Shown one piece after another: positions 1 to 64,000 of a stretch of DNA of 64,000 nucleotides. Source of the stretch: Corynebacterium atrinae (lineage in GTDB: Bacteria > Actinomycetota > Actinomycetes > Mycobacteriales > Mycobacteriaceae). Both the position numbers and the translations under genes were made by a program. The notes beneath the pieces are model-generated. The model was given only the letters and a program-made list of their open reading frames with translations. It was not told the origin of the DNA and ran no database searches. Position 1 is the first letter of the stretch; each line of letters begins with the position of its first letter. The stretch is from contig NZ_CP046977.1 in assembly GCF_030408455.1 (NCBI RefSeq), forward strand, positions 124,001 through 188,000, written 5' to 3'.

Positions 1-1
1 C

Positions 2-397
2 ACCGTCCGGGTGACCAAGGCGTTGCTGCCGCTTCTCGACGCCGCCGAGGGCGGCGCCGGCCTCATCATCAACATCGGTTCCGTGGCGGCGTTCAACGCC
101 TACCCGGGTGGGTCCGGGTACAACGCCGCCAAGTTCGGCCTGCGCGCCCTGACCCGGGCGTTTCGGATGGAGGAGGTGGGCAATCCCATTCGCATCACCG
201 AGATCGATCCGGGCCGCGTGTCCACGGACTTCTCGCTGGTTCGCTTCAAGGGTGATGCCGCCAAGGCGGAGGCCGTGTACGCCGACAAGCTCAACCTCAC
301 GGCGGAGGACATCGCCGAGGCGATCCGCTGGGTGGCGTCGCTGCCGGCGCATGTGAACATCGACACGATGAACATCATGCCGCGCGACCAGGCGTAG
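2..397 (+). CDS. Short-chain dehydrogenase/reductase, 5' end outside window
   Basis: The C-terminal 131 residues of a classical SDR oxidoreductase are present; the N-terminal Rossmann glycine motif lies before the window. The visible part has the beta-5 segment IINIGSVAAF with the catalytic Ser, then YNAAKFGL, which is the YxxxK catalytic motif, and IDPGRVSTDF, the usual PG motif after it. The ending with DIAEAIRWVASLPAHVNIDT is typical of the YdfG-like 3-hydroxy acid/serine dehydrogenase group. That substrate assignment is inference from family resemblance. The stop codon TAG is also the start of a TAGATT -10-like hexamer for the next gene. Confidence 0.85.
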   Translation, partial: TVRVTKALLPLLDAAEGGAGLIINIGSVAAFNAYPGGSGYNAAKFGLRALTRAFRMEEVGNPIRITEIDPGRVSTDFSLVRFKGDAAKAEAVYADKLNLTAEDIAEAIRWVASLPAHVNIDTMNIMPRDQA

Positions 398-406
398 ATT
401 TCCCCT

Positions 407-1057
407 GTGACTAGCTCTAGCTTTGTCAGCCTGCTCGTCGTGTGGATTGCGGCGATCGTCTCCCCGGGGCCCGACGTGGTGCAGCTCATCCGCGTGGGGT
501 CCCGCTCCCGTGCCGCGGGCGTGTGGTGTGCCCTGGGCATCATGCTGGGCAATGCCCTGTGGATTCTCGCCTCCCTCTTGGGTCTGTCTGCCCTCGTCGG
601 CGCGTACCCGCAGATCCTCACCGCCCTGCAGCTGCTCGGTGGTCTGTACCTGCTGCGGATGGGAATCGGTGCGGTGCGCAGCGGCCGGGCGGCGCGGGGC
701 GTGCCCGTTCAGGCTGCCACTGGTGCCGAAGCAGAGGCGATGCCTCCGGCCCGTGCCCTGCTGCTCGGCCTGACTACCAACCTGGCCAACCCGAAGGCGC
801 TGCTGTTCTTCGGTGCCATTTTTGCTCAATTCGTCCGGCCCGACATGGGCGTGGGCTGGGCGGTGCTCATCGTCGCCACGCTGGTCTTTACCGGCATTGC
901 GTGGTTTGTCGGCTTTGCTTTGGGGGTGCGGGCGATGGCGGCGCGCATTGCCAAGCATTCGGCCATCATCGACATCGTGACCGGCATCATTTTCATCGGC
1001 CTGGGCCTGCTCATGGTGGTCGAGGGTGGGCAGGCAGTCGTATCATCGTTGACATGA
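407..1057 (+). CDS. LysE/RhtB family amino acid exporter
   Basis: A 216-residue hydrophobic protein with about six membrane segments, the normal size for LysE/RhtB exporters. The N-terminal segment contains SPGPDVV and the middle contains the family-typical [12 protein letters not shown]. Members export amino acids or related metabolites by proton antiport; the substrate cannot be read from sequence. The GTG start follows TAGATT by six bases, which suggests a leaderless mRNA. Its stop overlaps the ATG of the next gene (ATGA). Confidence 0.9.
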
Positions 1058-1383
1058 TCGTCACTACCACTCCGTCCGTGGACGGCTACCAAGTCACCCA
1101 GTACCTGCGCGTCGTCGCCGGAGAGACCATCGTCGGTATCAATGCCTTCAAGGATCTCGCGGCGGGATTCCGCAACCTCGTCGGCGGGCGTTCGGATGCT
1201 TATGAGAAGGAAGCGTTCCGGGCCCGGGAGTCCGCCCTGTCCGAGATGGTCCAGCGCGCCCAGGAGCTCGGGGCGAATGCCGTCATCGGCGTGGATGTGG
1301 ATTACCAGGTAATGGGCGCTGACAACGGCATGATGATGGTCTCAGCCACCGGCACCGCGGTGACGATCGCCCCACAGGGGTAA
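1054..1383 (+). CDS. YbjQ/UPF0145 family protein
   Basis: A 109-residue protein of the YbjQ family, recognised from the pattern [20 protein letters not shown], the [20 protein letters not shown] helix and the following VDVDYQ strand. The family forms pentamers and its function is unknown. The ATG at 1054 is chosen because TATCAT lies exactly seven bases upstream, and an upstream reading of the same frame would simply run through lysE out of frame. Overlap with the lysE stop suggests translational coupling as well. Confidence 0.85.
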
Positions 1384-1397
1384 GTAGACTGGCCCGC

Positions 1398-1691
1398 ATG
1401 CACGCTGCAGACGTTGCCATTCGGAGCGAATCCATCAAACTAGGTCAGTTCATCAAACTCGCCAATCTCGTCGCCACCGGCGGGGAAGCGAAGGAAGTCA
1501 TTGCCGCCGGGGACGTCACCGTCAATGGCGCGGTGGATACCCGCCGCGGCAAGACCCTGCGCGAGGGCGATGTCGTCTGCCTCGGTGATGCCTGCGCGCG
1601 CGTGACTACGGCGGTCGGCGACGAGGATGACTACTTCGACGAAGCCACCGCCAACGACGATTTTGACCCCGAGAAGTGGAGAAACCTCTAA
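1398..1691 (+). CDS. S4-domain RNA-binding protein (YaaA/RlbA-like)
   Basis: A 97-residue protein that is essentially one S4 RNA-binding domain: IKLGQFIKLANLVATGGEAK, then AGDVTVNGAVDTRRGKTLREGD. It has an acidic tail of about 25 residues. Stand-alone S4 proteins of this size are thought to bind ribosomal or stalled-ribosome RNA; the exact target is not predictable here. TAGACT lies seven bases before the ATG, so a leaderless transcript is likely. The next gene starts one base after its stop codon. Confidence 0.85.
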   Translation: MHAADVAIRSESIKLGQFIKLANLVATGGEAKEVIAAGDVTVNGAVDTRRGKTLREGDVVCLGDACARVTTAVGDEDDYFDEATANDDFDPEKWRNL

Positions 1692-2498
1692 ATGCCGGCT
1701 TTTGAGGCCATCGGCGGAATGCCGTATTGGATCGACCTGACCACCTCCGACGTGCGTAAGTCGGCCGCCTTCTACTCCGAGATCCTCGGCTGGGAAATCA
1801 GCGGCGAGGATTACCGCGTCGCCCGCGTGCAGGGCCTGCCCGTCGCCGGGTTCATCCCGCAGCCCGCCGACGGCGCCCCGATGCCCGATACCTGGATCAC
1901 CTACTTCTTGGCCGATAATCTCGAAGAGCAGATCACCCAGGTCGTCGACCTGGGTGGGCGCGTCCTGGCGGAGCCCACGGAAGTCCAGCTCGGCCGCATG
2001 GCAGTGCTTGTCGACGCCGCCGGGGCGCTGTTCGGCCTCATCGAACCAGCCGGCGAGGACTCCTTCGTCGCCGCCGGCGAGCCCGGCACCCCGGTGTGGC
2101 ACGAACTCACCGCGACGACCGGTTTCAACCAGGCGATTGATTTCTACCACGGCCTGTTCGACTGGGAGCTGGTGTCCATGGAGGTGGGCGAGGACTTCAC
2201 GTACAGCACCGCCATGCTCGACGGGGCGGCCTTCGCAGGCATCTGGAAAGCGGAGGGCAACTTCCCGCCGCAGGTCCCGAGCTTCTGGCAGACCTACCTC
2301 GGCGTCCTCGACCTGGATGCCGTCGTGGCGAAGGTTCCCGAGCTCGGCGGCGAGGTCATCCGCGAGCCCTGGGATTCCGAGTTTGGCCGCATGTGCCTCG
2401 TGTCCGACTCCACCGGGGCGACCCTCACCCTGTGTGAGGTCGACGAGCCGATGGAAGAGGGGCGGGAATCCGACCCGCTCGAAGGCTTTGATCTCTAA
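1692..2498 (+). CDS. VOC (glyoxalase-fold) protein, two domains
   Basis: This 268-residue protein contains two glyoxalase/bleomycin-resistance (VOC) modules. The first runs roughly from residue 8 to 125 (PYWIDLTTSDVRKSAAFYSE) and the second from about 135 to 255 (PVWHELTATTGFNQAIDFYH). Such two-module proteins are common in actinobacteria and resemble the hydroxylase CFP32 family, but no substrate is known. The gene directly follows the S4 gene, and a GGAG-like sequence precedes its ATG, so the two are probably co-transcribed. Confidence 0.85.
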   Translation: MPAFEAIGGMPYWIDLTTSDVRKSAAFYSEILGWEISGEDYRVARVQGLPVAGFIPQPADGAPMPDTWITYFLADNLEEQITQVVDLGGRVLAEPTEVQLGRMAVLVDAAGALFGLIEPAGEDSFVAAGEPGTPVWHELTATTGFNQAIDFYHGLFDWELVSMEVGEDFTYSTAMLDGAAFAGIWKAEGNFPPQVPSFWQTYLGVLDLDAVVAKVPELGGEVIREPWDSEFGRMCLVSDSTGATLTLCEVDEPMEEGRESDPLEGFDL

Positions 2499-2763
2499 GC
2501 TGACGGATGTGCAGGAGGCCGTGCTCGCGGTCGTCGATAAGCTTCGCCCTGGCGAGGTGACCACCTACGGGGAGGTCGCCGCCGAGGTGGGGACCGGCCC
2601 GCGGCAGGTCGGCCGGGTGATGGCCGAGGTCGGGCACCTGACCGCGTGGTGGCGGGTAGTGCGTGCTGATGGCTCCTCCCACGACCCCGCCCGTTCCGTG
2701 CCGCACTGGGATGCAGAAGGAATCTCGCATAACGGACGCGCAGTACGCTGGCAGCATGACTAA
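2488..2763 (+). CDS. Alkyltransferase-like (MGMT C-domain) protein without the acceptor cysteine
   Basis: About 84-91 residues matching the DNA-binding domain of O6-alkylguanine-DNA alkyltransferase: LRPGEVTTYGEVAAEVG, then the recognition helix RQVGRVMAEVG. The region that carries PCHR in true methyltransferases reads AWWRVVRADG, so the acceptor Cys is replaced by Trp. That defines the alkyltransferase-like (ATL) class, which binds O6-alkylguanine and hands it to nucleotide excision repair. The start is uncertain: TTG at 2488 overlaps the previous gene by 11 bases, and GTG at 2509 is an alternative. Confidence 0.8.
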   Translation: MISKLTDVQEAVLAVVDKLRPGEVTTYGEVAAEVGTGPRQVGRVMAEVGHLTAWWRVVRADGSSHDPARSVPHWDAEGISHNGRAVRWQHD

Positions 2764-3796
2764 AGATTCTCCGCGCCCGTCGCTGAAAGACGGGGGCTGG
2801 AGCTATGCCTGCGGCCGCGCGGTCCGCGAATTCTGGCTGGATAGCAGCCTGGACAAAGCGGCCATGCTGACGTTTTTCACGGTCCTCTCCTTCGCGCCGA
2901 CGCTGTTGGCCACGTACTCCATGGCCACGCTCTTTTTGGCCAACAACGCAGACCTCGTCGAATCGCTATTGGCCGATTTCATCCGCGACTACGTCCCCGA
3001 TACCTACCAAGAGACCGTCCGGGAAGTGGTCATGATGGTCATCGGCACCGCCGCTGGGGGCGTCGTGGGCTTGGTCGCCGGTATCCTCGTCGCCCTATGG
3101 TCGGCCTCCGCGTATGTGCGGGCGTTTTCCCGCTGCGCCAACAGCATTTACGGGCTGCGGGAAGGCCGGACGTTGATCCGAAACTTTGCTACGCAGCTGG
3201 CGACCACCCTGGTGCTGCTGCTAGGCATCGTGCTCATCGCTTCCTCGATCGCACTCAACGAGGTCGTGGTGTCGACGGTCCTAGGCCCCATCGCCGAACC
3301 GCTGGGTCTCACGGACGTGCTTGACTACCTGCTCAGCGTCTTCCTGCCCATCTGGGCGTGGGTGCGCTGGCCGGTGATCATCCTGCTGACGATTGTCCTC
3401 ATCGCCGTGCTCTACTACTTCACCCCCAACGTGAAGCAGCCACGCTTCCGCTGGCTCAGCCTCGGCGCGAGCGTGGCCATGGTCGGCCTCGCCCTGGTCA
3501 GTGGGGCCTTCTACCTCTACCTCCTCTTCCTCACCGGGCTGAGCTCCTATGGTGCGATTGGTACCGTACTGGCCCTGCTCTTCGCACTGTGGGGCGGCAA
3601 CATCTCCCTGCTCCTAGGAGTCACCGTCGACGCTGAAGTCGAACGCGCCCGGCAGCTGCGCGAAGGCGTCGAGGCAGAAGAAACCATTCAGCTGCCGTTG
3701 CGCAGCACCCGGGCCCTCGAGCGCCAGGAGCAGACGAAAGAAAAGGTCATCGAGCGCGGGCGGGAACTGCGGGAGGAGTCCCTCGGGGCGGACTAG
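2756..3796 (+). CDS. YihY/BrkB family inner-membrane protein
   Basis: A 346-residue membrane protein with about six hydrophobic segments. The N-terminal region has KAAMLTFFTVLSFAPTLLA and the middle has WSASAYVRAFSRCANSIYG, both characteristic of the YihY/BrkB family, formerly called RNase BN. A charged tail of about 50 residues follows the last helix. The family's function is not settled; transport of small molecules has been suggested. The start at 2756 is supported by TACGCT six bases upstream and by the match to family N-termini. It overlaps the end of the ATL gene by eight bases. Confidence 0.85.
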   Translation: MTKDSPRPSLKDGGWSYACGRAVREFWLDSSLDKAAMLTFFTVLSFAPTLLATYSMATLFLANNADLVESLLADFIRDYVPDTYQETVREVVMMVIGTAAGGVVGLVAGILVALWSASAYVRAFSRCANSIYGLREGRTLIRNFATQLATTLVLLLGIVLIASSIALNEVVVSTVLGPIAEPLGLTDVLDYLLSVFLPIWAWVRWPVIILLTIVLIAVLYYFTPNVKQPRFRWLSLGASVAMVGLALVSGAFYLYLLFLTGLSSYGAIGTVLALLFALWGGNISLLLGVTVDAEVERARQLREGVEAEETIQLPLRSTRALERQEQTKEKVIERGRELREESLGAD

Positions 3797-3802
3797 CTGG
3801 CG

Positions 3803-4711
3803 TTACACCGACCGCAGGAAGGCGGCGACGTCGGCAATCTTTTGCCGGGCGACCTCCGGCGTGGACACCCGGTGCCGGGAGACGTACTCCACGACTTCCG
3901 CCGCGCCGACGTCGGCAGGGCGGGCGGCGATCTCATCCTGCAGGGCGATCTGCACGAGAGTCCTCGGCCAGGTGTCCGCGGCCGGGACGGACTCGCCGGC
4001 CTGGATCTCCTCCGGAAGAGCAGCGACCGAAGCAAGATCGGGGAAGGTGAGCACGAGGGCATCGAAAAGCTGGGCATTCATCGCCGCCAACGCGGCACCG
4101 GAAGAGTAGCCCCAGCCCGTGATGGATGCCGCGTTGTGGTGCTTGGCCACCCCCACCGCCTGCGCCACCACATCATTCATCTCCGCGAGCGTGTGCTGCG
4201 GGGCGAGTGGATAGTCCAGATCGAGGATGATCGTCCCCGAACGCATTGCCGCCGCCGCCACTTCCGGCCGCCACGAATTTTCCAACGCATCACCCGAACC
4301 ACGCCACCAGCCTCCCGAGTGAAAACTAATCGCCCATTTGCCCGTCGGCTCCGGCGGTGTGAACAAACATCCGCCGACCTCGGTGACCTCTTCCATCTCA
4401 ATCCCGTCAATCCACGCATTGCCCGGCATCGATTGATCAAGACCAGAGCCCAGCATGAGCATCGCAGCATGCGTCGTCCGATCCGCCAACCGGGCAATGT
4501 AATTATCTGCCCTATCGGGATCGCCCGCCCCGCCCTTCCACGGCGGAGTGAAATCTGGGAGCTCATAGTGGGCGTCTAAGTAGGAATATAGCTGCTCTAG
4601 CTGCTCTTCCTGAGACATCGTCCGATCAATTCCGCCGACCTGAAAATCGGCGCGGAACTGGGCTTCTTCTTGCTCGCGTTCGTGCTCGGGTGAGAGAGAT
4701 GCATCGTTCAT
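3803..4711 (-). CDS. Alpha/beta hydrolase
   Basis: A 302-residue predicted cytoplasmic hydrolase. The nucleophile elbow is GWGYSSGAALAAMN (GxSxG type with Ser), preceded by an oxyanion-hole region KWAISFHSGGWWRGSGDALEN that resembles the HGGG segment of the hormone-sensitive-lipase family. ILDLDYPLAPQHTLAEM fits the same group. An esterase or acylhydrolase role is inferred; the substrate is unknown. The ATG at 4711 is favoured over an upstream in-frame ATG because TAGGCT lies exactly seven bases before it, indicating a leaderless transcript. It is convergent with the yihY gene. Confidence 0.8.
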   Translation of the reverse strand: MNDASLSPEHEREQEEAQFRADFQVGGIDRTMSQEEQLEQLYSYLDAHYELPDFTPPWKGGAGDPDRADNYIARLADRTTHAAMLMLGSGLDQSMPGNAWIDGIEMEEVTEVGGCLFTPPEPTGKWAISFHSGGWWRGSGDALENSWRPEVAAAAMRSGTIILDLDYPLAPQHTLAEMNDVVAQAVGVAKHHNAASITGWGYSSGAALAAMNAQLFDALVLTFPDLASVAALPEEIQAGESVPAADTWPRTLVQIALQDEIAARPADVGAAEVVEYVSRHRVSTPEVARQKIADVAAFLRSV

Positions 4712-4785
4712 GGCGCCCAGCCTAGCGCCCGAAAGGACTACCCTGGCTGTCACACGTGCCGCCTCAACAATCAAGGAGTGCTGTC

Positions 4786-5403
4786 ATGAGCGGAACCGCA
4801 GAAATTTACAATGCAGAATTGAGCCCCGGCAAAGATGACATTGCTGCCCGCTTCGGAGGCGTAGTTACCCTCCTCGGCGGATATCGTCTCGTCGACCCGG
4901 ACGGAGAAGTCGGCATCGAAGTACTCGTTGGCTCCGACATCGACGGCCGCAGCGTACAAATCCCCCTCACCTACCGCGCCGCCGAACTCGACCCCGAACA
5001 CACCCTCTCCACCATGGAACACAGCGTCCTGGGCAGACGATGGGTCTCTAATGCGCTCGGCGATCCCATCGCTGTTGCCGAATTCATCCGTTGCATCCTC
5101 GAAGGCGACAACGAAGCCGCCCGCTCCGACGGCGTCCCGCCAGTCCTGTCGATCCGCGGTTCCGGTTCCGGGAAAACCGAGGTCAGCGGGGTCAAACTCC
5201 TGGAGGTCACGCGCCAGCGCGCGGTGGGCACCGTGCTTATCGACGGCCGCCGGAAGTCCTTCCAGCTGCGCCTCCCGCACCTCCTCCGCCGGATCGAATC
5301 CACCGAAGTAGGTCACAACACCTCCCGCATGAACCTCATCGGCTGGCTGCCCGCCATGCCGGAAGAAAAGCGGGTGGTCGGAGAGCTGAACTGGTTGGAC
5401 TAG
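4786..5403 (+). CDS. Maltokinase N-terminal cap-like domain protein
   Basis: A 205-residue soluble protein whose sequence (GGVVTLLGGYRLVDPDGEVG, then IPLTYRAAELDPEHTLSTME and VLGRRWVSNALGDPIAVAEF) matches the cap subdomain found at the N-terminus of actinobacterial maltokinases. There is no kinase domain after it, so it is a stand-alone cap-like protein. Its role is not known. An AAGGAG ribosome binding site stands before the ATG, and TACCCT at 4740-4745 is a plausible -10 box, giving a short 5' leader. Confidence 0.7.
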   Translation: MSGTAEIYNAELSPGKDDIAARFGGVVTLLGGYRLVDPDGEVGIEVLVGSDIDGRSVQIPLTYRAAELDPEHTLSTMEHSVLGRRWVSNALGDPIAVAEFIRCILEGDNEAARSDGVPPVLSIRGSGSGKTEVSGVKLLEVTRQRAVGTVLIDGRRKSFQLRLPHLLRRIESTEVGHNTSRMNLIGWLPAMPEEKRVVGELNWLD

Positions 5404-5415
5404 CCCCCGCCGCAC

Positions 5416-7356
5416 CTACCAAATAGTCACGCGCTTCTCAGGCTCGATCCACATGGGTGAATCGGGCCCGATGGAGGGGAAGGCTTGGTAGAACTCGTCG
5501 ATGTTTCCGGCGATGACGTTGCAGCGGAACTCGGCGGGGGAGTGGGGGTCGATCGCCAGATACTGCTGGGCTTGCTCGGGGCGGATGGCAGTGCGCCAGA
5601 CTCGTGCCCAGGAGAGGAAGAGGCGCTGGAGTCCGTTGAAGGTGCGTCCGGTGAGGTCGGGGTCGGATCCTTCGGCCTCGAATTCCATTGTTGGGGAGGT
5701 CTCGAAGGTAAGGCCGTGGTCAGCTAAGTAGCGCTGGTAGGCAACAACAGCGATGCCCAACCCGCCGAGGTCACCGATGTTCTCGCCGAGGGTGAACTCG
5801 CCGTTGACCCCGTCGGATTCAATGCCTCGTTCGCGCAGGATGGCGGGGATGAGGCCGGTGAATTGGGTCACTAGCTGGTCGGTGAGCTCGGTGAAAGAGT
5901 CGCGGTCGGCGTCGCTCCACCAGGAGTTGAGGTTGCCGCGGCCGTCGTATTGGGAGCCCTGGTCGTCGAAGCCGTGGCCGATTTCGTGGCCGATGACTGC
6001 TCCGATGGCGCCGAAGTTTTCGGCGGCGTCCATGTCGGGGGAGTAGAAGGGCGCGCGGAGGATGGCGGCGGGGAAGGTGATGTCGTTGACTACGGGGTTG
6101 TAGAAGGCGTTGACGGTTTGGGGGGTGGAGAACCATTCATCACGGTCGGCGGGTTTGCCAATTTTGCCCAGTTCGTAGTCCTGGAGGAAGGCGGAGGCGG
6201 CGCGGACGTTGGTGAGGAGGTCGGCGCCAGCGGGGCCGAATTCTAGTCCCTCGTAGGACATCCATACGTCGGGGTAACCGATTTTGGCTTTGAACTGGTC
6301 GAGCTTTTCCAGTGCGCGTTCGCGGGTCTCGGCGGTCATCCAGGTCAGGTCGGTGATGCGGGTGCGGTAGGCGTCGATGAGGTAGTCCACGAGTTCGAGC
6401 ATTTCCGACTTGGAGGATGGCGGGAAATGGCGCTGGACGAAGATTTTGCCAATCTCCTGCCCGATGAGCGATTCGACGAGCCCGACTCCGCGGCGCCAGC
6501 GGTCGCGCTGCTGGGTCGCCCCGGAAAGCAGGGTGCCGTAGAACTCAAAGTTCTTTGCCCCGACCTCGGCGGGGAGGACTCCGGCACGGGAGCGAAGGAT
6601 GTGCCACGTAGCCCAGAGCTGCCAGTCGGCGAGCCGGTCGTCGCTGAGCAGACCAGACAGGTGCGTGACGTAGCTCGGCATCATCGACACGACCTTGTTG
6701 TCCGGCAGGCCCGCGCCTCCGAGGAGGGTGCGGATGATGGCAGGGAGTTCGTCCCAGGCCGTGGGGTTGTAGGTCTTGACGGCGTCGCGGGTGGACACGA
6801 CATCCCAGTGCCCGGCGGCGATCTCGGTCTCCAGGGCGAGGATGCGGTCCGCGGCGGCGGAAGGGCTCAAGCCGAAAAGGCGCGCCGGGTCGAGGAAACC
6901 AAGCATCTCAATGATGTGGTGGCGGTAGGCGGTGACCGTTTTGGCGTGACCGGGCTCGCGGTAATAGGCCTCATCGGGCAGGCCCAGGCCCGATTGGATG
7001 AGGTAGGCGATGGCGTCCTCGGAGTCGGAGGCCTTTTCCACCCAGAAGGTGAGGGGAGCGGCGATGCCGAGGCGCTCAAGTTCGCCGAGGCGACCGGCGA
7101 AGGCGGTGACGTTGGGGGCGCTGAGCTTGTCTAGGTCGGCGTCGAGGGGCGCCATGCCGGCCGCATTGACGCCCTCGACGTCCATGAAAGAGTCGAAGAG
7201 GCGGCCGGCGCGCCCCGTGTCTTCCTCAACGATGGCGCGGACGTCGGCCTCGGCGTCGTCGCGAAGCCGGTGGAAGGTGCCGTCGACGCCCCGATCATCG
7301 GGGATGACGTGGGAGGAAAGCCAGGGACCATTGACGTAGGCGTACAGATCGTTCAT
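5416..7356 (-). CDS. M13 family (neprilysin-like) zinc metallopeptidase
   Basis: A 646-residue peptidase of family M13. The zinc motif HEIGH appears in AVIGHEIGHGFDDQGSQYDG, and the third ligand Glu is in GENIGDLGGLGIAV about 60 residues later. The C-terminal CNVIAGNIDEFYQAF is also family-typical. There is no signal peptide or N-terminal membrane anchor, so unlike animal neprilysin it is probably cytoplasmic, as in the mycobacterial Zmp1 group. It should cleave short peptides. The ATG at 7356 is seven bases from TAGAGT, supporting this start over a longer frame. Confidence 0.93.
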   Translation of the reverse strand: MNDLYAYVNGPWLSSHVIPDDRGVDGTFHRLRDDAEADVRAIVEEDTGRAGRLFDSFMDVEGVNAAGMAPLDADLDKLSAPNVTAFAGRLGELERLGIAAPLTFWVEKASDSEDAIAYLIQSGLGLPDEAYYREPGHAKTVTAYRHHIIEMLGFLDPARLFGLSPSAAADRILALETEIAAGHWDVVSTRDAVKTYNPTAWDELPAIIRTLLGGAGLPDNKVVSMMPSYVTHLSGLLSDDRLADWQLWATWHILRSRAGVLPAEVGAKNFEFYGTLLSGATQQRDRWRRGVGLVESLIGQEIGKIFVQRHFPPSSKSEMLELVDYLIDAYRTRITDLTWMTAETRERALEKLDQFKAKIGYPDVWMSYEGLEFGPAGADLLTNVRAASAFLQDYELGKIGKPADRDEWFSTPQTVNAFYNPVVNDITFPAAILRAPFYSPDMDAAENFGAIGAVIGHEIGHGFDDQGSQYDGRGNLNSWWSDADRDSFTELTDQLVTQFTGLIPAILRERGIESDGVNGEFTLGENIGDLGGLGIAVVAYQRYLADHGLTFETSPTMEFEAEGSDPDLTGRTFNGLQRLFLSWARVWRTAIRPEQAQQYLAIDPHSPAEFRCNVIAGNIDEFYQAFPSIGPDSPMWIEPEKRVTIW

Positions 7357-7399
7357 TCTCCCAACTCTAGGTGAGCCGCGCCACGATAGTCTGGAAACC
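7357..7399. promoter_or_regulatory. Divergent leaderless promoter pair
   Basis: Only 43 bases separate the M13 peptidase and the membrane-protein gene. TAGAGT (minus strand, 7369-7364) sits seven bases from the peptidase ATG and TAGTCT (7387-7392) sits seven bases from the ATG at 7400. Both therefore look like -10 elements of leaderless transcripts, placed back to back with 17 bases between them. Confidence 0.6.
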
Positions 7400-7999
7400 A
7401 TGTCATCCTATCGACTCAAACCGGCGGCTAGTCGCCACTGGTGGTTCGCCCTCTTCGGGGCGACTGCTGTCATCGTTGTCATCCCGCTGGTCCTCAATCT
7501 GTTTGTTCCGAAAGTCGAACGGATGGAGCAGGTGCAGCTACAAATGCGGGGCATGGAGTGGACAATCCCGCTTGACATGGAGTGCCTGGACGAAACTGAC
7601 TTGATCAACGGCGAGCATTGGGTGTGCGATGGGGGCGAGATTTACTCGATGATCGCCGAAGGCGGCACTGATCCGGAGCGGACCTTACGTCGCATGATGC
7701 GCGCTATCACCATGTACTTCCCGCCTGAGGATGCGTTGACCTGGGAGGACGGCGATGCGCGGTTGCTTATCGACTACGAGCTGGGCAAGGTAGGCATCTC
7801 CCTCGAGGGGAGTGGGGAGCAGGAGGGCCTGACGATGGTGGCGGTTCTGCCAACCGGTCCGGACGCACTGCCCATGGTCAATGACGTGTGGCAGACCTTG
7901 AGCGGCAGCTCGGAACTGCCGTGGTTTATCGAAGAGGAAATAACCTACTTGGAGTCAGTAACCCCGAGGGACGCTCCGGCGGAGAGGATCGCGCTATGA
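7400..7999 (+). CDS. Hypothetical single-pass membrane protein
   Basis: A 199-residue protein I do not recognise. Residues about 15-35 form one membrane segment (WFALFGATAVIVVIPLVLNL), followed by an external domain of about 160 residues with two Cys (in MECLDE and HWVCDGG) that could form a disulfide. The topology is that of a small cell-surface protein. It overlaps the start of the PrsW-like protease gene by four bases (ATGA), so the two are probably translated together. It may be a partner or substrate of the protease, which is inference from position only. Confidence 0.6.
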   Translation: MSSYRLKPAASRHWWFALFGATAVIVVIPLVLNLFVPKVERMEQVQLQMRGMEWTIPLDMECLDETDLINGEHWVCDGGEIYSMIAEGGTDPERTLRRMMRAITMYFPPEDALTWEDGDARLLIDYELGKVGISLEGSGEQEGLTMVAVLPTGPDALPMVNDVWQTLSGSSELPWFIEEEITYLESVTPRDAPAERIAL

Positions 8000-8865
8000 G
8001 CATGTTGTTTCGCGTGACGCTGATCATCAGCGTTGTCCTTGGTGTGCCCATCATGCTCTATTTTGTGGCGTCGAATTTCTTTGCTTCATTGGTGGGCGGC
8101 TCCTTGGGTGCAGTGTTCCTCGTCTTGTACTGCCTGCTGGTCGGGCTCTTGCTGCGGTTGTCGCCGATGTGGCCCGAGAAAGCAGGCGCAGGCTGGAAAT
8201 GGGTGATGTCGTGCATCGTGTGGGGAGGTGGGGTGTGCTTTGTTTTTGTCTTTCTTGCTGGTCTCCCGGTCATTAGCTTGGTCAATAAGGCGGGGTGGGA
8301 TCTGCTAGAGGCCTCGTTCGGTGGGGCGTACCCGGAGGAGATCGCCAAGTTCCTAGGCGTCGGCGTCATTCTCTTCGCCTTCCGTGGTCTCAACCGTCCC
8401 TGGCATGGGTTCATGACGGGTGCCTTGGTCGGGTTGGGATTCGAGGCCGTGGAAAACGCCATGTATGGCGCGTTCGGGGCGGCCCTGGACGCCAACTCCG
8501 ACACCACCGGCGCGCTGTACATGTGGGGGCTGCGCCTGGTTGCTGGTCCGGGCCTGCACATCGTCTTCACTGCGCTGGCCGGTTGGGGCTTGGGCCTGGC
8601 CCTGTTCACGGCGAATAAGTCGACCGCGTGGCGGTGGGCGACGGCGGGCGGGTGGCTGTTTCTGGCCTTCGCCCTTCACTTCGCCTGGAATCTCATGTGG
8701 CCGACGAACGTCTTGCTGATAGTGAATTACGTCGTCGTGGCAGCCGTGATGTATCCCATATTCATTTGGGTGTGGCTGAAGGCTCATCGGTTGTGCAAGG
8801 CCGATACCAGCTATTCCTTCACTCAACGGCCGCTCGCTAGCGTCGAGGCATTAAGCCGGGGGTAA
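7996..8865 (+). CDS. PrsW-type intramembrane metalloprotease
   Basis: A 289-residue polytopic protein with about eight membrane segments. Family motifs are EEIAKFLGVG (the EExxK motif), GLGFEAVENAMYG (FExxE) and two membrane histidines in GLHIVFTALAGWGLG and ALHFAWNLMW. PrsW proteases cleave membrane anti-sigma factors or process membrane proteins. Start chosen at the ATG overlapping the upstream stop; the frame is open further upstream but only as a shadow. The partner protein gene just upstream is the obvious candidate to test for co-function. Confidence 0.85.
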   Translation: MSMLFRVTLIISVVLGVPIMLYFVASNFFASLVGGSLGAVFLVLYCLLVGLLLRLSPMWPEKAGAGWKWVMSCIVWGGGVCFVFVFLAGLPVISLVNKAGWDLLEASFGGAYPEEIAKFLGVGVILFAFRGLNRPWHGFMTGALVGLGFEAVENAMYGAFGAALDANSDTTGALYMWGLRLVAGPGLHIVFTALAGWGLGLALFTANKSTAWRWATAGGWLFLAFALHFAWNLMWPTNVLLIVNYVVVAAVMYPIFIWVWLKAHRLCKADTSYSFTQRPLASVEALSRG

Positions 8866-8917
8866 TTGGGCGGTCGGTTGACAGGTATCCGCTTGCGCGG
8901 AGCCCCTCGCATGATGT

Positions 8918-8937
8918 TTTCTATAGGTCGATAGTCA
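8918..8937 (+). promoter_or_regulatory. AmtR operator upstream of gltBD
   Basis: The sequence TTTCTATAGGTCGATAGTCA contains CTAT-N6-ATAG, the core of the AmtR box known from Corynebacterium glutamicum, where AmtR represses nitrogen-assimilation genes including gltBD. It lies 26 bases before the gltB start codon. A TTGACA element is at 8878-8883. Confidence 0.8.
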
Positions 8938-8962
8938 GAAAACTAAGCGAGGTGCACTTCTC

Positions 8963-11900
8963 ATGGAACGTCAGGGCCTTTACCATCCCGGGAACGAACA
9001 CGATGCCTGCGGCGTCGGATTCGTCGCTGACATGTACGGACGTCCGTCTCGCGACATCGTGGACAAAGGTCTCCAGATCTTGGAGAACATCGACCACCGC
9101 GGGGCCGCCGGAGCCGAGAAGAACACCGGCGACGGCACGGGCATCCTCCTGCAAATCCCCGACGGCTTCTATCGGTCCGTCATGGCCGCTCAGGGCGTCG
9201 AGCTTCCCGACGCCGGGGCCTACGCCACTGGCATCGCTTTCCTTCCGCGCCGCCGCATGTCCATGTTCGACGCTAAGCGCGAGATCGAGGCCATCGCCGT
9301 CGAAGAGGGGGCGACCGTTCTCGGCTGGCGTGAGGTTCCTGTCGATCCCACCAACCTCGGCTCCATGGCCTTGGACGCCATGCCGCACTTCGAGCAGATC
9401 TTCCTCTCCGCAGGTCGCCGCACTGGAATTGACCTCGACCGAGTGATGTTCTTCATCCGCAAGCGCTGCGCCCGGGAGCTGGGCACCAAGCACGGCGAAG
9501 ACACCGTCTATTTCCCTTCGCTGTCCTCGCGCACGGTCATCTACAAGGGCATGCTGACCACCCCGCAGCTAGCGGAGTTCTACACCGACCTGCGTGACCC
9601 CCGGCTCGAATCCGCGATGGCACTGGTCCACTCGCGCTTTTCCACCAACACCTTCCCTTCTTGGCCGCTGGCCCACCCGTACCGCTTCGTCGCGCACAAC
9701 GGTGAGATCAACACCGTCAAGGGCAACGAGAACTGGATGCGTGCCCGCGAAGCTCTCATCGACTCGGAGTTGCTCGGCCCCCTCGACCGGGTCCTGCCCA
9801 TCTGCTCCCCGGACGGCTCCGACACTGCGCGTTTTGATGAGGCCCTGGAACTTCTCCACCTCGGCGGCTACTCCCTCCCGCACGCCGTGGCCATGATGAT
9901 CCCCCAGGCCTGGGAGCACAACCCCACCATTAGCTCCGAGCTGCGTGGTTTCTACGAGTATCACTCCTGCCTCATGGAGCCCTGGGACGGTCCCGCCGCC
10001 GTCGCCTTCACCGATGGCACGCTCATCGGCGCCGTGCTGGACCGCAATGGCTTGCGCCCGGGACGCATTTGGGTCACCCGTGACGGCCTGGTGGTCATGG
10101 CCTCCGAGGCTGGTGTGCTGGACTTGGACCCCAAGGACGTCGTCAAGCGCACCCGCGTCCAGCCGGGCCGGATGTTCCTCGTGGACACGGCCGCTGGCCG
10201 CATTGTCCCGGACGCGGAGATCAAATCCTCGCTGTCCAACGCCAAGCCTTACCGGCAGTGGATCCGGGAGAACTTCGTCCCCATCGAGCAGCTCCCCCAG
10301 ACCCGCTACGAGTACATGCCCCATAACCGGGCGGTCCTGCGCCAGCGCGTCTTCGGCATCACGGAGGAGGACGTCGATCTCATCATCGCCCCCATGGCCC
10401 TCAACGCCGCCGAGGCGATCGGCTCTATGGGGTCGGATACTCCCATTGCGGCCCTCTCGCAGCGGCCCCGAATGCTCTATGACTTCTTCGCACAGCGCTT
10501 CGCCCAGGTGACCAACCCGCCGCTGGATTCGATCCGCGAGAAGCCCGTGACCTCGATGCACACCCTGCTGGGTGCGCAGAAGGACGTGCTCAACCCCACC
10601 TCGGAGGCGGCTCGCCGCATCCGCCTGGCAGGACCGGTGATCGACAACCACCAGCTGGCCACCCTCAGCCATGCCAACGACGACGGTGAGTGGGAGCACT
10701 TCCGTACCGCCGTGATCTCCGGTTTGTACCCGGTGGCCCACCACGGTGCGGGTATGCGCGAGGCGATTGACCGCGTGCGTCGAGAAGCATCGGCCGCCAT
10801 CCGGGATGGTGCCAGCCTCATTGTGCTCTCGGACCGCGAGTCCGACGAGCGCTACGCGCCGATCCCCTCGTTGTTGCTCACCTCCGCCGTGCACCAGCAC
10901 CTCGTCGGCGAGCGGACCCGCACCCGAGCCTCCCTGGTCATCGAGGCCGGTGACGCCCGCGAGGTCCACCACCTGGCGATGCTCACCAGCTTCGGTGCCG
11001 ACGCCATCAACCCGTACATGGCCTTCGAAACCATCGATGAGCTGCGGATGAAGGGCCAGCTCGGCGACCTCACCCTCGACGAGGCCTGCACGAACTACAT
11101 CAAGGCCGCGACCTCCGGCGTGCTCAAGGTGATGTCGAAGATGGGCATCGCCACCGTGGCGTCCTACCGCGGAGCGCAATTGGCGGACGTCACGGGTCTG
11201 TCCCAGGACCTCCTCGATGAATACTTCGGCGGCATCGCATCTCCCATCGGCGGCGTCGGGCTCGGCGAGTTGGCCGCAGACGTGGAAGCGCGGCATCGCA
11301 ACGCCTTCCTACCCCGACCAGAGGAGCTGGCCCACCGGGAGCTGGAGCTTGGCGGCGAATACAAGTGGCGCCGCGAGGGCGAATACCACCTGTTCAACCC
11401 GGAGACCATCTTCAAGCTGCAGCACGCCACCCGCACCGGGCAGTACAAAATCTTCCGCGACTACACCCGCGCCGTCGATGATCAATCGCGTCGCCTGGCC
11501 ACCATCCGCGGCATGATGGAATTCGCCTCCGACCGGCCGCCGATCAGCGTGGACGAGGTGGAGCCGATCGCCGACATCGTCACCCGCTTCTCCACGGGCG
11601 CCATGTCCTACGGCTCCATCTCCGCCGAGGCGCACGAGACCCTGGCCATCGCCATGAATCGCCTGCACGCCATGTCCAACTCCGGCGAAGGCGGCGAGGA
11701 CCCCGCGCGCTTTGCCGTGGAACCCAACGGCGATTGGAAGCGTTCCGCCATCAAGCAGGTTGCCTCGGGCCGTTTCGGCGTGACCAGCCATTACCTCAAC
11801 AATTGCACCGACATCCAGATCAAGATGGCCCAGGGCGCGAAGCCGGGCGAGGGCGGCCAGTTGCCGCCGAACAAGGTCTACCCCTGGATCGCCGAGGTGC

Positions 11901-13552
11901 GCATCACCACCCCGGGCGTCGGGCTCATTTCCCCGCCGCCGCACCACGACATCTACTCCATCGAGGACCTCGCGCAGCTGATCTTCGACTTGAAGAACGC
12001 CAACCCGCAGGCCCGCATCCACGTCAAGCTCGTCGCCGAGGCCGGCGTGGGCACGGTCGCCGCGGGTGTGTCCAAGGCGCACGCCGATGTGGTGCTCATC
12101 TCCGGCCACGACGGCGGCACCGGCGCTTCCCCGTTGACCTCGCTCAAGCACGCCGGTGGCCCGTGGGAGCTCGGCCTCGCCGAAACCCAGCAGACCCTCC
12201 TGCTCAACGGCCTGCGCGACCGCATCCGCGTCCAGTGCGATGGCCAGCTCAAGACCGGCCGCGACGTCGTCATCGCCACCCTGCTCGGCGCCGAGGAGTT
12301 CGGTTTCGCCACTGCCCCGCTCGTCGTCGAGGGCTGCATCATGATGCGCGTGTGCCACCTCGACACCTGCCCCGTCGGCGTGGCCACGCAGAATCCGGAG
12401 TTGCGGGCGAAGTACACCGGCCAGGCCGAACACGTGGTCAACTTCTTCACCTTCCTCGCCCAAGAGGTCCGCGAGTACCTCGCTGAGCTGGGCTTCCGCT
12501 CCATCGACGAGGCCGTCGGCCAGGCCCAGGTCCTGCGCCAGCGCAGCGACGCGGAGTTCACCCAGGCGAACCCCCGCGCGGCCACCCTCGACCTCAGCCC
12601 CGTGTTCCAAGTCCCGGATTCGCCCTTCTTCCGCAACCAGAACGTGCGCCAGACCCGCGCGCAGGAGCACGGGCTGGAAGGCATCCTCGATGAGCGCATC
12701 ATCCGCGATGCCCAACTGACTATCGACGCCGCCGCAGCCGCCTCCAGCTCCAACGCCCCTGCCTGGATGTCGTCGAGCCCCGCCCCGACCGTGCACCTGC
12801 GCTACCCCATCCGCAACGTGGACCGCACCGTCGGCACGATGACCGGCTCGCGCATCACCCGCGCCGCGGGCGCCAACGGCCTGCCCGATGGCACGATCGC
12901 CGTCTCCCTCACCGGCTCCGCCGGCAACTCCTTCGGCGCCTTCATCCCCCGCGGCCTCACCCTCGACCTCGTCGGCGACGCCAACGACTTCGTGGGCAAG
13001 GGCCTCTCGGGCGGCCGGATCATCGTCCGACCACACGACAGCGCCCCGACGCAGATCGATGCCAGCGATCCCGACATCATCGCCGGCAACGTCATCGGCT
13101 TCGGTGCGACGAGTGGTGAGATCTTCATCGCCGGCGCCGTGGGCGAACGCTTCTGCGTCCGCAACTCCGGCGCGACGGCCGTAGTCGAGGGAATCGGTAA
13201 CCACGGCTGCGAATACATGACTGGTGGCCGGGTCGTTGTCCTCGGCGAGGTTGGCGACAACTTCGGCGCCGGCATGTCCGGCGGCATTGCCTACCTCGCC
13301 CCCGTGGGCGACCTTGACCGAAAGGTCAACGGCGAGATGGTGGACGTCGAAAAGCTCTCCGCTGACGACATCGAGTTCCTCGAGCACATCATCGACGAAC
13401 ACATCCGCCTCACCGGCTCCACCACCAGCTGGCAGGCGCGTGACCTGGTGAAAGTCATGCCGCGCGACTACCGAAAAGTTCTTGACATCATCGACCTCGC
13501 GAGCCGGGAAGGCCGCGACGTCAACACCGCGATCATGGAGGCAGTGAACTAA
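8963..13552 (+). CDS. gltB: Glutamate synthase (NADPH) large subunit
   Basis: A 1529-residue protein, full length for GltB. After a 15-residue propeptide, Cys16 in HDACGVGF is the N-terminal nucleophile of the glutaminase domain. The central and FMN-binding synthase domains include [20 protein letters not shown] and [15 protein letters not shown], and the 3Fe-4S cluster cysteines lie near residue 1130 in [15 protein letters not shown]. The C-terminal GXGXG beta-helix domain has the repeated glycine motifs. With GltD it makes two glutamates from glutamine and 2-oxoglutarate. It is followed two bases later by gltD and preceded by an AmtR box. Confidence 0.98.
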
Positions 13553-13553
13553 C

Positions 13554-15095
13554 ATGGCTGATCCGCATGGTTTCCGTAAATTCCAGCGCGCCGAGCCGGG
13601 CCACCGACCCGTGCCGCTGCGCCTGCTCGATTGGCGCGAGGTCTACGAAGACGCGCCGGACGGCCAGATCCAACAGCAGGCCTCCCGCTGCATGGACTGC
13701 GGCGTCCCCTTCTGCCACGAAGGCTGCCCCCTGGGCAACATCATTCCCGAGTGGAACGACCTCGTGCGTCAAAACCGCTGGAAAGAGGCCTTCGATCGCC
13801 TCCACGCCACGAACAACTTCCCCGAGTTCACCGGCCGCCTTTGCCCGGCGCCGTGCGAAGGGGCCTGCGTCCTGGCGATCAACGACGAGTCCGTGAGCAT
13901 CAAAAACATCGAGCTCGCCATCGCCGAAAAGGGCTTCGAGGAGGGCTGGGTCGTCCCCATCACTCCCTCCTTTGACACCGGCCAGTCCGTGGCGGTCGTC
14001 GGTTCCGGCCCCGCCGGGATGGCCGCCGCTCAGCAGCTCACCCGCGCCGGGCACAACGTCACGCTCTTTGAACGCGACGACCGCATCGGCGGCCTCATGC
14101 GCTACGGCGTCCCCGATTACAAGATGGAAAACCGCTGGCTCGACCGCCGCCTGGAGCAGATGCGCGCCGAAGGCACCACCTTCCGTACCGGGGTGTCGCC
14201 CACCGTGCAAGATCTCGCGCGTTTCGACGCCGTCGTCCTCGCCACCGGCACGCCGCTGGCCCGCGAGCTCCCCGCCGATGGCCGGGACCTCGAGGGGGTC
14301 CACCAGGCGATGGACTACCTGCCGTTGCAAAACCGCGTCAATGAAGGCGACTTCGCCGCCCCGCTAATCGACGCCCGCGGCAAGAAGGTCGTCATCATCG
14401 GTGGCGGTGACACCGGCATCGACTGCTTCGGCACCGCCCTGCGGCAGGGTGCCGCGAGCGTCACCCAGTTTGATATCCGCCCGCCGGCCCCGGCGGTGCG
14501 CTCCGCCGCGACCCCCTGGCCGACCTACCCGCTGGTGTGGCGGCAGGCGACCGCTCACGAGGAGGGCGAATACGTCATCACCGGTAATGAGACGGCGGAC
14601 GAGATCGAGGCGCTGGGCCTGGCTACCCGCCAGCCCGGCTCCACCCTCGGCGAGCGCGTCTTCTCGGCCAACACCGTGGAGTTCCTCGGCACTGACGGGG
14701 TGCTCACCGGCCTGCGCTGCGTGGAAATCGAGGTGATCGATGGCGTCCGCACTCCTGTGCCGGGCAGTGAGTTCACCTTCGACGCCGACCTGGTCTTCCT
14801 CGCCCTGGGCTTCACCGGCGCCGAGCGCGGTGGCCTGGTCCATGAACTCGGCATCGCCTTCGATGACCGCGGGCGCATGGTGCGCGACGAACAGTACCGC
14901 GCCTCTATCAAGCCGCTGATGCCCGGCTTCAAGCCGCCGGTGTACGTCGCTGGAGATAACGGCCGCGGCCAGTCGCTCATCGTGTGGGCCATCGCCGAGG
15001 GGCGTGCCGCTGCCGCCGCCGTCGACGCCGACCTCATGGGCGAGACCGCCCTGCCGGTGGCCGCGACGCCCTCAACGATGCCGCTGAGGGCCTAA
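13554..15095 (+). CDS. gltD: Glutamate synthase small subunit
   Basis: A 513-residue NADPH-oxidising subunit. The N-terminal cluster-binding domain has CMDCGVPFCHEGCPLGN and later LCPAPCEGACVL, which bind 4Fe-4S clusters. The FAD Rossmann motif is VAVVGSGPAGMAAAQQL and the NADPH motif is VVIIGGGDTGIDCFG. It passes electrons to GltB. The gene is in one operon with gltB. Near its 3' end, GCCCTCA (15068-15074) pairs with TGAGGGC (15085-15091), a hairpin that may help end transcription toward the convergent emb gene 19 bases away. Confidence 0.98.
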   Translation: MADPHGFRKFQRAEPGHRPVPLRLLDWREVYEDAPDGQIQQQASRCMDCGVPFCHEGCPLGNIIPEWNDLVRQNRWKEAFDRLHATNNFPEFTGRLCPAPCEGACVLAINDESVSIKNIELAIAEKGFEEGWVVPITPSFDTGQSVAVVGSGPAGMAAAQQLTRAGHNVTLFERDDRIGGLMRYGVPDYKMENRWLDRRLEQMRAEGTTFRTGVSPTVQDLARFDAVVLATGTPLARELPADGRDLEGVHQAMDYLPLQNRVNEGDFAAPLIDARGKKVVIIGGGDTGIDCFGTALRQGAASVTQFDIRPPAPAVRSAATPWPTYPLVWRQATAHEEGEYVITGNETADEIEALGLATRQPGSTLGERVFSANTVEFLGTDGVLTGLRCVEIEVIDGVRTPVPGSEFTFDADLVFLALGFTGAERGGLVHELGIAFDDRGRMVRDEQYRASIKPLMPGFKPPVYVAGDNGRGQSLIVWAIAEGRAAAAAVDADLMGETALPVAATPSTMPLRA

Positions 15096-15114
15096 CCGGC
15101 TGTGTTAGTTGAGG

Positions 15115-18100
15115 CTAGCTGGTCGCGATCATCATCTTCGATGGCGACCACAGGCCCGACCGCGGAATAACCTCCAGGTCGATCGTGGCCTCATCCGGCG
15201 TAACGCCCGCGGAGTTCTCCCGCAGCTCGTAGATCTCGATGGAGCCCCAGTCGCGGTGCCAATCGTTGCGGGTGTAGCTCGGCAGCTCATAAGACTCGTT
15301 GACACCCTCGGCGGTGCCCATGACGCCGCCGCCGGCGTAGTCCTGGAACGGGGTCAGCGTCGACTTGCCCGGGTGATCGGGAGAGATGCGGTACTCGGGA
15401 ATCTCGGCGACTCCGGCGAAGTGGTCGAAAGTGCGCTGGCAGGGGAACTGCAGGGCGACCGACCAGTCGAGCAAGCCCGGCTTCTCCGAACCGATGATGT
15501 TGTTCAACGAGTCCAGGGTGGGCACGCGAGGCGGGGTAAACGCCAGCCACTGCTTCGGATCGAGGCTGAGGTCGGTGGCGGAGATGCGCACCACATTGGC
15601 TTCCTCGGGGATGCGATCCAGTGGGAAGCGCAGGTTGCGCCAGGACGGCTGGGGGCCAATATCGAACATTTCCAGCTCGCCGACGGAAGACTCGTCGATC
15701 TGGCCGTCCGGGCCGCGGGTGCCGTATTCAAGGACCAACTCCTGGCCGTCGTGCAGCACGCCGTTGATGTCGTGGTGCTCGATGCGTCCGGCGACCGACA
15801 CCACCACCAGCGGGGCCTCCTCGGTGGCCTTGGGCAGCTCGTACCAGGCGGTGGTGATCTCAGCGGGCAGCTGCTGGCCAGATGTCCAGGAGCCGACGAC
15901 CGGAACCTTGTGGTAATCGAGCTTGAAGGGCAGCTTCACGGTCGAACCGTTAACGCCGACCTCGCCGCGCACACCACCGGTGGTGCCGCTGTCCTGACCG
16001 GTGGACTGCTCTGCCTCGCCGGTACGCTCGGCGTCGGCAATCGCACCGACAGACGTCGTGGAAGCCTCGTCCTGCCCGATGTAGGACGGGATGTTGTTAG
16101 CCGCGAAACCGCGGTGGCTCTCGGATTCGAGTGACTCCGCCAGCGGGACATTGCCCACGGGGGTCAGGAATGAATCGTTGGTATTGGTCTCCAAGAGCGC
16201 ATCGTTGGCCAGGCTGCAGGACTTTCCGGCCAGCGAACGCAGGTTTCCCAAGCCGACGGAATACGCCGGGTATTGGGAGACGAAGCCCTTGCCCAGGGAC
16301 GCCATGGAGAAAACAACCATCAACGCGCAGGCGATGGCGATGGGGGCGGAGGATAGCCCGGTCCAGCGCTGCAGCTTCCGCTTGCGCTCGGCTCGGTATT
16401 CGTCGAGGTTGCCTTCGGTCTCGGCCTTGGCCACCCGCAGGTCGGTGATGAAGGACTGGATTGTGCCCAGCGCCAGCACTGCAAGAGCGAGGAAGAGGAT
16501 CGGGGTGGAAGCCTCGAAGCCCTTGAACTGAACCGTCTTATCAAACCAGGGCACACCGAAGCTGGAGATGTACCACCAACCGTTGGTACCAGAGAAGGTG
16601 ATCGCCAGCAGGAAGATCACTGCGCCGGTGAACAACGTGCGTGAGCGGGTCGATCGCAGTGCGGAGTAGCTCAACGCCACGGCCGCCAGGGCCGCGAGGG
16701 CGCCGACGATACCGGCGTAGACGCCGAAGTGGTGGGTCCATTTCGTCGGGGTGAACATGAGGAAGAACATGGTGCCGAAGATGATGAGCACCAGGCGCTG
16801 CGTCGGTCCCTTGGCCGCGCCGGGGACGCGACCATTGCGCAGGATCGCCGCGATGACAATGGCGAGGCAGAGGAAGAGCATGAATACCGCGAAGCGGCGG
16901 GTCATGGAACCGTCGACGGTCTGCTCCATCAGCGTCTGGTAGCGGACCCATTCCTGGTACCAGCTCAGCGACGGGCCCTTGGCGGATCGAACACGGATGG
17001 ACTCCATGACGGTGGCCCAGGTCTGATCGCCGAAGACGGCCACGAGGATCGCGGTGCCGGACGCCAGGAACGGCGCGACCATCGCCAACACGGCGGTGAT
17101 GATCGTTCGGCGGGGGGACCCGGTCGGGGCACCCAACAGAGGCAGACGGCGGAAGATGATGCGGAAGAGGCTGGACAGAGAGGCCAGGAGTGCCGCGACG
17201 GCCATGAGGCCCGTGGGGCCAGCGCCCAGGCAGATCGTGGCGAGGATGACACCGACCGCGGCTGGCAGCAGCCGCGAGGTCGCGATGGACCGCTCGAAGG
17301 ATGCCCACGTCAGCAGCGCGCCCATGGCGATGATCGGCTCGGGGCGGGTGCCGTTGTTGTAGGGAAGCCAGAAGGAGAGGAACACCATCGCCGCAGTCCA
17401 GTGGGCCACCTGGCGGCCGTCGATCTGCGCGCCGAGGCGCGGAAGAATCTCGCGCGAGAGAATCATCCAGATGATCAAGCCCGACAGCAATGCTGGGAGC
17501 CGCACCCACGCCGACGCGGTGGAGACCTGAGTCATCAGGGCCAGCAGGTCGTAATAGGGGGAGCCGAAGGGGGACTCCGGGACGCCAAACCAGCGATAGT
17601 AGTTCGCCATGTACGTCGCGTTCTCGGAGACGCGCGCCATCGTGAGGATGAACCCATCGTCGGAGGTGTTTGCGCCGAAGATGTGCCAGTACACCAGGAT
17701 GAAGCCCACGATGCCGTCGAGCAGGCGGGGCTTGTACCAGCCGGCTGGCAGGAAACGGCGGGAAGAACGGCCGTCGAGGCCGTCCATGCGGTGCAGGCAC
17801 CACAGGGCCACGATGAGCGACGCCAAGCCGCCGAACATGGCGATGTACTTCCACACCGAAGGCGAGGAGGTGAAGCGGGAGTTGATCTCGACGTCGGCCC
17901 GCAGACCGGCATTGACCAGCGCGGCCGTCGCCGCCGGCGAATCGTCCAGCTCGGTGTAAATACCGGTGACCTGAGGACGCGTGTCCTCGTCCTTGATTAC
18001 CCCTTCGAGGGCGTCGCCGTCACTGCTCCGGGCGCCGGGGACGGCGACCTTTGTTTCGTCTTCGGTGGCGGAGACGGTGAGCAGCGCGTCGTCGTCAAGC

Positions 18101-18519
18101 GCCGCCACCTCTTCGGCATTCAACTCGAAGGGGACCTGATTGCGCACCACCACGTCGATGCCGCCGTCGGAGGAACGCACGAACAGGCCGCGAGAGGTGG
18201 CGTCCGTGGAATGCAGGGGCAGAGTCGACAGAACGAGGGATTGACCGTCACGGAGGCCGTCGATCGATTCCTTAATGGGGATGGATAGCTCCAGCGTTTC
18301 GGGCGCGTACGCCACGAGGGGAGCATTGACCGAGTTGAGGCTGTCGCCTTGAGGCCACGACAGCGACGACTGGGTCTGGTTGACCGGAAGGAACGGGGTC
18401 AACATGAAGAGGACAAACCCCAGGAGCCCGGAAACAATGGCCAGGTTCTTCAGCCAGCCGGGAGCGGTGGCAGGAGAACTCTGCGGGGCCTCTTTTTTCG
18501 ACACGACGGTTGCAGACAC
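15115..18519 (-). CDS. emb: Arabinosyltransferase Emb (GT-C)
   Basis: A 1134-residue enzyme of the EmbA/B/C family. It has an N-terminal membrane segment, a periplasmic domain of about 200 residues, a block of about 13 membrane helices, and a large C-terminal carbohydrate-binding domain. NTSDDGFILTMARV near the first loop holds the Asp pair of the GT-C active site. It transfers arabinofuranose from decaprenyl-phosphoarabinose during arabinan synthesis and is the ethambutol target. Corynebacteria have one emb gene. The GTG start at 18519 lies eight bases from TAGACT, so emb can be transcribed apart from the upstream aftA. Confidence 0.95.
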   Translation of the reverse strand: MSATVVSKKEAPQSSPATAPGWLKNLAIVSGLLGFVLFMLTPFLPVNQTQSSLSWPQGDSLNSVNAPLVAYAPETLELSIPIKESIDGLRDGQSLVLSTLPLHSTDATSRGLFVRSSDGGIDVVVRNQVPFELNAEEVAALDDDALLTVSATEDETKVAVPGARSSDGDALEGVIKDEDTRPQVTGIYTELDDSPAATAALVNAGLRADVEINSRFTSSPSVWKYIAMFGGLASLIVALWCLHRMDGLDGRSSRRFLPAGWYKPRLLDGIVGFILVYWHIFGANTSDDGFILTMARVSENATYMANYYRWFGVPESPFGSPYYDLLALMTQVSTASAWVRLPALLSGLIIWMILSREILPRLGAQIDGRQVAHWTAAMVFLSFWLPYNNGTRPEPIIAMGALLTWASFERSIATSRLLPAAVGVILATICLGAGPTGLMAVAALLASLSSLFRIIFRRLPLLGAPTGSPRRTIITAVLAMVAPFLASGTAILVAVFGDQTWATVMESIRVRSAKGPSLSWYQEWVRYQTLMEQTVDGSMTRRFAVFMLFLCLAIVIAAILRNGRVPGAAKGPTQRLVLIIFGTMFFLMFTPTKWTHHFGVYAGIVGALAALAAVALSYSALRSTRSRTLFTGAVIFLLAITFSGTNGWWYISSFGVPWFDKTVQFKGFEASTPILFLALAVLALGTIQSFITDLRVAKAETEGNLDEYRAERKRKLQRWTGLSSAPIAIACALMVVFSMASLGKGFVSQYPAYSVGLGNLRSLAGKSCSLANDALLETNTNDSFLTPVGNVPLAESLESESHRGFAANNIPSYIGQDEASTTSVGAIADAERTGEAEQSTGQDSGTTGGVRGEVGVNGSTVKLPFKLDYHKVPVVGSWTSGQQLPAEITTAWYELPKATEEAPLVVVSVAGRIEHHDINGVLHDGQELVLEYGTRGPDGQIDESSVGELEMFDIGPQPSWRNLRFPLDRIPEEANVVRISATDLSLDPKQWLAFTPPRVPTLDSLNNIIGSEKPGLLDWSVALQFPCQRTFDHFAGVAEIPEYRISPDHPGKSTLTPFQDYAGGGVMGTAEGVNESYELPSYTRNDWHRDWGSIEIYELRENSAGVTPDEATIDLEVIPRSGLWSPSKMMIATS

Positions 18520-18533
18520 AACAAGGGAGTCTA
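18520..18533 (-). promoter_or_regulatory. Probable leaderless promoter of emb
   Basis: TAGACT (minus strand, 18533-18528) is followed by eight bases and then the GTG start of emb. The element lies in the 22-base gap after aftA, suggesting emb has its own transcription start in addition to any read-through. Confidence 0.5.
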
Positions 18534-18541
18534 CGGCAGGA

Positions 18542-20641
18542 TCACGACTTTACGCGGGCCGCCACCACAAACGGGCCGATCTGGGAGACATCCCACAGGT
18601 CCGGGGCCTGGAGGAACGGGGCCGGGCTAAACAGCAGCGCCCGGTAACGCACGTTCGGGTTATTGGGGAAGATATCCTCGGCGACGTGGGTCTTCCAACC
18701 GGACTCCGGATGGGAAAGATCGCCGCGGAAGACGAACACGTCCGGCTCCCGCCACTTCGCGTCTTCCAAAGAAGTGATGAACTTCTGTGGGTCGGCTAAC
18801 TCGGCCCACGAGCCGTTAGCCCAGGATTCAATGGTCTTGTTCCGTTCAGTGAACTCGCCCAATGGATTAGCATAATGGCTGGTGAAGGCCTGGAAACCAA
18901 GGTAAGGGTTAAAGGCCATGAGGTGGATCTCATCGGTGAGGACGACCGTGTCGGAGGGTTCGTAGCCCATCGAGCGGATCTTCTCATCAATCGCCGGGTA
19001 GTGTCGTCCGGCGTCGGGGGCGAAGCGGTCTGCGCGATCGCCGTAACCATCGGTGTTGGTGTACGCCTGGTCGATGCCAACTTGGTTTTCCTGCGGTATG
19101 CGCTGCGCGTAGGCGATCCCACCGAGGCTGAGGATAAGCACCATGACCATAGTGATCATGCGGCGAGTCTTGTCATTGAAGCGGTCCGGGTACAGCCAAT
19201 CCACGCCGACTAGCCGCAGCTCGGCTAATGCAAGGACGCCGGCAGAGGCCATAACCAAGACGACGAGGATATCGATGCGGAAGCCCAACAACGTGCTGCC
19301 AGCCAGCGTGGTGATCATGGACGCAACCGACCACAGGTAGAAACCCAGTAGGGCAATTCCCATGCTTAGGATGTCGTAGTCATACGCCCGCACTACCAAG
19401 TAGATCAATCCGATAAGACAGAGCAGGCCGATGATGGTGGGGGAGAAGAAGGGCAGTGGAATCTGCGTGGCCTCCGGCGGGAGGTAATGAGGGGCGGACG
19501 ACCCGGAATGCGGGTGGCCGGTAGCCACGCTCCACAGATAGGGGCCCCAAGAAATCAACGCGATGAGCATCGAGCCGATTCCGATATAGAACAGACGGAT
19601 CACGGGCACGAAGGTGTGGGCGTGCAAGGCGGTGAACACGGCTGCGATGGCCGTCACGGACAGGGCGACCGCGCCGGTGAACAGCGTGTACATCGTCGCC
19701 GAGAAACCCAGGTAGAGCAGGACGGCGGAGCTAGCGAACCAAGAACCCAGTAGGGCCCGACGAGCCATTATGGCGGCGGCCGGGGCACCGATGGCGACGA
19801 TGGCGCCGTAGGGCTCCTCCGGGCTCATCACCAACATGATGCAGGTGCTGACCAGTGCCATCCCGGTGGACACTGCCAGCGACCCCGTGAGGCGCTGCCA
19901 CACGGGGACAAGCATGCAAGCAGCCGCGCCCATGGAAATCAATGCCCACGGCTGATAAACCTCCCACCCCGGCATGCCAAGGAAGTTGGCCAGGCGCCCG
20001 CCGCCCCAGAACCAGCCCAAGGGGTAGTAGGAGGGCATATCCGCGTAATTCATGTCGTGGTTGCCCAGCGTCTCGGTCATGCGTCCGAGGAACTGTGTGC
20101 GGAAACCTTGGTCGTACTGGATGCCATCGAGGTACAGGCGTGACGACGACAGTGGTATCGCAATCGTCGACACCACCAGCGCCGCCGGCGAGAGATACGA
20201 CACGAGGTAGGTAAGGAATACTCGCCACCGCGGGCGGGAGATCTGCAAGGCAGGAACTGGAACCGGCGTGACGTTGCCGTCCGGACCGGGCTCCGGCTCG
20301 GCTACATCAACGGCGTTGCGGTACGTCGCTTTTCGACGCCTGGCAGCTTGCTGTTCGTCGATCAGCCACCAAGCGGTCAGCGCGCCGACGGCCACCACGA
20401 TCGCCACCGTCGCAGCGGTGGATAGAGCGTAGGTCATGTTCGACGTATTAAACGCCGGCCACGTGGTCATCCGCAGGACTAACCAAGCGGCAAGGATGAA
20501 AACAGCACCACCAGCCCAAGCGGCTGCAATGGCGACAACGGTCAGCTTCCTACTCAGCAGGTCACTGGTGTAACCCTCCGTTTGGAGGCGTTGAGACTTC
20601 GCGGGTGCCGCGCCAGGGGCGGTGGTGCTGCTAGATGCCAT
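18542..20641 (-). CDS. aftA: Galactan 5-O-arabinofuranosyltransferase AftA
   Basis: A 699-residue GT-C protein with about 11-13 membrane helices and a soluble C-terminal domain of about 190 residues. The family is recognised from its length, its topology and its fixed place between emb and dprE2 in mycolata. Early loop residues QYDQGFRTQFLGRMTETLGN and NYADMPSYYPLGWFWGGGRL are typical of AftA. The enzyme adds the first arabinofuranose unit to the galactan of arabinogalactan, using decaprenyl-phosphoarabinose. Its ATG is two bases after the dprE2 stop codon. Confidence 0.93.
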   Translation of the reverse strand: MASSSTTAPGAAPAKSQRLQTEGYTSDLLSRKLTVVAIAAAWAGGAVFILAAWLVLRMTTWPAFNTSNMTYALSTAATVAIVVAVGALTAWWLIDEQQAARRRKATYRNAVDVAEPEPGPDGNVTPVPVPALQISRPRWRVFLTYLVSYLSPAALVVSTIAIPLSSSRLYLDGIQYDQGFRTQFLGRMTETLGNHDMNYADMPSYYPLGWFWGGGRLANFLGMPGWEVYQPWALISMGAAACMLVPVWQRLTGSLAVSTGMALVSTCIMLVMSPEEPYGAIVAIGAPAAAIMARRALLGSWFASSAVLLYLGFSATMYTLFTGAVALSVTAIAAVFTALHAHTFVPVIRLFYIGIGSMLIALISWGPYLWSVATGHPHSGSSAPHYLPPEATQIPLPFFSPTIIGLLCLIGLIYLVVRAYDYDILSMGIALLGFYLWSVASMITTLAGSTLLGFRIDILVVLVMASAGVLALAELRLVGVDWLYPDRFNDKTRRMITMVMVLILSLGGIAYAQRIPQENQVGIDQAYTNTDGYGDRADRFAPDAGRHYPAIDEKIRSMGYEPSDTVVLTDEIHLMAFNPYLGFQAFTSHYANPLGEFTERNKTIESWANGSWAELADPQKFITSLEDAKWREPDVFVFRGDLSHPESGWKTHVAEDIFPNNPNVRYRALLFSPAPFLQAPDLWDVSQIGPFVVAARVKS

Positions 20642-20654
20642 GCCTAAAAGGGTA
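20642..20654 (-). promoter_or_regulatory. Possible internal leaderless promoter for aftA
   Basis: TACCCT (minus strand, 20654-20649) ends seven bases before the aftA ATG and lies inside the last codons of dprE2. This matches the -10 spacing seen for leaderless genes throughout the window. Confidence 0.45.
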
Positions 20655-21408
20655 GCTTGCGGAAGATCTGCCGTGGCGTCAGGTTAAACACCGTGGCCAC
20701 CGCCTCGAAGGCGGGGTGCACATAGATGATGTCCTTGCCGTCAAGCACGGCCTTGACGGTGGCTTCCGCCACTTGGTCAACATCCACGGTCAGCGGAGCT
20801 TCCTTATCGACGCCCGCGCTCATCTTCGTGCGCACTTGTCCCGGTCGCACAACGAGAACGTTGGCACCGCTACCCCGCAGGGCTTCGCCCAGCTGGGTGT
20901 AGAAACCGTCCATGCCGGCCTTCGAAGCGCCGTAGACGAAGTTGGAACGGCGCACGCGCACGCCCGCCACCGAGGACAAGGCGACGATGGTGCCGTGACC
21001 CTGCGCCTTGAAGCGCTGGCCCAGCAGGACGCCCACTGACACCGGGCCGGTGTAGTTGGTCTGAGCGGAGGCGACGGCTGCGGCCTGGTCCTGCCACAGC
21101 TCTTCCTGGTCACCCAGGGTGCCGAAGGCAACGATGGCGACATCGACGTCGCCGAGCGCGAAGGCCGTATCAATGACGCCCGGGTGGGAGGCAAAATCGG
21201 TGGCGTCGAAGTCGATGACTTCGACGTCGGAGGCGCCGGCCTCGCGTACCTGTGCCACGGCGGCGTCGATACGCGGGGAGTCGGCGCGGGCGGCGAGCAG
21301 GACGCGGGCAGGACCGCGGGACAGGAACTCTGCGACGATGCCGAGACCGATCTCAGAAGTGCCGCCGAGCAAAAGAATGTTCTGGGCTTGGCCCACTGCA
21401 TTAAGCAT
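20644..21408 (-). CDS. dprE2: Decaprenylphospho-ketopentose reductase DprE2
   Basis: A 254-residue SDR enzyme. The nucleotide motif is LLGGTSEIGLGI at residues 13-24, and the catalytic residues are Ser in IVALSSVAGV and YGASK (Tyr and Lys). With DprE1 it epimerises decaprenylphosphoryl-ribose to decaprenylphosphoryl-arabinose; DprE2 does the NADH-dependent reduction of the keto intermediate. The product is the only donor for Emb and AftA, encoded immediately downstream. It is 19 bases behind dprE1 with a good AAGGAGAAG-type ribosome binding site. Confidence 0.95.
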   Translation of the reverse strand: MLNAVGQAQNILLLGGTSEIGLGIVAEFLSRGPARVLLAARADSPRIDAAVAQVREAGASDVEVIDFDATDFASHPGVIDTAFALGDVDVAIVAFGTLGDQEELWQDQAAAVASAQTNYTGPVSVGVLLGQRFKAQGHGTIVALSSVAGVRVRRSNFVYGASKAGMDGFYTQLGEALRGSGANVLVVRPGQVRTKMSAGVDKEAPLTVDVDQVAEATVKAVLDGKDIIYVHPAFEAVATVFNLTPRQIFRKLPF

Positions 21409-21427
21409 GGTGAGGACTTCTCCTTAA

Positions 21428-22843
21428 TTAGTTCAGGTCCAGGCGACGCGACATATCAGACGCGAACACACCAGTGGGATCGATCTCGTTGCGGGTCTTG
21501 AGCCAACCGGCCATCCCCGGGTACATCTGGTGGAAGTTCTCCGCCGACGTACGCGATTCCTTGGCCAGGTACAGGCGGCCACCGAACTCCATGACGCGGC
21601 GATCAAGCTCATCAAGGAAGTCACCGAGCCCGCGCTTAATCGGGAAGTCCACGCACACGTTCCAGCCCGGCATCGGGTACGACAGCGGCGCACGGTTTCC
21701 CTCACCGAAGAGCTTGAACACGTTGAGCGCCGAGTAGTGGCCCGAACGCTGAATGTCACGAACGATGTCCTTGAAGGGCTCGACAGCCTCGCGCGGCACG
21801 ACGAACTGGTACTGCAGGAAACCTTTGGAACCATAGCCACGGTTCCACTCGCCGATGAGATCCAGCGGCTGATAGAACTGCGTGAGGTTTTGCACCTGGT
21901 TCTTGTACTCACCGGACTTCAACCACCACAGCTCACCGATCGCCATCATGGACAGCTTGTTCATGGTGAAGGACGGGAAAATATCCGGCACGGTGATCAG
22001 CTGCGGGGCGTTGAACTTCAGCGGGTCCTTAGCCAGCTTCGGGTTAAGCTCCTTGAGCTGATCCAGGGTGGCCAGGCTGCCGCGCGAGATGGCGGCGCGG
22101 CCGAGTCGAGGCTCCGGTGAGATGGCATCGAACCAAGCAGAAGAATAGGTGTAGTTCTTCTCCGAGCCGTCGGAGTGGAACTCCACGGTCTCATCCAGGT
22201 TGGCGGTGAGATCACCATCAGCGATGAAGTAGGCGGTCTCCGTGCGCGTCATATTGATGGTGGCGCGCAGGATGATGCCGGTCAGGCCCATGCCGCCGAC
22301 GGTCGCCCAGAACAGCGTGCCGTCCGGGTCGTCCGCGGAGCCTTCCGGCTCGAGGTGAAGGATGCGACCATCGGCCACGAGCAGCTCCATCGAGGCCACG
22401 TGATCACCGAAGGAGCCAGCAGAGTGGTGGTTCTTGCCGTGGATGTCGGGACCGATGGCTCCACCAATGGTCACTTGGCGGGTGCCCGGCAGTACCGGAA
22501 CCCACAGGCCATAGGGGAGGGCAGCCTTCATCAGCTGGTCAAGGGTCACGCCACCATCGACATCGACGGTCGCGGTATCCGGATCAATGGAGTGGATCCG
22601 GTTGAGAGCCTGGATATCGACAACCAGGCCACCAGCGTTTTGGGCGGGGTCGCCGTAGGAGCGGCCCATGCCGCGAGCAATGACGCCGCGGCGGAGGTGG
22701 AGGGGCTTGTCAGAGTTGTCGTCAGCAACCTGCTTGACGGCGCTGACGATGGTCTCGACGTCCGGGGTCGAAAGGACATGGGCGGTGGTAGCCGCCGTTC
22801 GACCCCAGCCGGAGAGGGACTGTTCTGTGGTGTGGAGTTCCAT
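21428..22843 (-). CDS. dprE1: Decaprenylphosphoryl-ribose 2'-oxidase DprE1
   Basis: A 471-residue FAD flavoprotein. The FAD-binding half includes RGMGRSYGD and [20 protein letters not shown], with the conserved IHGKNHH. In the C-terminal half Cys397 lies in [11 protein letters not shown] and Lys428 in LYLAKES; these correspond, with a constant shift of ten, to Cys387 and Lys418 of the Mycobacterium tuberculosis enzyme. It oxidises the 2'-hydroxyl of decaprenylphosphoryl-ribose. First gene of the dprE1-dprE2-aftA run. The gene is preceded by about 700 bases without convincing coding sequence. Confidence 0.96.
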
Positions 22844-23547
22844 CTTCCAATTCTTCTGTCGACGGATAAAAACACGAATGAATGCACCTCGAGCCTACCC
22901 GCGCGGGCCTAGCCGCCCCCAGAGCAAGCACTGGGGAAAAGCTGTGATCCTTAGCCGACTGCGACCTCAAAAGGATGGTTGGTCACCTTTCTGCCCGGCG
23001 TGTCGTCACAAGAGAGTGAGGGCCGCCACTGGCAGGTACCCGACCTGCGCCTTATCGACGTCCGTGGGGCCAGCGTTAACACATGGGCTCCAACTTGGCG
23101 AGAATTTCACAAAAATCGGGCGTGTGTAACGTTCCCTGCTTGCTTTTCGATTCGCAATACCCTATTCTGTGACTCAAGCGAAACGAGTCAGCGGCATCAA
23201 CATTGGCGCCCGAAACTTGCGGCAGCCGAATGCATATTATGCGCGCTCGTTTTAGCCCAGCCATGTTAGAGCTTGGCATCTGGCCTGCGGATTTATTTCT
23301 GCGGGCCTTTTGCTTACCCCCGATCGGGGGTAGTTGCCGGGGCTTTTCATGCAACTATTTCATAACGATGGGGCGCGCCGAATCGGCGTTTGACGTTTGA
23401 AAACAGTACGGAACGAGTACTTTCCGTGGCTTGAATCACGGAACCTGAGCGCTTCCTGCATTTGCCCTCGCCGCGGAAAGTTTGCGATAGTATAGCCACG
23501 GAGCAAGTCAGAAGGCTTGTTCAAAACACTACGAAAGGGCTACTAAC
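22844..23547. other. 704-base non-coding region between dprE1 and the first small acidic protein
   Basis: No open frame here has coding character; the longest ones give Cys-rich, low-complexity products with no resemblance to a family. It must hold the dprE1 promoter and the promoter of the 40-residue protein (a TAGTAT-like -10 is near 23487). It is less GC-rich than its flanks and includes an 18-base perfect palindrome at 23315-23332. An untranslated RNA is possible but I cannot show one. Confidence 0.5.
23315..23332. promoter_or_regulatory. 18-base perfect palindrome TACCCCCGATCGGGGGTA
   Basis: A perfect dyad with centre GATC lies in the long gap, about 215 bases before the small-protein gene. 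It could be a repressor or activator site or a strong hairpin. There is no T-run after it, so it is not an ordinary terminator. Confidence 0.5.
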
Positions 23548-23670
23548 ATGGCTACCCTCATCGAGAACCTCTTCACCAACGCCGGCAAGGTCATCTTCGA
23601 CACCCTCGAGGCTCTGTACGGCGCCCTCAACGGTGGCATCACCACCCTTTCCTCTGACGTCTTCAACTAA
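23548..23670 (+). CDS. 40-residue acidic amphipathic protein, probable cell-wall channel (PorA-like)
   Basis: The frame starts with ATG after an AAAGG ribosome binding site and encodes only 40 residues, beginning MATLIENLFTNAGKVIFDTL and ending SSDVFN. It has no signal peptide and no Cys, and a net charge of about -3. Hydrophobic residues recur every three or four positions, so the chain would form one amphipathic helix. This fits the corynebacterial PorA/PorH channel peptides of the mycolic-acid outer membrane; the Corynebacterium jeikeium PorA is also 40 residues. Assignment is by size, charge, pattern and a strong own terminator, not by clear sequence identity. Confidence 0.6.
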   Translation: MATLIENLFTNAGKVIFDTLEALYGALNGGITTLSSDVFN

Positions 23671-23716
23671 GAAGAACTAGGAAAGCGCTCATCCCTCCGG
23701 GGATAGCACTGAATTA

Positions 23717-23743
23717 CCCCAGGCTTTACGCCTGGGGTTTTTT
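23717..23743 (+). terminator. Rho-independent terminator after the 40-residue protein
   Basis: CCCCAGGC (23717-23724) pairs with GCCTGGGG (23730-23737) around a five-base loop, followed directly by six T. A textbook intrinsic terminator 47 bases after the stop codon, so the small gene is a single-gene transcript. Confidence 0.9.
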
Positions 23744-24061
23744 CATGTCTACATCCGTTTCGAGAAACCACTGTTCACAGCCCCTCAATCGCGGAAGAAT
23801 AGCTCCCACACAGCAATGATGTGGGAACCATCTATCCGGAAGGCCCCGCCGTCGCTCGACTCAGCCGCGGCGGCGACGCCGAGGGCCCGGCAGGACGCTG
23901 AACTGCAGCGTTGCCAGGATATTCACATTAGGCCCTCTTCATGCGGGAATGCCTCAGATCGTCGTTTTAGCCATTGCGGGGTCTGACTTCGCTTGGCATT
24001 ATGGCGTCCAAGGGGCAGATCGAAAGAGCTGCCCGAAGAGATAAGAGAGAGGAACATGCCC
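23744..24061. other. Non-coding stretch before the second small protein
   Basis: About 320 bases with no convincing frame on either strand. It should carry the promoter and 5' leader of the second small acidic protein, and it ends in the purine-rich ribosome binding site AGAGAGAGGA. Nothing else is evident. Confidence 0.45.
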
Positions 24062-24205
24062 ATGTTTATTGTCGATCTGTTCAAGGCCACCGCAGATGCC
24101 CTGCGCGGCGGCTTCGATGTCGCAGCCGGTTCCGCACGTGGCACATTCAGCGTCGTTGGCGACTACGTGCAGGATCTGGTTGGCATCGCCACTTCTTCGT
24201 ACTAA
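24062..24205 (+). CDS. 47-residue acidic protein, probable second cell-wall channel peptide
   Basis: A short frame beginning MFIVDLFKATADALRGGF and ending VGIATSSY. The ATG at 24062 is preferred over the in-frame ATG at 24056 because AGAGGA is eight bases from the former and only two from the latter. Like the 40-residue protein it lacks a signal peptide and Cys, is acidic and amphipathic, and has its own terminator. A PorA/PorH-type channel subunit is the likeliest role. The two proteins share little sequence beyond an N-terminal LF and the spacing of Asp residues, so they could be partners of a hetero-oligomer. Confidence 0.55.
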   Translation: MFIVDLFKATADALRGGFDVAAGSARGTFSVVGDYVQDLVGIATSSY

Positions 24206-24231
24206 CCACTACGAAGCGGCAAGCTAATCTC

Positions 24232-24270
24232 GCAGGGCCCCGCATCCTTTCAAAGGATGTGGGGCCCTGC
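24232..24270. terminator. Bidirectional terminator hairpin
   Basis: GCAGGGCCCC at 24232-24241 pairs with GGGGCCCTGC at 24261-24270, and the inner CATCCTTT/AAAGGATG arms continue the stem. The near-perfect dyad of 39 bases lies between the small acidic protein gene and the convergent hypothetical gene. Confidence 0.8.
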
Positions 24271-24287
24271 ATTGTGTTTGGGCGGCC

Positions 24288-24539
24288 CTAGATATCCAAG
24301 ATTTCTCGGATTCCCGCGGGCAGTTGCTCTTGGCTCGTGATCTCGGGCTGGCCCGACTCCGCGTACTCCCGCAGCAGCCGATAGACGGTGCCGCGTTCGT
24401 GACTATCCAGGATGGGCAGTTCCTGCGCCAGCATCCGAGTCATGAGATCGTTGAGGGGGAGATTGGTTTCTTCGGCGGCGATGAAACGGCCCTCGTACTG
24501 GTCCTTCTCGGGGTCAAAGCCCTTGTTTCTTCCGAACAT
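24288..24539 (-). CDS. Conserved hypothetical protein
   Basis: An 83-residue soluble protein, MFGRNKGFDPEKDQYEGRF at the start, rich in Glu and Asp and without recognisable domain. I do not know a function. The start at 24539 rather than an upstream ATG at 24572 is supported by TACCCT seven bases before it, the leaderless pattern used by the neighbouring genes. It is divergent from the membrane protein gene at 24571. Confidence 0.6.
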   Translation of the reverse strand: MFGRNKGFDPEKDQYEGRFIAAEETNLPLNDLMTRMLAQELPILDSHERGTVYRLLREYAESGQPEITSQEQLPAGIREILDI

Positions 24540-24570
24540 AACCACCAGGGTAGCCGCTAGGATGAAGGCC
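24540..24570. promoter_or_regulatory. Divergent leaderless promoter pair
   Basis: On the minus strand TACCCT (24552-24547) is seven bases from the ATG at 24539; on the plus strand TAGGAT (24558-24563) is seven bases from the ATG at 24571. The two -10 boxes are separated by only five bases, so RNA polymerase could hardly occupy both at once. Confidence 0.6.
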
Positions 24571-25077
24571 ATGACTGACTACTACAGCCTCGATGACACC
24601 TTGGCCGGGCGCGTAGCGCAAGCAAGTGTCGTGGGCGCCATCGTGTCTTTGCCTGACTACATCGAATCGAAGTTCCTCCGCTTTCTTGTTGGCACCGGCA
24701 TTCTCACTGTTGGTATGGCTTCGGTAGCTGTCCTCAACGCGATTGATGATGACCCGGACAACGATCTTGCCGTCGTCGCAGATAATCTGCGCCGTTCGAT
24801 TGGGGATATTGGAAAAGCTGCAGGCCCCGAGTGGGAATTCGAGGCCGGTGACTTTAGCGTCGATTCCCCAGCTCGTACGTGGCTGATTATTGGCGGGGTT
24901 GGTGTCGTTACCGCGGGACTAGTCAAGTTGGATGGCATGGTGCAGCGCCGCATGGTCAAGGGCCTGCGCAATCGCGGATTCAAGCGCCCCAACACGGTCC
25001 TCGGAGCGATCGCAGGCGTGAGTGTTTTCGCCCTTTCAGAGGTCACTCATCGCCAACGCCTCGAGCTCGCGGAGTGA
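24571..25077 (+). CDS. Hypothetical membrane protein
   Basis: A 168-residue protein of unknown function with a hydrophobic segment near residues 30-55 (FLRFLVGTGILTVGMASVAV) and others near 105-122 and 145-160. I recognise no catalytic motif. Start chosen by the TAGGAT-N7-ATG arrangement. Its TGA overlaps the GTG of the next gene (GTGA), so the two are probably translationally coupled. Confidence 0.65.
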   Translation: MTDYYSLDDTLAGRVAQASVVGAIVSLPDYIESKFLRFLVGTGILTVGMASVAVLNAIDDDPDNDLAVVADNLRRSIGDIGKAAGPEWEFEAGDFSVDSPARTWLIIGGVGVVTAGLVKLDGMVQRRMVKGLRNRGFKRPNTVLGAIAGVSVFALSEVTHRQRLELAE

Positions 25078-25577
25078 CTGTGGAGCACCCGCTGATCGCG
25101 GTCGTCGATACCCAGCCCGACTGCACCGTCGTCTGGCACGTGCACACCTCCCCGGACGGGCCCTCCGCCTCCGGGACACTAGCGGGCGCGTGGATTCTGG
25201 GCAGTGGCTTCGTCGATCCCGACCGCCTCGGCGACCTCACTGCCAGCGCTTATATCCTAGACACCGCTCGTCCGCTCACTGAGCTTGTTAGCGCCCTCCT
25301 CGCCGCCGTCGCCGAAATCAAGGCGGCGGTAGCCGCCGCCAAGGAGACCAACCCGAAGCTGACGGCGCCGGTGTGGGCGGTCCCGTCGGGGACCGTGGAC
25401 GTCGATAAGCTGCGGGACGCCTACCGAGGGGAACCGCTCGCGGAAAACGCCTGGATCTATGCGACGGCCGTCGCCGAGCTGGTTGAGGCGTGGCACACGA
25501 TCGAAGGGCAGCGCCGATCCCGGAAATTCTTGCAGGAGGCGCTGGGGGCGGAAACGCGCCCGTTCCCGCTGCCATAG
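25074..25577 (+). CDS. Conserved hypothetical protein
   Basis: A 167-residue soluble protein that I do not recognise. It begins with an alternating strand pattern (HPLIAVVDTQPDCTVVWHVH) and has an Ala-rich helix in the middle. The GTG at 25074 overlaps the upstream stop; GTG at 25080 is an alternative. Position between a membrane protein and the pRiA4b ORF-3-type gene gives no clear functional clue. Confidence 0.6.
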   Translation: MTVEHPLIAVVDTQPDCTVVWHVHTSPDGPSASGTLAGAWILGSGFVDPDRLGDLTASAYILDTARPLTELVSALLAAVAEIKAAVAAAKETNPKLTAPVWAVPSGTVDVDKLRDAYRGEPLAENAWIYATAVAELVEAWHTIEGQRRSRKFLQEALGAETRPFPLP

Positions 25578-25618
25578 GATTCTGCGCGGCGGGCAGGCTT
25601 CTCGCTACCCTGGAAAGC

Positions 25619-26497
25619 ATGTCCAGTAACGGTGCCGCCAACGTCGTCGTCGATCTGGCGACCGCCCGACAGCGCCGCCAGCGAACCGACCGCACCATCA
25701 TCCTCCGCGCCTCCAATATCCGAGCCGACGCCGAAGTCCACCGTCACATCGGGGTCAACGATGGGCTCCACCTCGCCGATTTGCATGAGATTCTGGTCAC
25801 CACTTTCGGCCTCGGGGAGGAAGTCGGCGCAACACCGTGGCACTTCAGCCGGGCGGGCCAGCGCGAAGAGCGAATCGACGCCGCCGATGCAATCCACACC
25901 CATCTACGCGGGGAAGGCGACACCCTTGCCTACTACTGGGGCCTGTGGGTCATCGAGATCTCCGCCATCGAGTCCTACCCACGCGACGCCGGCACCCCCC
26001 GAGCACTGTGCGTCGGAGGCTCCGGCTCCTTCGGCGGGCAGGACTTCGACCTCGCCGACATCAACGCGCAACTGACCGGCACCACCACCATCCGCGAGGT
26101 CCTCGCCGCAACGAATGCCGATGTCAGAAGCCTCATCGACCGCAGTGGCATCTTCGACTTCGTGCCCCTCCTGCAGGCCCTCGACCTCACCCGACCGGGC
26201 ACATTGCCCGCCGACGTCTCCGCCGTCCTCGACCGATTGCCCGTTGAAACCGACCCCATGGAACGCGACGCCTTCTGGGCCATCGTCCTCGCCCTGGCCT
26301 GCATGGGTGACGAGGCAATATCGAACCACGTCCTCGAAGCCACCATGGGTGGACTCGGCTGGCCCCTCGATGGACCCGCCACCCGCGCCGCCTGCGTCGA
26401 GTCGCTGCGCCTGCTTTCCGACGTCGGCGGATACGGCACCGACGCCCTCTCACCCGTCGACCGCCTCGACTTCTATCGCGAACTCCTTAGAGTCTGA
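25619..26497 (+). CDS. Plasmid pRiA4b ORF-3-like family protein
   Basis: A 292-residue protein. The first half carries IILRASNIRADAEVHRHIGV, then LADLHEILVTTFGLGEEVGATPWHF, the signature of the pRiA4b ORF-3/IS1096 TnpR-like fold, whose biochemical role is unknown. The second half (residues about 165-290) is a helical domain. The family name comes from mobile elements, but no transposase or inverted repeats are near, so here it looks like a resident gene. TACCCT is seven bases before its ATG. Confidence 0.7.
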   Translation: MSSNGAANVVVDLATARQRRQRTDRTIILRASNIRADAEVHRHIGVNDGLHLADLHEILVTTFGLGEEVGATPWHFSRAGQREERIDAADAIHTHLRGEGDTLAYYWGLWVIEISAIESYPRDAGTPRALCVGGSGSFGGQDFDLADINAQLTGTTTIREVLAATNADVRSLIDRSGIFDFVPLLQALDLTRPGTLPADVSAVLDRLPVETDPMERDAFWAIVLALACMGDEAISNHVLEATMGGLGWPLDGPATRAACVESLRLLSDVGGYGTDALSPVDRLDFYRELLRV

Positions 26498-26524
26498 CAC
26501 CTTCTCCGGGTAGGGTGTTGTCTC

Positions 26525-26977
26525 GTGTCTAACCCCTCGAACGTGTCAGCCTCCGCCCCCGCAGCCGCCGCCGCTGCCGAGGAGAAGGATCTGAAAACCC
26601 AGGCCGTCCGCTTCATCATCTCCGGTGGCATCTCCGCCGTCGTCGACCTCGGCCTCACCTGGATCCTCCAGGTATTCTTCGGTGCCGGTCCGGTTCTGGC
26701 GCGTTCCGTCGGCTTCATCTTCGGCACCATCACGGCCTACCTGATCAACCGCCGCTGGACTTTCCAAGCCGCGCCCTCATCCAAGCGCTTCTTCATGGTC
26801 GCCGCTTTGTACACCGTGACCTACTTCGTCAACGTCGGCCTGCACGCCGGCTTCTACCGCCTGTTCACCAGCTGGGACTGGGGCTCCACCCTGGCGATCG
26901 TCGTGGCCTTCCTCATCGCCCAAGGCACCGCCACCGTGATCAACTTCGTGGTGCAGCGGCTGTTCATTTTTAAGTAG
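26525..26977 (+). CDS. GtrA family membrane protein
   Basis: A 150-residue protein with four membrane segments, starting after an Ala-rich leader of about 25 residues. AVRFIISGGISAVVDLGLTW-like and GTITAYLINRRWTF segments are the GtrA hallmarks. GtrA proteins are thought to flip or deliver polyprenyl-phosphate sugars across the membrane. Located beside arabinogalactan genes, it is a reasonable candidate for handling a decaprenyl-linked sugar, which is inference. The GTG start is eight bases from TAGGGT. It is convergent with glfT1, with two bases between stops. Confidence 0.85.
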   Translation: MSNPSNVSASAPAAAAAAEEKDLKTQAVRFIISGGISAVVDLGLTWILQVFFGAGPVLARSVGFIFGTITAYLINRRWTFQAAPSSKRFFMVAALYTVTYFVNVGLHAGFYRLFTSWDWGSTLAIVVAFLIAQGTATVINFVVQRLFIFK

Positions 26978-26979
26978 GT

Positions 26980-27906
26980 CTATTGCCTCTCCGGCCGAGT
27001 AAATTTCTCATTGCGGCCCTGCCGATGCAACCGCAGCCACTCTAGGAAAGCCCTCGGGTCCCGCTCCTGCACGAGGAAAAACCACCCGAACCGCGCATAC
27101 TCCTGCGGCAACAACCTCCGCATGCCCGGCTGCGACATGATGTACCCCCGGTTGCGATACGTGAAATAGCGCTTGACCTCATTGTCCGGATACTGCGTGT
27201 GCATCCGCCCACCCAAGATCGGCCGGAACTCATCCGAGCCATCCGGGTGCAGATATGCCGTCGTCAACGCCGTGCCGAACTCCAAACCGGAGCGGACGAG
27301 ACGGCGGTGATACTCCACCTCATCACCACGAATGAACAGCCGATAGTCCGGCACACCAATGATCTCCATCGCCCGGGCACTGATCAACGCTCCGTTAAAC
27401 AAACTCGCAATACCCGGCAGGAAGTCCCCCTCCAACTCACTCCGCCGACGGCGCCACACCAAGCCCTGCCGCAGCGGAAACGCCAAACGATCCGGGTCGT
27501 CGATGTTGCAGACCACCGGTGAGATTTCGTGCAGGCCGTGGGCCTCGGCGACGTCGTAAAGCGTGGCCAAGACAGTGCCGTCCGCCGGACGGCCATCATC
27601 ATCTGCACACCAAATTGCCTCCGCGCCCAGCGCGAGCGCCGACAAAAACCCATAAGCAAAGCCACCCGCGCCGCCCAAGTTGGCCCGGCTGGGCAGATAC
27701 ACAGCCCGGTCACCGGCCAGTTCGCTCACCAGCTTTTCGACGGCCGCCTCGCAGCCATTGTCCACCACAATCACCCACTCAACCGGGTGAGTCTGGTTTA
27801 CCACCTGCTCCAACGATGCCCGGAGCAAATCGACGCGCCTGTGCGTCACAATCACCGCCGCCGTCGAACCGGAACGAGACAAAGGGAGAATGGCAGCGTG
27901 AGGCAT
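26980..27906 (-). CDS. glfT1: Galactofuranosyltransferase GlfT1
   Basis: A 308-residue family-2-type glycosyltransferase. The nucleotide-sugar motif VVDN is at residues 47-50 and the metal-binding DDD at 102-104 (IWCADDDGRPADG). FIRGDEVEYHRRLVRSG is the downstream acceptor-side motif seen in GlfT proteins. GlfT1 adds the first galactofuranose residues to the rhamnosyl linker of arabinogalactan. In Mycobacterium tuberculosis the orthologue lies between the wzt and wzm genes; here it is downstream of both, with a foreign-looking gene between. An AAGGAAC ribosome binding site precedes the ATG. Confidence 0.88.
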   Translation of the reverse strand: MPHAAILPLSRSGSTAAVIVTHRRVDLLRASLEQVVNQTHPVEWVIVVDNGCEAAVEKLVSELAGDRAVYLPSRANLGGAGGFAYGFLSALALGAEAIWCADDDGRPADGTVLATLYDVAEAHGLHEISPVVCNIDDPDRLAFPLRQGLVWRRRRSELEGDFLPGIASLFNGALISARAMEIIGVPDYRLFIRGDEVEYHRRLVRSGLEFGTALTTAYLHPDGSDEFRPILGGRMHTQYPDNEVKRYFTYRNRGYIMSQPGMRRLLPQEYARFGWFFLVQERDPRAFLEWLRLHRQGRNEKFTRPERQ

Positions 27907-27911
27907 GTTCC

Positions 27912-28856
27912 TTATTGTGCCATCCCAAGCTCTAATGGTCCGTTTCTCATGTACGTTTCGTGCCACACCCACACTGGACTCGTCTCCGAAGACAACGGCG
28001 CCGGATGGCGATGAGCTGCCGCGACAATCTGCTCCACCACCTTATCCAGGTGATACATCACGCAACTGCCCGAATAGCGCAGCACCCGATAGCCCTGCCG
28101 CGTCACCAGATTCTGCTTCCACCGATCCCGGACGAACGTCTCCTGGAACTCTGCCGAATGGTAAGCGTAACCATCGATCTCCACGATGATCTTGGACTTC
28201 TCGATCACCCCGTCAAAGAAGTACCCGCCGATCTGCGGATTCTGCACCACCTTCAGCCCGTGGCGCCGCAGCTCGCGGAAAACCTGCTGCTCTGGCAGGC
28301 TATCCGCCCCGATAGCCGCTTGATTTATCAGAGACCTGAGTTTCTCCGGCACCCTCGGGAAGCCGCGCAGATCCTCTTCCAGCTTCTGCTTCCCCTTCCG
28401 CGTCGAATACGCCGACTCCAGAAAATCCAGGAGCTTATCCTCCTCCACCTCCCCCAAAGCATCCGCCACCGCTACCGCCGGCGGAGTGATGCTGAGGCCC
28501 CTATGCTCTTCGAACTCGACCTGACGGCGCCTTTTCACCGTGATCAGCGAATTCGAATGATTCGAATCTTCCGGCCGCACGATCCCGACGATCGGCCGCG
28601 TCAACGGAGCTTCCGTCAGCAACTCGATCACCGTCCGGCCAGTGAAAATGAGATGGGGCCGCCGATAGCGCAACGCCTGCAACAGGAGTGTCCCCTCGGG
28701 CTTCGACGTCGTGAAAACACCCCGCTCGACGCGAAACATCTGGCCCTCGGCGACCAAACGATGCACCTGATGCCTGCTCACCCCATTGTCGACCATCAGC
28801 TTCAAGCTAACGACTCGGCCAGGCTCCAGCGGCTTCCGAAAGTGACTTGTCCCCAT
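27912..28856 (-). CDS. AbiEi-like winged helix plus DUF559/Vsr-like nuclease-fold protein
   Basis: A 314-residue protein. The N-terminal part (residues about 15-60, GVSRHQVHRLVAEGQMFRVE) is an AbiEi-antitoxin-like winged helix. The C-terminal part (about 205-300) resembles DUF559, a Vsr/PD-(D/E)XK fold, with YFFDGVIEKSKIIVEIDGYA supplying the D...ExK-type acidic and Lys residues and WKQNLVTRQGYRVLRYS after it. Such proteins are common and variable in actinobacteria and their role is unknown; DNA cleavage or binding is inferred. It has its own ribosome binding site (GGGGGAAG) and splits wzm-wzt from glfT1. Confidence 0.7.
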   Translation of the reverse strand: MGTSHFRKPLEPGRVVSLKLMVDNGVSRHQVHRLVAEGQMFRVERGVFTTSKPEGTLLLQALRYRRPHLIFTGRTVIELLTEAPLTRPIVGIVRPEDSNHSNSLITVKRRRQVEFEEHRGLSITPPAVAVADALGEVEEDKLLDFLESAYSTRKGKQKLEEDLRGFPRVPEKLRSLINQAAIGADSLPEQQVFRELRRHGLKVVQNPQIGGYFFDGVIEKSKIIVEIDGYAYHSAEFQETFVRDRWKQNLVTRQGYRVLRYSGSCVMYHLDKVVEQIVAAAHRHPAPLSSETSPVWVWHETYMRNGPLELGMAQ

Positions 28857-28904
28857 GAGTCTTCCCCCTTGGGGATCACCCTAAGCGACGGTGGGCTGGG
28901 GAGC

Positions 28905-29078
28905 AGGGTGGAAAGCGGCGTTGGCTAACAACTCCGGGGGTGCGGGAGGGTGAAAGCACCCGGAGTTGTTAGGAAGTGCTGGTTTGCCGGTGGTGAGAGG
29001 GTGGAAAGCGGCGTTGGCTAACAACTCCGGGGGTGCGGGAGGGTGAAAGCACCCGGAGTTGTTAGGAAGTGCTGGTTT
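28905..29078. repeat. Tandem 93-base repeat with hairpin (two copies of an 81-base unit)
   Basis: Two identical 81-base copies, 28905-28985 and 28998-29078, are separated by 12 bases. Each copy contains CTAACAACTCCGGG facing CCCGGAGTTGTTAG, extended inward by GTGC/GCAC, so each can fold into a strong hairpin. The second copy includes the wzt stop codon and its last three codons. The TTCCTAACAACTCC arm recurs at 41.7 kb. Confidence 0.9.
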
Positions 29079-29868
29079 CGGGCTCGTCGTCGAATCGCTT
29101 GAGCAGCGAGCGGACATAATCGCCAGCGCCCTTGCCCTCGTAGGCCTCGACGACCTCGTCAACCAGTCCGGCCGTGCGGACTACTCCGTGATCGATCCAC
29201 AGCGCGGTGTTGCAGAGCTGAGCCAAGAAGTCATTGGAGTGGGAGGCGAAAACGAGGATGCCGGAGCGTTTGACCAGCTCCTGGAGCCGGACGCGGGCTT
29301 TGGCCATGAAGGCGGCGTCGACGGCGCCGATGCCTTCGTCGAGAAGCAAGATTTCGGGCTCGATGGAGGTGACGACACCGAGGGCCAGGCGCACGCGCAT
29401 GCCCGTGGAGTAGGTGCGCAGGGGCATGTTGAGGAATTCACCGAGCTCGGAGAAGTCGGCGATCTCATCGATCTTGGCCTTCATCTGCTTGCGGGTCTGC
29501 CCGAGGAAGAGGCCGCGGATGATGATGTTCTCGTAGCCGGAGATCTCTGGGTCCATGCCGACGCCGAGGTCGAAGACGGGAGCGACGCGGCCGCGGATGT
29601 CGGCGGAGCCGCGGGTGGGTTCGTAGATGCCGGACAAGAGGCGCAGCAGGGTGGATTTGCCGGCGCCGTTGTGGCCGACGAGGCCGACGCGGTCGCCTTC
29701 GCGAAGGTGGAGGTTAACGTCGCGCAGTGCTTCGACGACGACGGTGTTGTCTTGGTTCCTGCCGATGGCGCCACCGGCGGTGGAGAGCAGGGCCTTTTTC
29801 ATCGAGCGGGACTTGGCGTCGAAAATGGGGAAGTCGACGCAGGCGTTGTAAGTGTCAATCGAGACCAT
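29062..29868 (-). CDS. wzt: Galactan ABC exporter ATPase (Wzt-like)
   Basis: A 268-residue ABC ATPase. Walker A is GHNGAGKS at residues 65-72, the signature is TYSTGMRVRLAL, and Walker B is EILLLDEGIGAVD. It groups with polysaccharide/teichoic-acid exporters (Wzt, TagH) and matches Rv3781-type proteins, which with Wzm move lipid-linked galactan to the outside of the membrane. There is no extra C-terminal carbohydrate-binding domain. The gene is nine bases after wzm. Its last residues (STS) and stop lie inside the hairpin repeat. Confidence 0.9.
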   Translation of the reverse strand: MVSIDTYNACVDFPIFDAKSRSMKKALLSTAGGAIGRNQDNTVVVEALRDVNLHLREGDRVGLVGHNGAGKSTLLRLLSGIYEPTRGSADIRGRVAPVFDLGVGMDPEISGYENIIIRGLFLGQTRKQMKAKIDEIADFSELGEFLNMPLRTYSTGMRVRLALGVVTSIEPEILLLDEGIGAVDAAFMAKARVRLQELVKRSGILVFASHSNDFLAQLCNTALWIDHGVVRTAGLVDEVVEAYEGKGAGDYVRSLLKRFDDEPETSTS

Positions 29869-29877
29869 GGTGTTCTC

Positions 29878-30774
29878 CTATACCCAGTAGCTCACGCGGA
29901 AGCGCCATTGCTTCATGGCCAGTAGTGCGAGGACGAGGCCGACGGCGGTGCAGGCCAGGACGATCCACCAGTGATAGGCGGCGATGGGCTGGCCGATCAT
30001 GGGGGCGCGGACGATTTCAAGGTAGTGGAACAGCGGGTTGATCTCGGCGAGGAGGGCGCGCTGGGCGACGTCGCCGCCCTGTTCCTTGAGGGTCTGGGTG
30101 GTCCAGACGATGGGGGTGATGTAGAAGAGGAGTTGCACGAGGGCCTCGAGGAGGGGCGCGACGTCGCGGTAGCGGGTGGCGACGATACCGAAGAACATCG
30201 CGACCCACACGCCGTTGAGGATCAGCAGCGCCATGGCGGGGATGGTGAGCAGGATTTCCCAGCCGAGGTCGCGGGGGAAGATCAGCATGAGGATCACCCA
30301 GATGACCAGGTTGTGTGCGAGGAAGATCGTTTGCCGCCACACCAACCGGTACACGTGGACGGACAACGCGGAGGGGAGTTGTTTGATCAGGCCTTCGTTG
30401 TCGATGAAGATGTCGGAGCCGTCTCGGATGCAGCCGGAAATGAAGCCCCACATGATGAGGCCGACGGTGACGTGGGGGAGGAAATCGGCGAGGGAGAGCT
30501 GGAAGAGCATCGAGTAGAGCAGGCCGAGCGCCAGGGCCATGACACCGGTGGCGATGGTGATCCAGAGGGGGCCGAGGGTGGAGCGGCGGTAGCGCTGCTT
30601 GATGTCCTGCCAACCGAGCTGCAGCCAGAGTTCGTGCTGCCGGAATCCGCGGGCGAGGTCTTTCCACGCCGCGGCGAAGGTCTTGGACCGGGAGGGAGGG
30701 ACGTCGGTAGTAATGGCCTCGGTCATCCGGGCGACGTCGGCACGTAGGTCACGAGTAGGGGCTTGTTCCTGCAC
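29878..30774 (-). CDS. wzm: Galactan ABC exporter permease (Wzm-like)
   Basis: A 298-residue membrane protein with six helices, of the ABC-2 polysaccharide-export type. WQDIKQRYRRSTLGPLWITI near residue 55 is the typical amphipathic entry motif of Wzm/TagG permeases. With the ATPase encoded nine bases downstream it should export the decaprenyl-linked galactan to which Emb and AftA later add arabinose. The GTG start at 30774 is supported by TAGGGT six bases before it; an internal ATG at 30726 is an alternative. Confidence 0.9.
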   Translation of the reverse strand: MQEQAPTRDLRADVARMTEAITTDVPPSRSKTFAAAWKDLARGFRQHELWLQLGWQDIKQRYRRSTLGPLWITIATGVMALALGLLYSMLFQLSLADFLPHVTVGLIMWGFISGCIRDGSDIFIDNEGLIKQLPSALSVHVYRLVWRQTIFLAHNLVIWVILMLIFPRDLGWEILLTIPAMALLILNGVWVAMFFGIVATRYRDVAPLLEALVQLLFYITPIVWTTQTLKEQGGDVAQRALLAEINPLFHYLEIVRAPMIGQPIAAYHWWIVLACTAVGLVLALLAMKQWRFRVSYWV

Positions 30775-30944
30775 ACCTACACCCTAGCGGTGGGGTCGGG
30801 ATTCGCCGGTATCTGTGCGTTCGTGGCCCTGTTGGAAACCATGTTGACGTGGGGCTATTCATCTGGGGGGCGAGCGTGCATTAAGAAACTCTAAGGGGCA
30901 TACTAGGTAGGCGATGCCAGAAAGTAATTAAGGAGGAGTCCTAG

Positions 30945-32117
30945 ATGGTCTATGACGTGGCCAGCGTTCGGGGGCTTTACACGTCCCTTGGCGACGGATG
31001 GACTTACCTCAACGCCCACGATTGCCCACAGATCCCGGAGCGGGTCTCAGCGTCGGTGGCGCGTTCTTTCCGCCAATCTAGTCGGGTGGCGGCCGATGAT
31101 GGGACCGTGCGGGTGGTGGGTGACATGCTTCTCGACGTCGCCCGGGCCGCAGTCGCAGACTTCTGCGACGCCGAAGCGTCGCAGGTCATCCTGGGTCCCA
31201 ATTTGCAGGCTCTGTACGGGCAACTGGGACGGGCCATGCGGCCGATGTTCCGTTATTCTTCCTCGATCGTGCTTTCCCGGTTGGACGCGCCGGAACGCAA
31301 TGCGGTGTTTGAGTCATTGACCGATGATGTGCGATGGGCGCAGCCTGACTTGGGTACTGGCTCTTTGCCTAGCTGGCAGTTCGGCGAGTTGGTGGATGGT
31401 TCCACGCGCCTGGTGACCCTTTCCGCTGCGCAGTCCTACCTGGGCACGGTGGCGCCGGTGGCCAAGATTGTGGATACGGTGCGGTCTCGTTCGAGGGCCT
31501 GGGTCGTCGTGGATGCTTCGGCTTATGCGCCTTATCGTTCCGTCGATTTGGAAGGTTGGGGCGCGGACATCGTCGCTCTTGACTTGGCGGAGCTGGGTGG
31601 GCCGCAGATGGCGGCGCTGGTGTTCCGTGATCCGGCGATGTTCCGCCGCATTGATCCGTTGGTGGAGCAGGATCTCGTTCCGGGCCTGGCTGGCGGGGTG
31701 CCCGCCGTGGTTGATCACCTGGCAGGTCTCGTGGAGGGGTTTGGACACCGGCATCGGCAGGTGGCTGACTCTTTGCAGCAGATGCACTTCTACCTGCAGG
31801 GTTTGATGGATGATCTGATCACGATGATCGGCACGCATTATTCCGTGCACCTGGTCGGCATCAGCGGGGAGGCCGGCGATGGGGGGCTCGGGGAGCGGAT
31901 TCCGCGGCTGTCTTTCGCAGTGCGGGGGGTCCCGTCGACCACGGTCTGCCAAAGGCTGAGCGACAACGGCATCATCACCACCGTGTTGCCCGACATGGAG
32001 GTCTTTGACGAAATGGGCGTTGGCGAGGTTGGCGGCGCGGTGACCGTGTCGCTGGGTCCGTTTAACACTCGCCACGACATCGAGCACCTGACCCGTGTCG
32101 TGGCCTCCTTGGCCTAA
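30945..32117 (+). CDS. Class V aminotransferase-fold protein lacking the PLP lysine
   Basis: A 390-residue protein with the fold pattern of cysteine-desulfurase-like class V enzymes: the N-terminal YLNAHDCPQIP, the cofactor-binding Asp190 in VVVDASAYAPYR, and the GP motif at 219-220. The catalytic Lys normally four residues before that Pro is Glu216 (AELGGPQM). The only Lys in the entire protein is Lys174, in another helix. It therefore should not form the usual Schiff base. The genomic place, next to a quinone oxidoreductase and galactan export, matches Rv3778c/Rv3777 of mycobacteria. A ribosome binding site AAGGAGGAG precedes the ATG. Confidence 0.8.
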   Translation: MVYDVASVRGLYTSLGDGWTYLNAHDCPQIPERVSASVARSFRQSSRVAADDGTVRVVGDMLLDVARAAVADFCDAEASQVILGPNLQALYGQLGRAMRPMFRYSSSIVLSRLDAPERNAVFESLTDDVRWAQPDLGTGSLPSWQFGELVDGSTRLVTLSAAQSYLGTVAPVAKIVDTVRSRSRAWVVVDASAYAPYRSVDLEGWGADIVALDLAELGGPQMAALVFRDPAMFRRIDPLVEQDLVPGLAGGVPAVVDHLAGLVEGFGHRHRQVADSLQQMHFYLQGLMDDLITMIGTHYSVHLVGISGEAGDGGLGERIPRLSFAVRGVPSTTVCQRLSDNGIITTVLPDMEVFDEMGVGEVGGAVTVSLGPFNTRHDIEHLTRVVASLA

Positions 32118-33073
32118 GACACCTCCAGCACGACCTTGCCGGTGACCTCGCCGGATTCGAGCAGCGCGTGAGCGCGCGCGGCGTCGGCCAGCGGGAGGAT
32201 GGTGTGGATGTGGTGGGTGACGCGGCCGTCGATAAGCATGGGCCACACGTGCTCGATGGTGGAGCGCACGACCTCGGCTTTTCCGGCGGTGGAACGCGCG
32301 CGGAGGGTGGTGCCGCTAATGGTGAGGCGGCGCGGCAGGAGGGCACCGAGGTTGATGTCGGCGGTGGTGCCGCCTTGGAGGCCGATGATGATGAGGCGGC
32401 CGTCTTCGTTGAGTGCGCGCAGGTTTTGTTTGAGGTATTTGGCGCCCATGATGTCGAGGATGACATCGCAGCGGCCTTTGAGGACCTCGGAGAAGTCGTC
32501 TTCGCGGTAGTTGATGAGGATGTCCGCGCCCAGCTCACGGCACGTTTCCAGTTTCTCGGCGGACCCGGCGGTGACGGCTACGGTCGCGCCGAGGGCCTTG
32601 CACAGTTGGATGGCGAAGGTGCCGATGCCGCCCGCGCCGCCGTGCAGCAGGACCGTTTGGCCGGGTTGTAGATCGGCGAGCATTCCCAGATTTGACCACA
32701 CGGTGCAGGCGACCTCGACGATCGCGGCGGTCTCGGCCAGGGAGTAGCCCTCGGGGATCGGCATGAGCTGGCCTTCGGGGACTGCAACGTACTCGGCGTA
32801 TCCCCCGCCCGAGAGCAAGCACCCGACCTGTTCGCCCTTCGCGCGGTCGGTGGTGCCTGGGTCCTCGATGACGCCAGCGCATTCCAGGCCGATGATTTCC
32901 GACGCCCCGCGCGGCGGCGGGTAGTGGCCTTTCGCCTGCAGCAGGTCGGCGCGGTTCACGCCCGCGGACTGCACCTTCACCAAGACTTCGCCGTCCTTGA
33001 GCTGCGGGAGGTCAACCTCGGTGAGGGCGAGGGAGGTGGGGTCGTCCGGATTGGTTACTGTGATGGCCTTCAT
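32114..33073 (-). CDS. NAD(P)H:quinone oxidoreductase, zeta-crystallin type
   Basis: A 319-residue medium-chain reductase without structural zinc. Markers are VQSAGVNRADLLQAKGHYPP near the N-terminus, LHGGAGGIGTFAIQLCKALG as the nucleotide-binding motif, and ADILINYREDDF in the Rossmann half. It probably reduces quinones or enones with NADPH. The stop overlaps that of the preceding gene on the opposite strand by four bases. TACCCT lies eight bases before the ATG. A homologue (Rv3777) occupies the same relative place in mycobacteria. Confidence 0.9.
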   Translation of the reverse strand: MKAITVTNPDDPTSLALTEVDLPQLKDGEVLVKVQSAGVNRADLLQAKGHYPPPRGASEIIGLECAGVIEDPGTTDRAKGEQVGCLLSGGGYAEYVAVPEGQLMPIPEGYSLAETAAIVEVACTVWSNLGMLADLQPGQTVLLHGGAGGIGTFAIQLCKALGATVAVTAGSAEKLETCRELGADILINYREDDFSEVLKGRCDVILDIMGAKYLKQNLRALNEDGRLIIIGLQGGTTADINLGALLPRRLTISGTTLRARSTAGKAEVVRSTIEHVWPMLIDGRVTHHIHTILPLADAARAHALLESGEVTGKVVLEVS

Positions 33074-33136
33074 AACTCACCAGGGTAGGGGAAGTTTTCG
33101 GAGCTGGGGGGTGGGTCGGGTAAGGTTTCTCCCCGA

Positions 33137-33224
33137 GGAGACGTGGCAGAGCGGCCGAATGCACTGGTCTTGAAAACCAGCGAGGGTTACACCTCCGCGG
33201 GTTCAAATCCCGCCGTCTCCGCCA
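33137..33224 (+). tRNA. tRNA-Ser (UGA)
   Basis: Acceptor GGAGACG pairs with CGTCTCC, the anticodon arm is CTGGT-CTTGAAA-ACCAG with anticodon TGA, there is a long variable arm, and the T loop is GTTCAAATC. CCA is encoded. The last 22 bases overlap the 3' end of moeB on the other strand. Confidence 0.95.
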
Positions 33225-34219
33225 ACTAAGCTCGCCGGCCCGACGATGCCGCGGGCAGCGAGGGCGGCCACGGCTGTCGCGGATCGTTGCCCGCTGGCGC
33301 AGTACATGACCACGGTCTCCCCCTCGGGGGGCAGCCACTCGCCGTCCAGGATGACCTGGAGGGGGACGTTGCGCGCCCCGGGGCGGTGGGAGGTGGCGAA
33401 TTCGGGGGGCTCGCGGACGTCGATAAGCACGGCACCATCGGGGATGGTGCTGACCTCGCGCACGCCCTGCGACGGTGGGCCCTCCCGCAGGAGCTTGTCG
33501 ACGGTCGCGGGGGAGCCGGCGACGGGGAGGTATTCCCAGCGCCCGTCGAGCGAGGAAAAGTAGCCCAACGTGCCGATGAGCGGCGTGCCCAGCCCCGTGA
33601 CCAGCTTTAACGCCTCGGAAGCCATGGCAGATCCGACGACGCCGACGACGGGGCCGAGCACGCCCGCCTCCGCGCAGGAGGGGACCACGCCGGGTGCGGG
33701 GGGAGTGGGGAAGAGGTCTTCGTAGATGGGGCCGTGCCCGGCGTGGAAGACGGAGAGCTGGGCGTCCAAGCCGAGGATGGAGGCCCACACGTGCGGCACG
33801 CCGAGGGTGGCGCAGGCGGCGGAGACGACGTGGCGGGTGTTGAAGTTGTCGGTGCCGTCGAGGACGACATCGGCACCCCGGAGGAGATCGACGGATTTGT
33901 CCCTGGTCAGGCGGTCGCTGACCAGCGTGATGTGGAGGTCGGGGTTGAGGGCGAGCATCGCGTCCTGCGCGGACTCCGTCTTCCGCTTGCCGACGCCCGC
34001 CGTGTCGTGGATTACCTGTCGGTGCAGGTTGGAGAGTTCGACGACATCGTCGTCGATGATGGTCACGTGCCCGACGCCCGCGCCGGCGAGGTAGAGCAGG
34101 GCGGGGGAGCCAAGGCCCCCGGCGCCGACCACCGCGACGTGGCTGGAGCGGATCTTTTCCTGAGCGTGCTCGCCGATAAGCGAGATCTGGCGCCGGTAGC
34201 GCGGATCTGGCTGCGTCAT
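33203..34219 (-). CDS. moeB: Molybdopterin-synthase adenylyltransferase MoeB fused to rhodanese
   Basis: A 338-residue two-domain protein. The E1-like domain has VAVVGAGGLGSPALLYLAGAG as the ATP-binding motif and a conserved NLHRQVIHD; the rhodanese domain (about residues 245-335) has VLIDVREPPEF and the active Cys in MYCASGQRSA. It lacks the CxxC zinc pairs of E. coli MoeB. It should adenylate and perhaps sulfurate the MoaD C-terminus. The start overlaps the moaE stop (ATGA). The end runs 22 bases into the opposite-strand tRNA-Ser gene. Confidence 0.9.
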   Translation of the reverse strand: MTQPDPRYRRQISLIGEHAQEKIRSSHVAVVGAGGLGSPALLYLAGAGVGHVTIIDDDVVELSNLHRQVIHDTAGVGKRKTESAQDAMLALNPDLHITLVSDRLTRDKSVDLLRGADVVLDGTDNFNTRHVVSAACATLGVPHVWASILGLDAQLSVFHAGHGPIYEDLFPTPPAPGVVPSCAEAGVLGPVVGVVGSAMASEALKLVTGLGTPLIGTLGYFSSLDGRWEYLPVAGSPATVDKLLREGPPSQGVREVSTIPDGAVLIDVREPPEFATSHRPGARNVPLQVILDGEWLPPEGETVVMYCASGQRSATAVAALAARGIVGPASLVGGDGGI

Positions 34220-34677
34220 TCGAGACCCACCCACTGCGTGTCACCATTGATCAGCCGTTGTTCCTTCCAGATGGGGACCTCGGCCTTGACGCGGTCGGCA
34301 AGCTCGCTGCACGCCTCGAACGCTTGACCGCGGTGCGCGCTCGCCGCTACCGCCAGAAATGCAACGTCACCGATGCGCAAGGGGCCGACGCGATGCGCCG
34401 TCCACAGGCGGGTATCGGGGTGGGCGGCGCTGACCGCTGCTGTGACCTCCGCGATGACCTCGGGCGCGGTGGGGTGGGCGCTGTAGGTGAGGCTGCGCAC
34501 GCGCTCCCCGCCGTCATGGTCGCGGACCACACCTTCGAAGACGACGAGGGCACCCATCGCCTCGGTCAGGGTTGTCGCACGGGCCTCAGCGAGGAGGGGT
34601 GCGAGGGGATCCTCGGTGATGAGGGCGCCAATGACCAGGCCCGTCTGCTCGGCGACGTACTCGGGATCAGTGCTCAT
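34216..34677 (-). CDS. moaE: Molybdopterin synthase catalytic subunit MoaE
   Basis: A 153-residue MoaE. The motifs are GALVVFEGVVRDHDGG, LRIGDVAFLAVAASAHRGQAF and the active-site VKAEVPIWKEQ with the two key Lys residues. It works with MoaD to put sulfur on precursor Z. The ATG at 34677 overlaps the mogA stop region by 11 bases and starts the conserved part; longer upstream frames read through mogA. The gene order mogA-moaE-moeB is tightly overlapping. Confidence 0.93.
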   Translation of the reverse strand: MSTDPEYVAEQTGLVIGALITEDPLAPLLAEARATTLTEAMGALVVFEGVVRDHDGGERVRSLTYSAHPTAPEVIAEVTAAVSAAHPDTRLWTAHRVGPLRIGDVAFLAVAASAHRGQAFEACSELADRVKAEVPIWKEQRLINGDTQWVGLE

Positions 34678-35140
34678 GGTGACCTTCCAGCTGGAGGAGA
34701 AGATGGGGCAGCACCGGTTCCAGCACGGCACAGCCATCGGTGACCCCGCCGGTCGAGCCGGGCAGAGTCATGACGAACGTGCCCTGCGCGGTGATGCCGG
34801 CCACGGCGCGGGAGAGGACGGCCAGGGGAGTAGTGGTCAGGCCGCGGGACCAGAAAGCTTGCACGATGCCCGGCAACTCTCGGACCAGGAAGGGGGAGAC
34901 GGCGTCGACGGTACGGTCATCGTCCGTCACGCCCGTGCCCCCGGATGTCAGCAGGACCGTCGGCGGGTCGGCCAGGATGCGGCGGAGGGTGGCGGGGATA
35001 TCAGCATCCGCCACCACGAGCGGTTCCGGGGTGTCCAGGCCGATGCGGCGCAGGAAGTCCTCCGCAATGGGGCCCGAGCGGTCCTCGTAGATGCCGGCTG
35101 CGGCACGGGTGGAGGCGACGACTACCAACCCAGTGCGCAT
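34667..35140 (-). CDS. mogA: Molybdopterin adenylyltransferase MogA/MoaB
   Basis: A 157-residue MogA/MoaB-type protein. TVLLTSGGTGVTDDDRTVDA is the conserved GGTG motif that binds the pterin, and TFVMTLPGSTGGVTDG is the second binding loop. It adenylates molybdopterin before MoeA inserts molybdate. The ATG at 35140 gives a normal N-terminus (MRTGLVVVAS) and lies 19 bases inside the moeA 3' end, so translation is likely coupled. Confidence 0.9.
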   Translation of the reverse strand: MRTGLVVVASTRAAAGIYEDRSGPIAEDFLRRIGLDTPEPLVVADADIPATLRRILADPPTVLLTSGGTGVTDDDRTVDAVSPFLVRELPGIVQAFWSRGLTTTPLAVLSRAVAGITAQGTFVMTLPGSTGGVTDGCAVLEPVLPHLLLQLEGHHEH

Positions 35141-36300
35141 GAGGATGCTCCCAGAGGGTAGACGCGCACCGAGGCGCCACCGGGCACCCCGCCAGCTGGA
35201 ATGCGAATGAGGCAGGTGGCGTGAAGGGCCTGGGCCAGCAGGTGCGATCCGGCGCCGCCCACCGGCCGGGCCACCCGGTCGGCGAGGACGCCGCGGAGGA
35301 ATTGCTCCTTGGTGGGCAGGCCGGGGGCATCTGTGCCCATTTGGCAAGCGACCGGAGCGGGGGACATTCCCAGGAGGGGAGCGACGAAGAGGCGGAAGCT
35401 GACGAGGGTGGACACGGGATTGCCGGGCAGACAGATGACCGGCACGCCGTGGAAGCGGGCCCACCCCTGCGGTCCACCGGGCTGCTGGTTAACGTGGCCA
35501 AACCACCCGTGCGGTGCGAGTACCTGGCGGATCACCTCGAATTCCCCGGCGGAGATGCCGCCAGAAGTAATGATCGCGGTGGGGTTGAGCTGCTCGATGA
35601 CAGCCTCCAGATCGGCGGCGAGCTGCTCCGGGTCGTCGTTGGTGCGCACGTGCCCGGCGACGTTGATGCCCGCCTGCGCGCACAGGGCCTGCAGCATCGG
35701 GCCGTTGGAATCGGGAATGGCGGCGGCGGAATCGGAGCCGATCTCCGCCCCGCCCGTGCACAGGATCACCCGGTGTCGCCCGCGGACCTCGACGTCCGTG
35801 AGGCCCTGGCCAGCGAGAACTCCCACGGCCACGGGGGTGATCAACTCCCCGGCCTCCAACAAGAACTCCCCGGCCGCAATGTCGCTTCCCTGCGGCCGGA
35901 TGAACTGCCCGAGCGGGATGCCCGCGGGAACCGTCACGGTTGCGGCGCCGAAGGTGGGGGGATTGCAGCGCTCGACCGGCACGATCGCCGCCGTGCCGCG
36001 GGGGACTTTCGCGCCGGTCATGATGGGCACGATTTCCGCGCCGATGCCCTCCGGGTAGAGGACATTGGGGTCGGTCCCAGCGGGCAGAGTTGCGCCGACG
36101 GAAAACTCCCCGCCGGCCAGGTGGGCGGCGGAGAGGGCATAGCCGTCCATCTGCGAGTTGTCGAAGCGCGGCGAGTCGAACGCGGCGGTGACGGGGGCGG
36201 CGAGGAGGCGCCCGGGGGCGTCGATAAGCGGGACGGCGACGGCCGGCTGATCGGCGATCAACCGCGCGATCGCCGCGGCGTGTTCCTCGGGGGTGACCAT
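35122..36300 (-). CDS. moeA: Molybdopterin molybdenumtransferase MoeA
   Basis: A 392-residue MoeA. It has the N-terminal region with SPRFDNSQMDGYAL, the PVIMTGA-like segment IVPIMTGAKVPRGTAAIVPV, ITSGGISAGEFEVIRQ and the CLPGNPVSTLVSF motif. It ligates molybdate to adenylated molybdopterin to finish the cofactor. First gene of a moeA-mogA-moaE-moeB operon read on the minus strand. TACGAT is six bases before the ATG, suggesting a leaderless operon mRNA. Confidence 0.95.
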   Translation of the reverse strand: MVTPEEHAAAIARLIADQPAVAVPLIDAPGRLLAAPVTAAFDSPRFDNSQMDGYALSAAHLAGGEFSVGATLPAGTDPNVLYPEGIGAEIVPIMTGAKVPRGTAAIVPVERCNPPTFGAATVTVPAGIPLGQFIRPQGSDIAAGEFLLEAGELITPVAVGVLAGQGLTDVEVRGRHRVILCTGGAEIGSDSAAAIPDSNGPMLQALCAQAGINVAGHVRTNDDPEQLAADLEAVIEQLNPTAIITSGGISAGEFEVIRQVLAPHGWFGHVNQQPGGPQGWARFHGVPVICLPGNPVSTLVSFRLFVAPLLGMSPAPVACQMGTDAPGLPTKEQFLRGVLADRVARPVGGAGSHLLAQALHATCLIRIPAGGVPGGASVRVYPLGASSCALGW

Positions 36301-36317
36301 GCTGCCATCGTAATGGC

Positions 36318-36587
36318 ATGCTGAAGGGCGTGGAGATTCGCTATTTCGCCGCCGCCCGAGCCGCCGCAGGAACCGCCGTCGAGACTGTCGACACCGTCCC
36401 CGACACCCTCGGGGAGCTTCTCGACGCCCGCGCCAGCGCCCTCACCGGCACCACCGACGCCGGCACGACCCTGCGGGACGTGCTCGCACACTGCACCTTT
36501 CTTATCGACGGCCGCTCGTCCCCCCGCTCCACACCCCTCGCCGGGGTGCAGCGGGTCGACGTCCTCCCGCCGTTCGCCGGGGGCTAG
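36318..36587 (+). CDS. moaD: Molybdopterin synthase sulfur carrier MoaD
   Basis: An 89-residue ubiquitin-like sulfur carrier ending in PPFAGG, the required C-terminal Gly-Gly. The start VEIRYFAAARAAAG is the usual MoaD beta strand. It diverges from moeA with 17 bases between start codons. The moeA -10 element lies in that gap. A GTG at 36330 would be an alternative start. Genes for MoaA and MoaC are not in this window. Confidence 0.9.
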   Translation: MLKGVEIRYFAAARAAAGTAVETVDTVPDTLGELLDARASALTGTTDAGTTLRDVLAHCTFLIDGRSSPRSTPLAGVQRVDVLPPFAGG

Positions 36588-36964
36588 TCCCGACCCACTC
36601 CGACGGCGCGGAGCACGATGTCGAGTACCCACGTGGCAATCGACATGACGATCGCGCCGACGAGTGCCGCCCAGAACCCGTCGATGCTCAGGCCAAGGTT
36701 GAAGATCCCGCTGACCCAGTCGACGATGAGGAACAACACTGCGTTGATGACGAGGGCGAACAGCCCGAGGGTGAGGATGGTAAACGGCAGACCGAGGAGG
36801 CGTAGCACCGGCCCGAGAGTGGCGTTGACCAGGACGAAGACCACCGCTACCCAGATGAACGCCCAGGTGTCGTCGGCGGGGACGATCTCCACGCCGGGAA
36901 CGATGCGGGTGACAAAGAATAAAGCAATCGCGGTGACAATGACGTTGAGAATGAACCGAAGCAT
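36584..36964 (-). CDS. YvlD/phage-holin-like four-helix membrane protein
   Basis: A 126-residue protein with four membrane helices, FILNVIVTAIALFFVTRIVP at the start and NATLGPVLRLLGLPFTILTL in the middle, which is the YvlD (DUF360) pattern often labelled phage holin. It is a chromosomal membrane protein with no phage context here. The ATG directly follows the stop codon of the aminotransferase gene (TAAATG) with AAAGGAGAG upstream, so it is in one operon with it. Confidence 0.85.
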   Translation of the reverse strand: MLRFILNVIVTAIALFFVTRIVPGVEIVPADDTWAFIWVAVVFVLVNATLGPVLRLLGLPFTILTLGLFALVINAVLFLIVDWVSGIFNLGLSIDGFWAALVGAIVMSIATWVLDIVLRAVGVGRD

Positions 36965-37993
36965 TTAACTCTCCTTTAGGTAAGGTCCGCAGGCCGCCAG
37001 GAGTCGATCCGCCTCCTCCTCGGTGGTCACCGAGATGCGCACCCCCTCGGGGAACGCGCGGACGAGGACATTGTTATCGGCCAAGTGGGCGGCCAGGTCG
37101 TGGGCCCGGGGGCCGTCCAACCAAATGAAGTTCGCCTGGCTGCGGCGCGCGCCGAGAGCATCGGCGACGCGATCGCGCTGCTCGACCGTCTCCTCGGTGC
37201 GCTCCAGGAGCTCGTCGGCAGCGCTGAGGCTAGCGATCGCGCCCGCCTGGGCCACCGAACTCACAGCGAAGGGGATGGCGACCTTATTCAGCGCCGAGAT
37301 GATCTCCGGTGCGCCGAAGCCATAACCCACCCGGACCCCAGCGAGGCCGTAGGCCTTGGAGAACGTGCGCAGCCCAACGACGTTGGGGTGTTTCACGATC
37401 TCCTCCGTGGCCACCGGAGTATCTTCCGCGTGGTTGTATTCGAAGTACGCCTCATCCAGCGCGACGATAATGTCGCTGGGCACCTTCGCCATGAACTCGT
37501 CGAACTCGGCCTGAGTGATCGTGGTACCCGTGGGGTTGTTCGGATTGCACACGAAGATTAGGCGAGTGCGATCAGTGATGGCCGCGGCCACGGCCTTAAG
37601 ATCGTGGCCACCTGCTTCGGTGAGGGGAATGGGGACAGGCGTCGCGCCGACCACCTGGACAAAAATGGGGTAACCCTCGAAGCTGCGCCACGGGAAGATG
37701 ACCTCGTCCCCCGGTTGCGCGGCAATCTGCACCAACTGCTGGCACAGGGCGGATGACCCGCTGCCGACGGCGATCTGGTCGGGGGATAGATCCAGCTGGT
37801 CAGCCAGGGCTTCCCGCAGATCCACCGCCCCCATATCCGGGTAGCGGTTGGCCCCGGCTGCGGCCTCGGCCATTGCCGCGGCAGCCACAGCGAGGGGAGC
37901 GGTGCACACCTCGTTGGAAGAGAGCTTCAGCGCCTCCAATTGGCGCTTACCGGGGACGTAGGCTGGCATATCAGCTAGTTCGGGGCGAATCAT
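36965..37993 (-). CDS. pat: Aromatic amino acid / histidinol-phosphate-type aminotransferase
   Basis: A 342-residue fold type I PLP enzyme. The Schiff-base Lys is in RTFSKAYGLAGVRVGYG, and FVCNPNNPTGT and ALDEAYFEY hold the other cofactor residues. It belongs to the HisC/Pat branch; actinobacterial proteins of this length and neighbourhood are usually phenylalanine/aromatic aminotransferases (Pat, AroT). It could supply the aryl-pyruvates used by the decarboxylase at 51.9 kb, which is inference. The ATG at 37993 is seven bases from TAGAAT. Confidence 0.85.
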   Translation of the reverse strand: MIRPELADMPAYVPGKRQLEALKLSSNEVCTAPLAVAAAAMAEAAAGANRYPDMGAVDLREALADQLDLSPDQIAVGSGSSALCQQLVQIAAQPGDEVIFPWRSFEGYPIFVQVVGATPVPIPLTEAGGHDLKAVAAAITDRTRLIFVCNPNNPTGTTITQAEFDEFMAKVPSDIIVALDEAYFEYNHAEDTPVATEEIVKHPNVVGLRTFSKAYGLAGVRVGYGFGAPEIISALNKVAIPFAVSSVAQAGAIASLSAADELLERTEETVEQRDRVADALGARRSQANFIWLDGPRAHDLAAHLADNNVLVRAFPEGVRISVTTEEEADRLLAACGPYLKES

Positions 37994-38099
37994 GGGCCCG
38001 ATTCTAGTGTGATAGTGACGTAGTTTGATTGCGGTTTGATTGCAGGGGAGGGGCCCGGGTAGGATTCGCAGAGGTCTCACGGTGTCTCATCGTGGGCCG

Positions 38100-38188
38100 G
38101 GAGACGTGCCAGAGTGGCCGAATGGGACTCACTGCTAATGAGTTGCCTGCTTAACCGCGGGCCGGAGGTTCGAATCCTCTCGTCTCCG
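38100..38188 (+). tRNA. tRNA-Ser (GCU)
   Basis: Acceptor GGAGACG pairs with CGTCTCC, the anticodon arm is ACTCA-CTGCTAA-TGAGT with anticodon GCT, and there is a long variable arm typical of tRNA-Ser. CCA is not encoded. It lies four bases before tRNA-Arg, so the two are probably one transcript. Confidence 0.93.
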
Positions 38189-38192
38189 CGCT

Positions 38193-38268
38193 GCGCCCGT
38201 AGCTCAACGGATAGAGCATCTGACTACGGATCAGAAGGTTGGGGGTTCGAATCCCTCCGGGCGCACCA
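38193..38268 (+). tRNA. tRNA-Arg (ACG), copy 1
   Basis: Acceptor GCGCCCG pairs with CGGGCGC, anticodon arm TCTGA-CTACGGA-TCAGA with anticodon ACG, CCA encoded, 76 bases. It is identical over its full length to the copy at 41563-41638. Confidence 0.95.
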
Positions 38269-38272
38269 AGTT

Positions 38273-38308
38273 AAATCCCCAGATAGGCCGCGGTCTGCCT
38301 GGGGATTT
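38273..38308 (+). terminator. Hairpin after the tRNA pair
   Basis: AAATCCCC (38273-38280) pairs with GGGGATTT (38301-38308), with inner AGGC/GCCT pairing. The T-run is short, so it is a weak terminator or a processing hairpin before mgtE, whose ATG is 32 bases further on. Confidence 0.5.
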
Positions 38309-38340
38309 CGGCGTCAGTTCCCGACCGAGGAGACCTTGCT

Positions 38341-39696
38341 ATGACCAGCAACGTGCTCGATCGCCTGGAAAAGATCCTCCGCGCCGACGCCCAGGTTCCA
38401 CCGGAGCGGGCCGAGGAACTCTCGGATCTGCTGGATGAGGCGCCGATCAAGGACATCGTCGCCCTCGTTGAGCGTTCCACCCCGACTCGCGCCGCGCTGG
38501 TTTTGCGGCTGCTCTCTCGGAGCCGTTCGATCGCGGTGTTCGACGCGCTTGATGCGGCCCATCAGGCGGATCTCATCGACGCGCTTGGCGACGCCGCCGT
38601 CTACGACTTCTTCGCCGAACTCGGCCCCGAGGACCGGGTGTCCCTGCTCGATGAGCTGCCCGCTGAGATCGCTGAACGGCTACTCAAGACGCTTGATGAC
38701 CCAAAGCGTGATGTCACCGGGGTTGTGCTCGGCTACCCCAAGGGCTCGGTTGGTCGCCGGACCTCACCGGAGGTGCCGCTGATCTACGCTTCGATGACGG
38801 TGGAGGCGGCGCTAGCGGAGCTACGGCGGGTCGCCGATCAGGTGGAGACCATTTACACGGTGCCGGTGATCACGCATGATCGCGTGGTCGTCGGTGTGAC
38901 CTCCCTGCGGGACTTGTTTACGGCGGAGGGGCACGGGGGCGTCGATACGCTGATGAAACCGCCGGTCGTGGCGGAGGCACATGACTCGGCGGAGGAAACC
39001 GCTCGCTGGTTCTTGGCGCTGGACCTGCTGGCGATGCCGATCGTCGACGAGTCTAACCGCCTAGTCGGTGTGCTCACCTTCGACGACGCGCACGAAATCG
39101 TCGAAGAAGCTGACTCCGAGGACTCCGCCCGTTCGGGTGCCTCGGAACCACTCCAACAGCCCTACTTATCGACGCCGCTGCTCAAGGTCGTGCGATCCCG
39201 CATCGTCTGGCTGCTGGTCCTCGCCCTGTCCGCGCTCCTCACTGTGCAAGTGCTCGACACATTCGAGGACACGCTCGCCGCGGCGGTCGTCCTCAGCCTG
39301 TTCATCCCGCTGCTCACCGGCACCGGCGGCAACACCGGCAACCAGGCCGCCACCACCGTCACCAGGGCTATCGCGCTTGGCGACGTCCGCGCCAGGGACA
39401 TCCTGCACGTCGCCTGGCGGGAGCTGCGGGTCGGCGTCGTCCTCGGCTCCCTCCTCGGCGGCCTCGGATTCGGGCTGGCCACGCTGGTGTATGGCCTGCC
39501 GATTGGGATTGTTATCGGTTCGACCTTGCTGCTGGTGTGCATGATGTCGGCGACCGTGGGCGGGCTGATGCCAATCATCGCCAAGAAGCTGGGCGCTGAC
39601 CCCGCCGTCTTTTCCAACCCGTTCATCTCTACGTTCTGCGATGCCACCGGCCTGATTATCTATTTCCTCATAGCTAAGGCTGTGCTTGGCCTTTAA
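38341..39696 (+). CDS. mgtE: Magnesium transporter MgtE
   Basis: A 451-residue MgtE. The N-terminal helical domain covers about residues 1-125, the paired CBS domains about 135-255 (VDTLMKPPVVAEAHD, then LLAMPIVDESNRLVGVLTFD), and the C-terminal domain has five membrane helices with PLLTGTGGNTGNQAATTVTR, the pore signature. It imports Mg2+ and is gated by Mg2+ binding to the cytoplasmic domains. A GAGGAG ribosome binding site precedes the ATG. I see no M-box riboswitch upstream. Confidence 0.95.
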   Translation: MTSNVLDRLEKILRADAQVPPERAEELSDLLDEAPIKDIVALVERSTPTRAALVLRLLSRSRSIAVFDALDAAHQADLIDALGDAAVYDFFAELGPEDRVSLLDELPAEIAERLLKTLDDPKRDVTGVVLGYPKGSVGRRTSPEVPLIYASMTVEAALAELRRVADQVETIYTVPVITHDRVVVGVTSLRDLFTAEGHGGVDTLMKPPVVAEAHDSAEETARWFLALDLLAMPIVDESNRLVGVLTFDDAHEIVEEADSEDSARSGASEPLQQPYLSTPLLKVVRSRIVWLLVLALSALLTVQVLDTFEDTLAAAVVLSLFIPLLTGTGGNTGNQAATTVTRAIALGDVRARDILHVAWRELRVGVVLGSLLGGLGFGLATLVYGLPIGIVIGSTLLLVCMMSATVGGLMPIIAKKLGADPAVFSNPFISTFCDATGLIIYFLIAKAVLGL

Positions 39697-39903
39697 GGTA
39701 CATGCCGGATGCCCCCATACTGGGGGTGCTATATGGCCGACGCGGGGAGATTGGGGCAGGTCAGGCAAGCGTGGCGGTCATCTGTAACCGTGTTCACGCC
39801 CGATGAGCCGTGAGAATTTCCGGTTCTGACCCTAGATGTCAGTAACATCACATCTAATCTATGATTTTCTCCCCCGACTTGAATAAAGGACTGTGCACGC
39901 CAT

Positions 39904-41487
39904 ATGAGCACTCCTCACACACACGAGAGCACCGCCACAACTGAAGGTGATCTCACCGAAATCCGCGACTCCCGTGAATGGCACCGCCAAGCGGCCGGCA
40001 TCATCATTGGCCTGTTGCTCGCCGCACTGGTCTACTTCATCTTCCCGTCTGATGCCGCCGAGACAGTCCTCCAATCAGCCGGTGCCAAAGCCGACACCGA
40101 ATACACCCACCAGTCGATGCGTATCGTTGCCGCGATCACTGTGTTGATGGCCGTGTGGTGGATGACCGAGGCCATCCCGCTCGCCGCTACCGCGCTCGTG
40201 CCCATCGCGGTGTTCCCCATCGCGCAGGTAGCGACCTTCGCGCAGGTGGGTGGCCCCTACGCCAGCTCCACCATTTTCCTCTTCCTCGGCGGCTTCCTCC
40301 TGGCCCTGGGTCTCCAGCGCTGGAACCTGCACCGTCGCATGGCACTCGCCGTAGTCATGGCCGTGGGCACCAGCCCCAAGCGCCTGATCTTGGGCTTCAT
40401 GGTCGCGACCGGCTTCCTTTCCATGTGGGTGTCTAACACCGCGACCGCCGTCGTCATGCTCCCCATCGGCCTGTCCGTCCTGCAGCTGACCGCCGGCATC
40501 GTCGGCGGTATGCGCAAGCAGAAGAACTTTGCCACCGGCCTCATGCTCGCCATCGCCTACTCCGCCTCCATCGGCTCCCTGGGCACCCTCATCGGCACCC
40601 CGCCCAACGCCCTGCTCGCTGGCTACATGAAGGAAGCCCACGGCATCACCATCGGCTTCGGCCAGTGGATGATGGTCGGCGTCCCCGTCGCCGCCTCCTT
40701 TACCCTCATCGCCTGGCTCGTCCTCATCAACGTGTTCAAGCCGGAAATGGACCAGATCCCCGGCGGCCGTGAGCTCATCCGTGAAGAAATCCAGAAGATG
40801 GGTCCCTGGACCCGCCCGCAGATCATGGTCGGCGTCATCTTCCTTGCCGCTGCGCTCACCTGGGTTTTCGCCCCGCTAATCATCGACTGGACCGGCTCCG
40901 AAATCCTCTACGAAGACGCCATCGTTGGCATCATCGCCGGCTTGCTCATGTTTGCCCTTCCCGCAAACGGAAAAACCGGCGTCCGCCTCCTCGACTGGAA
41001 GACCGCCAACGAAGTCCCGTGGGATGTTCTCTTGCTCTTCGGCGGTGGACTCTCCCTCTCCGGCATGTTCACCGCCACCGGCCTCTCCCTGTGGATCGGT
41101 GAAAAGGCCAAGAACCTCGAAGTCCTACCGATCTTCCTCCTCATGGGCGCCGTCGCCCTGCTGGTCCTCGTCCTCACCGAGTTCACCTCCAACACCGCCA
41201 CCGCCGCGACCTTCCTTCCCATCATGGGTGGCGTCGCAGTCGGCATCGGCCTGACCAGCTCGACGGACATGAACGTCCTCCTTCTCACCATCCCCGTCGC
41301 ACTCGCAGCCACCTGTGCGTTCATGCTCCCCGTCGCGACCCCGCCGAACGCTATCGCCTACGGCTCCGGCTACGTCAAGATCGGCGACATGATCAAGGGC
41401 GGCATCTGGCTCAACGTCATCGCCGTCATCCTCATCACCCTCGCCGCCTACTTCATCGCCGTCCCGGTCTTCGGATTGGTCGTCTAA
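39904..41487 (+). CDS. DASS (SLC13) family dicarboxylate:sodium symporter
   Basis: A 527-residue carrier with about 11-14 membrane segments. The two SNT motifs that bind sodium and the carboxylate appear in MWVSNTATAVVMLPIGLSV and TEFTSNTATAATFLPIMGG; PVATPPNAIAYGSG is the second conserved helix hairpin. It belongs with corynebacterial succinate/fumarate/malate importers (DccT/DivS-like). The 207-base gap before it contains the hairpin-capable GCCCCCATACTGGGGG and probably its promoter. Confidence 0.9.
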   Translation: MSTPHTHESTATTEGDLTEIRDSREWHRQAAGIIIGLLLAALVYFIFPSDAAETVLQSAGAKADTEYTHQSMRIVAAITVLMAVWWMTEAIPLAATALVPIAVFPIAQVATFAQVGGPYASSTIFLFLGGFLLALGLQRWNLHRRMALAVVMAVGTSPKRLILGFMVATGFLSMWVSNTATAVVMLPIGLSVLQLTAGIVGGMRKQKNFATGLMLAIAYSASIGSLGTLIGTPPNALLAGYMKEAHGITIGFGQWMMVGVPVAASFTLIAWLVLINVFKPEMDQIPGGRELIREEIQKMGPWTRPQIMVGVIFLAAALTWVFAPLIIDWTGSEILYEDAIVGIIAGLLMFALPANGKTGVRLLDWKTANEVPWDVLLLFGGGLSLSGMFTATGLSLWIGEKAKNLEVLPIFLLMGAVALLVLVLTEFTSNTATAATFLPIMGGVAVGIGLTSSTDMNVLLLTIPVALAATCAFMLPVATPPNAIAYGSGYVKIGDMIKGGIWLNVIAVILITLAAYFIAVPVFGLVV

Positions 41488-41562
41488 GCAGCGGTTTTGT
41501 TTGTCACTGGCAACGAGGGTAAAGTACATTCTCGTTGCACAGTGAGAAACTCACAGCGGCCG

Positions 41563-41638
41563 GCGCCCGTAGCTCAACGGATAGAGCATCTGACTACGGA
41601 TCAGAAGGTTGGGGGTTCGAATCCCTCCGGGCGCACCA
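41563..41638 (+). tRNA. tRNA-Arg (ACG), copy 2
   Basis: A 76-base gene identical to 38193-38268, with anticodon ACG and encoded CCA. Unlike copy 1 it stands alone and is followed at once by a strong terminator. Confidence 0.95.
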
Positions 41639-41643
41639 TCTAG

Positions 41644-41686
41644 TTCAGGGCCTACCACCGGTTTCGGTGGGAGGCCCTGAATTTTT
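41644..41686 (+). terminator. Intrinsic terminator after tRNA-Arg
   Basis: TTCAGGGCCT (41644-41653) pairs with AGGCCCTGAA (41672-41681), with an inner CCACCG/CGGTGG stem, followed by five T. Confidence 0.9.
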
Positions 41687-41703
41687 CGCTGGTGGGGCCG
41701 GCG

Positions 41704-41777
41704 AAACCGGCACTTCCTAACAACTCCGGGGTCAATCCCCCTTCCACACCCGCCAAGTTGTTAGGAAGTGCCGGTTT
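41704..41777. repeat. Inverted repeat of the 28.9-kb hairpin family
   Basis: A 22-base arm starting AAACCGGCACTTCCTAACAA (41704-41725) is perfectly complementary to 41756-41777, around a 30-base loop. The TTCCTAACAACTCCGGGG core is shared with the tandem copies at 28905-29078. It lies between the tRNA terminator and the 3' end of the monooxygenase gene. Confidence 0.85.
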
Positions 41778-41787
41778 TGGGTTCCGC

Positions 41788-43677
41788 TCAGCCCAGGATG
41801 GGGGCGAAGAAGTCCGCCAGCGCTTGGGTGTCATCCAGCGGTAGAACCGCAGCGACGTACTGGTCCGGACGGACCACGATGACGGCGCCATCGCGGCTGA
41901 TGCCGCGGGCGTCGAAAATGTCTTCTTCTCTCAGCGCGGACCACACGTTTTCCAGGTTCTTGAGCTTGTGCGGTCCGACCTTCGGACGGAAGGCCTCTGG
42001 GGCGTCGGTGACATCAAAATCGTGGTAGTGCTGCTGGTAGATGACCTTGACGTCGAAGTAGGCGTTCTCATCACCTTCGACTGGGGTGTGGGCTCGGACC
42101 GGGGACTCCTCCGACTCATGGAGCCATTGCGCCCAGTCGGTGAGCTTCGAGGGCTGACCCGGTGGTGGGGTATCGGCGAAGGCGTAGATTCGCCACCGGC
42201 CGTCCGCGTAGTGTTGATGGCCCAGATGGAGAACGTTCGCGTCACAGCGGCGCATCGCCCGGTGGGACTTGAAGCGGCGGCCGACTGGGAAGCCGGTGGC
42301 TAGGTCTTGATGCTCGGTGCTACCGGTGATGAGGTTCTCCTCGTAGGTGGTGAGGAACCCGGCGGCGAACTCCTCAGCCTCGACGTAGTACTTCTCGATC
42401 GCGTCTGGATCTTCCAATTCATCGAGCGGAGTGGCCATGAGTGTTGACCATTCCTTGTCGAAGTTGATCAGATTCTGCGCAGCCGGTTGGCGCTCACCCG
42501 AATACGTCTTCAATAGGTCCTCGGAGGCTCGGCCATCAAGGACGTGGCCGAGTTTCCAGCCGATGTTGAAACCGTCCTGCATCGACACGTTCATGCCTTG
42601 GCCGGCCTTTGCGGAGTGGGTATGGCAGGCGTCTCCAGTGAGGAAAATGCGCGGATGTCCATCGGGGTTGATATCAAGATCGACGTCGTCGAAGGCATCG
42701 ACGAGGCGGTGGCCGACCTCGTAGATGGAATGCCAGGCGACCTCCTTAACGTCCACGTAGTACGGGTGAGTGATCTCGTTGGCCTTGCGAATGACAGCTT
42801 CGAGCGGGGTGTTGCGGATGGCGCCTTGGTCGCCAGCTGGCACGACGCCGAGATCGACGTACATGCGGAACAAGTAACCTCCCTCGCGAGGGATGTGCAG
42901 AATCGAGCCGTGCTTCGAGTGGATGGCGCACTTGGTTCGAATGTCCGGGAAGTCACTATCCGCCAGCACATCCATCACGCCCCAAGCATGGTTCGCAGCG
43001 TCTCCCTGGAGCTTGCGGTTGATGGACCGGCGGACCTGGGAACGAGCTCCATCGGAACCGATGACGTACCGAGTGCGGACGAAACGGGAGTACTCCTCCT
43101 CGTCCGGCATGGTGCGCTTGAGTTCCACCGTGACCGGATACTCCTCGTTTTCCGGATCTTCAGAGATCTGCAGGCCAACGAACTCCCAGCCGTAATCCGG
43201 GGTCAAGCGTGACGGAGAGTTGGCCGCGAACCGTGCGAAGTAGTCCAGGACGCGGGCTTGGTTGACAATCAGGTGGGGGAACTCGGAGATCCCGAATTCA
43301 TCGTCGATGGGGCGACCGGTGCGGATGATGTTCTCGGGGTGCTCGGGGTCTTGGTTCCAAAACGACATCTCGGTAATGCGGTACGCCTCGTCGGTGATCT
43401 CGTTCGCGAAACCGAAGGCTTGAAAGGTCTCTACAGAACGGGCCTGGATACCGTCCGCCTGTCCCAAGCCAAGACGATGAGGGCGTCGCTCGACGAGGCG
43501 GGTGTGGACATTCGGAAACATTGACAACTGGGCTGCGGCGATCATGCCAGCGGGACCGGAGCCGATGACGAGGACATCCATGGTGTCAGGCAGTTCCTCG
43601 GGGCGGCTTACGCCGATGCCCGTTGGTGTATGACGTCTGGGGTTTTCGGAGACGTATCCGTAATGATGGAATTGCAT
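41788..43677 (-). CDS. MobA-like FAD-dependent aromatic hydroxylase
   Basis: A 629-residue single-component flavoprotein monooxygenase. The FAD motif GSGPAG is at residues 39-44, the DG motif is YVIGSDGARSQVR, and the GD motif is IFLTGDACHTHSAKAGQGMN. A thioredoxin-like C-terminal domain ends in VVRPDQYVAAVLPL. It strongly resembles 3-hydroxybenzoate 4-hydroxylase MobA in start (MQFH), length and internal motifs such as LGQADGIQARSVETFQAF and SEFPHLIVNQARV. In this locus it may instead make homoprotocatechuate from a hydroxyphenylacetate. A GGAGGTCACC ribosome binding site precedes the ATG. Confidence 0.85.
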   Translation of the reverse strand: MQFHHYGYVSENPRRHTPTGIGVSRPEELPDTMDVLVIGSGPAGMIAAAQLSMFPNVHTRLVERRPHRLGLGQADGIQARSVETFQAFGFANEITDEAYRITEMSFWNQDPEHPENIIRTGRPIDDEFGISEFPHLIVNQARVLDYFARFAANSPSRLTPDYGWEFVGLQISEDPENEEYPVTVELKRTMPDEEEYSRFVRTRYVIGSDGARSQVRRSINRKLQGDAANHAWGVMDVLADSDFPDIRTKCAIHSKHGSILHIPREGGYLFRMYVDLGVVPAGDQGAIRNTPLEAVIRKANEITHPYYVDVKEVAWHSIYEVGHRLVDAFDDVDLDINPDGHPRIFLTGDACHTHSAKAGQGMNVSMQDGFNIGWKLGHVLDGRASEDLLKTYSGERQPAAQNLINFDKEWSTLMATPLDELEDPDAIEKYYVEAEEFAAGFLTTYEENLITGSTEHQDLATGFPVGRRFKSHRAMRRCDANVLHLGHQHYADGRWRIYAFADTPPPGQPSKLTDWAQWLHESEESPVRAHTPVEGDENAYFDVKVIYQQHYHDFDVTDAPEAFRPKVGPHKLKNLENVWSALREEDIFDARGISRDGAVIVVRPDQYVAAVLPLDDTQALADFFAPILG

Positions 43678-43747
43678 GGTGACCTCCTGCGGTGAATCGA
43701 GGGAGAGGTGTGGGACTTCGATCTGGGGCCGGGGCAGTAAAGTGGTG

Positions 43748-43759
43748 GATCGTATACGA
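43748..43759. promoter_or_regulatory. Candidate GntR operator before the monooxygenase
   Basis: GATCGTATACGA contains the perfect palindrome TCGTATACGA (43750-43759), about 70 bases upstream of the hydroxylase start. GATCGTATA recurs on the minus strand at 45242-45234 in the divergent promoter region of the same locus. Confidence 0.5.
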
Positions 43760-43789
43760 AAGTGGAGGCTGCTGAAGGGGGAAGCGTGG

Positions 43790-45151
43790 CTAGCGGCTGA
43801 ACTGGAACTGCCCGCGCGCCTGTTCCTCCTCATGGTCGGGGCCCAGAGGAATGTCGGTGCGATCACGCAACAAGATGGCGGCGGTCAAGCCGACGGTGAC
43901 CATGATGAGCAGGTAGATAGTGACGGACGTAGTGGTGCCGGTTGCCTCCACTAAGGCCGCTGAGATGGACGGGGCGAAGGCGCCACCGAAGATGGAGCCG
44001 AGGGCGTAAGTGACGGACACGCCTGAGAAGCGGATCGAAGCGGGGAATATCTCGGCGTAGGCCGCTGCCTGCTGACCGTAGGTGAGGCCCAGGCCGACGC
44101 TGAGGAAGGACAGGGCCGCGTAAAGGGACGGCAGGCTGCCCGTGTTGATTAGGGGGAACAAGGCCGCGGCCCCAGCTCCGAGAATGAGGTAGCCGACGAT
44201 GTAGGTTTTCCGTCGCCCGAGATAGTCGGAGACCCACCCGGCGAACAGGGTGGAAATACCCCAAATCACGGCAGAGAAGGTGACCGCCAACAGCACATCG
44301 CCGCGCTCTAGGGCCAGACCCTCAGGGTTGGTGGTGTAGTTCTGGACATAGCCGCCGGTAGTCATGTAGCCAACCGTGTTCTGGCCGGCGAAGAGCAGGG
44401 CCGCCACGATGACCAGCGGCGTGTAGCGCTTGAACAGGGTACCGACAGGGTTGGCGGTGGTTTCTTTCCGCTGGGCGATCTCCTCAAACACTGGGGACTC
44501 GTCGACGCCGACGCGAATGAAGTAGCCGATGAAGACGAGCACGATCGACAGAAGGAAGGGCACCCGCCAGCCCCACTCCAAGAATGCGTCACCGGGAGCG
44601 ATGACGTTCATGAGTGCGAGGAGGCCAGATGACATCAGCAGGCCCATCGGGACGCCGACCTGAGGGCCTGCGCCGAAGAGGCCACGCTTGCCCTTGGGGG
44701 CATGTTCTACAGCGAGCAAGACCGCCCCGCCCCATTCTCCGCCTGCGGAAATACCTTGGATGATGCGCAGCAGGATGAGCAGTATCGGTGCGAGGATGCC
44801 AATCGATTCATAGGTGGGCAGCAGGCCAATGAGAGCGGTGGCTCCACCCATGGCGAACAAAGTGACCATGAGGACGGCTCGGCGGCCGTAGCGGTCGCCG
44901 AAATGGCCGGCGAGGAAAGCGCCGAAGGGGCGGAAAAGGAACGAAAGGCCCACCGTCAAAAAGGACACGATGGTAGCTCCGCCGGTGCCGAGCGGGCTGA
45001 ACATCAGCTTGTTGAAGACGAGGCCGGCCGCGGCGGCGTAGAGGAAGTAGTCGTACCACTCGATAGCGGTACCGATAGTGGTGGCGGCGACGACGCGTCG
45101 TTGTTCCCGAGTCGAGCTCACAGGTGGTGTGGGGGTGGTTGGTTGGGGCAT
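43790..45151 (-). CDS. MHS-family MFS transporter (aromatic or carboxylate uptake)
   Basis: A 453-residue, 12-helix transporter of the metabolite:H+ symporter branch. GTAIEWYDYFLYAAAAGLVF at the start, FGDRYGRRAVLM between helices 2 and 3, and the RIIQGISAGGEWGGAVLLAV helix are the usual marks. It probably imports the aromatic substrate of the locus. The ATG at 45151 is chosen because GGAG lies six bases before it; an upstream in-frame ATG has no such site. It diverges from the FAH-RraA gene. Confidence 0.88.
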   Translation of the reverse strand: MPQPTTPTPPVSSTREQRRVVAATTIGTAIEWYDYFLYAAAAGLVFNKLMFSPLGTGGATIVSFLTVGLSFLFRPFGAFLAGHFGDRYGRRAVLMVTLFAMGGATALIGLLPTYESIGILAPILLILLRIIQGISAGGEWGGAVLLAVEHAPKGKRGLFGAGPQVGVPMGLLMSSGLLALMNVIAPGDAFLEWGWRVPFLLSIVLVFIGYFIRVGVDESPVFEEIAQRKETTANPVGTLFKRYTPLVIVAALLFAGQNTVGYMTTGGYVQNYTTNPEGLALERGDVLLAVTFSAVIWGISTLFAGWVSDYLGRRKTYIVGYLILGAGAAALFPLINTGSLPSLYAALSFLSVGLGLTYGQQAAAYAEIFPASIRFSGVSVTYALGSIFGGAFAPSISAALVEATGTTTSVTIYLLIMVTVGLTAAILLRDRTDIPLGPDHEEEQARGQFQFSR

Positions 45152-45286
45152 TTCATCTCCGGAGTGGTTGTGTCGCACATCATGAAGTGTCCAAGTCTGT
45201 GATCTGCAGCACTTGCAGACTTAGGGGGGATAATATACGATCTGAACTCAATTGCAAGGTGTTTTTAATTCCCACAGGGGGTTCCA
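45152..45286. promoter_or_regulatory. Divergent control region of the aromatic locus
   Basis: This 135-base gap must drive the transporter/monooxygenase genes leftward and the hpa run rightward. It contains AAGTCTG (45193-45199) facing CAGACTT (45216-45222) and TATACGATC at 45234-45242, the half site shared with 43748-43757. It is AT-rich compared with its flanks. Confidence 0.6.
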
Positions 45287-46789
45287 TTGACAGTTGCGTC
45301 CCAGTTGCCCATCAATCCGGGCAAAATTATCGCCGTCCACCTGGCCTTCGAATCCCGTGCCGCGCAGCGCGGTCGCCGCCCGAAACAGCCGTCCTACTTC
45401 ATCAAGGCCACCAGCTCGCTGGCACCTTCCGGCGCCGAGGTTGTGCGCCCTGAGGGAACCGAATTGCTCGCCTTTGAGGGGGAAATTGCCCTTGTTATCG
45501 GCGAATCCGCTCGCAACGTCCCTCTGGAGGAGGCGTGGGACCACGTCTCCCATGTCACCGCCTCCAACGACCTTGGTATCTACGACTACCGGGCTCAGGA
45601 CAAGGGCTCTAACACCCGCTCAAAAAGCCGCGATGGGTACACCCCCATTGGTCCGAGGCTTATCGACGCCCGGGTGGTAGATCCCAAGGCCCTGCGTCTG
45701 CGCACCTGGGTCAACGGTGAGTTGGTCCAAGATGACGGCACGGGCGATGAACAGATGATCTTTCCGTTGGCCCAGTTCGTGGCGGATCTCTCTCAACACA
45801 TGACGCTTGAGACCGGGGACGTCATCCTCACCGGCACTCCGGCCGGCTCGACCGTCATCCAACCAGGCGACGTCGTGGAGGTTGAAGTTGACGCCCCCAC
45901 CGCCATGGGTGCGCCCACCTCCGGCAGGCTGCGGACCACCGTGGTCTCCGGTCCTGGGAACTTTGACGAGGGCATCGGCATGTTGCCCGCCATCGATGAC
46001 AAACAGCGCGAGGAGGCCTGGGGGACTCGGGCCGCTGCCGGATTGGCCGAAGACCCGAACGCCATCAGCGACGAGCTGCGCGCCATGTTGGAGGCTATCC
46101 CCACCGCAGGATTGTCCGCCCAGCTGCGTAACCGGGGCCTCAACCAGGTCGTCATCGAGGGCGTTTACCCGCAGGAACGCGGCACCAAGATGGTAGGCAT
46201 CGCCCGTACTCTGCGGTTCCTGCCGGGGCGGGAGGACCTGTTCACCTCCCATGGTGGTGGATTCAACGCCCAGAAGCGCGCCTTCGACGCCGTCCGCCCG
46301 GGTGAGGTCCTGGTGATTGAGGCCCGGGGTGAAGCTGGCTCGGGGACGATGGGAGACATCCTCGCATTGCGCGCCAAGTTCCGTGGCGCCGCCGGTGTGG
46401 TTACCGACGGTTGTGTTCGAGATTACGAGGAGGTTCGCGAGGTCGGTCTGCCGGTGTTTTCCCAAGGGCCTCACCCGGCGGTCCTCGGGCGAAAGCACGT
46501 TCCGTGGGATCACGATCTGGCCATTGCCTGCGGCAACGCCACAGTAGTGCCGGGAGACATCATCGTTGGTGACGATGACGGCGTTATCGTCATCCCACGC
46601 AACCTGGCCGAGGAAATCGCGGCCGCTGCGCTGTCCAAGGAACATGAGGACAGCTGGGTCGCCGAGCGTGTGTCGGAGGGCGGGTCGCTCGACGGGTTGT
46701 TCCCCCCGGTCGGGGAGAACAAGAAGGCTTACCAGGCGTACCTTGCCGAGCACCCGGTTGAGGTACCTCAGCCAGCGCGGAAGGAATGA
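45287..46789 (+). CDS. Fused FAH-domain and RraA-domain protein of homoprotocatechuate breakdown
   Basis: A 500-residue fusion. Residues about 10-235 are a fumarylacetoacetate-hydrolase-fold domain with FEGEIALVIGESARNV (metal Glu), SKSRDGYTPIGPRL and VILTGTPAG. Residues about 285-475 are an RraA/HMG-aldolase-type domain with GVVTDGCVRDYEEV and GDDDGVIVIPRNLAEEIA. Usual HpaG has two FAH domains for decarboxylation of OPET and isomerisation of HHDD; here RraA, a family with known oxaloacetate decarboxylase activity, likely provides the decarboxylase. The TTG start follows an AGGGGG ribosome binding site. The exact split of reactions is inference. Confidence 0.8.
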   Translation: MTVASQLPINPGKIIAVHLAFESRAAQRGRRPKQPSYFIKATSSLAPSGAEVVRPEGTELLAFEGEIALVIGESARNVPLEEAWDHVSHVTASNDLGIYDYRAQDKGSNTRSKSRDGYTPIGPRLIDARVVDPKALRLRTWVNGELVQDDGTGDEQMIFPLAQFVADLSQHMTLETGDVILTGTPAGSTVIQPGDVVEVEVDAPTAMGAPTSGRLRTTVVSGPGNFDEGIGMLPAIDDKQREEAWGTRAAAGLAEDPNAISDELRAMLEAIPTAGLSAQLRNRGLNQVVIEGVYPQERGTKMVGIARTLRFLPGREDLFTSHGGGFNAQKRAFDAVRPGEVLVIEARGEAGSGTMGDILALRAKFRGAAGVVTDGCVRDYEEVREVGLPVFSQGPHPAVLGRKHVPWDHDLAIACGNATVVPGDIIVGDDDGVIVIPRNLAEEIAAAALSKEHEDSWVAERVSEGGSLDGLFPPVGENKKAYQAYLAEHPVEVPQPARKE

Positions 46790-46792
46790 CCG

Positions 46793-47479
46793 ATGACAAC
46801 TGACAACATTCAAGACGCCAACCGGTTGAGTAAGGCCGAGCAAGCCTACGGGTGGATCCGCGCCAGGATTCGCAGTCGCGAATATCCCCCTGGACACCGT
46901 TTGGTTCTCAGTGCCATTGCGGATGAATTCGCGATCAGCCCGGTTCCGGTTCGCGAAGCTATCCGTCAGCTCGAGGCCGAAGGACTGGTCACTTACGAGC
47001 GCAACGTCGGAGCGCGGGTCTCCACTCTGAACCAAGAGGCCTACTTCGAAACAATGGAAACCATCGCGCTCCTGGAGGGGCGAGCCACCGCATTGTCCGT
47101 CCCGCACCTCGGGCCCCCGCAGATAGCCAAGGCCCGGGAGCTCAACGAAAAGATGGAGGCCACGCTCGCGGATTTCGACCCTAAGGCTTTCACTGAACTG
47201 AACTGGAAATTCCACCGGACACTCTTCGGCCGCTGCCCGAACAGTCGGCTACTCGAGCTGCTTTACACCGAGTGGGATCGGCTGGACTACTTCCGAGATT
47301 CCACTTTCCGATTCATCCCACAACGCGCCCACAGCTCCGTGCAGGAGCACGATCAGCTGATCAAGCTCATCGAGGCTGGGGTCGAACCGTCTTATATCGA
47401 ACGCAAGATCCGTGATCACCGACTGGTCACCAGCACCACTTACCGCAGCATCGTTAACTCCACCCAGGACAATCCCTAG
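46793..47479 (+). CDS. GntR-family regulator (FCD subgroup)
   Basis: A 228-residue repressor-type protein. The winged helix is in the first 75 residues (GHRLVLSAIADEFAISPVPV, VREAIRQLEAEGLV), and the C-terminal FCD ligand domain carries metal-binding His such as in NWKFHRTLFGRCPNSRLLEL. FCD regulators typically bind carboxylic acids. It sits inside the hpa operon three bases after the fusion gene and very likely controls it, perhaps through GATCGTATA sites at 43.75 and 45.24 kb. Confidence 0.88.
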   Translation: MTTDNIQDANRLSKAEQAYGWIRARIRSREYPPGHRLVLSAIADEFAISPVPVREAIRQLEAEGLVTYERNVGARVSTLNQEAYFETMETIALLEGRATALSVPHLGPPQIAKARELNEKMEATLADFDPKAFTELNWKFHRTLFGRCPNSRLLELLYTEWDRLDYFRDSTFRFIPQRAHSSVQEHDQLIKLIEAGVEPSYIERKIRDHRLVTSTTYRSIVNSTQDNP

Positions 47480-47488
47480 AGAGACATC

Positions 47489-49012
47489 ATGACTAACAAC
47501 AATGCCGCCATGCCCACCGACCTGCCGGAGGAGATCCGACATTACATCAACGGCGCATTCGTCGATTCCATCGATGGCGACGAATTCGACGTCCTCGACC
47601 CGGTCACGAACCAGAACTACATTAAGGCGGCCTCGGGAAAACCCGCTGACATTGATGCCGCTGTCGCATCCGCCAAGCAGGCCTTTGACGAGGGGCCCTG
47701 GCCGCGCATGCTTCCGCGCGAGCGATCCCGTGTGTTGCACAAGATCGCCGATATCGTCGAGTCTCGGGAGGACACCCTCGCTGCCTGGGAGTCCTTCGAC
47801 TCAGGTTTGCCCATCACCCAGGCCAAGGGCCAGGCCCGTCGAGCTGCCGAGAACTTTCGTTTCTTCGCTGACTTGATCGTCGCCCAGGTGGACGACACCT
47901 TCAAGGTGCCGGGACGTCAGGTCAACTACGTCAACCGCAAACCCATCGGCGTCGCCGGTCTCATTACCCCCTGGAACACCCCGTTCATGCTGGAGTCATG
48001 GAAGCTTGCCCCGGCGATTGCCACCGGCAATACCGTCGTTCTCAAGCCTGCAGAGTTCACCCCACTGTCCGCTCAGCTGTGGGCCGGAATCTTTGAGGAG
48101 GCGGGTCTGCCAAACGGTGTGTTCAACCTAGTCAACGGTTTCGGTGAGGAAGGTTACGCCGGTGATCCGCTGGTCAAGCACCCGGATGTGCCCCTCATCT
48201 CCTTCACCGGCGAGTCCCGAACCGGACAAATCATCTTCGGAAACGCCGCCCCGTACCTCAAGGGCTTGTCGATGGAACTCGGTGGCAAATCCCCTGCCGT
48301 AGTGTTCGACGATGCGGACCTGGAGGAGGCAATCAACGCCACAGTTTTTGGCGTGTTTTCCCTCAACGGGGAGCGATGCACCGCGGGCTCCCGCATTCTG
48401 GTCCAGCGGGGAATCTACGACGAGTTTGTGGAGCGCTACACCGCCCAGGCCAAGCGAGTGAAAGTAGGTCTGCCCTCCGACCGGGCAACCGAGGTTGGCG
48501 CCCTGGTTCACCCGGAGCACTACGACAAGGTCACTTCTTACATCGAGATTGGTAAGTCGGAAGCCACCCTGGCCGCCGGCGGCGAGCGTCCGGCAGGGTT
48601 CGCGGAGGGCAACTTCGTCCAACCCACCGTCTTCGTGGACGTTGCACCAGAGGCACGGATCTTCCAAGAGGAAATCTTCGGCCCCGTCGTGGCTATCACT
48701 CCCTTCGACACAGAGGAGGAGGCCCTCGAGTTAGCGAACAACACCAGGTATGGCTTGGCAGCCTACATCTGGACCTCAGATCTCACGCGCGCGCACAACT
48801 TCGCGCAAAGTGTGGAGGCTGGCATGGTGTGGCTCAATTCCAACAATGTCCGTGACCTGCGTACCCCCTTCGGGGGCGTCAAGGCTTCTGGTCTGGGTCA
48901 CGAGGGTGGCTACCGCTCCATCGACTTCTACACCGACCAGCAAGCTGTCCACATCAACCTGGGCAAGGTCCACAATCCGGTCTTCGGCAAGGCCGTCACT
49001 TCAGATGGTTAG
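47489..49012 (+). CDS. hpaE: 5-carboxymethyl-2-hydroxymuconate semialdehyde dehydrogenase
   Basis: A 507-residue NAD-dependent aldehyde dehydrogenase. The catalytic Cys297 is in SLNGERCTAG and the general base Glu263 in MELGGKSP. The length, and the position immediately before the ring-cleavage dioxygenase gene, fit HpaE, which oxidises the semialdehyde made by HpaD to the dicarboxylate. It is nine bases after the GntR gene with an AGAGA-type ribosome binding site. Confidence 0.88.
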   Translation: MTNNNAAMPTDLPEEIRHYINGAFVDSIDGDEFDVLDPVTNQNYIKAASGKPADIDAAVASAKQAFDEGPWPRMLPRERSRVLHKIADIVESREDTLAAWESFDSGLPITQAKGQARRAAENFRFFADLIVAQVDDTFKVPGRQVNYVNRKPIGVAGLITPWNTPFMLESWKLAPAIATGNTVVLKPAEFTPLSAQLWAGIFEEAGLPNGVFNLVNGFGEEGYAGDPLVKHPDVPLISFTGESRTGQIIFGNAAPYLKGLSMELGGKSPAVVFDDADLEEAINATVFGVFSLNGERCTAGSRILVQRGIYDEFVERYTAQAKRVKVGLPSDRATEVGALVHPEHYDKVTSYIEIGKSEATLAAGGERPAGFAEGNFVQPTVFVDVAPEARIFQEEIFGPVVAITPFDTEEEALELANNTRYGLAAYIWTSDLTRAHNFAQSVEAGMVWLNSNNVRDLRTPFGGVKASGLGHEGGYRSIDFYTDQQAVHINLGKVHNPVFGKAVTSDG

Positions 49013-49057
49013 TCCGTTTCCCATGAGCCCTTCTTCCGCAACCTCGAGGAGATAGTC

Positions 49058-50146
49058 ATGTCAGACCCCACTACATTTACCGCCCCAGATATCCTCCGCT
49101 GCGCCTATATGGAGATCATCGTTACCAACTTGGAGGATTCGCGCCGCTTCTATGTTGATACCCTCGGCCTCGTGGTCACGGAGGAGAATGACCAGGAGAT
49201 TTACCTGCGTACCTACGAGGAGTTCATCCACCACAACCTCGTGTTGCGTCAGGGCCCGGCAGCTGCCGTCGCGGCCTTTTCCTTCCGAGTCCGCTCGCCG
49301 GAGGACGTCGACCGCGCCGAGGAGTGGTACAAAGCTCGCGGTTGTCGCGTGGAGCGCCGCCAGGACGGCTTCGTAAAGGGAATTGGTGACTCCGTTCGCG
49401 TCGAAGACCCGTTGGGGTTCCCCTATGAGTTCTTCCATGACGTCGAGCACGTCGACCGTTTAGCCTGGGATTATCAAATGCACATCCCGGGTGCCCTGGT
49501 CCGGCTCGACCACTTCAACCAGATCACTCCCGACGTACCCGTGGCCGTGGGATACATGGAGGACCTGGGTTTCCGGGTCACGGAGGATATCTCCGACAGT
49601 GACGGCACTGTTTATGCCGCATGGATGCGCCGCAAGCCGACGGTCCACGACACAGCCATGACCGGTGGTGCCGGCCCCCGCATGCACCACATCGCCTTTG
49701 CCACCCACGAGAAGCACAACATCATCGCCATCTGCGACAAGCTCGGTGCCCTGCGAGAATCCGACCGCATCGAGCGCGGGCCGGGCCGACACGGCGTCTC
49801 CAATGCCTTCTACCTTTACCTGCGCGATCCGGACGGGCATCGGGTGGAGATCTACACCCAGGACTACTACACCGGTGACCCGGACAACCCGCGAGTTTCC
49901 TGGGATGTCCACGACAACCAACGCCGCGATTGGTGGGGAACTCCGGTCGTGCCGTCCTGGTACCGCGACGGTTCCCGCGTCCTTGACCTCGACGGAAACG
50001 TTGTCCCGCTCACCGAGCGCACTGATGCCTCTGAACTCGAGGAAACCATCGGGGCCGACGGCTTTTCTTACACCCGGGCTGACCAAGGCACAGAATCCAT
50101 GCCGGAATGGAAGCTGGGCGAGTACAAGCTGGGTCACCAGCTCTAA
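49058..50146 (+). CDS. hpaD: Homoprotocatechuate 2,3-dioxygenase
   Basis: A 362-residue type I extradiol dioxygenase. The metal ligands are His152, His211 and Glu264, and the active-site acid/base pair is His197 and Tyr254. All five match the Brevibacterium fuscum enzyme (His155, His214, Glu267, His200, Tyr257) with a constant shift of three. That enzyme uses iron and its Arthrobacter relative MndD uses manganese, so the metal here cannot be told. It opens 3,4-dihydroxyphenylacetate to the semialdehyde oxidised by HpaE. Confidence 0.95.
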   Translation: MSDPTTFTAPDILRCAYMEIIVTNLEDSRRFYVDTLGLVVTEENDQEIYLRTYEEFIHHNLVLRQGPAAAVAAFSFRVRSPEDVDRAEEWYKARGCRVERRQDGFVKGIGDSVRVEDPLGFPYEFFHDVEHVDRLAWDYQMHIPGALVRLDHFNQITPDVPVAVGYMEDLGFRVTEDISDSDGTVYAAWMRRKPTVHDTAMTGGAGPRMHHIAFATHEKHNIIAICDKLGALRESDRIERGPGRHGVSNAFYLYLRDPDGHRVEIYTQDYYTGDPDNPRVSWDVHDNQRRDWWGTPVVPSWYRDGSRVLDLDGNVVPLTERTDASELEETIGADGFSYTRADQGTESMPEWKLGEYKLGHQL

Positions 50147-50181
50147 GAACGACGCGAAGCATACAAAGAAGGACACGGTAC

Positions 50182-50967
50182 ATGTTGGACAACGAACGCA
50201 TCATCGGCATTGCCGACGAGCTCGCCGCCGCGGAGCGGGACCGCACGACGATCCCGCTACTGTCAGCCCGGCACCCGGAGATGACCGTCGAGGACGCGTA
50301 CGCGGTGCAAAACGAGTGGATGCGACGCGGCATCCAATCCGGGCGGCGCCTCGTTGGCCGCAAGATTGGCCTGACCTCCAAGGTCATGCAGGAAGCCACC
50401 GGCATCACGGAACCCGACTACGGCGCGATCTTCGCCGATATGGTCTTCGAGAACGGTTCCGTCATTGAGCACGGCCGGTTCTCCAACGTGCGCATCGAGG
50501 TAGAGCTGGCCTTCGTCCTCAAAGACCGTCTCGAGGGCCCGGATACCACCATCTTCGACGTCCTCAGAGCCACGGAATACCTCGTTCCCGCTTTGGAGAT
50601 CCTTGCCTCGCGCATCGAAATGCCAGGCCGAACCATCATCGACACCATCAGCGACAATGCCGCAATGGGTGCCATGGTCTACGGCGGCAACCCCGTCGCC
50701 CCAGATGCGGTGGATCTGCGCTGGGTCTCCGCATTGCTCTACCGCAACGAATCGATCGAGGACACCGGGGTCGCTGCGGCCGTCCTCAACCACCCCGCCA
50801 TGGGAGTGGCGTGGCTAGCAAATAAGCTCCACGCCCACGGTGCCGCCATGGAGGCTGGGGACATCATTCTCGCAGGCTCCTTTACCAAGCCGATGTGGGT
50901 TAACCCGGGAGACACCGTCCATGCCGACTTCGGAGATCTAGGAGCCATCACATGCCGTTTCATCTAG
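50182..50967 (+). CDS. hpaH: 2-oxohept-4-ene-1,7-dioate hydratase
   Basis: A 261-residue member of the 4-oxalocrotonate decarboxylase/hydratase family. GRKIGLTSKVMQEATGITEP and the metal-binding Glu pair in VRIEVELAFVLKDRLEGP are typical. It should hydrate the 2-oxo-heptenedioate made by the upstream steps. ATG follows a GAAGGACAC ribosome binding site. The last 16 bases overlap the aldolase gene, giving translational coupling. Confidence 0.9.
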   Translation: MLDNERIIGIADELAAAERDRTTIPLLSARHPEMTVEDAYAVQNEWMRRGIQSGRRLVGRKIGLTSKVMQEATGITEPDYGAIFADMVFENGSVIEHGRFSNVRIEVELAFVLKDRLEGPDTTIFDVLRATEYLVPALEILASRIEMPGRTIIDTISDNAAMGAMVYGGNPVAPDAVDLRWVSALLYRNESIEDTGVAAAVLNHPAMGVAWLANKLHAHGAAMEAGDIILAGSFTKPMWVNPGDTVHADFGDLGAITCRFI

Positions 50968-51746
50968 AACTTCCCCCCACCTTCCCCGAGGTCATCGCCC
51001 AGCGGAAGGCAACCCAGGTGGGCCTGTGGGTGTGCTCCGGTTCCGCCACGGCCGCTGAGATTGTCGCCTCCTCCGGGTGTGATTGGGTGCTCGTCGACGG
51101 AGAGCACTCTCCAATCGGGCTCGAATCCACCCTGGACATTCTTCGGGCGGTGGGTCCCTATCCGGTTACCCCGATCGTCCGGGTCCCGGCTAATGACACC
51201 GTGCTGATCAAGCAGTTTCTCGACCTGGGAGCCCAGAACATCATGGTGCCTATGGTGCACACCGTCGCTGACGCCGAGGTCGCGGTGGCAGCTATGCACT
51301 ACCCGCCACGGGGCGTACGCGGGGTGGGCAGTGCCCTGGCTCGTTCCGCCCGTTGGAACAAGGTGCCGGACTATTTGGGAGCTGCCTCGCAGCACGTCAG
51401 CCTGACTGTTCAGGTGGAGTCCGAGGAATCAGCCGTCAACGCCATGGACATCCTCACCGTCGACGGAGTCGATGCCGTGTTCATCGGTCCCTCCGATCTG
51501 GCGGCATCGATGGGCTTGCTCGGACAGCAGAACCACGAAGACGTCGTCGCACATGTGCTCAATACCATCAAGGCCGCCAACGTCGTCGGTACACCCGTGG
51601 GAGTAAACGCTTTTAACAACGAACAGGCGAAGTACTACATCGATGCCGGTGCGGACTTCGTCGCGGTGGGTGCCGACGTGCAGCTACTCGCCTCCTCAAC
51701 TGCCGCACTCGCCGAAAAATTCGGCGCCTACAACACAAAAAGGTAA
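50952..51746 (+). CDS. hpaI: HpcH/HpaI class II aldolase
   Basis: A 264-residue aldolase. GLWVCSGSATAAEIVASSGC, then LVDGEHSPIGLE with the base His, and PPRGVRGVGSALARSARW with the substrate-binding Arg are the family hallmarks; the metal ligands Glu and Asp are in QVESEESAVNA and IGPSDLAASMG. It should split 4-hydroxy-2-oxoheptanedioate into pyruvate and succinate semialdehyde, ending the pathway. Confidence 0.92.
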   Translation: MPFHLELPPTFPEVIAQRKATQVGLWVCSGSATAAEIVASSGCDWVLVDGEHSPIGLESTLDILRAVGPYPVTPIVRVPANDTVLIKQFLDLGAQNIMVPMVHTVADAEVAVAAMHYPPRGVRGVGSALARSARWNKVPDYLGAASQHVSLTVQVESEESAVNAMDILTVDGVDAVFIGPSDLAASMGLLGQQNHEDVVAHVLNTIKAANVVGTPVGVNAFNNEQAKYYIDAGADFVAVGADVQLLASSTAALAEKFGAYNTKR

Positions 51747-51921
51747 CCCGGACAAGAACGCTGAAGTTGAGGCTTTCAGTGGATGGGCATATGTATGGGC
51801 GCCTGGCTACCCATATACCTAGCCACCCATATGGCTGAGCAAGGGATGCAAGCGAGTGCCTTCGATCCTCGCTACCTCGACCGGAGTCCAAACTTCTCAT
51901 TTACTAGCAAGGAGTGTGTTT
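51747..51921 (+). promoter_or_regulatory. Promoter region of the 2-keto acid decarboxylase with CCCATAT sites
   Basis: This 175-base gap carries clustered related sites: TATGGG at 51794-51799, GGCTA-CCCATATACC-TAGCC at 51805-51824, and AGCC-ACCCATAT-GGCT at 51821-51836. The latter two are dyads that overlap by four bases. They look like adjacent binding sites for one regulator. AAGGAG at 51909-51914 is the ribosome binding site. Confidence 0.5.
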
Positions 51922-53595
51922 ATGCGTATCACCATCGGAGAATTCCTGCTTGACCGGCTCAAGACGGTCGGTATTACTGAAATCATCGGTGTCCCTGGCG
52001 ATTTCAATCTCAGCTTGTTGGAGCAAGTCGATGAGACTGACGGCATTCGGTTCGTCGGTACCTGCAACGAACTCAATGCCGCCTACGCTGCCGACGGTTA
52101 CGCTCGCTCGCGTGGAATTTCCGCTCTGCTGACAACTTACGGTGTGGGTGAACTAAGTGCTCTCAACGGCATCGCCGGTGCTGCTGCGGAGCACGTCCCA
52201 GTCGTCTCCATCGCGGGTTCCCCTCCGCTTTATGCGACGGAGGATCGTTACGCGCTTCATCACACGATGGCTGACGGAAACTTCAGCAACATGCTGGAGA
52301 GCATTGGGCATTTCACCGACGTAGCAGTTCGCCTCACCCCGATGAATGCCGTCGAGGAGATCGACCGTGCGCTGCACACTTGCCTCCGGGAGAAGCGCCC
52401 GGTCCACATTCAGCTGCCCTCGGACATCTCCCACCTGACCGTCGAAGTTCCGGACTCGCCCTTCGACGCTAGGTTGCCTACCAGTGACCCAGAGCGGTTG
52501 GAATCCGCTGCCGAGCGAATCTTGGAGTTGTTCAGCCGCGCCGAACGTCCGGTGATTCTTGCGGACTTGGACGCCGACCGCCACGGCTTCGTTCCCGCTC
52601 TGCAAGCCATTGCGGAGAAGACTCACACTTCCTATGCGCATTTGACCTCCGGTCGGGGAGTGCTGGACGAGCAGCATCCTCTGTACCTCGGCACCTACAA
52701 CGGTGCGGGGTCGCTCCCTGCTGTTCGTGAGGCCGTCGAAAATTCTGACTTTCTGATCACCACCACCCCCCGTTTTATTGAGGTCAATTCCGGCTCGTTT
52801 ACCCATGAACTTCCGGAGGAGGACATCCTTGACTTCGGCGACCAGCACGTGAGCATTGAAGGGGAGCATTACGTAGGCATCACCGGACTCGAACTCCTCG
52901 ACATCCTGTTGGAAAGGATGCCGGGGGCGACTGATGGGAAACTCGAGCCGACAGCGCAACAGGCCGAGTGGATCATAGAACCCAATGCCTCGCTGTCTCA
53001 GGCGAGAATGTGGCCGCGGTTTGCTCGCTTCCTGCGCTCTGATGACGTCGTGATCGCCGATGCCGGTACCTCCAGTATTGGCCTAGGTGCACAGACCTTC
53101 CCCACGAGTAGCAAGTACATCAACTCCTCGATCTGGGGATCCATCGGCTATACCCTGCCCGCACTGCTGGGTAGCCAACTCGCGTCGCCCGAGCGTCGCC
53201 ACATCCTTTTCATCGGTGATGGTTCTTTCCAGATGACCGCGCAGGAGCTTTCAACGATTTTGCGGGAAGACCTGGCGCCGATCATTGTGCTGGTGAATAA
53301 CCGTGGTTACACCATCGAGCGGTTCATTCTCGGAATGAACTCCGGCTACAACGACGTGGCGAATTGGAACTATGGCGAGCTTCCGAAGGTTTTCCACCCG
53401 GGTACCACGATGGTCAGCTACTCGGCGTCCACGGAGAATGAGCTGGAGGAAGCCCTAGCCCGTATCGATGCTTCGGGGGTTGGTGCATTCCTGGAGGTTC
53501 ACTTGGATCCCGAGGATGCTCCAGATGGTTTGAAGGCCTTCGGCCCGATGACCGCCGACTTTGACTACGGCCCGCGCGGTCCCCGCAACCCCTAA
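51922..53595 (+). CDS. Thiamine-diphosphate 2-keto acid decarboxylase (phenylpyruvate/indolepyruvate type)
   Basis: A 557-residue enzyme of the pyruvate/indolepyruvate decarboxylase group. Glu50 is in GTCNELNAAYAADGYA, the His pair His113-His114 is in ALHHTMADGNF, and the cofactor motif is GDGSFQMTAQELSTI...VNNRGYTIE. The HH pair separates it from acetolactate synthases. Proteins of this branch take branched or aromatic 2-keto acids. Next to the homoprotocatechuate genes, 4-hydroxyphenylpyruvate or phenylpyruvate to the arylacetaldehyde is the best guess. Confidence 0.88.
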   Translation: MRITIGEFLLDRLKTVGITEIIGVPGDFNLSLLEQVDETDGIRFVGTCNELNAAYAADGYARSRGISALLTTYGVGELSALNGIAGAAAEHVPVVSIAGSPPLYATEDRYALHHTMADGNFSNMLESIGHFTDVAVRLTPMNAVEEIDRALHTCLREKRPVHIQLPSDISHLTVEVPDSPFDARLPTSDPERLESAAERILELFSRAERPVILADLDADRHGFVPALQAIAEKTHTSYAHLTSGRGVLDEQHPLYLGTYNGAGSLPAVREAVENSDFLITTTPRFIEVNSGSFTHELPEEDILDFGDQHVSIEGEHYVGITGLELLDILLERMPGATDGKLEPTAQQAEWIIEPNASLSQARMWPRFARFLRSDDVVIADAGTSSIGLGAQTFPTSSKYINSSIWGSIGYTLPALLGSQLASPERRHILFIGDGSFQMTAQELSTILREDLAPIIVLVNNRGYTIERFILGMNSGYNDVANWNYGELPKVFHPGTTMVSYSASTENELEEALARIDASGVGAFLEVHLDPEDAPDGLKAFGPMTADFDYGPRGPRNP

Positions 53596-53614
53596 CTCCC
53601 GTCAGGCACAGCAA

Positions 53615-53647
53615 AACCCGTCCCACGCTGACACCGAGGGACGGGTT
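53615..53647. terminator. Bidirectional terminator between decarboxylase and aldehyde dehydrogenase
   Basis: AACCCGTCCC (53615-53624) pairs with GGGACGGGTT (53638-53647). It lies between two convergent genes, with A-rich sequence on its left side and a TTTCTGTTT stretch on its right. Confidence 0.75.
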
Positions 53648-53659
53648 AAGGCTTTCTGT

Positions 53660-55069
53660 TTACCCGCTGATGACCTGCGGCACTCCGAGTGCCTTCAGGC
53701 CTTCGACGCCGAACTCGAGCCCGAAGCCGGAACCCTTGATGCCGCCGAATGGGATGCGGGGGTCGATGCCGCCGTGGTTGTTGATCCACACGGTGCCAGC
53801 CTCGATACCGGCCGCCACTTTCACAGCCCGCTCTCGGTCGGAAGACCAGACCGAGGCGCCCAGCCCGTAGTCCAGGCTGTTGGCATTAGCGATGGCTGCG
53901 TCCAGATCGGTGTAGCGGATGATCGGCAGAACGGGGCCGAATTGCTCCTCGACCACGAGGGGATTGTCGACGTCGATGTCAGAGATCAAGGTGGTCGGGT
54001 AGAAGTACCCCGGGGCATCGCGGTCTGGATCGCCGCCGATAAGCACCCGCGCACCGGACTCTTTGGCGGCTGTGACCAGCCGGTCAACGATGTCGAATTG
54101 CGCCTTGTTCTGCAATGGGCCAAGCACGTTTTGCTCGTCTAGGCCTTCGCCCATCGGCATGTTTTCCGCCACTGCGACGAGGGCTGCGCAGACCTCGTCG
54201 TAGATGGCATCCGGAACGTAGAGCCGCTTGAGGGCGGCGCAGGTTTGCCCGGTGTTGATGAATGCTCCCCAGAACAGGCCTTCGGCGATGGCGTTCGGGT
54301 CGACGTCGTCGAGCACGATGCCGGCGTCGTTGCCGCCGAGTTCGAGCGTGAGGCGCTTGATGGTTCCGGCGGAGGCCTCGATGATCTTCTTACCGGTGGC
54401 AGTGGATCCGGTGAACATGATCTTGCCGATGTCGTCGTGGGTGCTCAGTGCCGCACCGACGTCTCCTTCGCCGGAGACAATGTTGAGTACCCCCGCCGGC
54501 AGGACGGTGTTCAGCACGTGGACGAGCGCGAGCACGCTCAGCGGGGTGTATTCAGACGGCTTAACGACGACCGTGTTTCCCATCCGTAGGGCAGGAGCCA
54601 CCTGCCAGATGGTGATCATCATCGGCCAGTTCCACGGGCCGATGGCGCCGACGACGCCGATGGGGCGGTAGTTGATCACGGCGTGCTTCTCACCATCATC
54701 AACAAGGGTTTCCTCTTTCAACTCGAAGGACGCGGTGGCCTGCATCCAGGCGGTGCACGCCCCTACCTCGAAGCGGGCGTTGGGGCCGTTGAGAGGTTTG
54801 CCTTGCTCGCGGGAGAGCAATTGGGCGAGCGGCTCGGCCGCGGCAGCGATGGCGTCTGCGGCTTTGAACAGGTAGTCACAGCGCTCCTGATCGGTCAGTG
54901 CCGCCCAGTTCTTCTGACTATCGGCGGCGCGCTGAACCGCATCGTTGAGATCCGAAACGGTATGCACAGGGGCACGGCCGACGAGCTCGCCGGTCGCCGG
55001 GTTGAGAATCTCCCGGCCATTGCTGTCTTCGATGGCGGCGAGAAGATCGTCGAACGTTAACTCAGTCAT
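53660..55069 (-). CDS. NAD(P)-dependent aldehyde dehydrogenase
   Basis: A 469-residue aldehyde dehydrogenase with catalytic Cys277 in NTGQTCAALKRLYV and Glu243 in LELGGNDAG. Two roles fit: oxidation of the arylacetaldehyde made by the convergent decarboxylase, or of the succinate semialdehyde made by HpaI. The neighbouring AraC regulator, related in layout to FeaR, favours the arylacetaldehyde. AGGAGGAACC precedes the ATG. A palindrome at 55101-55116 is in its promoter. Confidence 0.88.
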   Translation of the reverse strand: MTELTFDDLLAAIEDSNGREILNPATGELVGRAPVHTVSDLNDAVQRAADSQKNWAALTDQERCDYLFKAADAIAAAAEPLAQLLSREQGKPLNGPNARFEVGACTAWMQATASFELKEETLVDDGEKHAVINYRPIGVVGAIGPWNWPMMITIWQVAPALRMGNTVVVKPSEYTPLSVLALVHVLNTVLPAGVLNIVSGEGDVGAALSTHDDIGKIMFTGSTATGKKIIEASAGTIKRLTLELGGNDAGIVLDDVDPNAIAEGLFWGAFINTGQTCAALKRLYVPDAIYDEVCAALVAVAENMPMGEGLDEQNVLGPLQNKAQFDIVDRLVTAAKESGARVLIGGDPDRDAPGYFYPTTLISDIDVDNPLVVEEQFGPVLPIIRYTDLDAAIANANSLDYGLGASVWSSDRERAVKVAAGIEAGTVWINNHGGIDPRIPFGGIKGSGFGLEFGVEGLKALGVPQVISG

Positions 55070-55100
55070 GGTTCCTCCTGGGTGGTAAGTTTGTCTTCAT

Positions 55101-55116
55101 TGTGTCCTAAGACACA
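55101..55116. promoter_or_regulatory. Palindromic operator TGTGTCCTAAGACACA
   Basis: Six-base arms TGTGTC/GACACA flank CTAA, 32 bases upstream of the aldehyde dehydrogenase start and in the gap shared with the divergent AraC gene. A likely regulator binding site. Confidence 0.5.
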
Positions 55117-55176
55117 TCTTCACCCCATTGAAGAAGAGCGCACGATCATTGCTATTGAGTGTGATGTGGAGGGTTC

Positions 55177-56115
55177 ATGTCCCTATCAGCTCAGTCCTCG
55201 CTGACCCTGGCCGAGTGGCGGGCAGCGGTCGCGTCCCCCTTCGGCTCGTTGCAGGTCAACACCGAGGACCCTGAGGGCTTCCGCGCCGACCTGCGCGTGG
55301 TCACGGTGGGGGACGTTTCCCTATTCGACATGAGGACTCCCGCGCACACCGTCGATCGGATCGACGCCGACATCCCAGGGGACGTCATCCCACATTGCAA
55401 GCTCAGCCTGCAGATGGAGGGGGAATCCACCCTCGCCCAGGATGGGCGACACTGCGTGCTACGACCAGGGGATCTAGCTCTGTATGTCACCCAGCGGCCC
55501 TATCGCTTGTCGTACCCGGGCGCACAGCATTCACTGGTGGTGCATTTCCCGGAAAGCTTCGTGCAGATGACCCCGGATCAGATCGCTCAGGTGACGGCGG
55601 TCCCGATCGCGGGCAACGAGGGCTTGGGGCGGGTGGCCGTGCCGTTGTTCGAACAAATCGCGTTGAACTTCGAGGTGCTCACCGGGCCGTATGCGGGTTC
55701 ATTGCTGCGCTCCGCGCTGGACATGTTGGTGACCGTATTGTCCTCGGAACTCAGTCAAGCGGACGGGCCATTGTCGAATAACCTGCTCTTTCAGCAGGCC
55801 ATCGCCTATATTGACCGCAACTTGGATAACACGGAGCTCAGTCCCCGCATGATCGCCGAGGCGCTTTTCGTCTCGGTGCGGCACCTGCACTCGCAGTTTT
55901 CCTCCAACGGCCTGACCATCAGCGCCTACATCCGCGGCCGTCGGCTGGAGCTGATCCGCCGAGATCTCGCCGATCCTTTGCATGTGTCCGAGTCTATTCA
56001 GTCCATCGGCACCCGCTACGGCCTCTCGGATTCCTCCCAGGTGTCCCGGTTGTTCCGTTCCGAATTTGGGGAGTCACCGAGCGGGTACCGGACCAGGATG
56101 ATGGGCAGCCAGTGA
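55177..56115 (+). CDS. AraC-family regulator
   Basis: A 312-residue protein with an N-terminal AraC-binding-2-like ligand domain (about residues 20-190) and a C-terminal pair of helix-turn-helix motifs (LSPRMIAEALFVSVRHLHSQ and GTRYGLSDSSQVSRLFRSEF). The domain layout is that of FeaR and NitR, activators of arylacetaldehyde and nitrile metabolism. It diverges from the aldehyde dehydrogenase gene and probably controls it. The TGA stop overlaps the first base of a large inverted repeat. Confidence 0.88.
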   Translation: MSLSAQSSLTLAEWRAAVASPFGSLQVNTEDPEGFRADLRVVTVGDVSLFDMRTPAHTVDRIDADIPGDVIPHCKLSLQMEGESTLAQDGRHCVLRPGDLALYVTQRPYRLSYPGAQHSLVVHFPESFVQMTPDQIAQVTAVPIAGNEGLGRVAVPLFEQIALNFEVLTGPYAGSLLRSALDMLVTVLSSELSQADGPLSNNLLFQQAIAYIDRNLDNTELSPRMIAEALFVSVRHLHSQFSSNGLTISAYIRGRRLELIRRDLADPLHVSESIQSIGTRYGLSDSSQVSRLFRSEFGESPSGYRTRMMGSQ

Positions 56116-56194
56116 AAGTGTGATTTGAGTTCACCCATTAATCGAGAGCGCGCCGACTTCTACTCGATTAATGGGTGAACTCAAATCGCACTTT
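56115..56194. repeat. 32-base-arm inverted repeat between convergent genes
   Basis: The arm at 56115-56146 (AAAGTGTGATTTGAGTTCAC at its start) pairs with 56163-56194 with one mismatch, around a 16-base loop. It separates the AraC and prephenate dehydrogenase genes. It could work as a two-way terminator, although no T-run follows; the length and near-perfect arms suggest a dispersed element. Confidence 0.9.
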
Positions 56195-56202
56195 CCGCGT
56201 CC

Positions 56203-57210
56203 CTAGAAAATCTCAATCCTCCCGCCCAGCGATTCCGCATGCTCGAGCTGTTGAATCCAGCCGGGGGAGCCTGGGTGCAAGCGCAGAAGGGGGCGTGAGG
56301 AGATCTTGACGGGGGAGACGGATTCGCGCCGGGCACCGTGGCGGGCCTCGAAGCGGACGCGGGCGGCGTAGCCGCCGTCCGCCAGGTCAGAGATGTCGGG
56401 ATGGGGGGTGGAGAGGGACCCGCGGGCGTCGTTAAGCATGGATAATGCTTCGTCCAAGGCGGAGACGACGGCGGTGGCATTGGTTTCGCACATGGCTTGG
56501 ACGAGGGCGGGTTGGGTGCCAGCGACGCGCGTGGCGTCGCGGAAGCTGCTGGCGGCGAGCGATTGGGCGAGCGCTCCGCCGTTGTCGCCGACAACGGCGA
56601 GGACCTCGGCAAAGACGTGGACGAGGTGGGAGATGCGGGCGACGGCAGCATCGTGGCTGTCGACGCGGGCGGGGATGGCTTCGGCGCCGACGGCGAGGAT
56701 CATGGTGGCGACGTCGGTCCACAGCTCGATCCATGCGGGGCTGGCGTCGGGGGCGTGATCATAGGTGATGACCCAGGCTGCGCCCTGGAAGAGGCCGGTT
56801 TGGGAGGCATCCCAGCCGCTGTCCGCGGTGCCAGCCATGGGGTGGCCGCCGACGTAGCGGTCTTGCATGCCGCGTTCGACAACGAGCTCGAGAACTTTGC
56901 GTTTGACGGAGACGACGTCGGTGAAGCCGCAGGTGGGGGCGTGGAGGAGGAGGGCGTCGAGAAGCATGGGGATCGCGGGCATCGGGGTGGCGATGACGAT
57001 CAAAGCGCCGACCTCCTCGGCACGGGCGAGCGTTTCTTCCAGTGATGGGCTCACGTCGAAGCCAGCTGTGGCGGCGGCGTGGGCGGCGGAGGCGGAGCGG
57101 TTGTAGCCGAATACGGGGTGGTCACAGGAGTCGAGGTCGCGGAGGAGGGAGCCGCCGATGAGGCCGAGTCCCAGGATGCAGATGGGGCGCTTCACGTTCG
57201 TCGAGGTCAC
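56203..57210 (-). CDS. tyrA: Prephenate dehydrogenase
   Basis: A 335-residue enzyme. The NAD(P) motif is CILGLGLIGGSLLRDL near the N-terminus, and YVGGHPMAGTADSGWDAS is the conserved prephenate-site motif with the catalytic His. RISHLVHVFAEVLA is the dimer helix typical of TyrA. It makes 4-hydroxyphenylpyruvate or, with arogenate, tyrosine. The GTG at 57210 gives a normal N-terminus; a GTG at 57195 is an alternative. It diverges from the tadA pair. Confidence 0.9.
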   Translation of the reverse strand: MTSTNVKRPICILGLGLIGGSLLRDLDSCDHPVFGYNRSASAAHAAATAGFDVSPSLEETLARAEEVGALIVIATPMPAIPMLLDALLLHAPTCGFTDVVSVKRKVLELVVERGMQDRYVGGHPMAGTADSGWDASQTGLFQGAAWVITYDHAPDASPAWIELWTDVATMILAVGAEAIPARVDSHDAAVARISHLVHVFAEVLAVVGDNGGALAQSLAASSFRDATRVAGTQPALVQAMCETNATAVVSALDEALSMLNDARGSLSTPHPDISDLADGGYAARVRFEARHGARRESVSPVKISSRPLLRLHPGSPGWIQQLEHAESLGGRIEIF

Positions 57211-57247
57211 CTGACAAGTGTGGCACAACGCGACTACGCTCACCGGT

Positions 57248-57745
57248 ATGGAACACGAGGAGTATGGCCACAGTTTTGCCGTGACAGTGACCAGGCCGGA
57301 GGGGCAGTGGATCGTCCGCTCTTTCGCAGATGATTTTTCCTCTATTGATACGTCGATTCGCGCGGTGCGTTCCATGCGCAGCGAGGGGCCGGCGTTCGCG
57401 TTGTTGTGCGTGGAAGATGAGTATTTTGTTATCGTTCGGCCGACTCCGAATCGGGTGCAGCTGTTGCTATCGGATGCGACGATGGCGGTCGACGATGACT
57501 TTGCGGCGAGTGTCCTGGCGGAGCTGGGGGCCGAGATCCCCGACGTAGATGCGGATGAGCTCGATGAGGTTGATGGCTGGCCCGATGGAGATTTTGATTT
57601 GCTCGCTGACCTGGGGTTGAGCGAGGAGGTGTTGGACGTAATCGTGGACGATCAGGAGCCGATGCCGTCCGAGCAGCTCATGCGTATCGCCGAAGAGTTG
57701 GGCTTCGCGGATGAGTTGGCGGAGGCCGCCGAGCTTGATGGCTAG
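57248..57745 (+). CDS. tRNA adenosine deaminase-associated protein
   Basis: A 165-residue acidic protein found beside tadA in most actinobacteria. It begins MEHEEYGHSFAVTVTRPEGQ and has an acidic middle (DVDADELDEVDGWPDGDFDL). Its function is unknown; a role with TadA is inferred from constant gene order. TACGCT is seven bases before the ATG. Its TAG stop overlaps the tadA start (ATGGCTAG). Confidence 0.85.
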   Translation: MEHEEYGHSFAVTVTRPEGQWIVRSFADDFSSIDTSIRAVRSMRSEGPAFALLCVEDEYFVIVRPTPNRVQLLLSDATMAVDDDFAASVLAELGAEIPDVDADELDEVDGWPDGDFDLLADLGLSEEVLDVIVDDQEPMPSEQLMRIAEELGFADELAEAAELDG

Positions 57746-58217
57746 GCTGCCGCGGGAGCACGGGCTGGTGGAGGCGGAGGCGCGGATGCGCCGGGCCTTG
57801 GACATCGCTCGGCTGACGCCCGCGGGGGATATTCCGGTGGGGGCGGTAGTGTTTTCCCTGGATGGGCGTGAGCTGGCGTGGGGGACGAATCGTCGAGAAG
57901 CGGACGCCGATCCGACTGCTCATGCTGAGGTGGAGGCGATTCGCCGGGCCGTGCGGGCCTACGGTGATGCGTGGCGGCTGACCGATTGCACCCTCGTGGT
58001 CACCCTCGAACCGTGCACGATGTGCGCGGGGGCGCTCGTCGGCGCGCGCATCGGCGAGATCGTCTTCGGCGCCTATGAGCCAAAAACCGGCGCCTGCGGC
58101 TCGCTTATCGACGCCGTCCGTGCCCCAGGCCAGCTCCACCGCCCCGCGGTGCGCGGTGGAGTCCTGGAAGAAGAGTGCGCGGAGCTGCTGAGTTCCTTCT
58201 TCGAGGACTTAAGATAA
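57738..58217 (+). CDS. tadA: tRNA-specific adenosine deaminase TadA
   Basis: A 159-residue zinc deaminase. His62 and Glu64 are in the HAE motif and Cys93 and Cys96 in EPCTMCAGAL. It converts A34 to inosine in tRNA-Arg(ACG), two copies of which are encoded in this window. The ATG at 57738 overlaps the upstream gene by eight bases; an upstream in-frame ATG reads inside that gene and is less likely. Confidence 0.95.
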   Translation: MARLPREHGLVEAEARMRRALDIARLTPAGDIPVGAVVFSLDGRELAWGTNRREADADPTAHAEVEAIRRAVRAYGDAWRLTDCTLVVTLEPCTMCAGALVGARIGEIVFGAYEPKTGACGSLIDAVRAPGQLHRPAVRGGVLEEECAELLSSFFEDLR

Positions 58218-58306
58218 AAATTTCTGCACGCAAGTGCCCGCGGGCGTAAGCTGGATCACGTTAACCGTCCGATCGTTCCACATGATCCAGAAAGCGAGAC
58301 TCAAAC

Positions 58307-58513
58307 ATGGGTGATTTCGAAAACAAGGCACAGGACCTCGGCGGCAAGGCCAAGGAAGGCTTCGGCGAAGCTGTTGGCAACGACGAGCTCCGCGACGAGG
58401 GCCGTGCTGATCAGGTCAAGGCTGACATCAAGGAGAAGGCTTCCGAGGCAGGCGAGGCCATCAAGGATGGCGTGAACAAAGTCATCGGTTCCTTCAAAGA
58501 CGACAAGAAGTAA
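58307..58513 (+). CDS. CsbD family stress-response protein
   Basis: A 68-residue, Lys/Glu/Asp-rich hydrophilic protein: NKAQDLGGKAKEGFGEAVGN and KADIKEKASEAGEAIKDG are the CsbD pattern. Such proteins are induced by general stress in many bacteria, with unknown mechanism. It stands alone with its own promoter region and is followed by tRNA-Ser. Confidence 0.9.
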   Translation: MGDFENKAQDLGGKAKEGFGEAVGNDELRDEGRADQVKADIKEKASEAGEAIKDGVNKVIGSFKDDKK

Positions 58514-58551
58514 TTTGGTCGGACCCGGCACGCTCCGTTAGTCTGTATCGC

Positions 58552-58642
58552 GGTGGCGTGTCCGAGCGGCCGAAGGTGATCGCCTCGAAAGCGATTGTTG
58601 GGTAACCCCCAACCGCGGGTTCAAATCCCGCCGCCACCGCCA
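58552..58642 (+). tRNA. tRNA-Ser (CGA)
   Basis: Acceptor GGTGGCG pairs with CGCCACC, anticodon arm ATCGC-CTCGAAA-GCGAT with anticodon CGA, a long variable arm, T loop GTTCAAATC and encoded CCA. Confidence 0.95.
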
Positions 58643-58646
58643 TGAA

Positions 58647-58682
58647 GTCCCCCGGCGCCAATCTTGGTACCGGGGGCTTTTC
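58647..58682 (+). terminator. Intrinsic terminator after tRNA-Ser
   Basis: CCCCCGG (58649-58655) pairs with CCGGGGG (58670-58676), with an inner CCAA/TTGG stem and a following CTTTT run. Confidence 0.85.
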
Positions 58683-58740
58683 TCACCCTCGGTACACTGG
58701 GGGAAGTTTGCACCTCTATTTGTGAGAAGGCACCAACACC

Positions 58741-61215
58741 GTGGCAAAACTCCTCTTCAAACTGGGACGCTGGTCCTTCCACAAAAAGTGGATTGTCATC
58801 GTCATCTGGTTAGGCATTTTGGCTGGTATCGCCGGTGGGGCAATGGCGATCCAGAAGCCTTTTTCCAGCCAGTTCACCATCGGCGGCACCCCCTCGATCG
58901 AGGCTATTTCGACGCTGAAGGATAGCTTCCCGGACGCGGGAAACCCAGCGAACGCGGCCAGCGTGAACGTGGTGTTTGCTGCCCCGGAGGGCCAGGAGTT
59001 GGCGTCGCCGGAGAATTCCGCGGCGATAGACACGGTGGTCAATTACATCCGGGATAACCTCCACGATATTTCCAATGACCAGCGCTTTGGCAACCCGGTC
59101 GTGCTCTCGCCGGCCTTGGAGGCTGGGGTGGTCGAGCAGATGACTCAGCAGGGGTTGCCGGAGGAGATGGCCCGCCAGGATGCGGCGAACTTACGGATGA
59201 TTTCCCCTGACGGCCGCATTGGTTACACCACCTTCGACATTGATGTGCCCTCGTCGATGGATGTGACCCAGGAGCACCGGGACGTGGTCAATCACGCGAT
59301 GGACTTGGGACGTGAACAGGGCCTTGAGGTCGAGGCGGGTGGCGCCGGTTTCGGTGATCCCATTCGGGTGAAGACGACGAGTGAGCTCATCGGTTTGGCT
59401 ATTGCCTTCGTGGTTCTCATCTTCACCTTTGGTTCGCTGGTTGCCGCTGGTTTGCCGCTGCTCACCGCAGTTATCGGTGTAGGCATCGGTGCCCTGGTGA
59501 TCATCGGCGCAACTCGCTTTATTGAGCTCAACGACATCACTCCGGTGCTGGCGGTAATGATTGGCCTCGCAGTGGGCATTGATTACGCCCTGTTCATCCT
59601 CTCGCGCTATCGCGCGGAACGAGAACGCATGCCCGCCGACGAGGCTGCGGGCATGGCGGTGGGTACAGCCGGTTCAGCGGTGGTCTTCGCCGGGGCGACG
59701 GTCATCATCGCGCTGGCGGCGCTGACCATCGTCAACATTGGCTTCCTCACCGCGATGGGCTTGTCCGCAGCCTTCACCGTCCTCGTGGCGGTCCTGGTGG
59801 CGCTGACATTCATCCCGGCGCTCCTCGGCGTGCTGGGGGACCGGACCTTCAAAGGTCGGATTCCGGGCGTGGCCGGCCACCCGCTGCGCAAGGGCAAGCG
59901 CCGTCCCGTGCGCCGGACCTTGGGCAACCGCTGGGTCAGTTTCGTGCGCCGCGCCCCCGGCCTCGTCATGGCCGTAGTCGTCCTAGGCCTTGGTGCGCTT
60001 AGCGCCCCGGTGCTCAACATGGAGCTGTCGCTTCCGTCGGATTCGACCTCCAATTTGGACACCACCCAGCGTAAGTCCGCCGACCTCATGGCGGAGGGCT
60101 TTGGCGCTGGTATTAACGCGCCCTTCCTCGTCATTGTTGATGCTCACGACGTCAATCCCGATTCCGCAGCCCTGGAGCCATTGGTCCGAGCACAGACGTC
60201 CCTGGCGGAGGCCAATGGTGAAACCGTGGACCGGGAGAAGGCGGCCGCGTCGAGTTCCTTCCTCTATACCGTCGGCCAGCTCAAGAGCGTGGGTGGAGTC
60301 AAGCACGCGCAGATTGTGGGCGTGAACGAGGACTCCACCGCGGCCCAGGTCTTGGTCACTCCGCTCACCGGCCCGGATGAGCAGTACACCAGCGAGGTGT
60401 CTCACGGCCTGCGTGCCCAAAGCGAAGAGATTTCCGATGCCACCGGGGTCAAGATCGGCATGACCGGCCTCACCGCCGTGCAGATGGACATCACCGAACG
60501 GCTCTCCGGGGCGATGCCGATCTACCTCGCTATCGTCGTCGGCCTGGCTATCTTCTTGCTCTTCGCCGTGTTCCGCTCCGTTCTGGTCCCCGTCGTCGCC
60601 GGTCTGGGCTTCCTGCTCTCCGTCGGCGCGGCCTTCGGCGTCACGGTGTTGGTCTGGCAGCAGGGCCTGTGGGGCCTCGTCAACACCCCGGCCCCGTTGA
60701 TTTCCTTCATGCCGATCTTCCTCATCGGTGTCACTTTCGGCCTGGCCATGGATTACCAGGTTTTCTTGGTCACGCGCATGCGCGAGCACTACATCACGCT
60801 GCGTGAAAACGCCGCGGACGCGGGGGAGACCGATGTCCCTCTGCGGGTACTTCGTCTCGACGCCGTCGAAGAATCCACCATCGTGGGCTTCACCCGCGGC
60901 GCCCGCGTGGTCACCGCCGCCGCCCTCATCATGATTGCGGTGTTCATCGCGTTCATTGATCAGCCGTTGCCGTTCATTCAGATCTTCGGCTTCGCGCTCG
61001 GCTTCGGTGTGCTTTTCGATGCCTTCTTTGTCCGCATGTCACTCGTCCCCGCCACCATGTTCCTCATGGGCAGCGCCACCTGGTGGATCCCGAAGTGGCT
61101 GGACCGTCTCATCCCGCGGCTCGATATCGAAGGCACGGAATTGGAAAAGGAGTGGGAGTCCCGCCATGCTGCGGAGATGGCCCACCGCGCAGAGATGGAT
61201 AAGGTGACGTCATGA
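58741..61215 (+). CDS. MMPL family (RND-type) lipid transporter
   Basis: An 824-residue transporter with 11-12 membrane helices and two extracytoplasmic domains (about residues 45-205 and 430-590). GLAVGIDYALFILSRYRAER and FGLAMDYQVFLVTRMREHYI contain the paired MMPL motifs with the proton-relay Asp-Tyr residues (DY) in helices 4 and 10. In corynebacteria such CmpL proteins export trehalose monomycolate and other lipids. The place next to tgt resembles that of cmpL1 in C. glutamicum, which I recall but cannot verify. GTG start; its stop overlaps the tgt ATG. Confidence 0.88.
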   Translation: MAKLLFKLGRWSFHKKWIVIVIWLGILAGIAGGAMAIQKPFSSQFTIGGTPSIEAISTLKDSFPDAGNPANAASVNVVFAAPEGQELASPENSAAIDTVVNYIRDNLHDISNDQRFGNPVVLSPALEAGVVEQMTQQGLPEEMARQDAANLRMISPDGRIGYTTFDIDVPSSMDVTQEHRDVVNHAMDLGREQGLEVEAGGAGFGDPIRVKTTSELIGLAIAFVVLIFTFGSLVAAGLPLLTAVIGVGIGALVIIGATRFIELNDITPVLAVMIGLAVGIDYALFILSRYRAERERMPADEAAGMAVGTAGSAVVFAGATVIIALAALTIVNIGFLTAMGLSAAFTVLVAVLVALTFIPALLGVLGDRTFKGRIPGVAGHPLRKGKRRPVRRTLGNRWVSFVRRAPGLVMAVVVLGLGALSAPVLNMELSLPSDSTSNLDTTQRKSADLMAEGFGAGINAPFLVIVDAHDVNPDSAALEPLVRAQTSLAEANGETVDREKAAASSSFLYTVGQLKSVGGVKHAQIVGVNEDSTAAQVLVTPLTGPDEQYTSEVSHGLRAQSEEISDATGVKIGMTGLTAVQMDITERLSGAMPIYLAIVVGLAIFLLFAVFRSVLVPVVAGLGFLLSVGAAFGVTVLVWQQGLWGLVNTPAPLISFMPIFLIGVTFGLAMDYQVFLVTRMREHYITLRENAADAGETDVPLRVLRLDAVEESTIVGFTRGARVVTAAALIMIAVFIAFIDQPLPFIQIFGFALGFGVLFDAFFVRMSLVPATMFLMGSATWWIPKWLDRLIPRLDIEGTELEKEWESRHAAEMAHRAEMDKVTS

Positions 61216-62468
61216 GCACATCGGGATTGAGTTTTGAGGTTGGCGCGCAACTGTCGGATGCTGGCGCAGGTGGGCGCCACGGTCGCACCGGCGTCATCCA
61301 CACCCCCCACGGTGACATCCAGACCCCAGCGTTCATTCCGGTGGCCACCAAGGCAACGGTGAAAACCTTGACCCCGGAGCAGATTCGTCTCACCGGCGCG
61401 CAGGCCATCCTCTCCAACGCCTATCACCTGTACCTGCAGCCGGGCGCGGACATTGTCGACGAGGCCGGGGGAGTGGCCGCCTTCGAAAACTGGCACGGCC
61501 CGACCTACACCGATTCCGGCGGATTCCAGGTGATGAGCCAGGGCGTGGGCTTCCAAAAAACCCTGACCATGGAGGCTGCCGAGGGCAAGCATCACACCCG
61601 CAACAAGCCGAACCTCGCCCGGGTCGATGAGGACGGTGTGGACTTCACCAGTTTCCGGGATGGTTCCAAGCACCGCTTTACTCCCGAGATTTCCATGCAG
61701 ATCCAACACCAGCTTGGTGCCGACATCATCTTCGCTTTCGACGAGCTAACCACGCTCATGGATACTCGCTCCTACCAGGAGTCCAGCGTGGAACGCACCC
61801 ACCGTTGGGCGCAGCGCTGCCTGGATGAGCATGATCGCCTCACCATCGAGCGCGCCGATAAGCCCTTGCAGTCACTGTGGGGCGTAGTCCAGGGCGCGCA
61901 GTATGAGGATCTGCGCAGGCAGGCTACCCGCGGGCTCGTCGAGCTGTCGGAGCGCGCGGAGGCCGAGGGGCGCCGGGGCTTCGGCGGCTACGGCATCGGC
62001 GGCGCGCTGGAGAAGAACAACCTGGGCACCATCGTCGGCTGGGTCTGCGATGAGTTGCCCGTTGATCGCCCCCGCCACCTCCTTGGGATTTCGGAGCCAG
62101 ATGATCTTTTTATGGCGGTCGAAGCCGGTGCGGATACCTTCGATTGCGTGGCCCCGACCCGGTTGGGTCGCCGTGGTGGCGTGTACACCCTCGATGGTCG
62201 CCTCAATCTCATGGGCGCGAAGTTCCGCCGGGATTTCGGCGGCGTCGATGAGGAATTCGGCGGCTACGTTTCGGAGAACTACTCCCGCGCGTACATCCAC
62301 CATTTGTTGCGGGCTAAGGAATTCCTCGCGGGCACGCTCTGCACGATTCACAACCTCGAGTTCATGGTGCGCTTGGTAGATAACATCCGAGCCTCCATTG
62401 AAAATGGTGATTTTGAGGCCTACCGGGACGAGTTCCTCGGCCGCTACTACGCTTCCAGCCAGTCCTAG
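61212..62468 (+). CDS. tgt: tRNA-guanine(34) transglycosylase
   Basis: A 418-residue Tgt. The active site motif is YTDSGGFQVMSQG with the base-binding Asp; SHRGGVYTL-like zinc and substrate segments are represented by RLGRRGGVYTLDGRLN, and YSRAYIHHLLRAKEFLAG is the C-terminal motif. The usual zinc Cys-x-Cys-x2-Cys pattern is only partly kept (FDCVAPTR and LCTIHN), so zinc binding should be checked. It exchanges G34 for queuine or preQ1 in GUN tRNAs. It overlaps the MMPL gene by four bases. Confidence 0.9.
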   Translation: MSTSGLSFEVGAQLSDAGAGGRHGRTGVIHTPHGDIQTPAFIPVATKATVKTLTPEQIRLTGAQAILSNAYHLYLQPGADIVDEAGGVAAFENWHGPTYTDSGGFQVMSQGVGFQKTLTMEAAEGKHHTRNKPNLARVDEDGVDFTSFRDGSKHRFTPEISMQIQHQLGADIIFAFDELTTLMDTRSYQESSVERTHRWAQRCLDEHDRLTIERADKPLQSLWGVVQGAQYEDLRRQATRGLVELSERAEAEGRRGFGGYGIGGALEKNNLGTIVGWVCDELPVDRPRHLLGISEPDDLFMAVEAGADTFDCVAPTRLGRRGGVYTLDGRLNLMGAKFRRDFGGVDEEFGGYVSENYSRAYIHHLLRAKEFLAGTLCTIHNLEFMVRLVDNIRASIENGDFEAYRDEFLGRYYASSQS

Positions 62469-62589
62469 AAGCTAGTCCTAGCGATGCGTAATCGCCCCCG
62501 CCTGGCGTGGCATGCCAGGTCATGGAGATGGACCTGAGCTCGCTGACCATCGCGCGGGGGTGCCGGGTACCAACCGCCCCGCGCCGTGC
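62469..62589. other. Intergenic region with several stems
   Basis: Between the convergent tgt and transporter genes, GCGAT/ATCGC (62481-62495), CCTGGC/GCCAGG (62501-62519), and a flanking CCCCCG/CGGGGG pairing can form. There is no T-run. It may act as a terminator or be an undescribed structured element. Confidence 0.4.
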
Positions 62590-63297
62590 CTAGTAGTGTT
62601 CGCGCTTTTTCACCCAGCCGATGACCAGGTAGGTCACGGGCAGCAGGATGACTTCGATGAGGGTCTTCCACACGAAACCCACGATGACGAAGTTGGCCAG
62701 CTCCGGGAACGTCGTGATGCCAATGACCGGGGCGGCGATGAGGCAGAACAGCAGGGTGTCGCCGAATTCTCCGACGACGGTCGAGCCGATGAGGCGGGCC
62801 CACAGGGATCTTTCGCCCGTGCGTCTTTTGATCGCCACCAGCACCCACGAGTTGAGCAACTGGCCGACGAGGTAGCCAGCCAGAGATGCCAGTACGATCT
62901 GCGGGACGAGGCCGAGCACGTAGGAGAATTGTTCTTGGCCTTCGTAGAACTCGGCCGGGGGCAGCCAGATGGCGATGTAGAAGGAGACGACCGCGAGGAG
63001 GGTCACGCCGAAGCCGGTGAAGATGGCGCGCCGGGTGGCCTTGAAGCCGTAGCATTCGCTGAGCACGTCGCCGAGGATGTAGGCGACGGGGAAGAGGAAG
63101 AAGGCGCCGTCGGTAATCAGCGGTCCAATGGAGACGCCTTTGGTGGCGAGGATATTGGAGATAAGGAACACCGCGACGAACAGCGCCACGATGACCGGGT
63201 ACACCGAGTTGTGGATGGGAATGAAACGAACTTTGCCGGACGCCGCGGACTCTTCAGAAGTCATGGCGGCGCCCTGCCCAGGTTGAGGAATTGTCAT
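62590..63297 (-). CDS. Queuosine precursor transporter (YhhQ family)
   Basis: A 235-residue protein with six membrane helices. [20 protein letters not shown] and [20 protein letters not shown] are family marks, and [20 protein letters not shown] is the second conserved helix. YhhQ proteins import queuine, preQ0 or preQ1. Placed between tgt and gluQ, the function is well supported by context. The ATG at 63297 is seven bases from TAGGAT; ATG at 63264 is possible. Confidence 0.92.
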
Positions 63298-63316
63298 GGC
63301 AGATATCCTAGGGCCC
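63298..63316. promoter_or_regulatory. Shared divergent -10 element of yhhQ-type gene and gluQ
   Basis: In this 19-base gap, TATCCT (plus, 63304-63309) is seven bases from the gluQ ATG and TAGGAT (minus, 63310-63305) is seven bases from the transporter ATG. The same seven base pairs serve as -10 on both strands, predicting two mutually exclusive leaderless transcripts. Confidence 0.6.
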
Positions 63317-64000
63317 ATGACTGGCGCCGGACGATACGCACCCTCCCCGAGCGGTGATCTCCATTTTGGGAACTTGCGCACCGCTGTCATCGCGTGGCTC
63401 TTCGCCCGCCATTCCGGACGCGACTTCTTGCTGCGCGTCGAGGACATCGACGTCGGCCGTTCATCCCCGGAGTCCGCACAGCGCCAGATCGATGACCTGC
63501 TCACCCTCGGCCTCACCTTCGACGGCGAGATTGTCTACCAGTCCGCGCGCTTCGACTCCTACGCCGCTGCCCTGAACCGACTGCCCGTCTACGAGTGCTA
63601 CTGCTCGCGCAAAGACATCCAAGAGGCATCCCGCGCCCCGCACGCGATCCCCGGCAGCTATCCAGGCACATGCCGTTCGCTTGACGACGCCGCCCGTACC
63701 CGACGCCGCGCTGACCTCGCCGCGCAGGGCCGCGTCCCGGCCCTGCGCCTGCGCGCAGAGACCGATTCCTTCACCATTCATGATTACTACCGTGGGGCCT
63801 ACACCGGCGAGGTCGATGATTTTGTGTTGCGCCGCGGAGGCCAGGAACCGGGGTGGGCATACAACCTGGCCGTCGTCGTCGACGATGGATTCCAGTGCGT
63901 CGACCAGGTTGTGCGCGGCGACGACCTTCTGTCCAGCGCTCCCCGCCAGGCCTACCTCGCCAGCCTGTTGGGCCTCCCGGTTCCGGAGTACGCCCATGTC
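63317..64000 (+). CDS. gluQ: Glutamyl-Q tRNA(Asp) synthetase, 3' end outside window
   Basis: The first 228 residues of a glutamyl-tRNA-synthetase-like protein without anticodon-binding domain. [17 protein letters not shown] is the HIGH-type ATP motif, [13 protein letters not shown] follows, and [11 protein letters not shown] begins the Cys-containing zinc region. It should attach glutamate to queuosine 34 of tRNA-Asp. It forms a functional group with tgt and the queuosine precursor transporter. The end of the gene lies beyond the window. Confidence 0.92.

Follow-up and report, generated by a model that had tools for sequence, protein, structure and literature searches.

Gene content and organization of the island

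The window, a 64,000-nt stretch of Corynebacterium atrinae contig NZ_CP046977.1 (GCF_030408455.1), contains an island of catabolic genes at positions 41788–56115, in which NCBIfam and Pfam profile matches recovered every gene named in an initial annotation. A tRNA-Arg (acg) gene found by ARAGORN on the plus strand (41563–41638) marks the left edge. The minus-strand genes for a MobA-like hydroxylase (41788–43686) and an MFS transporter (43790–45178) are divergent from six plus-strand genes, which encode a FAH-RraA fusion (45287–46789), a GntR/FCD regulator (46793–47479; PF00392 and PF07729), HpaE (47489–49012), HpaD (49058–50146), HpaH (50182–50967) and an HpaI-like aldolase (50952–51746), with intergenic gaps of −16 to 45 nt. 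The last gene of this same-strand series, 175 nt downstream of HpaI, encodes a ThDP-dependent 2-keto acid decarboxylase (51922–53595), the start of which was set by conservation in the alignment. In C. testudinoris the corresponding gap, also between same-strand genes, is 54 nt; a promoter may be present within the additional repeats of the longer gap in C. atrinae. The right end of the island is formed by a convergent aldehyde dehydrogenase gene (53660–55069, minus strand) and, divergent from the latter, a gene for an AraC-family regulator of the FeaR type (55177–56115, plus strand). Promoter-like sites number 5, versus 3.6 in shuffled sequence, and terminator-like sites 7, versus 10.9.

The homoprotocatechuate cleavage core

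HpaD, HpaE and HpaH all score over the NCBIfam cut-offs for the homoprotocatechuate meta-cleavage (Hpa/Hpc) families: HpaD as homoprotocatechuate 2,3-dioxygenase (TIGR02295, 415 bits), HpaE as CHMS dehydrogenase (TIGR02299, 651 bits) and HpaH as 2-oxo-hept-4-ene-1,7-dioate hydratase (TIGR02312, 364 bits). HpaD in addition matches the homoprotocatechuate 2,3-dioxygenase structure 1q0c over its full length at 594 bits, versus 96 bits for catechol 2,3-dioxygenase 1mpy. The best family of the aldolase is TIGR02311, at 289 bits and thus below the cut-off of 369. In place of the two FAH domains of HpaG, the fusion protein (PRK12764, 799 bits, over the cut-off) contains one FAH domain (PF01557), nearest to HpaG/HpcE 1gtt, and one RraA domain (PF03737). 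It would take the place of HpaG as OPET decarboxylase/HHDD isomerase, and perhaps also perform the HpaF step.

HpaF itself (CHMI, PF02962) was found in none of 181 Corynebacterium genomes surveyed, C. atrinae included, in a search in which no control gave a match. A search of ten genomes returned CHMI matches in three proteobacterial genomes and none in six Corynebacterium genomes or a Leucobacter metagenome assembly. No report of RraA, fumarylacetoacetate hydrolase and oxaloacetate decarboxylase together was found in the open literature. Succinate-semialdehyde dehydrogenase is not the best NCBIfam explanation for any island gene, and the second aldehyde dehydrogenase, that at 53660–55069, could take this role. 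The transporter is of the metabolite:H+ symporter type (TIGR00883, 375 bits, below the cut-off of 443) and is a candidate for arylacetate uptake.

With a probability of roughly 0.78, we interpret the cluster as a homoprotocatechuate meta-cleavage operon of an actinobacterial type that ends, on the same strand, in an arylpyruvate decarboxylase.

Candidate ring hydroxylases

The closest solved relative of the island hydroxylase, a single-component FAD enzyme and candidate arylacetate ring hydroxylase, is MobA (3-hydroxybenzoate 4-hydroxylase, 2dkh), at 584 bits versus 357 for phenol hydroxylase. Its open reading frame, listed from 43866, overlaps the transporter gene, and we chose the start at 43686 for its better family fit. 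The residues D, H, K and Y at MobA positions 75, 135, 247 and 271, which we take to be carboxylate- and phenol-contact residues, are conserved in all 36 rows of an alignment of the window protein with 35 ORFs of >450 aa from fetched loci. The protein also scores above the NCBIfam phenol 2-monooxygenase subfamily cut-off (964 versus 560). Given the MobA scores and the retention of residues presumed to make these contacts, a plain phenol hydroxylase was ruled out.

The annotation had described the classical two-component HpaBC hydroxylase as lacking from the window, which is correct, but elsewhere in the genome an HpaB-like oxygenase gene lies at C1:1959498–1961102 with a flavin reductase gene immediately upstream, so that an organism devoid of an HpaBC-like pair is ruled out. 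The HpaB-like protein scores 674 bits, below the HpaB-2 cut-off of 885, and the structure nearest to it is named chlorophenol-4-monooxygenase (4oo2, 763 bits, versus 629 for HpaB structures).

Among the 38 surveyed genomes with HpaD, 37 also contain the MobA-like hydroxylase, and because of this the clustering of hydroxylase and hpa genes is far beyond chance; by coordinates, the two genes share a contig in these 37 and lie about 7 kb or less apart. HpaB, scored as present at E≤1e-60, is found in five of the 38. Together with the relationship to MobA, this distribution speaks for 3-hydroxyphenylacetate (or 3-hydroxybenzoate) as a possible entry substrate of the island itself, by way of the MobA-like enzyme, in which case the arylpyruvate branch would be separate and later. 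The same gene order also occurs, with no annotated decarboxylase, on Rhodococcus and Paenarthrobacter plasmids. Against this, C. mayonis and C. phocae bring together an aminotransferase, decarboxylase, permease, aldehyde dehydrogenase and the hpa core with no HpaB at the E≤1e-60 threshold, an arrangement suggesting that a tyrosine route can run through the MobA-like enzyme. We regard a 3-hydroxyphenylacetate entry as a serious though minority possibility; it is compatible with the decarboxylase-terminated homoprotocatechuate operon, the two not being exclusive. No 3-hydroxyphenylacetate 4-hydroxylase was found reported in the open literature.

The aldehyde dehydrogenase and its regulator

The aldehyde dehydrogenase (PF00171, 474 bits) exceeds the cut-off of no NCBIfam equivalog among the 25 matches listed. 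It scores 377 and 349 bits against the StyD models, under their cut-offs of 850 and 800, and is therefore proposed to act like a phenylacetaldehyde dehydrogenase, in a PadA/FeaB role, and not classed as one. It is 68% identical to a protein of plasmid pTC2 annotated as maoB/feaB phenylacetaldehyde dehydrogenase. The gene is found in 29 of the 38 HpaD genomes, at about 10 kb or less from HpaD in 22 of these by coordinates, and in 25 of the 31 surveyed genomes that harbor a decarboxylase locus. The AraC-family regulator, its putative partner, is closest to FeaR (PRK09685, 145 bits over nearly the full length, below the cut-off of 199).

Decarboxylase neighborhoods and co-occurrence

An AroT-type aminotransferase gene lies within 110 nt of the decarboxylase in 19 of the 31 loci, with one more at 2.9 kb, and a PheP/AroP-type permease gene adjoins it in 14; the C. 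phocae permease scores best in NCBIfam against the phenylalanine transporter and AroP models, without reaching the cut-off of either. Three loci have no expected neighbor nearby. Across Corynebacterium, one or both of these genes are adjacent in 22 of 31 loci, and comparison of neighborhoods supports the link between the decarboxylase and the homoprotocatechuate genes.

Decarboxylase and HpaD occur together in 22 of the 181 genomes, versus 6.5 expected (Fisher p = 1.6e-11, uncorrected for kinship), and HpaD occurs without the decarboxylase in 16 of 38. Seven of the 31 decarboxylase genomes have neither HpaD nor PaaA/C. Within the 22, the two genes are at most 10 kb apart in only four and about 14–16 kb apart in four more. 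Linkage of the decarboxylase to hpa genes within 10 kb is seen in C. atrinae, C. testudinoris, C. mayonis and C. phocae and, outside the genus, in Candidatus Leucobacter sulfamidivorax. The decarboxylase is also found beside HpaB-, HpaA-, HpaD- and HpaG-type genes in Gluconacetobacter sacchari and beside HpaB-, HpaD-, HpaF- and HpaG-type genes in a Neorhizobium. In a tree of 50 rows chosen by us, the seven hpa-linked rows require six changes, all forced by starred branches, and the joins therefore look repeated. Label shuffles gave a mean of 6.7 changes, and 150 of 500 were as low as the observed six; linkage is therefore a matter of scatter, not of inheritance.

The decarboxylase and aldehyde dehydrogenase might instead constitute a general Ehrlich unit for aromatic amino acids, with phenylacetate (for the Paa route) or excreted arylacetate or indoleacetate as the main product and the position after HpaI minor or accidental. 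Consistent with this, in 18 of the 22 genomes that carry decarboxylase and HpaD the distance between the two exceeds 10 kb or they are on separate contigs, nine of the 31 decarboxylase genomes are without HpaD, and PaaA/C-type genes are present in 20 of the 31 and in C. atrinae (C1:2662014–2664055). The 54-nt same-strand junction with HpaI in C. testudinoris and the placement of hpa genes beside the decarboxylase in lineages that are not related, two of which have an HpaB-type gene there, argue otherwise. We consider such a unit unlikely as the full account, although it is partly compatible with the operon reading, as the unit may serve both purposes.

Substrate of the decarboxylase

The decarboxylase contains all three ThDP domains (PF02776, PF00205 and PF02775) and belongs by sequence to the KdcA/PDC/IPDC family. 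It resembles indolepyruvate decarboxylase and shares full-length similarity with the IpdC family, but at 464 bits is far under the IpdC equivalog cut-off of 946. Pocket residues, compared by eye in printed alignments, gave no clear substrate answer. The decarboxylases of C. mayonis and C. phocae have one stop flagged within the matched range, and the open frames are 559 aa in both. Plasmid records yielded 39 matches, all below 60% identity.

The best PDB scores (398–392 bits) belong to branched-chain/alpha-keto acid decarboxylases, with yeast PDC (387) and IPDC (385) close behind, and a protein of the Glu/Leu/Phe/Val dehydrogenase family is encoded near the decarboxylase in three relatives (G154, G138 and G094), with a fragment in a fourth (G045). 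The best solved matches of the G154 protein are a generically named family member and leucine dehydrogenases, which leaves room for branched-chain substrates; its best NCBIfam model is tryptophan dehydrogenase. Branched-chain or aliphatic keto acids, as for KdcA and KivD, are nevertheless improbable substrates, since the adjacent aminotransferase and permease are of the AroT/HisC and PheP/AroP types and aliphatic aldehydes would have no evident use next to hpa genes. We propose that the enzyme is a (4-hydroxy)phenylpyruvate decarboxylase. No report of a hydroxyphenylpyruvate decarboxylase together with homoprotocatechuate was found in the open literature.

Proposed route

Which genes the island contains, their order and orientation, the families to which they belong, and their conservation and co-occurrence are observations; all substrates, the regulation and the direction of flow given here we infer. 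Tyrosine would be converted to 4-hydroxyphenylpyruvate by the HisC/AroT-type aminotransferase encoded at 36965–38008 (minus strand; its PRK03321 score of 508 bits exceeds the cut-off, as does, narrowly, its hisC score of 278), a likely tyrosine/phenylalanine transaminase and the sole copy in the C. atrinae genome at E≤1e-40. The decarboxylase would then yield 4-hydroxyphenylacetaldehyde, and the dehydrogenase beside the FeaR-like gene 4-hydroxyphenylacetate. Hydroxylation to homoprotocatechuate may be performed by the HpaBC-like pair elsewhere, the island MobA-like enzyme, or both, after which HpaD, HpaE, the FAH-RraA fusion, HpaH and HpaI would produce pyruvate and succinate semialdehyde.

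The original suggestion that the homoprotocatechuate genes are fed by the decarboxylase and aldehyde dehydrogenase is well supported by operon geometry, genus-wide neighbors, co-occurrence, and occurrence in other genera and another phylum. The further suggestion of a complete route within one island does not survive: the probable aminotransferase gene lies outside, 13.8 kb left of the decarboxylase, the HpaBC-like pair is elsewhere, and HpaF was found in none of the 181 genomes. Within the proposed (4-hydroxy)phenylpyruvate entry, the phenylpyruvate branch to homoprotocatechuate is doubtful because phenylacetate has no hydroxyl and PaaA/PaaC-type genes are present in the genome. Phenylacetate derived from phenylalanine would more likely enter the Paa route.

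Relationship to known systems

The overall course, from tyrosine through 4-hydroxyphenylacetate to homoprotocatechuate, is that of a tyrosine route in Gram-positive bacteria, reportedly described by Sparnins and Chapman in 1976, to judge from their title as cited in PMC3534580 and PMC2991359. The HpaD, HpaE, HpaH and HpaI steps are shared with the E. coli-type clusters (HpaR, G, E, D, F, H, I, X, A, B and C) on Pantoea and Erwinia plasmids, whose HpaD is 75–77% identical to that of the island. Those clusters contain CHMI, an HpaG of 426–427 aa and HpaBC, whereas the island has the FAH-RraA fusion and the MobA-like hydroxylase, and a search for CHMI gave no match. The plasmid clusters of Rhodococcus sp. 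NBC_00297 and Paenarthrobacter aurescens pTC2 share the order of the island (MobA-like hydroxylase, 61% identical, then fusion, GntR, HpaE, HpaD, HpaH, HpaI), with a close aldehyde dehydrogenase (68–71% identity). No decarboxylase is annotated in either stretch; Rhodococcus has a primary-amine oxidase and permease there, and pTC2 amino acid permeases.

According to a 2010 report (PMC2830990), the hpa cluster of C. aurimucosum ATCC 700975 comprises hpaG, a regulator, hpaE, hpaD, hpaH, hpaI, the phenylacetaldehyde dehydrogenase gene padA and a second regulatory gene; gabD2 also belongs to it, and arylacetaldehyde is supplied through the amine oxidase HpaY and the permease HpaX. The island carries a decarboxylase where that cluster has the amine oxidase, and it lacks gabD2. 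The same report assigns hpaF to cauri_0890, elsewhere in that genome, in contrast to our 0 of 181, a set that possibly does not include C. aurimucosum. The Gram-positive tyrosine route (1976) and an amine-fed Corynebacterium cluster (2010) were already known; the proposed decarboxylase-fed form is a new version.

In a 2010 genome paper (PMC2991359), genes for 4-hydroxyphenylpyruvate oxidation and 4-hydroxyphenylacetate hydroxylase were not located in a tyrosine-using Arthrobacter. The island and its relatives provide specific candidates for both steps, and in these loci the lack of a CHMI match can be weighed against the presence of the FAH-RraA fusion. More tentatively, and at somewhat less than even odds, Actinobacteria may possess a remodelled homoprotocatechuate pathway in which a MobA-type hydroxylase makes homoprotocatechuate, RraA stands in for HpaF and/or the second HpaG half, and a swappable arylacetaldehyde entry has been joined repeatedly. 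If so, a single-component MobA-type flavoprotein would act on (hydroxy)phenylacetates, and the entry module would be an amine oxidase or an arylpyruvate decarboxylase depending on the species, acquired through several independent joins.

Gene content and organization of the island

The island (41788..56115) lies between a tRNA-Arg gene (41563-41638) on the left and a prephenate-dehydrogenase-family gene (TyrA, 56203-57276) on the right. A minus-strand left block encodes a MobA-like FAD hydroxylase (41788..43686) and an MFS transporter, and is followed by a plus-strand row encoding an FAH-RraA fusion (45287..46789), a GntR regulator, HpaE, HpaD, HpaH, HpaI and a ThDP-dependent decarboxylase (51922..53595). 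Beyond the decarboxylase are an aldehyde dehydrogenase gene (53660..55069, minus strand) and a plus-strand AraC-type regulator gene, which share a divergent region of 107 nt. Profile and domain matches agree with the gene list of the initial annotation: HpaD, HpaE and HpaH passed curated cut-offs in the profile search, and HpaI was the best-scoring of its families, with a score under the cut-off. Of ten island proteins compared with their Corynebacterium testudinoris counterparts, nine show 92–97% identity and the AraC regulator 88%.

Intergenic gaps from the FAH-RraA gene to the HpaI gene range from -16 to 45 nt. The gap between the HpaI and decarboxylase genes is 175 nt in the window (51747-51921) versus 54 nt in C. 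testudinoris, and approximately 120 nt of it has no counterpart in that species. This additional stretch before the decarboxylase carries inverted and direct CCCATAT-type repeats, and a 20-base segment taken from it is single-copy across the window; a promoter could lie inside the stretch. The decarboxylase start and the purine-rich stretch 5′ of the start codon match between the two species. Given this conserved start region and the 54-nt gap in C. testudinoris, we read the decarboxylase as the final gene of the hpa row, with the possible promoter in the additional stretch as a caution.

Distribution across Corynebacterium

The genus panel comprised 181 genomes, the source genome plus 180 drawn evenly. 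HpaD and the FAH-RraA fusion are each found in 38 genomes, the MobA-like hydroxylase in 46, the aldehyde dehydrogenase (E<=1e-150) in 41, PaaA/C-type genes in 43 and HpaB in 10. The decarboxylase, at a minimum of 61% identity, is found in 31; at E<=1e-80 a match was obtained in 44 genomes, in 13 of which the sole match was of 35–40% identity, a kind left out as another subfamily. HpaD is paired with the MobA-like hydroxylase in 37 genomes, the fusion in 37, the dehydrogenase in 29, PaaA/C in 27, the decarboxylase in 22 and HpaB in five, co-occurrences for which the Fisher values are uncorrected for kinship. By coordinates, HpaD and the dehydrogenase lie within about 10 kb of each other in 22 of the 29 genomes having both.

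Neighbours of the decarboxylase in Corynebacterium

The initial annotation had proposed that the decarboxylase and dehydrogenase join the homoprotocatechuate genes, supplying arylacetate from (4-hydroxy)phenylpyruvate, and comparative data raise this good inference from plausible to likely. The gene-neighbourhood comparison that it had suggested across the genus placed aminotransferase and permease genes by the decarboxylase. An AroT/HisC-type aminotransferase gene, which we take to be the same gene as the aroT studied in C. glutamicum, is found within 110 nt of the decarboxylase in 19 of 31 loci and at 2.9 kb in one. A PheP/AroP-type permease adjoins it in 14 loci and an aldehyde dehydrogenase lies within 5 kb in eight, while in three of the 31 none of the expected neighbour genes is near. 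4-Hydroxyphenylpyruvate is accepted by C. glutamicum AroT, according to an excerpt of PMC11971909. An aminotransferase search covered 24 genomes, 19 of which have the decarboxylase. The best match adjoins the decarboxylase in 12 of these, is 2.9 kb off in one, and lies apart in five (the source genome, C. testudinoris, G154, G138 and G094); in C. phocae the aminotransferase beside the decarboxylase is the second-best match.

In C. mayonis (locus L085) and C. phocae (L093), the modules are gathered in a single 20-kb region, which comprises the hydroxylase, the transporter and the hpa core along with a succinate-semialdehyde dehydrogenase, a regulator, an aldehyde dehydrogenase, the aminotransferase, the decarboxylase and the permease. 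HpaI was recognised in C. phocae (L190) and is absent from the C. mayonis gene list, from which the ORF filter may have dropped it. HpaB was not found in either genome at E<=1e-60.

The aminotransferase of the window lies 13.8 kb from the decarboxylase, past MgtE-type and sodium:sulfate-symporter-type (DASS) genes. This HisC/AroT, MgtE, DASS and TyrA neighbourhood (36965-57276) also holds the decarboxylase in C. flavescens (L181) and C. phoceense (L188), where no hpa gene was recognised within 10 kb of it; the hpa block of the window may therefore have entered a decarboxylase locus that was there before it.

A Glu/Leu/Phe/Val-dehydrogenase-family protein (PF00208) of about 450–480 aa with additional N-terminal sequence is encoded near the decarboxylase in three relatives (L104:2878-4263, L107:7593-8948 and L108:12620-14068), and a fragment is present in L130.

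The decarboxylase beyond the genus and amine-fed variants

A decarboxylase-alignment scan was followed for the best 80 named loci of a longer list (at least 80), and four of these showed recognisable hpa genes next to the decarboxylase: Ca. Leucobacter sulfamidivorax (L175), C. phocae (L190), Gluconacetobacter sacchari (L193) and Neorhizobium (L198). The Leucobacter decarboxylase lies immediately 5′ of the FAH-RraA gene. In HMM scans HpaD was over its cut-off in L193 and L198; HpaB and HpaG-C-terminal types (both loci), HpaA (L193) and CHMI (L198) were best families under the NCBIfam cut-offs. On a decarboxylase tree of 50 rows, hand-chosen from the Corynebacterium and outside sets to include all seven hpa-linked rows and with some branches long and uncertain, the hpa-link label changes six times, against a shuffled mean of 6.7 (150 of 500 shuffles were as low). 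With about as many changes as in shuffles, the hpa link is dispersed across the tree, a pattern that repeated joining of the genes, or joining followed by loss, would produce.

Eighteen Acinetobacter loci (L214, L216–L231 and L236) share a conserved row with an AroP-type permease near the decarboxylase in all 18 and an aldehyde dehydrogenase in 14; this is possibly the same arylpyruvate unit.

Five of 35 hpa-centred stretches (L074, L075, L076, L080 and L100) have a flavin amine oxidase gene (PF01593, 217 bits) and a permease near the hpa core, the same kind of amine-fed version as that published for C. aurimucosum (PMC2830990, 2010, in excerpt). Plasmid hpa clusters of similar gene order occur in Rhodococcus NBC_00297 (L256), with a primary-amine oxidase, and on pTC2 of P. 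aurescens TC1 (L259), with amino acid permeases.

CHMI and the FAH-RraA fusion

CHMI (HpaF, PF02962) was not found in the 181 Corynebacterium genomes, in a search in which no positive control matched. A follow-up with controls, covering six Corynebacterium genomes and four genomes of related loci, matched CHMI in all three proteobacterial genomes and gave no match in the six Corynebacterium genomes or in the Leucobacter metagenome assembly, where the fusion is present. HpaD was seen in two of the CHMI-positive genomes (L193 and L198); the third, P. xenovorans LB400, reportedly has the pathway, to go by the title of PMC3053370. Pantoea and Erwinia plasmids encode a close HpaD together with CHMI and an HpaG of 426–427 aa. 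The fusion (the HpaG counterpart) may therefore cover more steps than HpaG, although a divergent isomerase outside PF02962 could possibly fill the CHMI role. In the RraA domain of the fusion, the G-x-x-R-D motif of the aligned RraA and aldolase structures is conserved. The fusion is already known to databases: both domains are present in 120 of 120 relatives among the matches listed, some of them named homoprotocatechuate bifunctional isomerase/decarboxylase.

Hydroxylase candidates

The source genome has an HpaB-like oxygenase gene (C1:1959498-1961102), accompanied by one for a flavin reductase. The oxygenase sequence resembles 4oo2 more than it does the HpaB structures, and HpaD is absent from five of the ten genomes having such an oxygenase. 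The MobA-like enzyme accompanies HpaD constantly, the sole HpaD genome without it being an assembly 53% complete, and does so also on the Rhodococcus and Paenarthrobacter plasmids (61% identity). Proteins from Arthrobacter, Kocuria, Rothia and Nesterenkonia at about 65% are among the 120 matches listed of its 7988 relatives. We infer that the MobA-like enzyme is the more general homoprotocatechuate maker, from 3- or 4-hydroxyphenylacetate.

Relation to known pathways

Growth of Arthrobacter sp. Rue61a on tyrosine and 4-hydroxyphenylacetate is described in PMC3534580, and PMC2991359 describes Arthrobacter arilaitensis as a tyrosine user for which two of the genes could not be located; Sparnins and Chapman 1976 is cited in both papers. 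No report tying an arylpyruvate decarboxylase to homoprotocatechuate genes was found among titles and abstracts, in which subscription journals were scarcely covered. The island is a new arrangement inside a known pathway, and it raises two enzyme questions, those of the hydroxylase and the RraA domain, both of which are directly testable.
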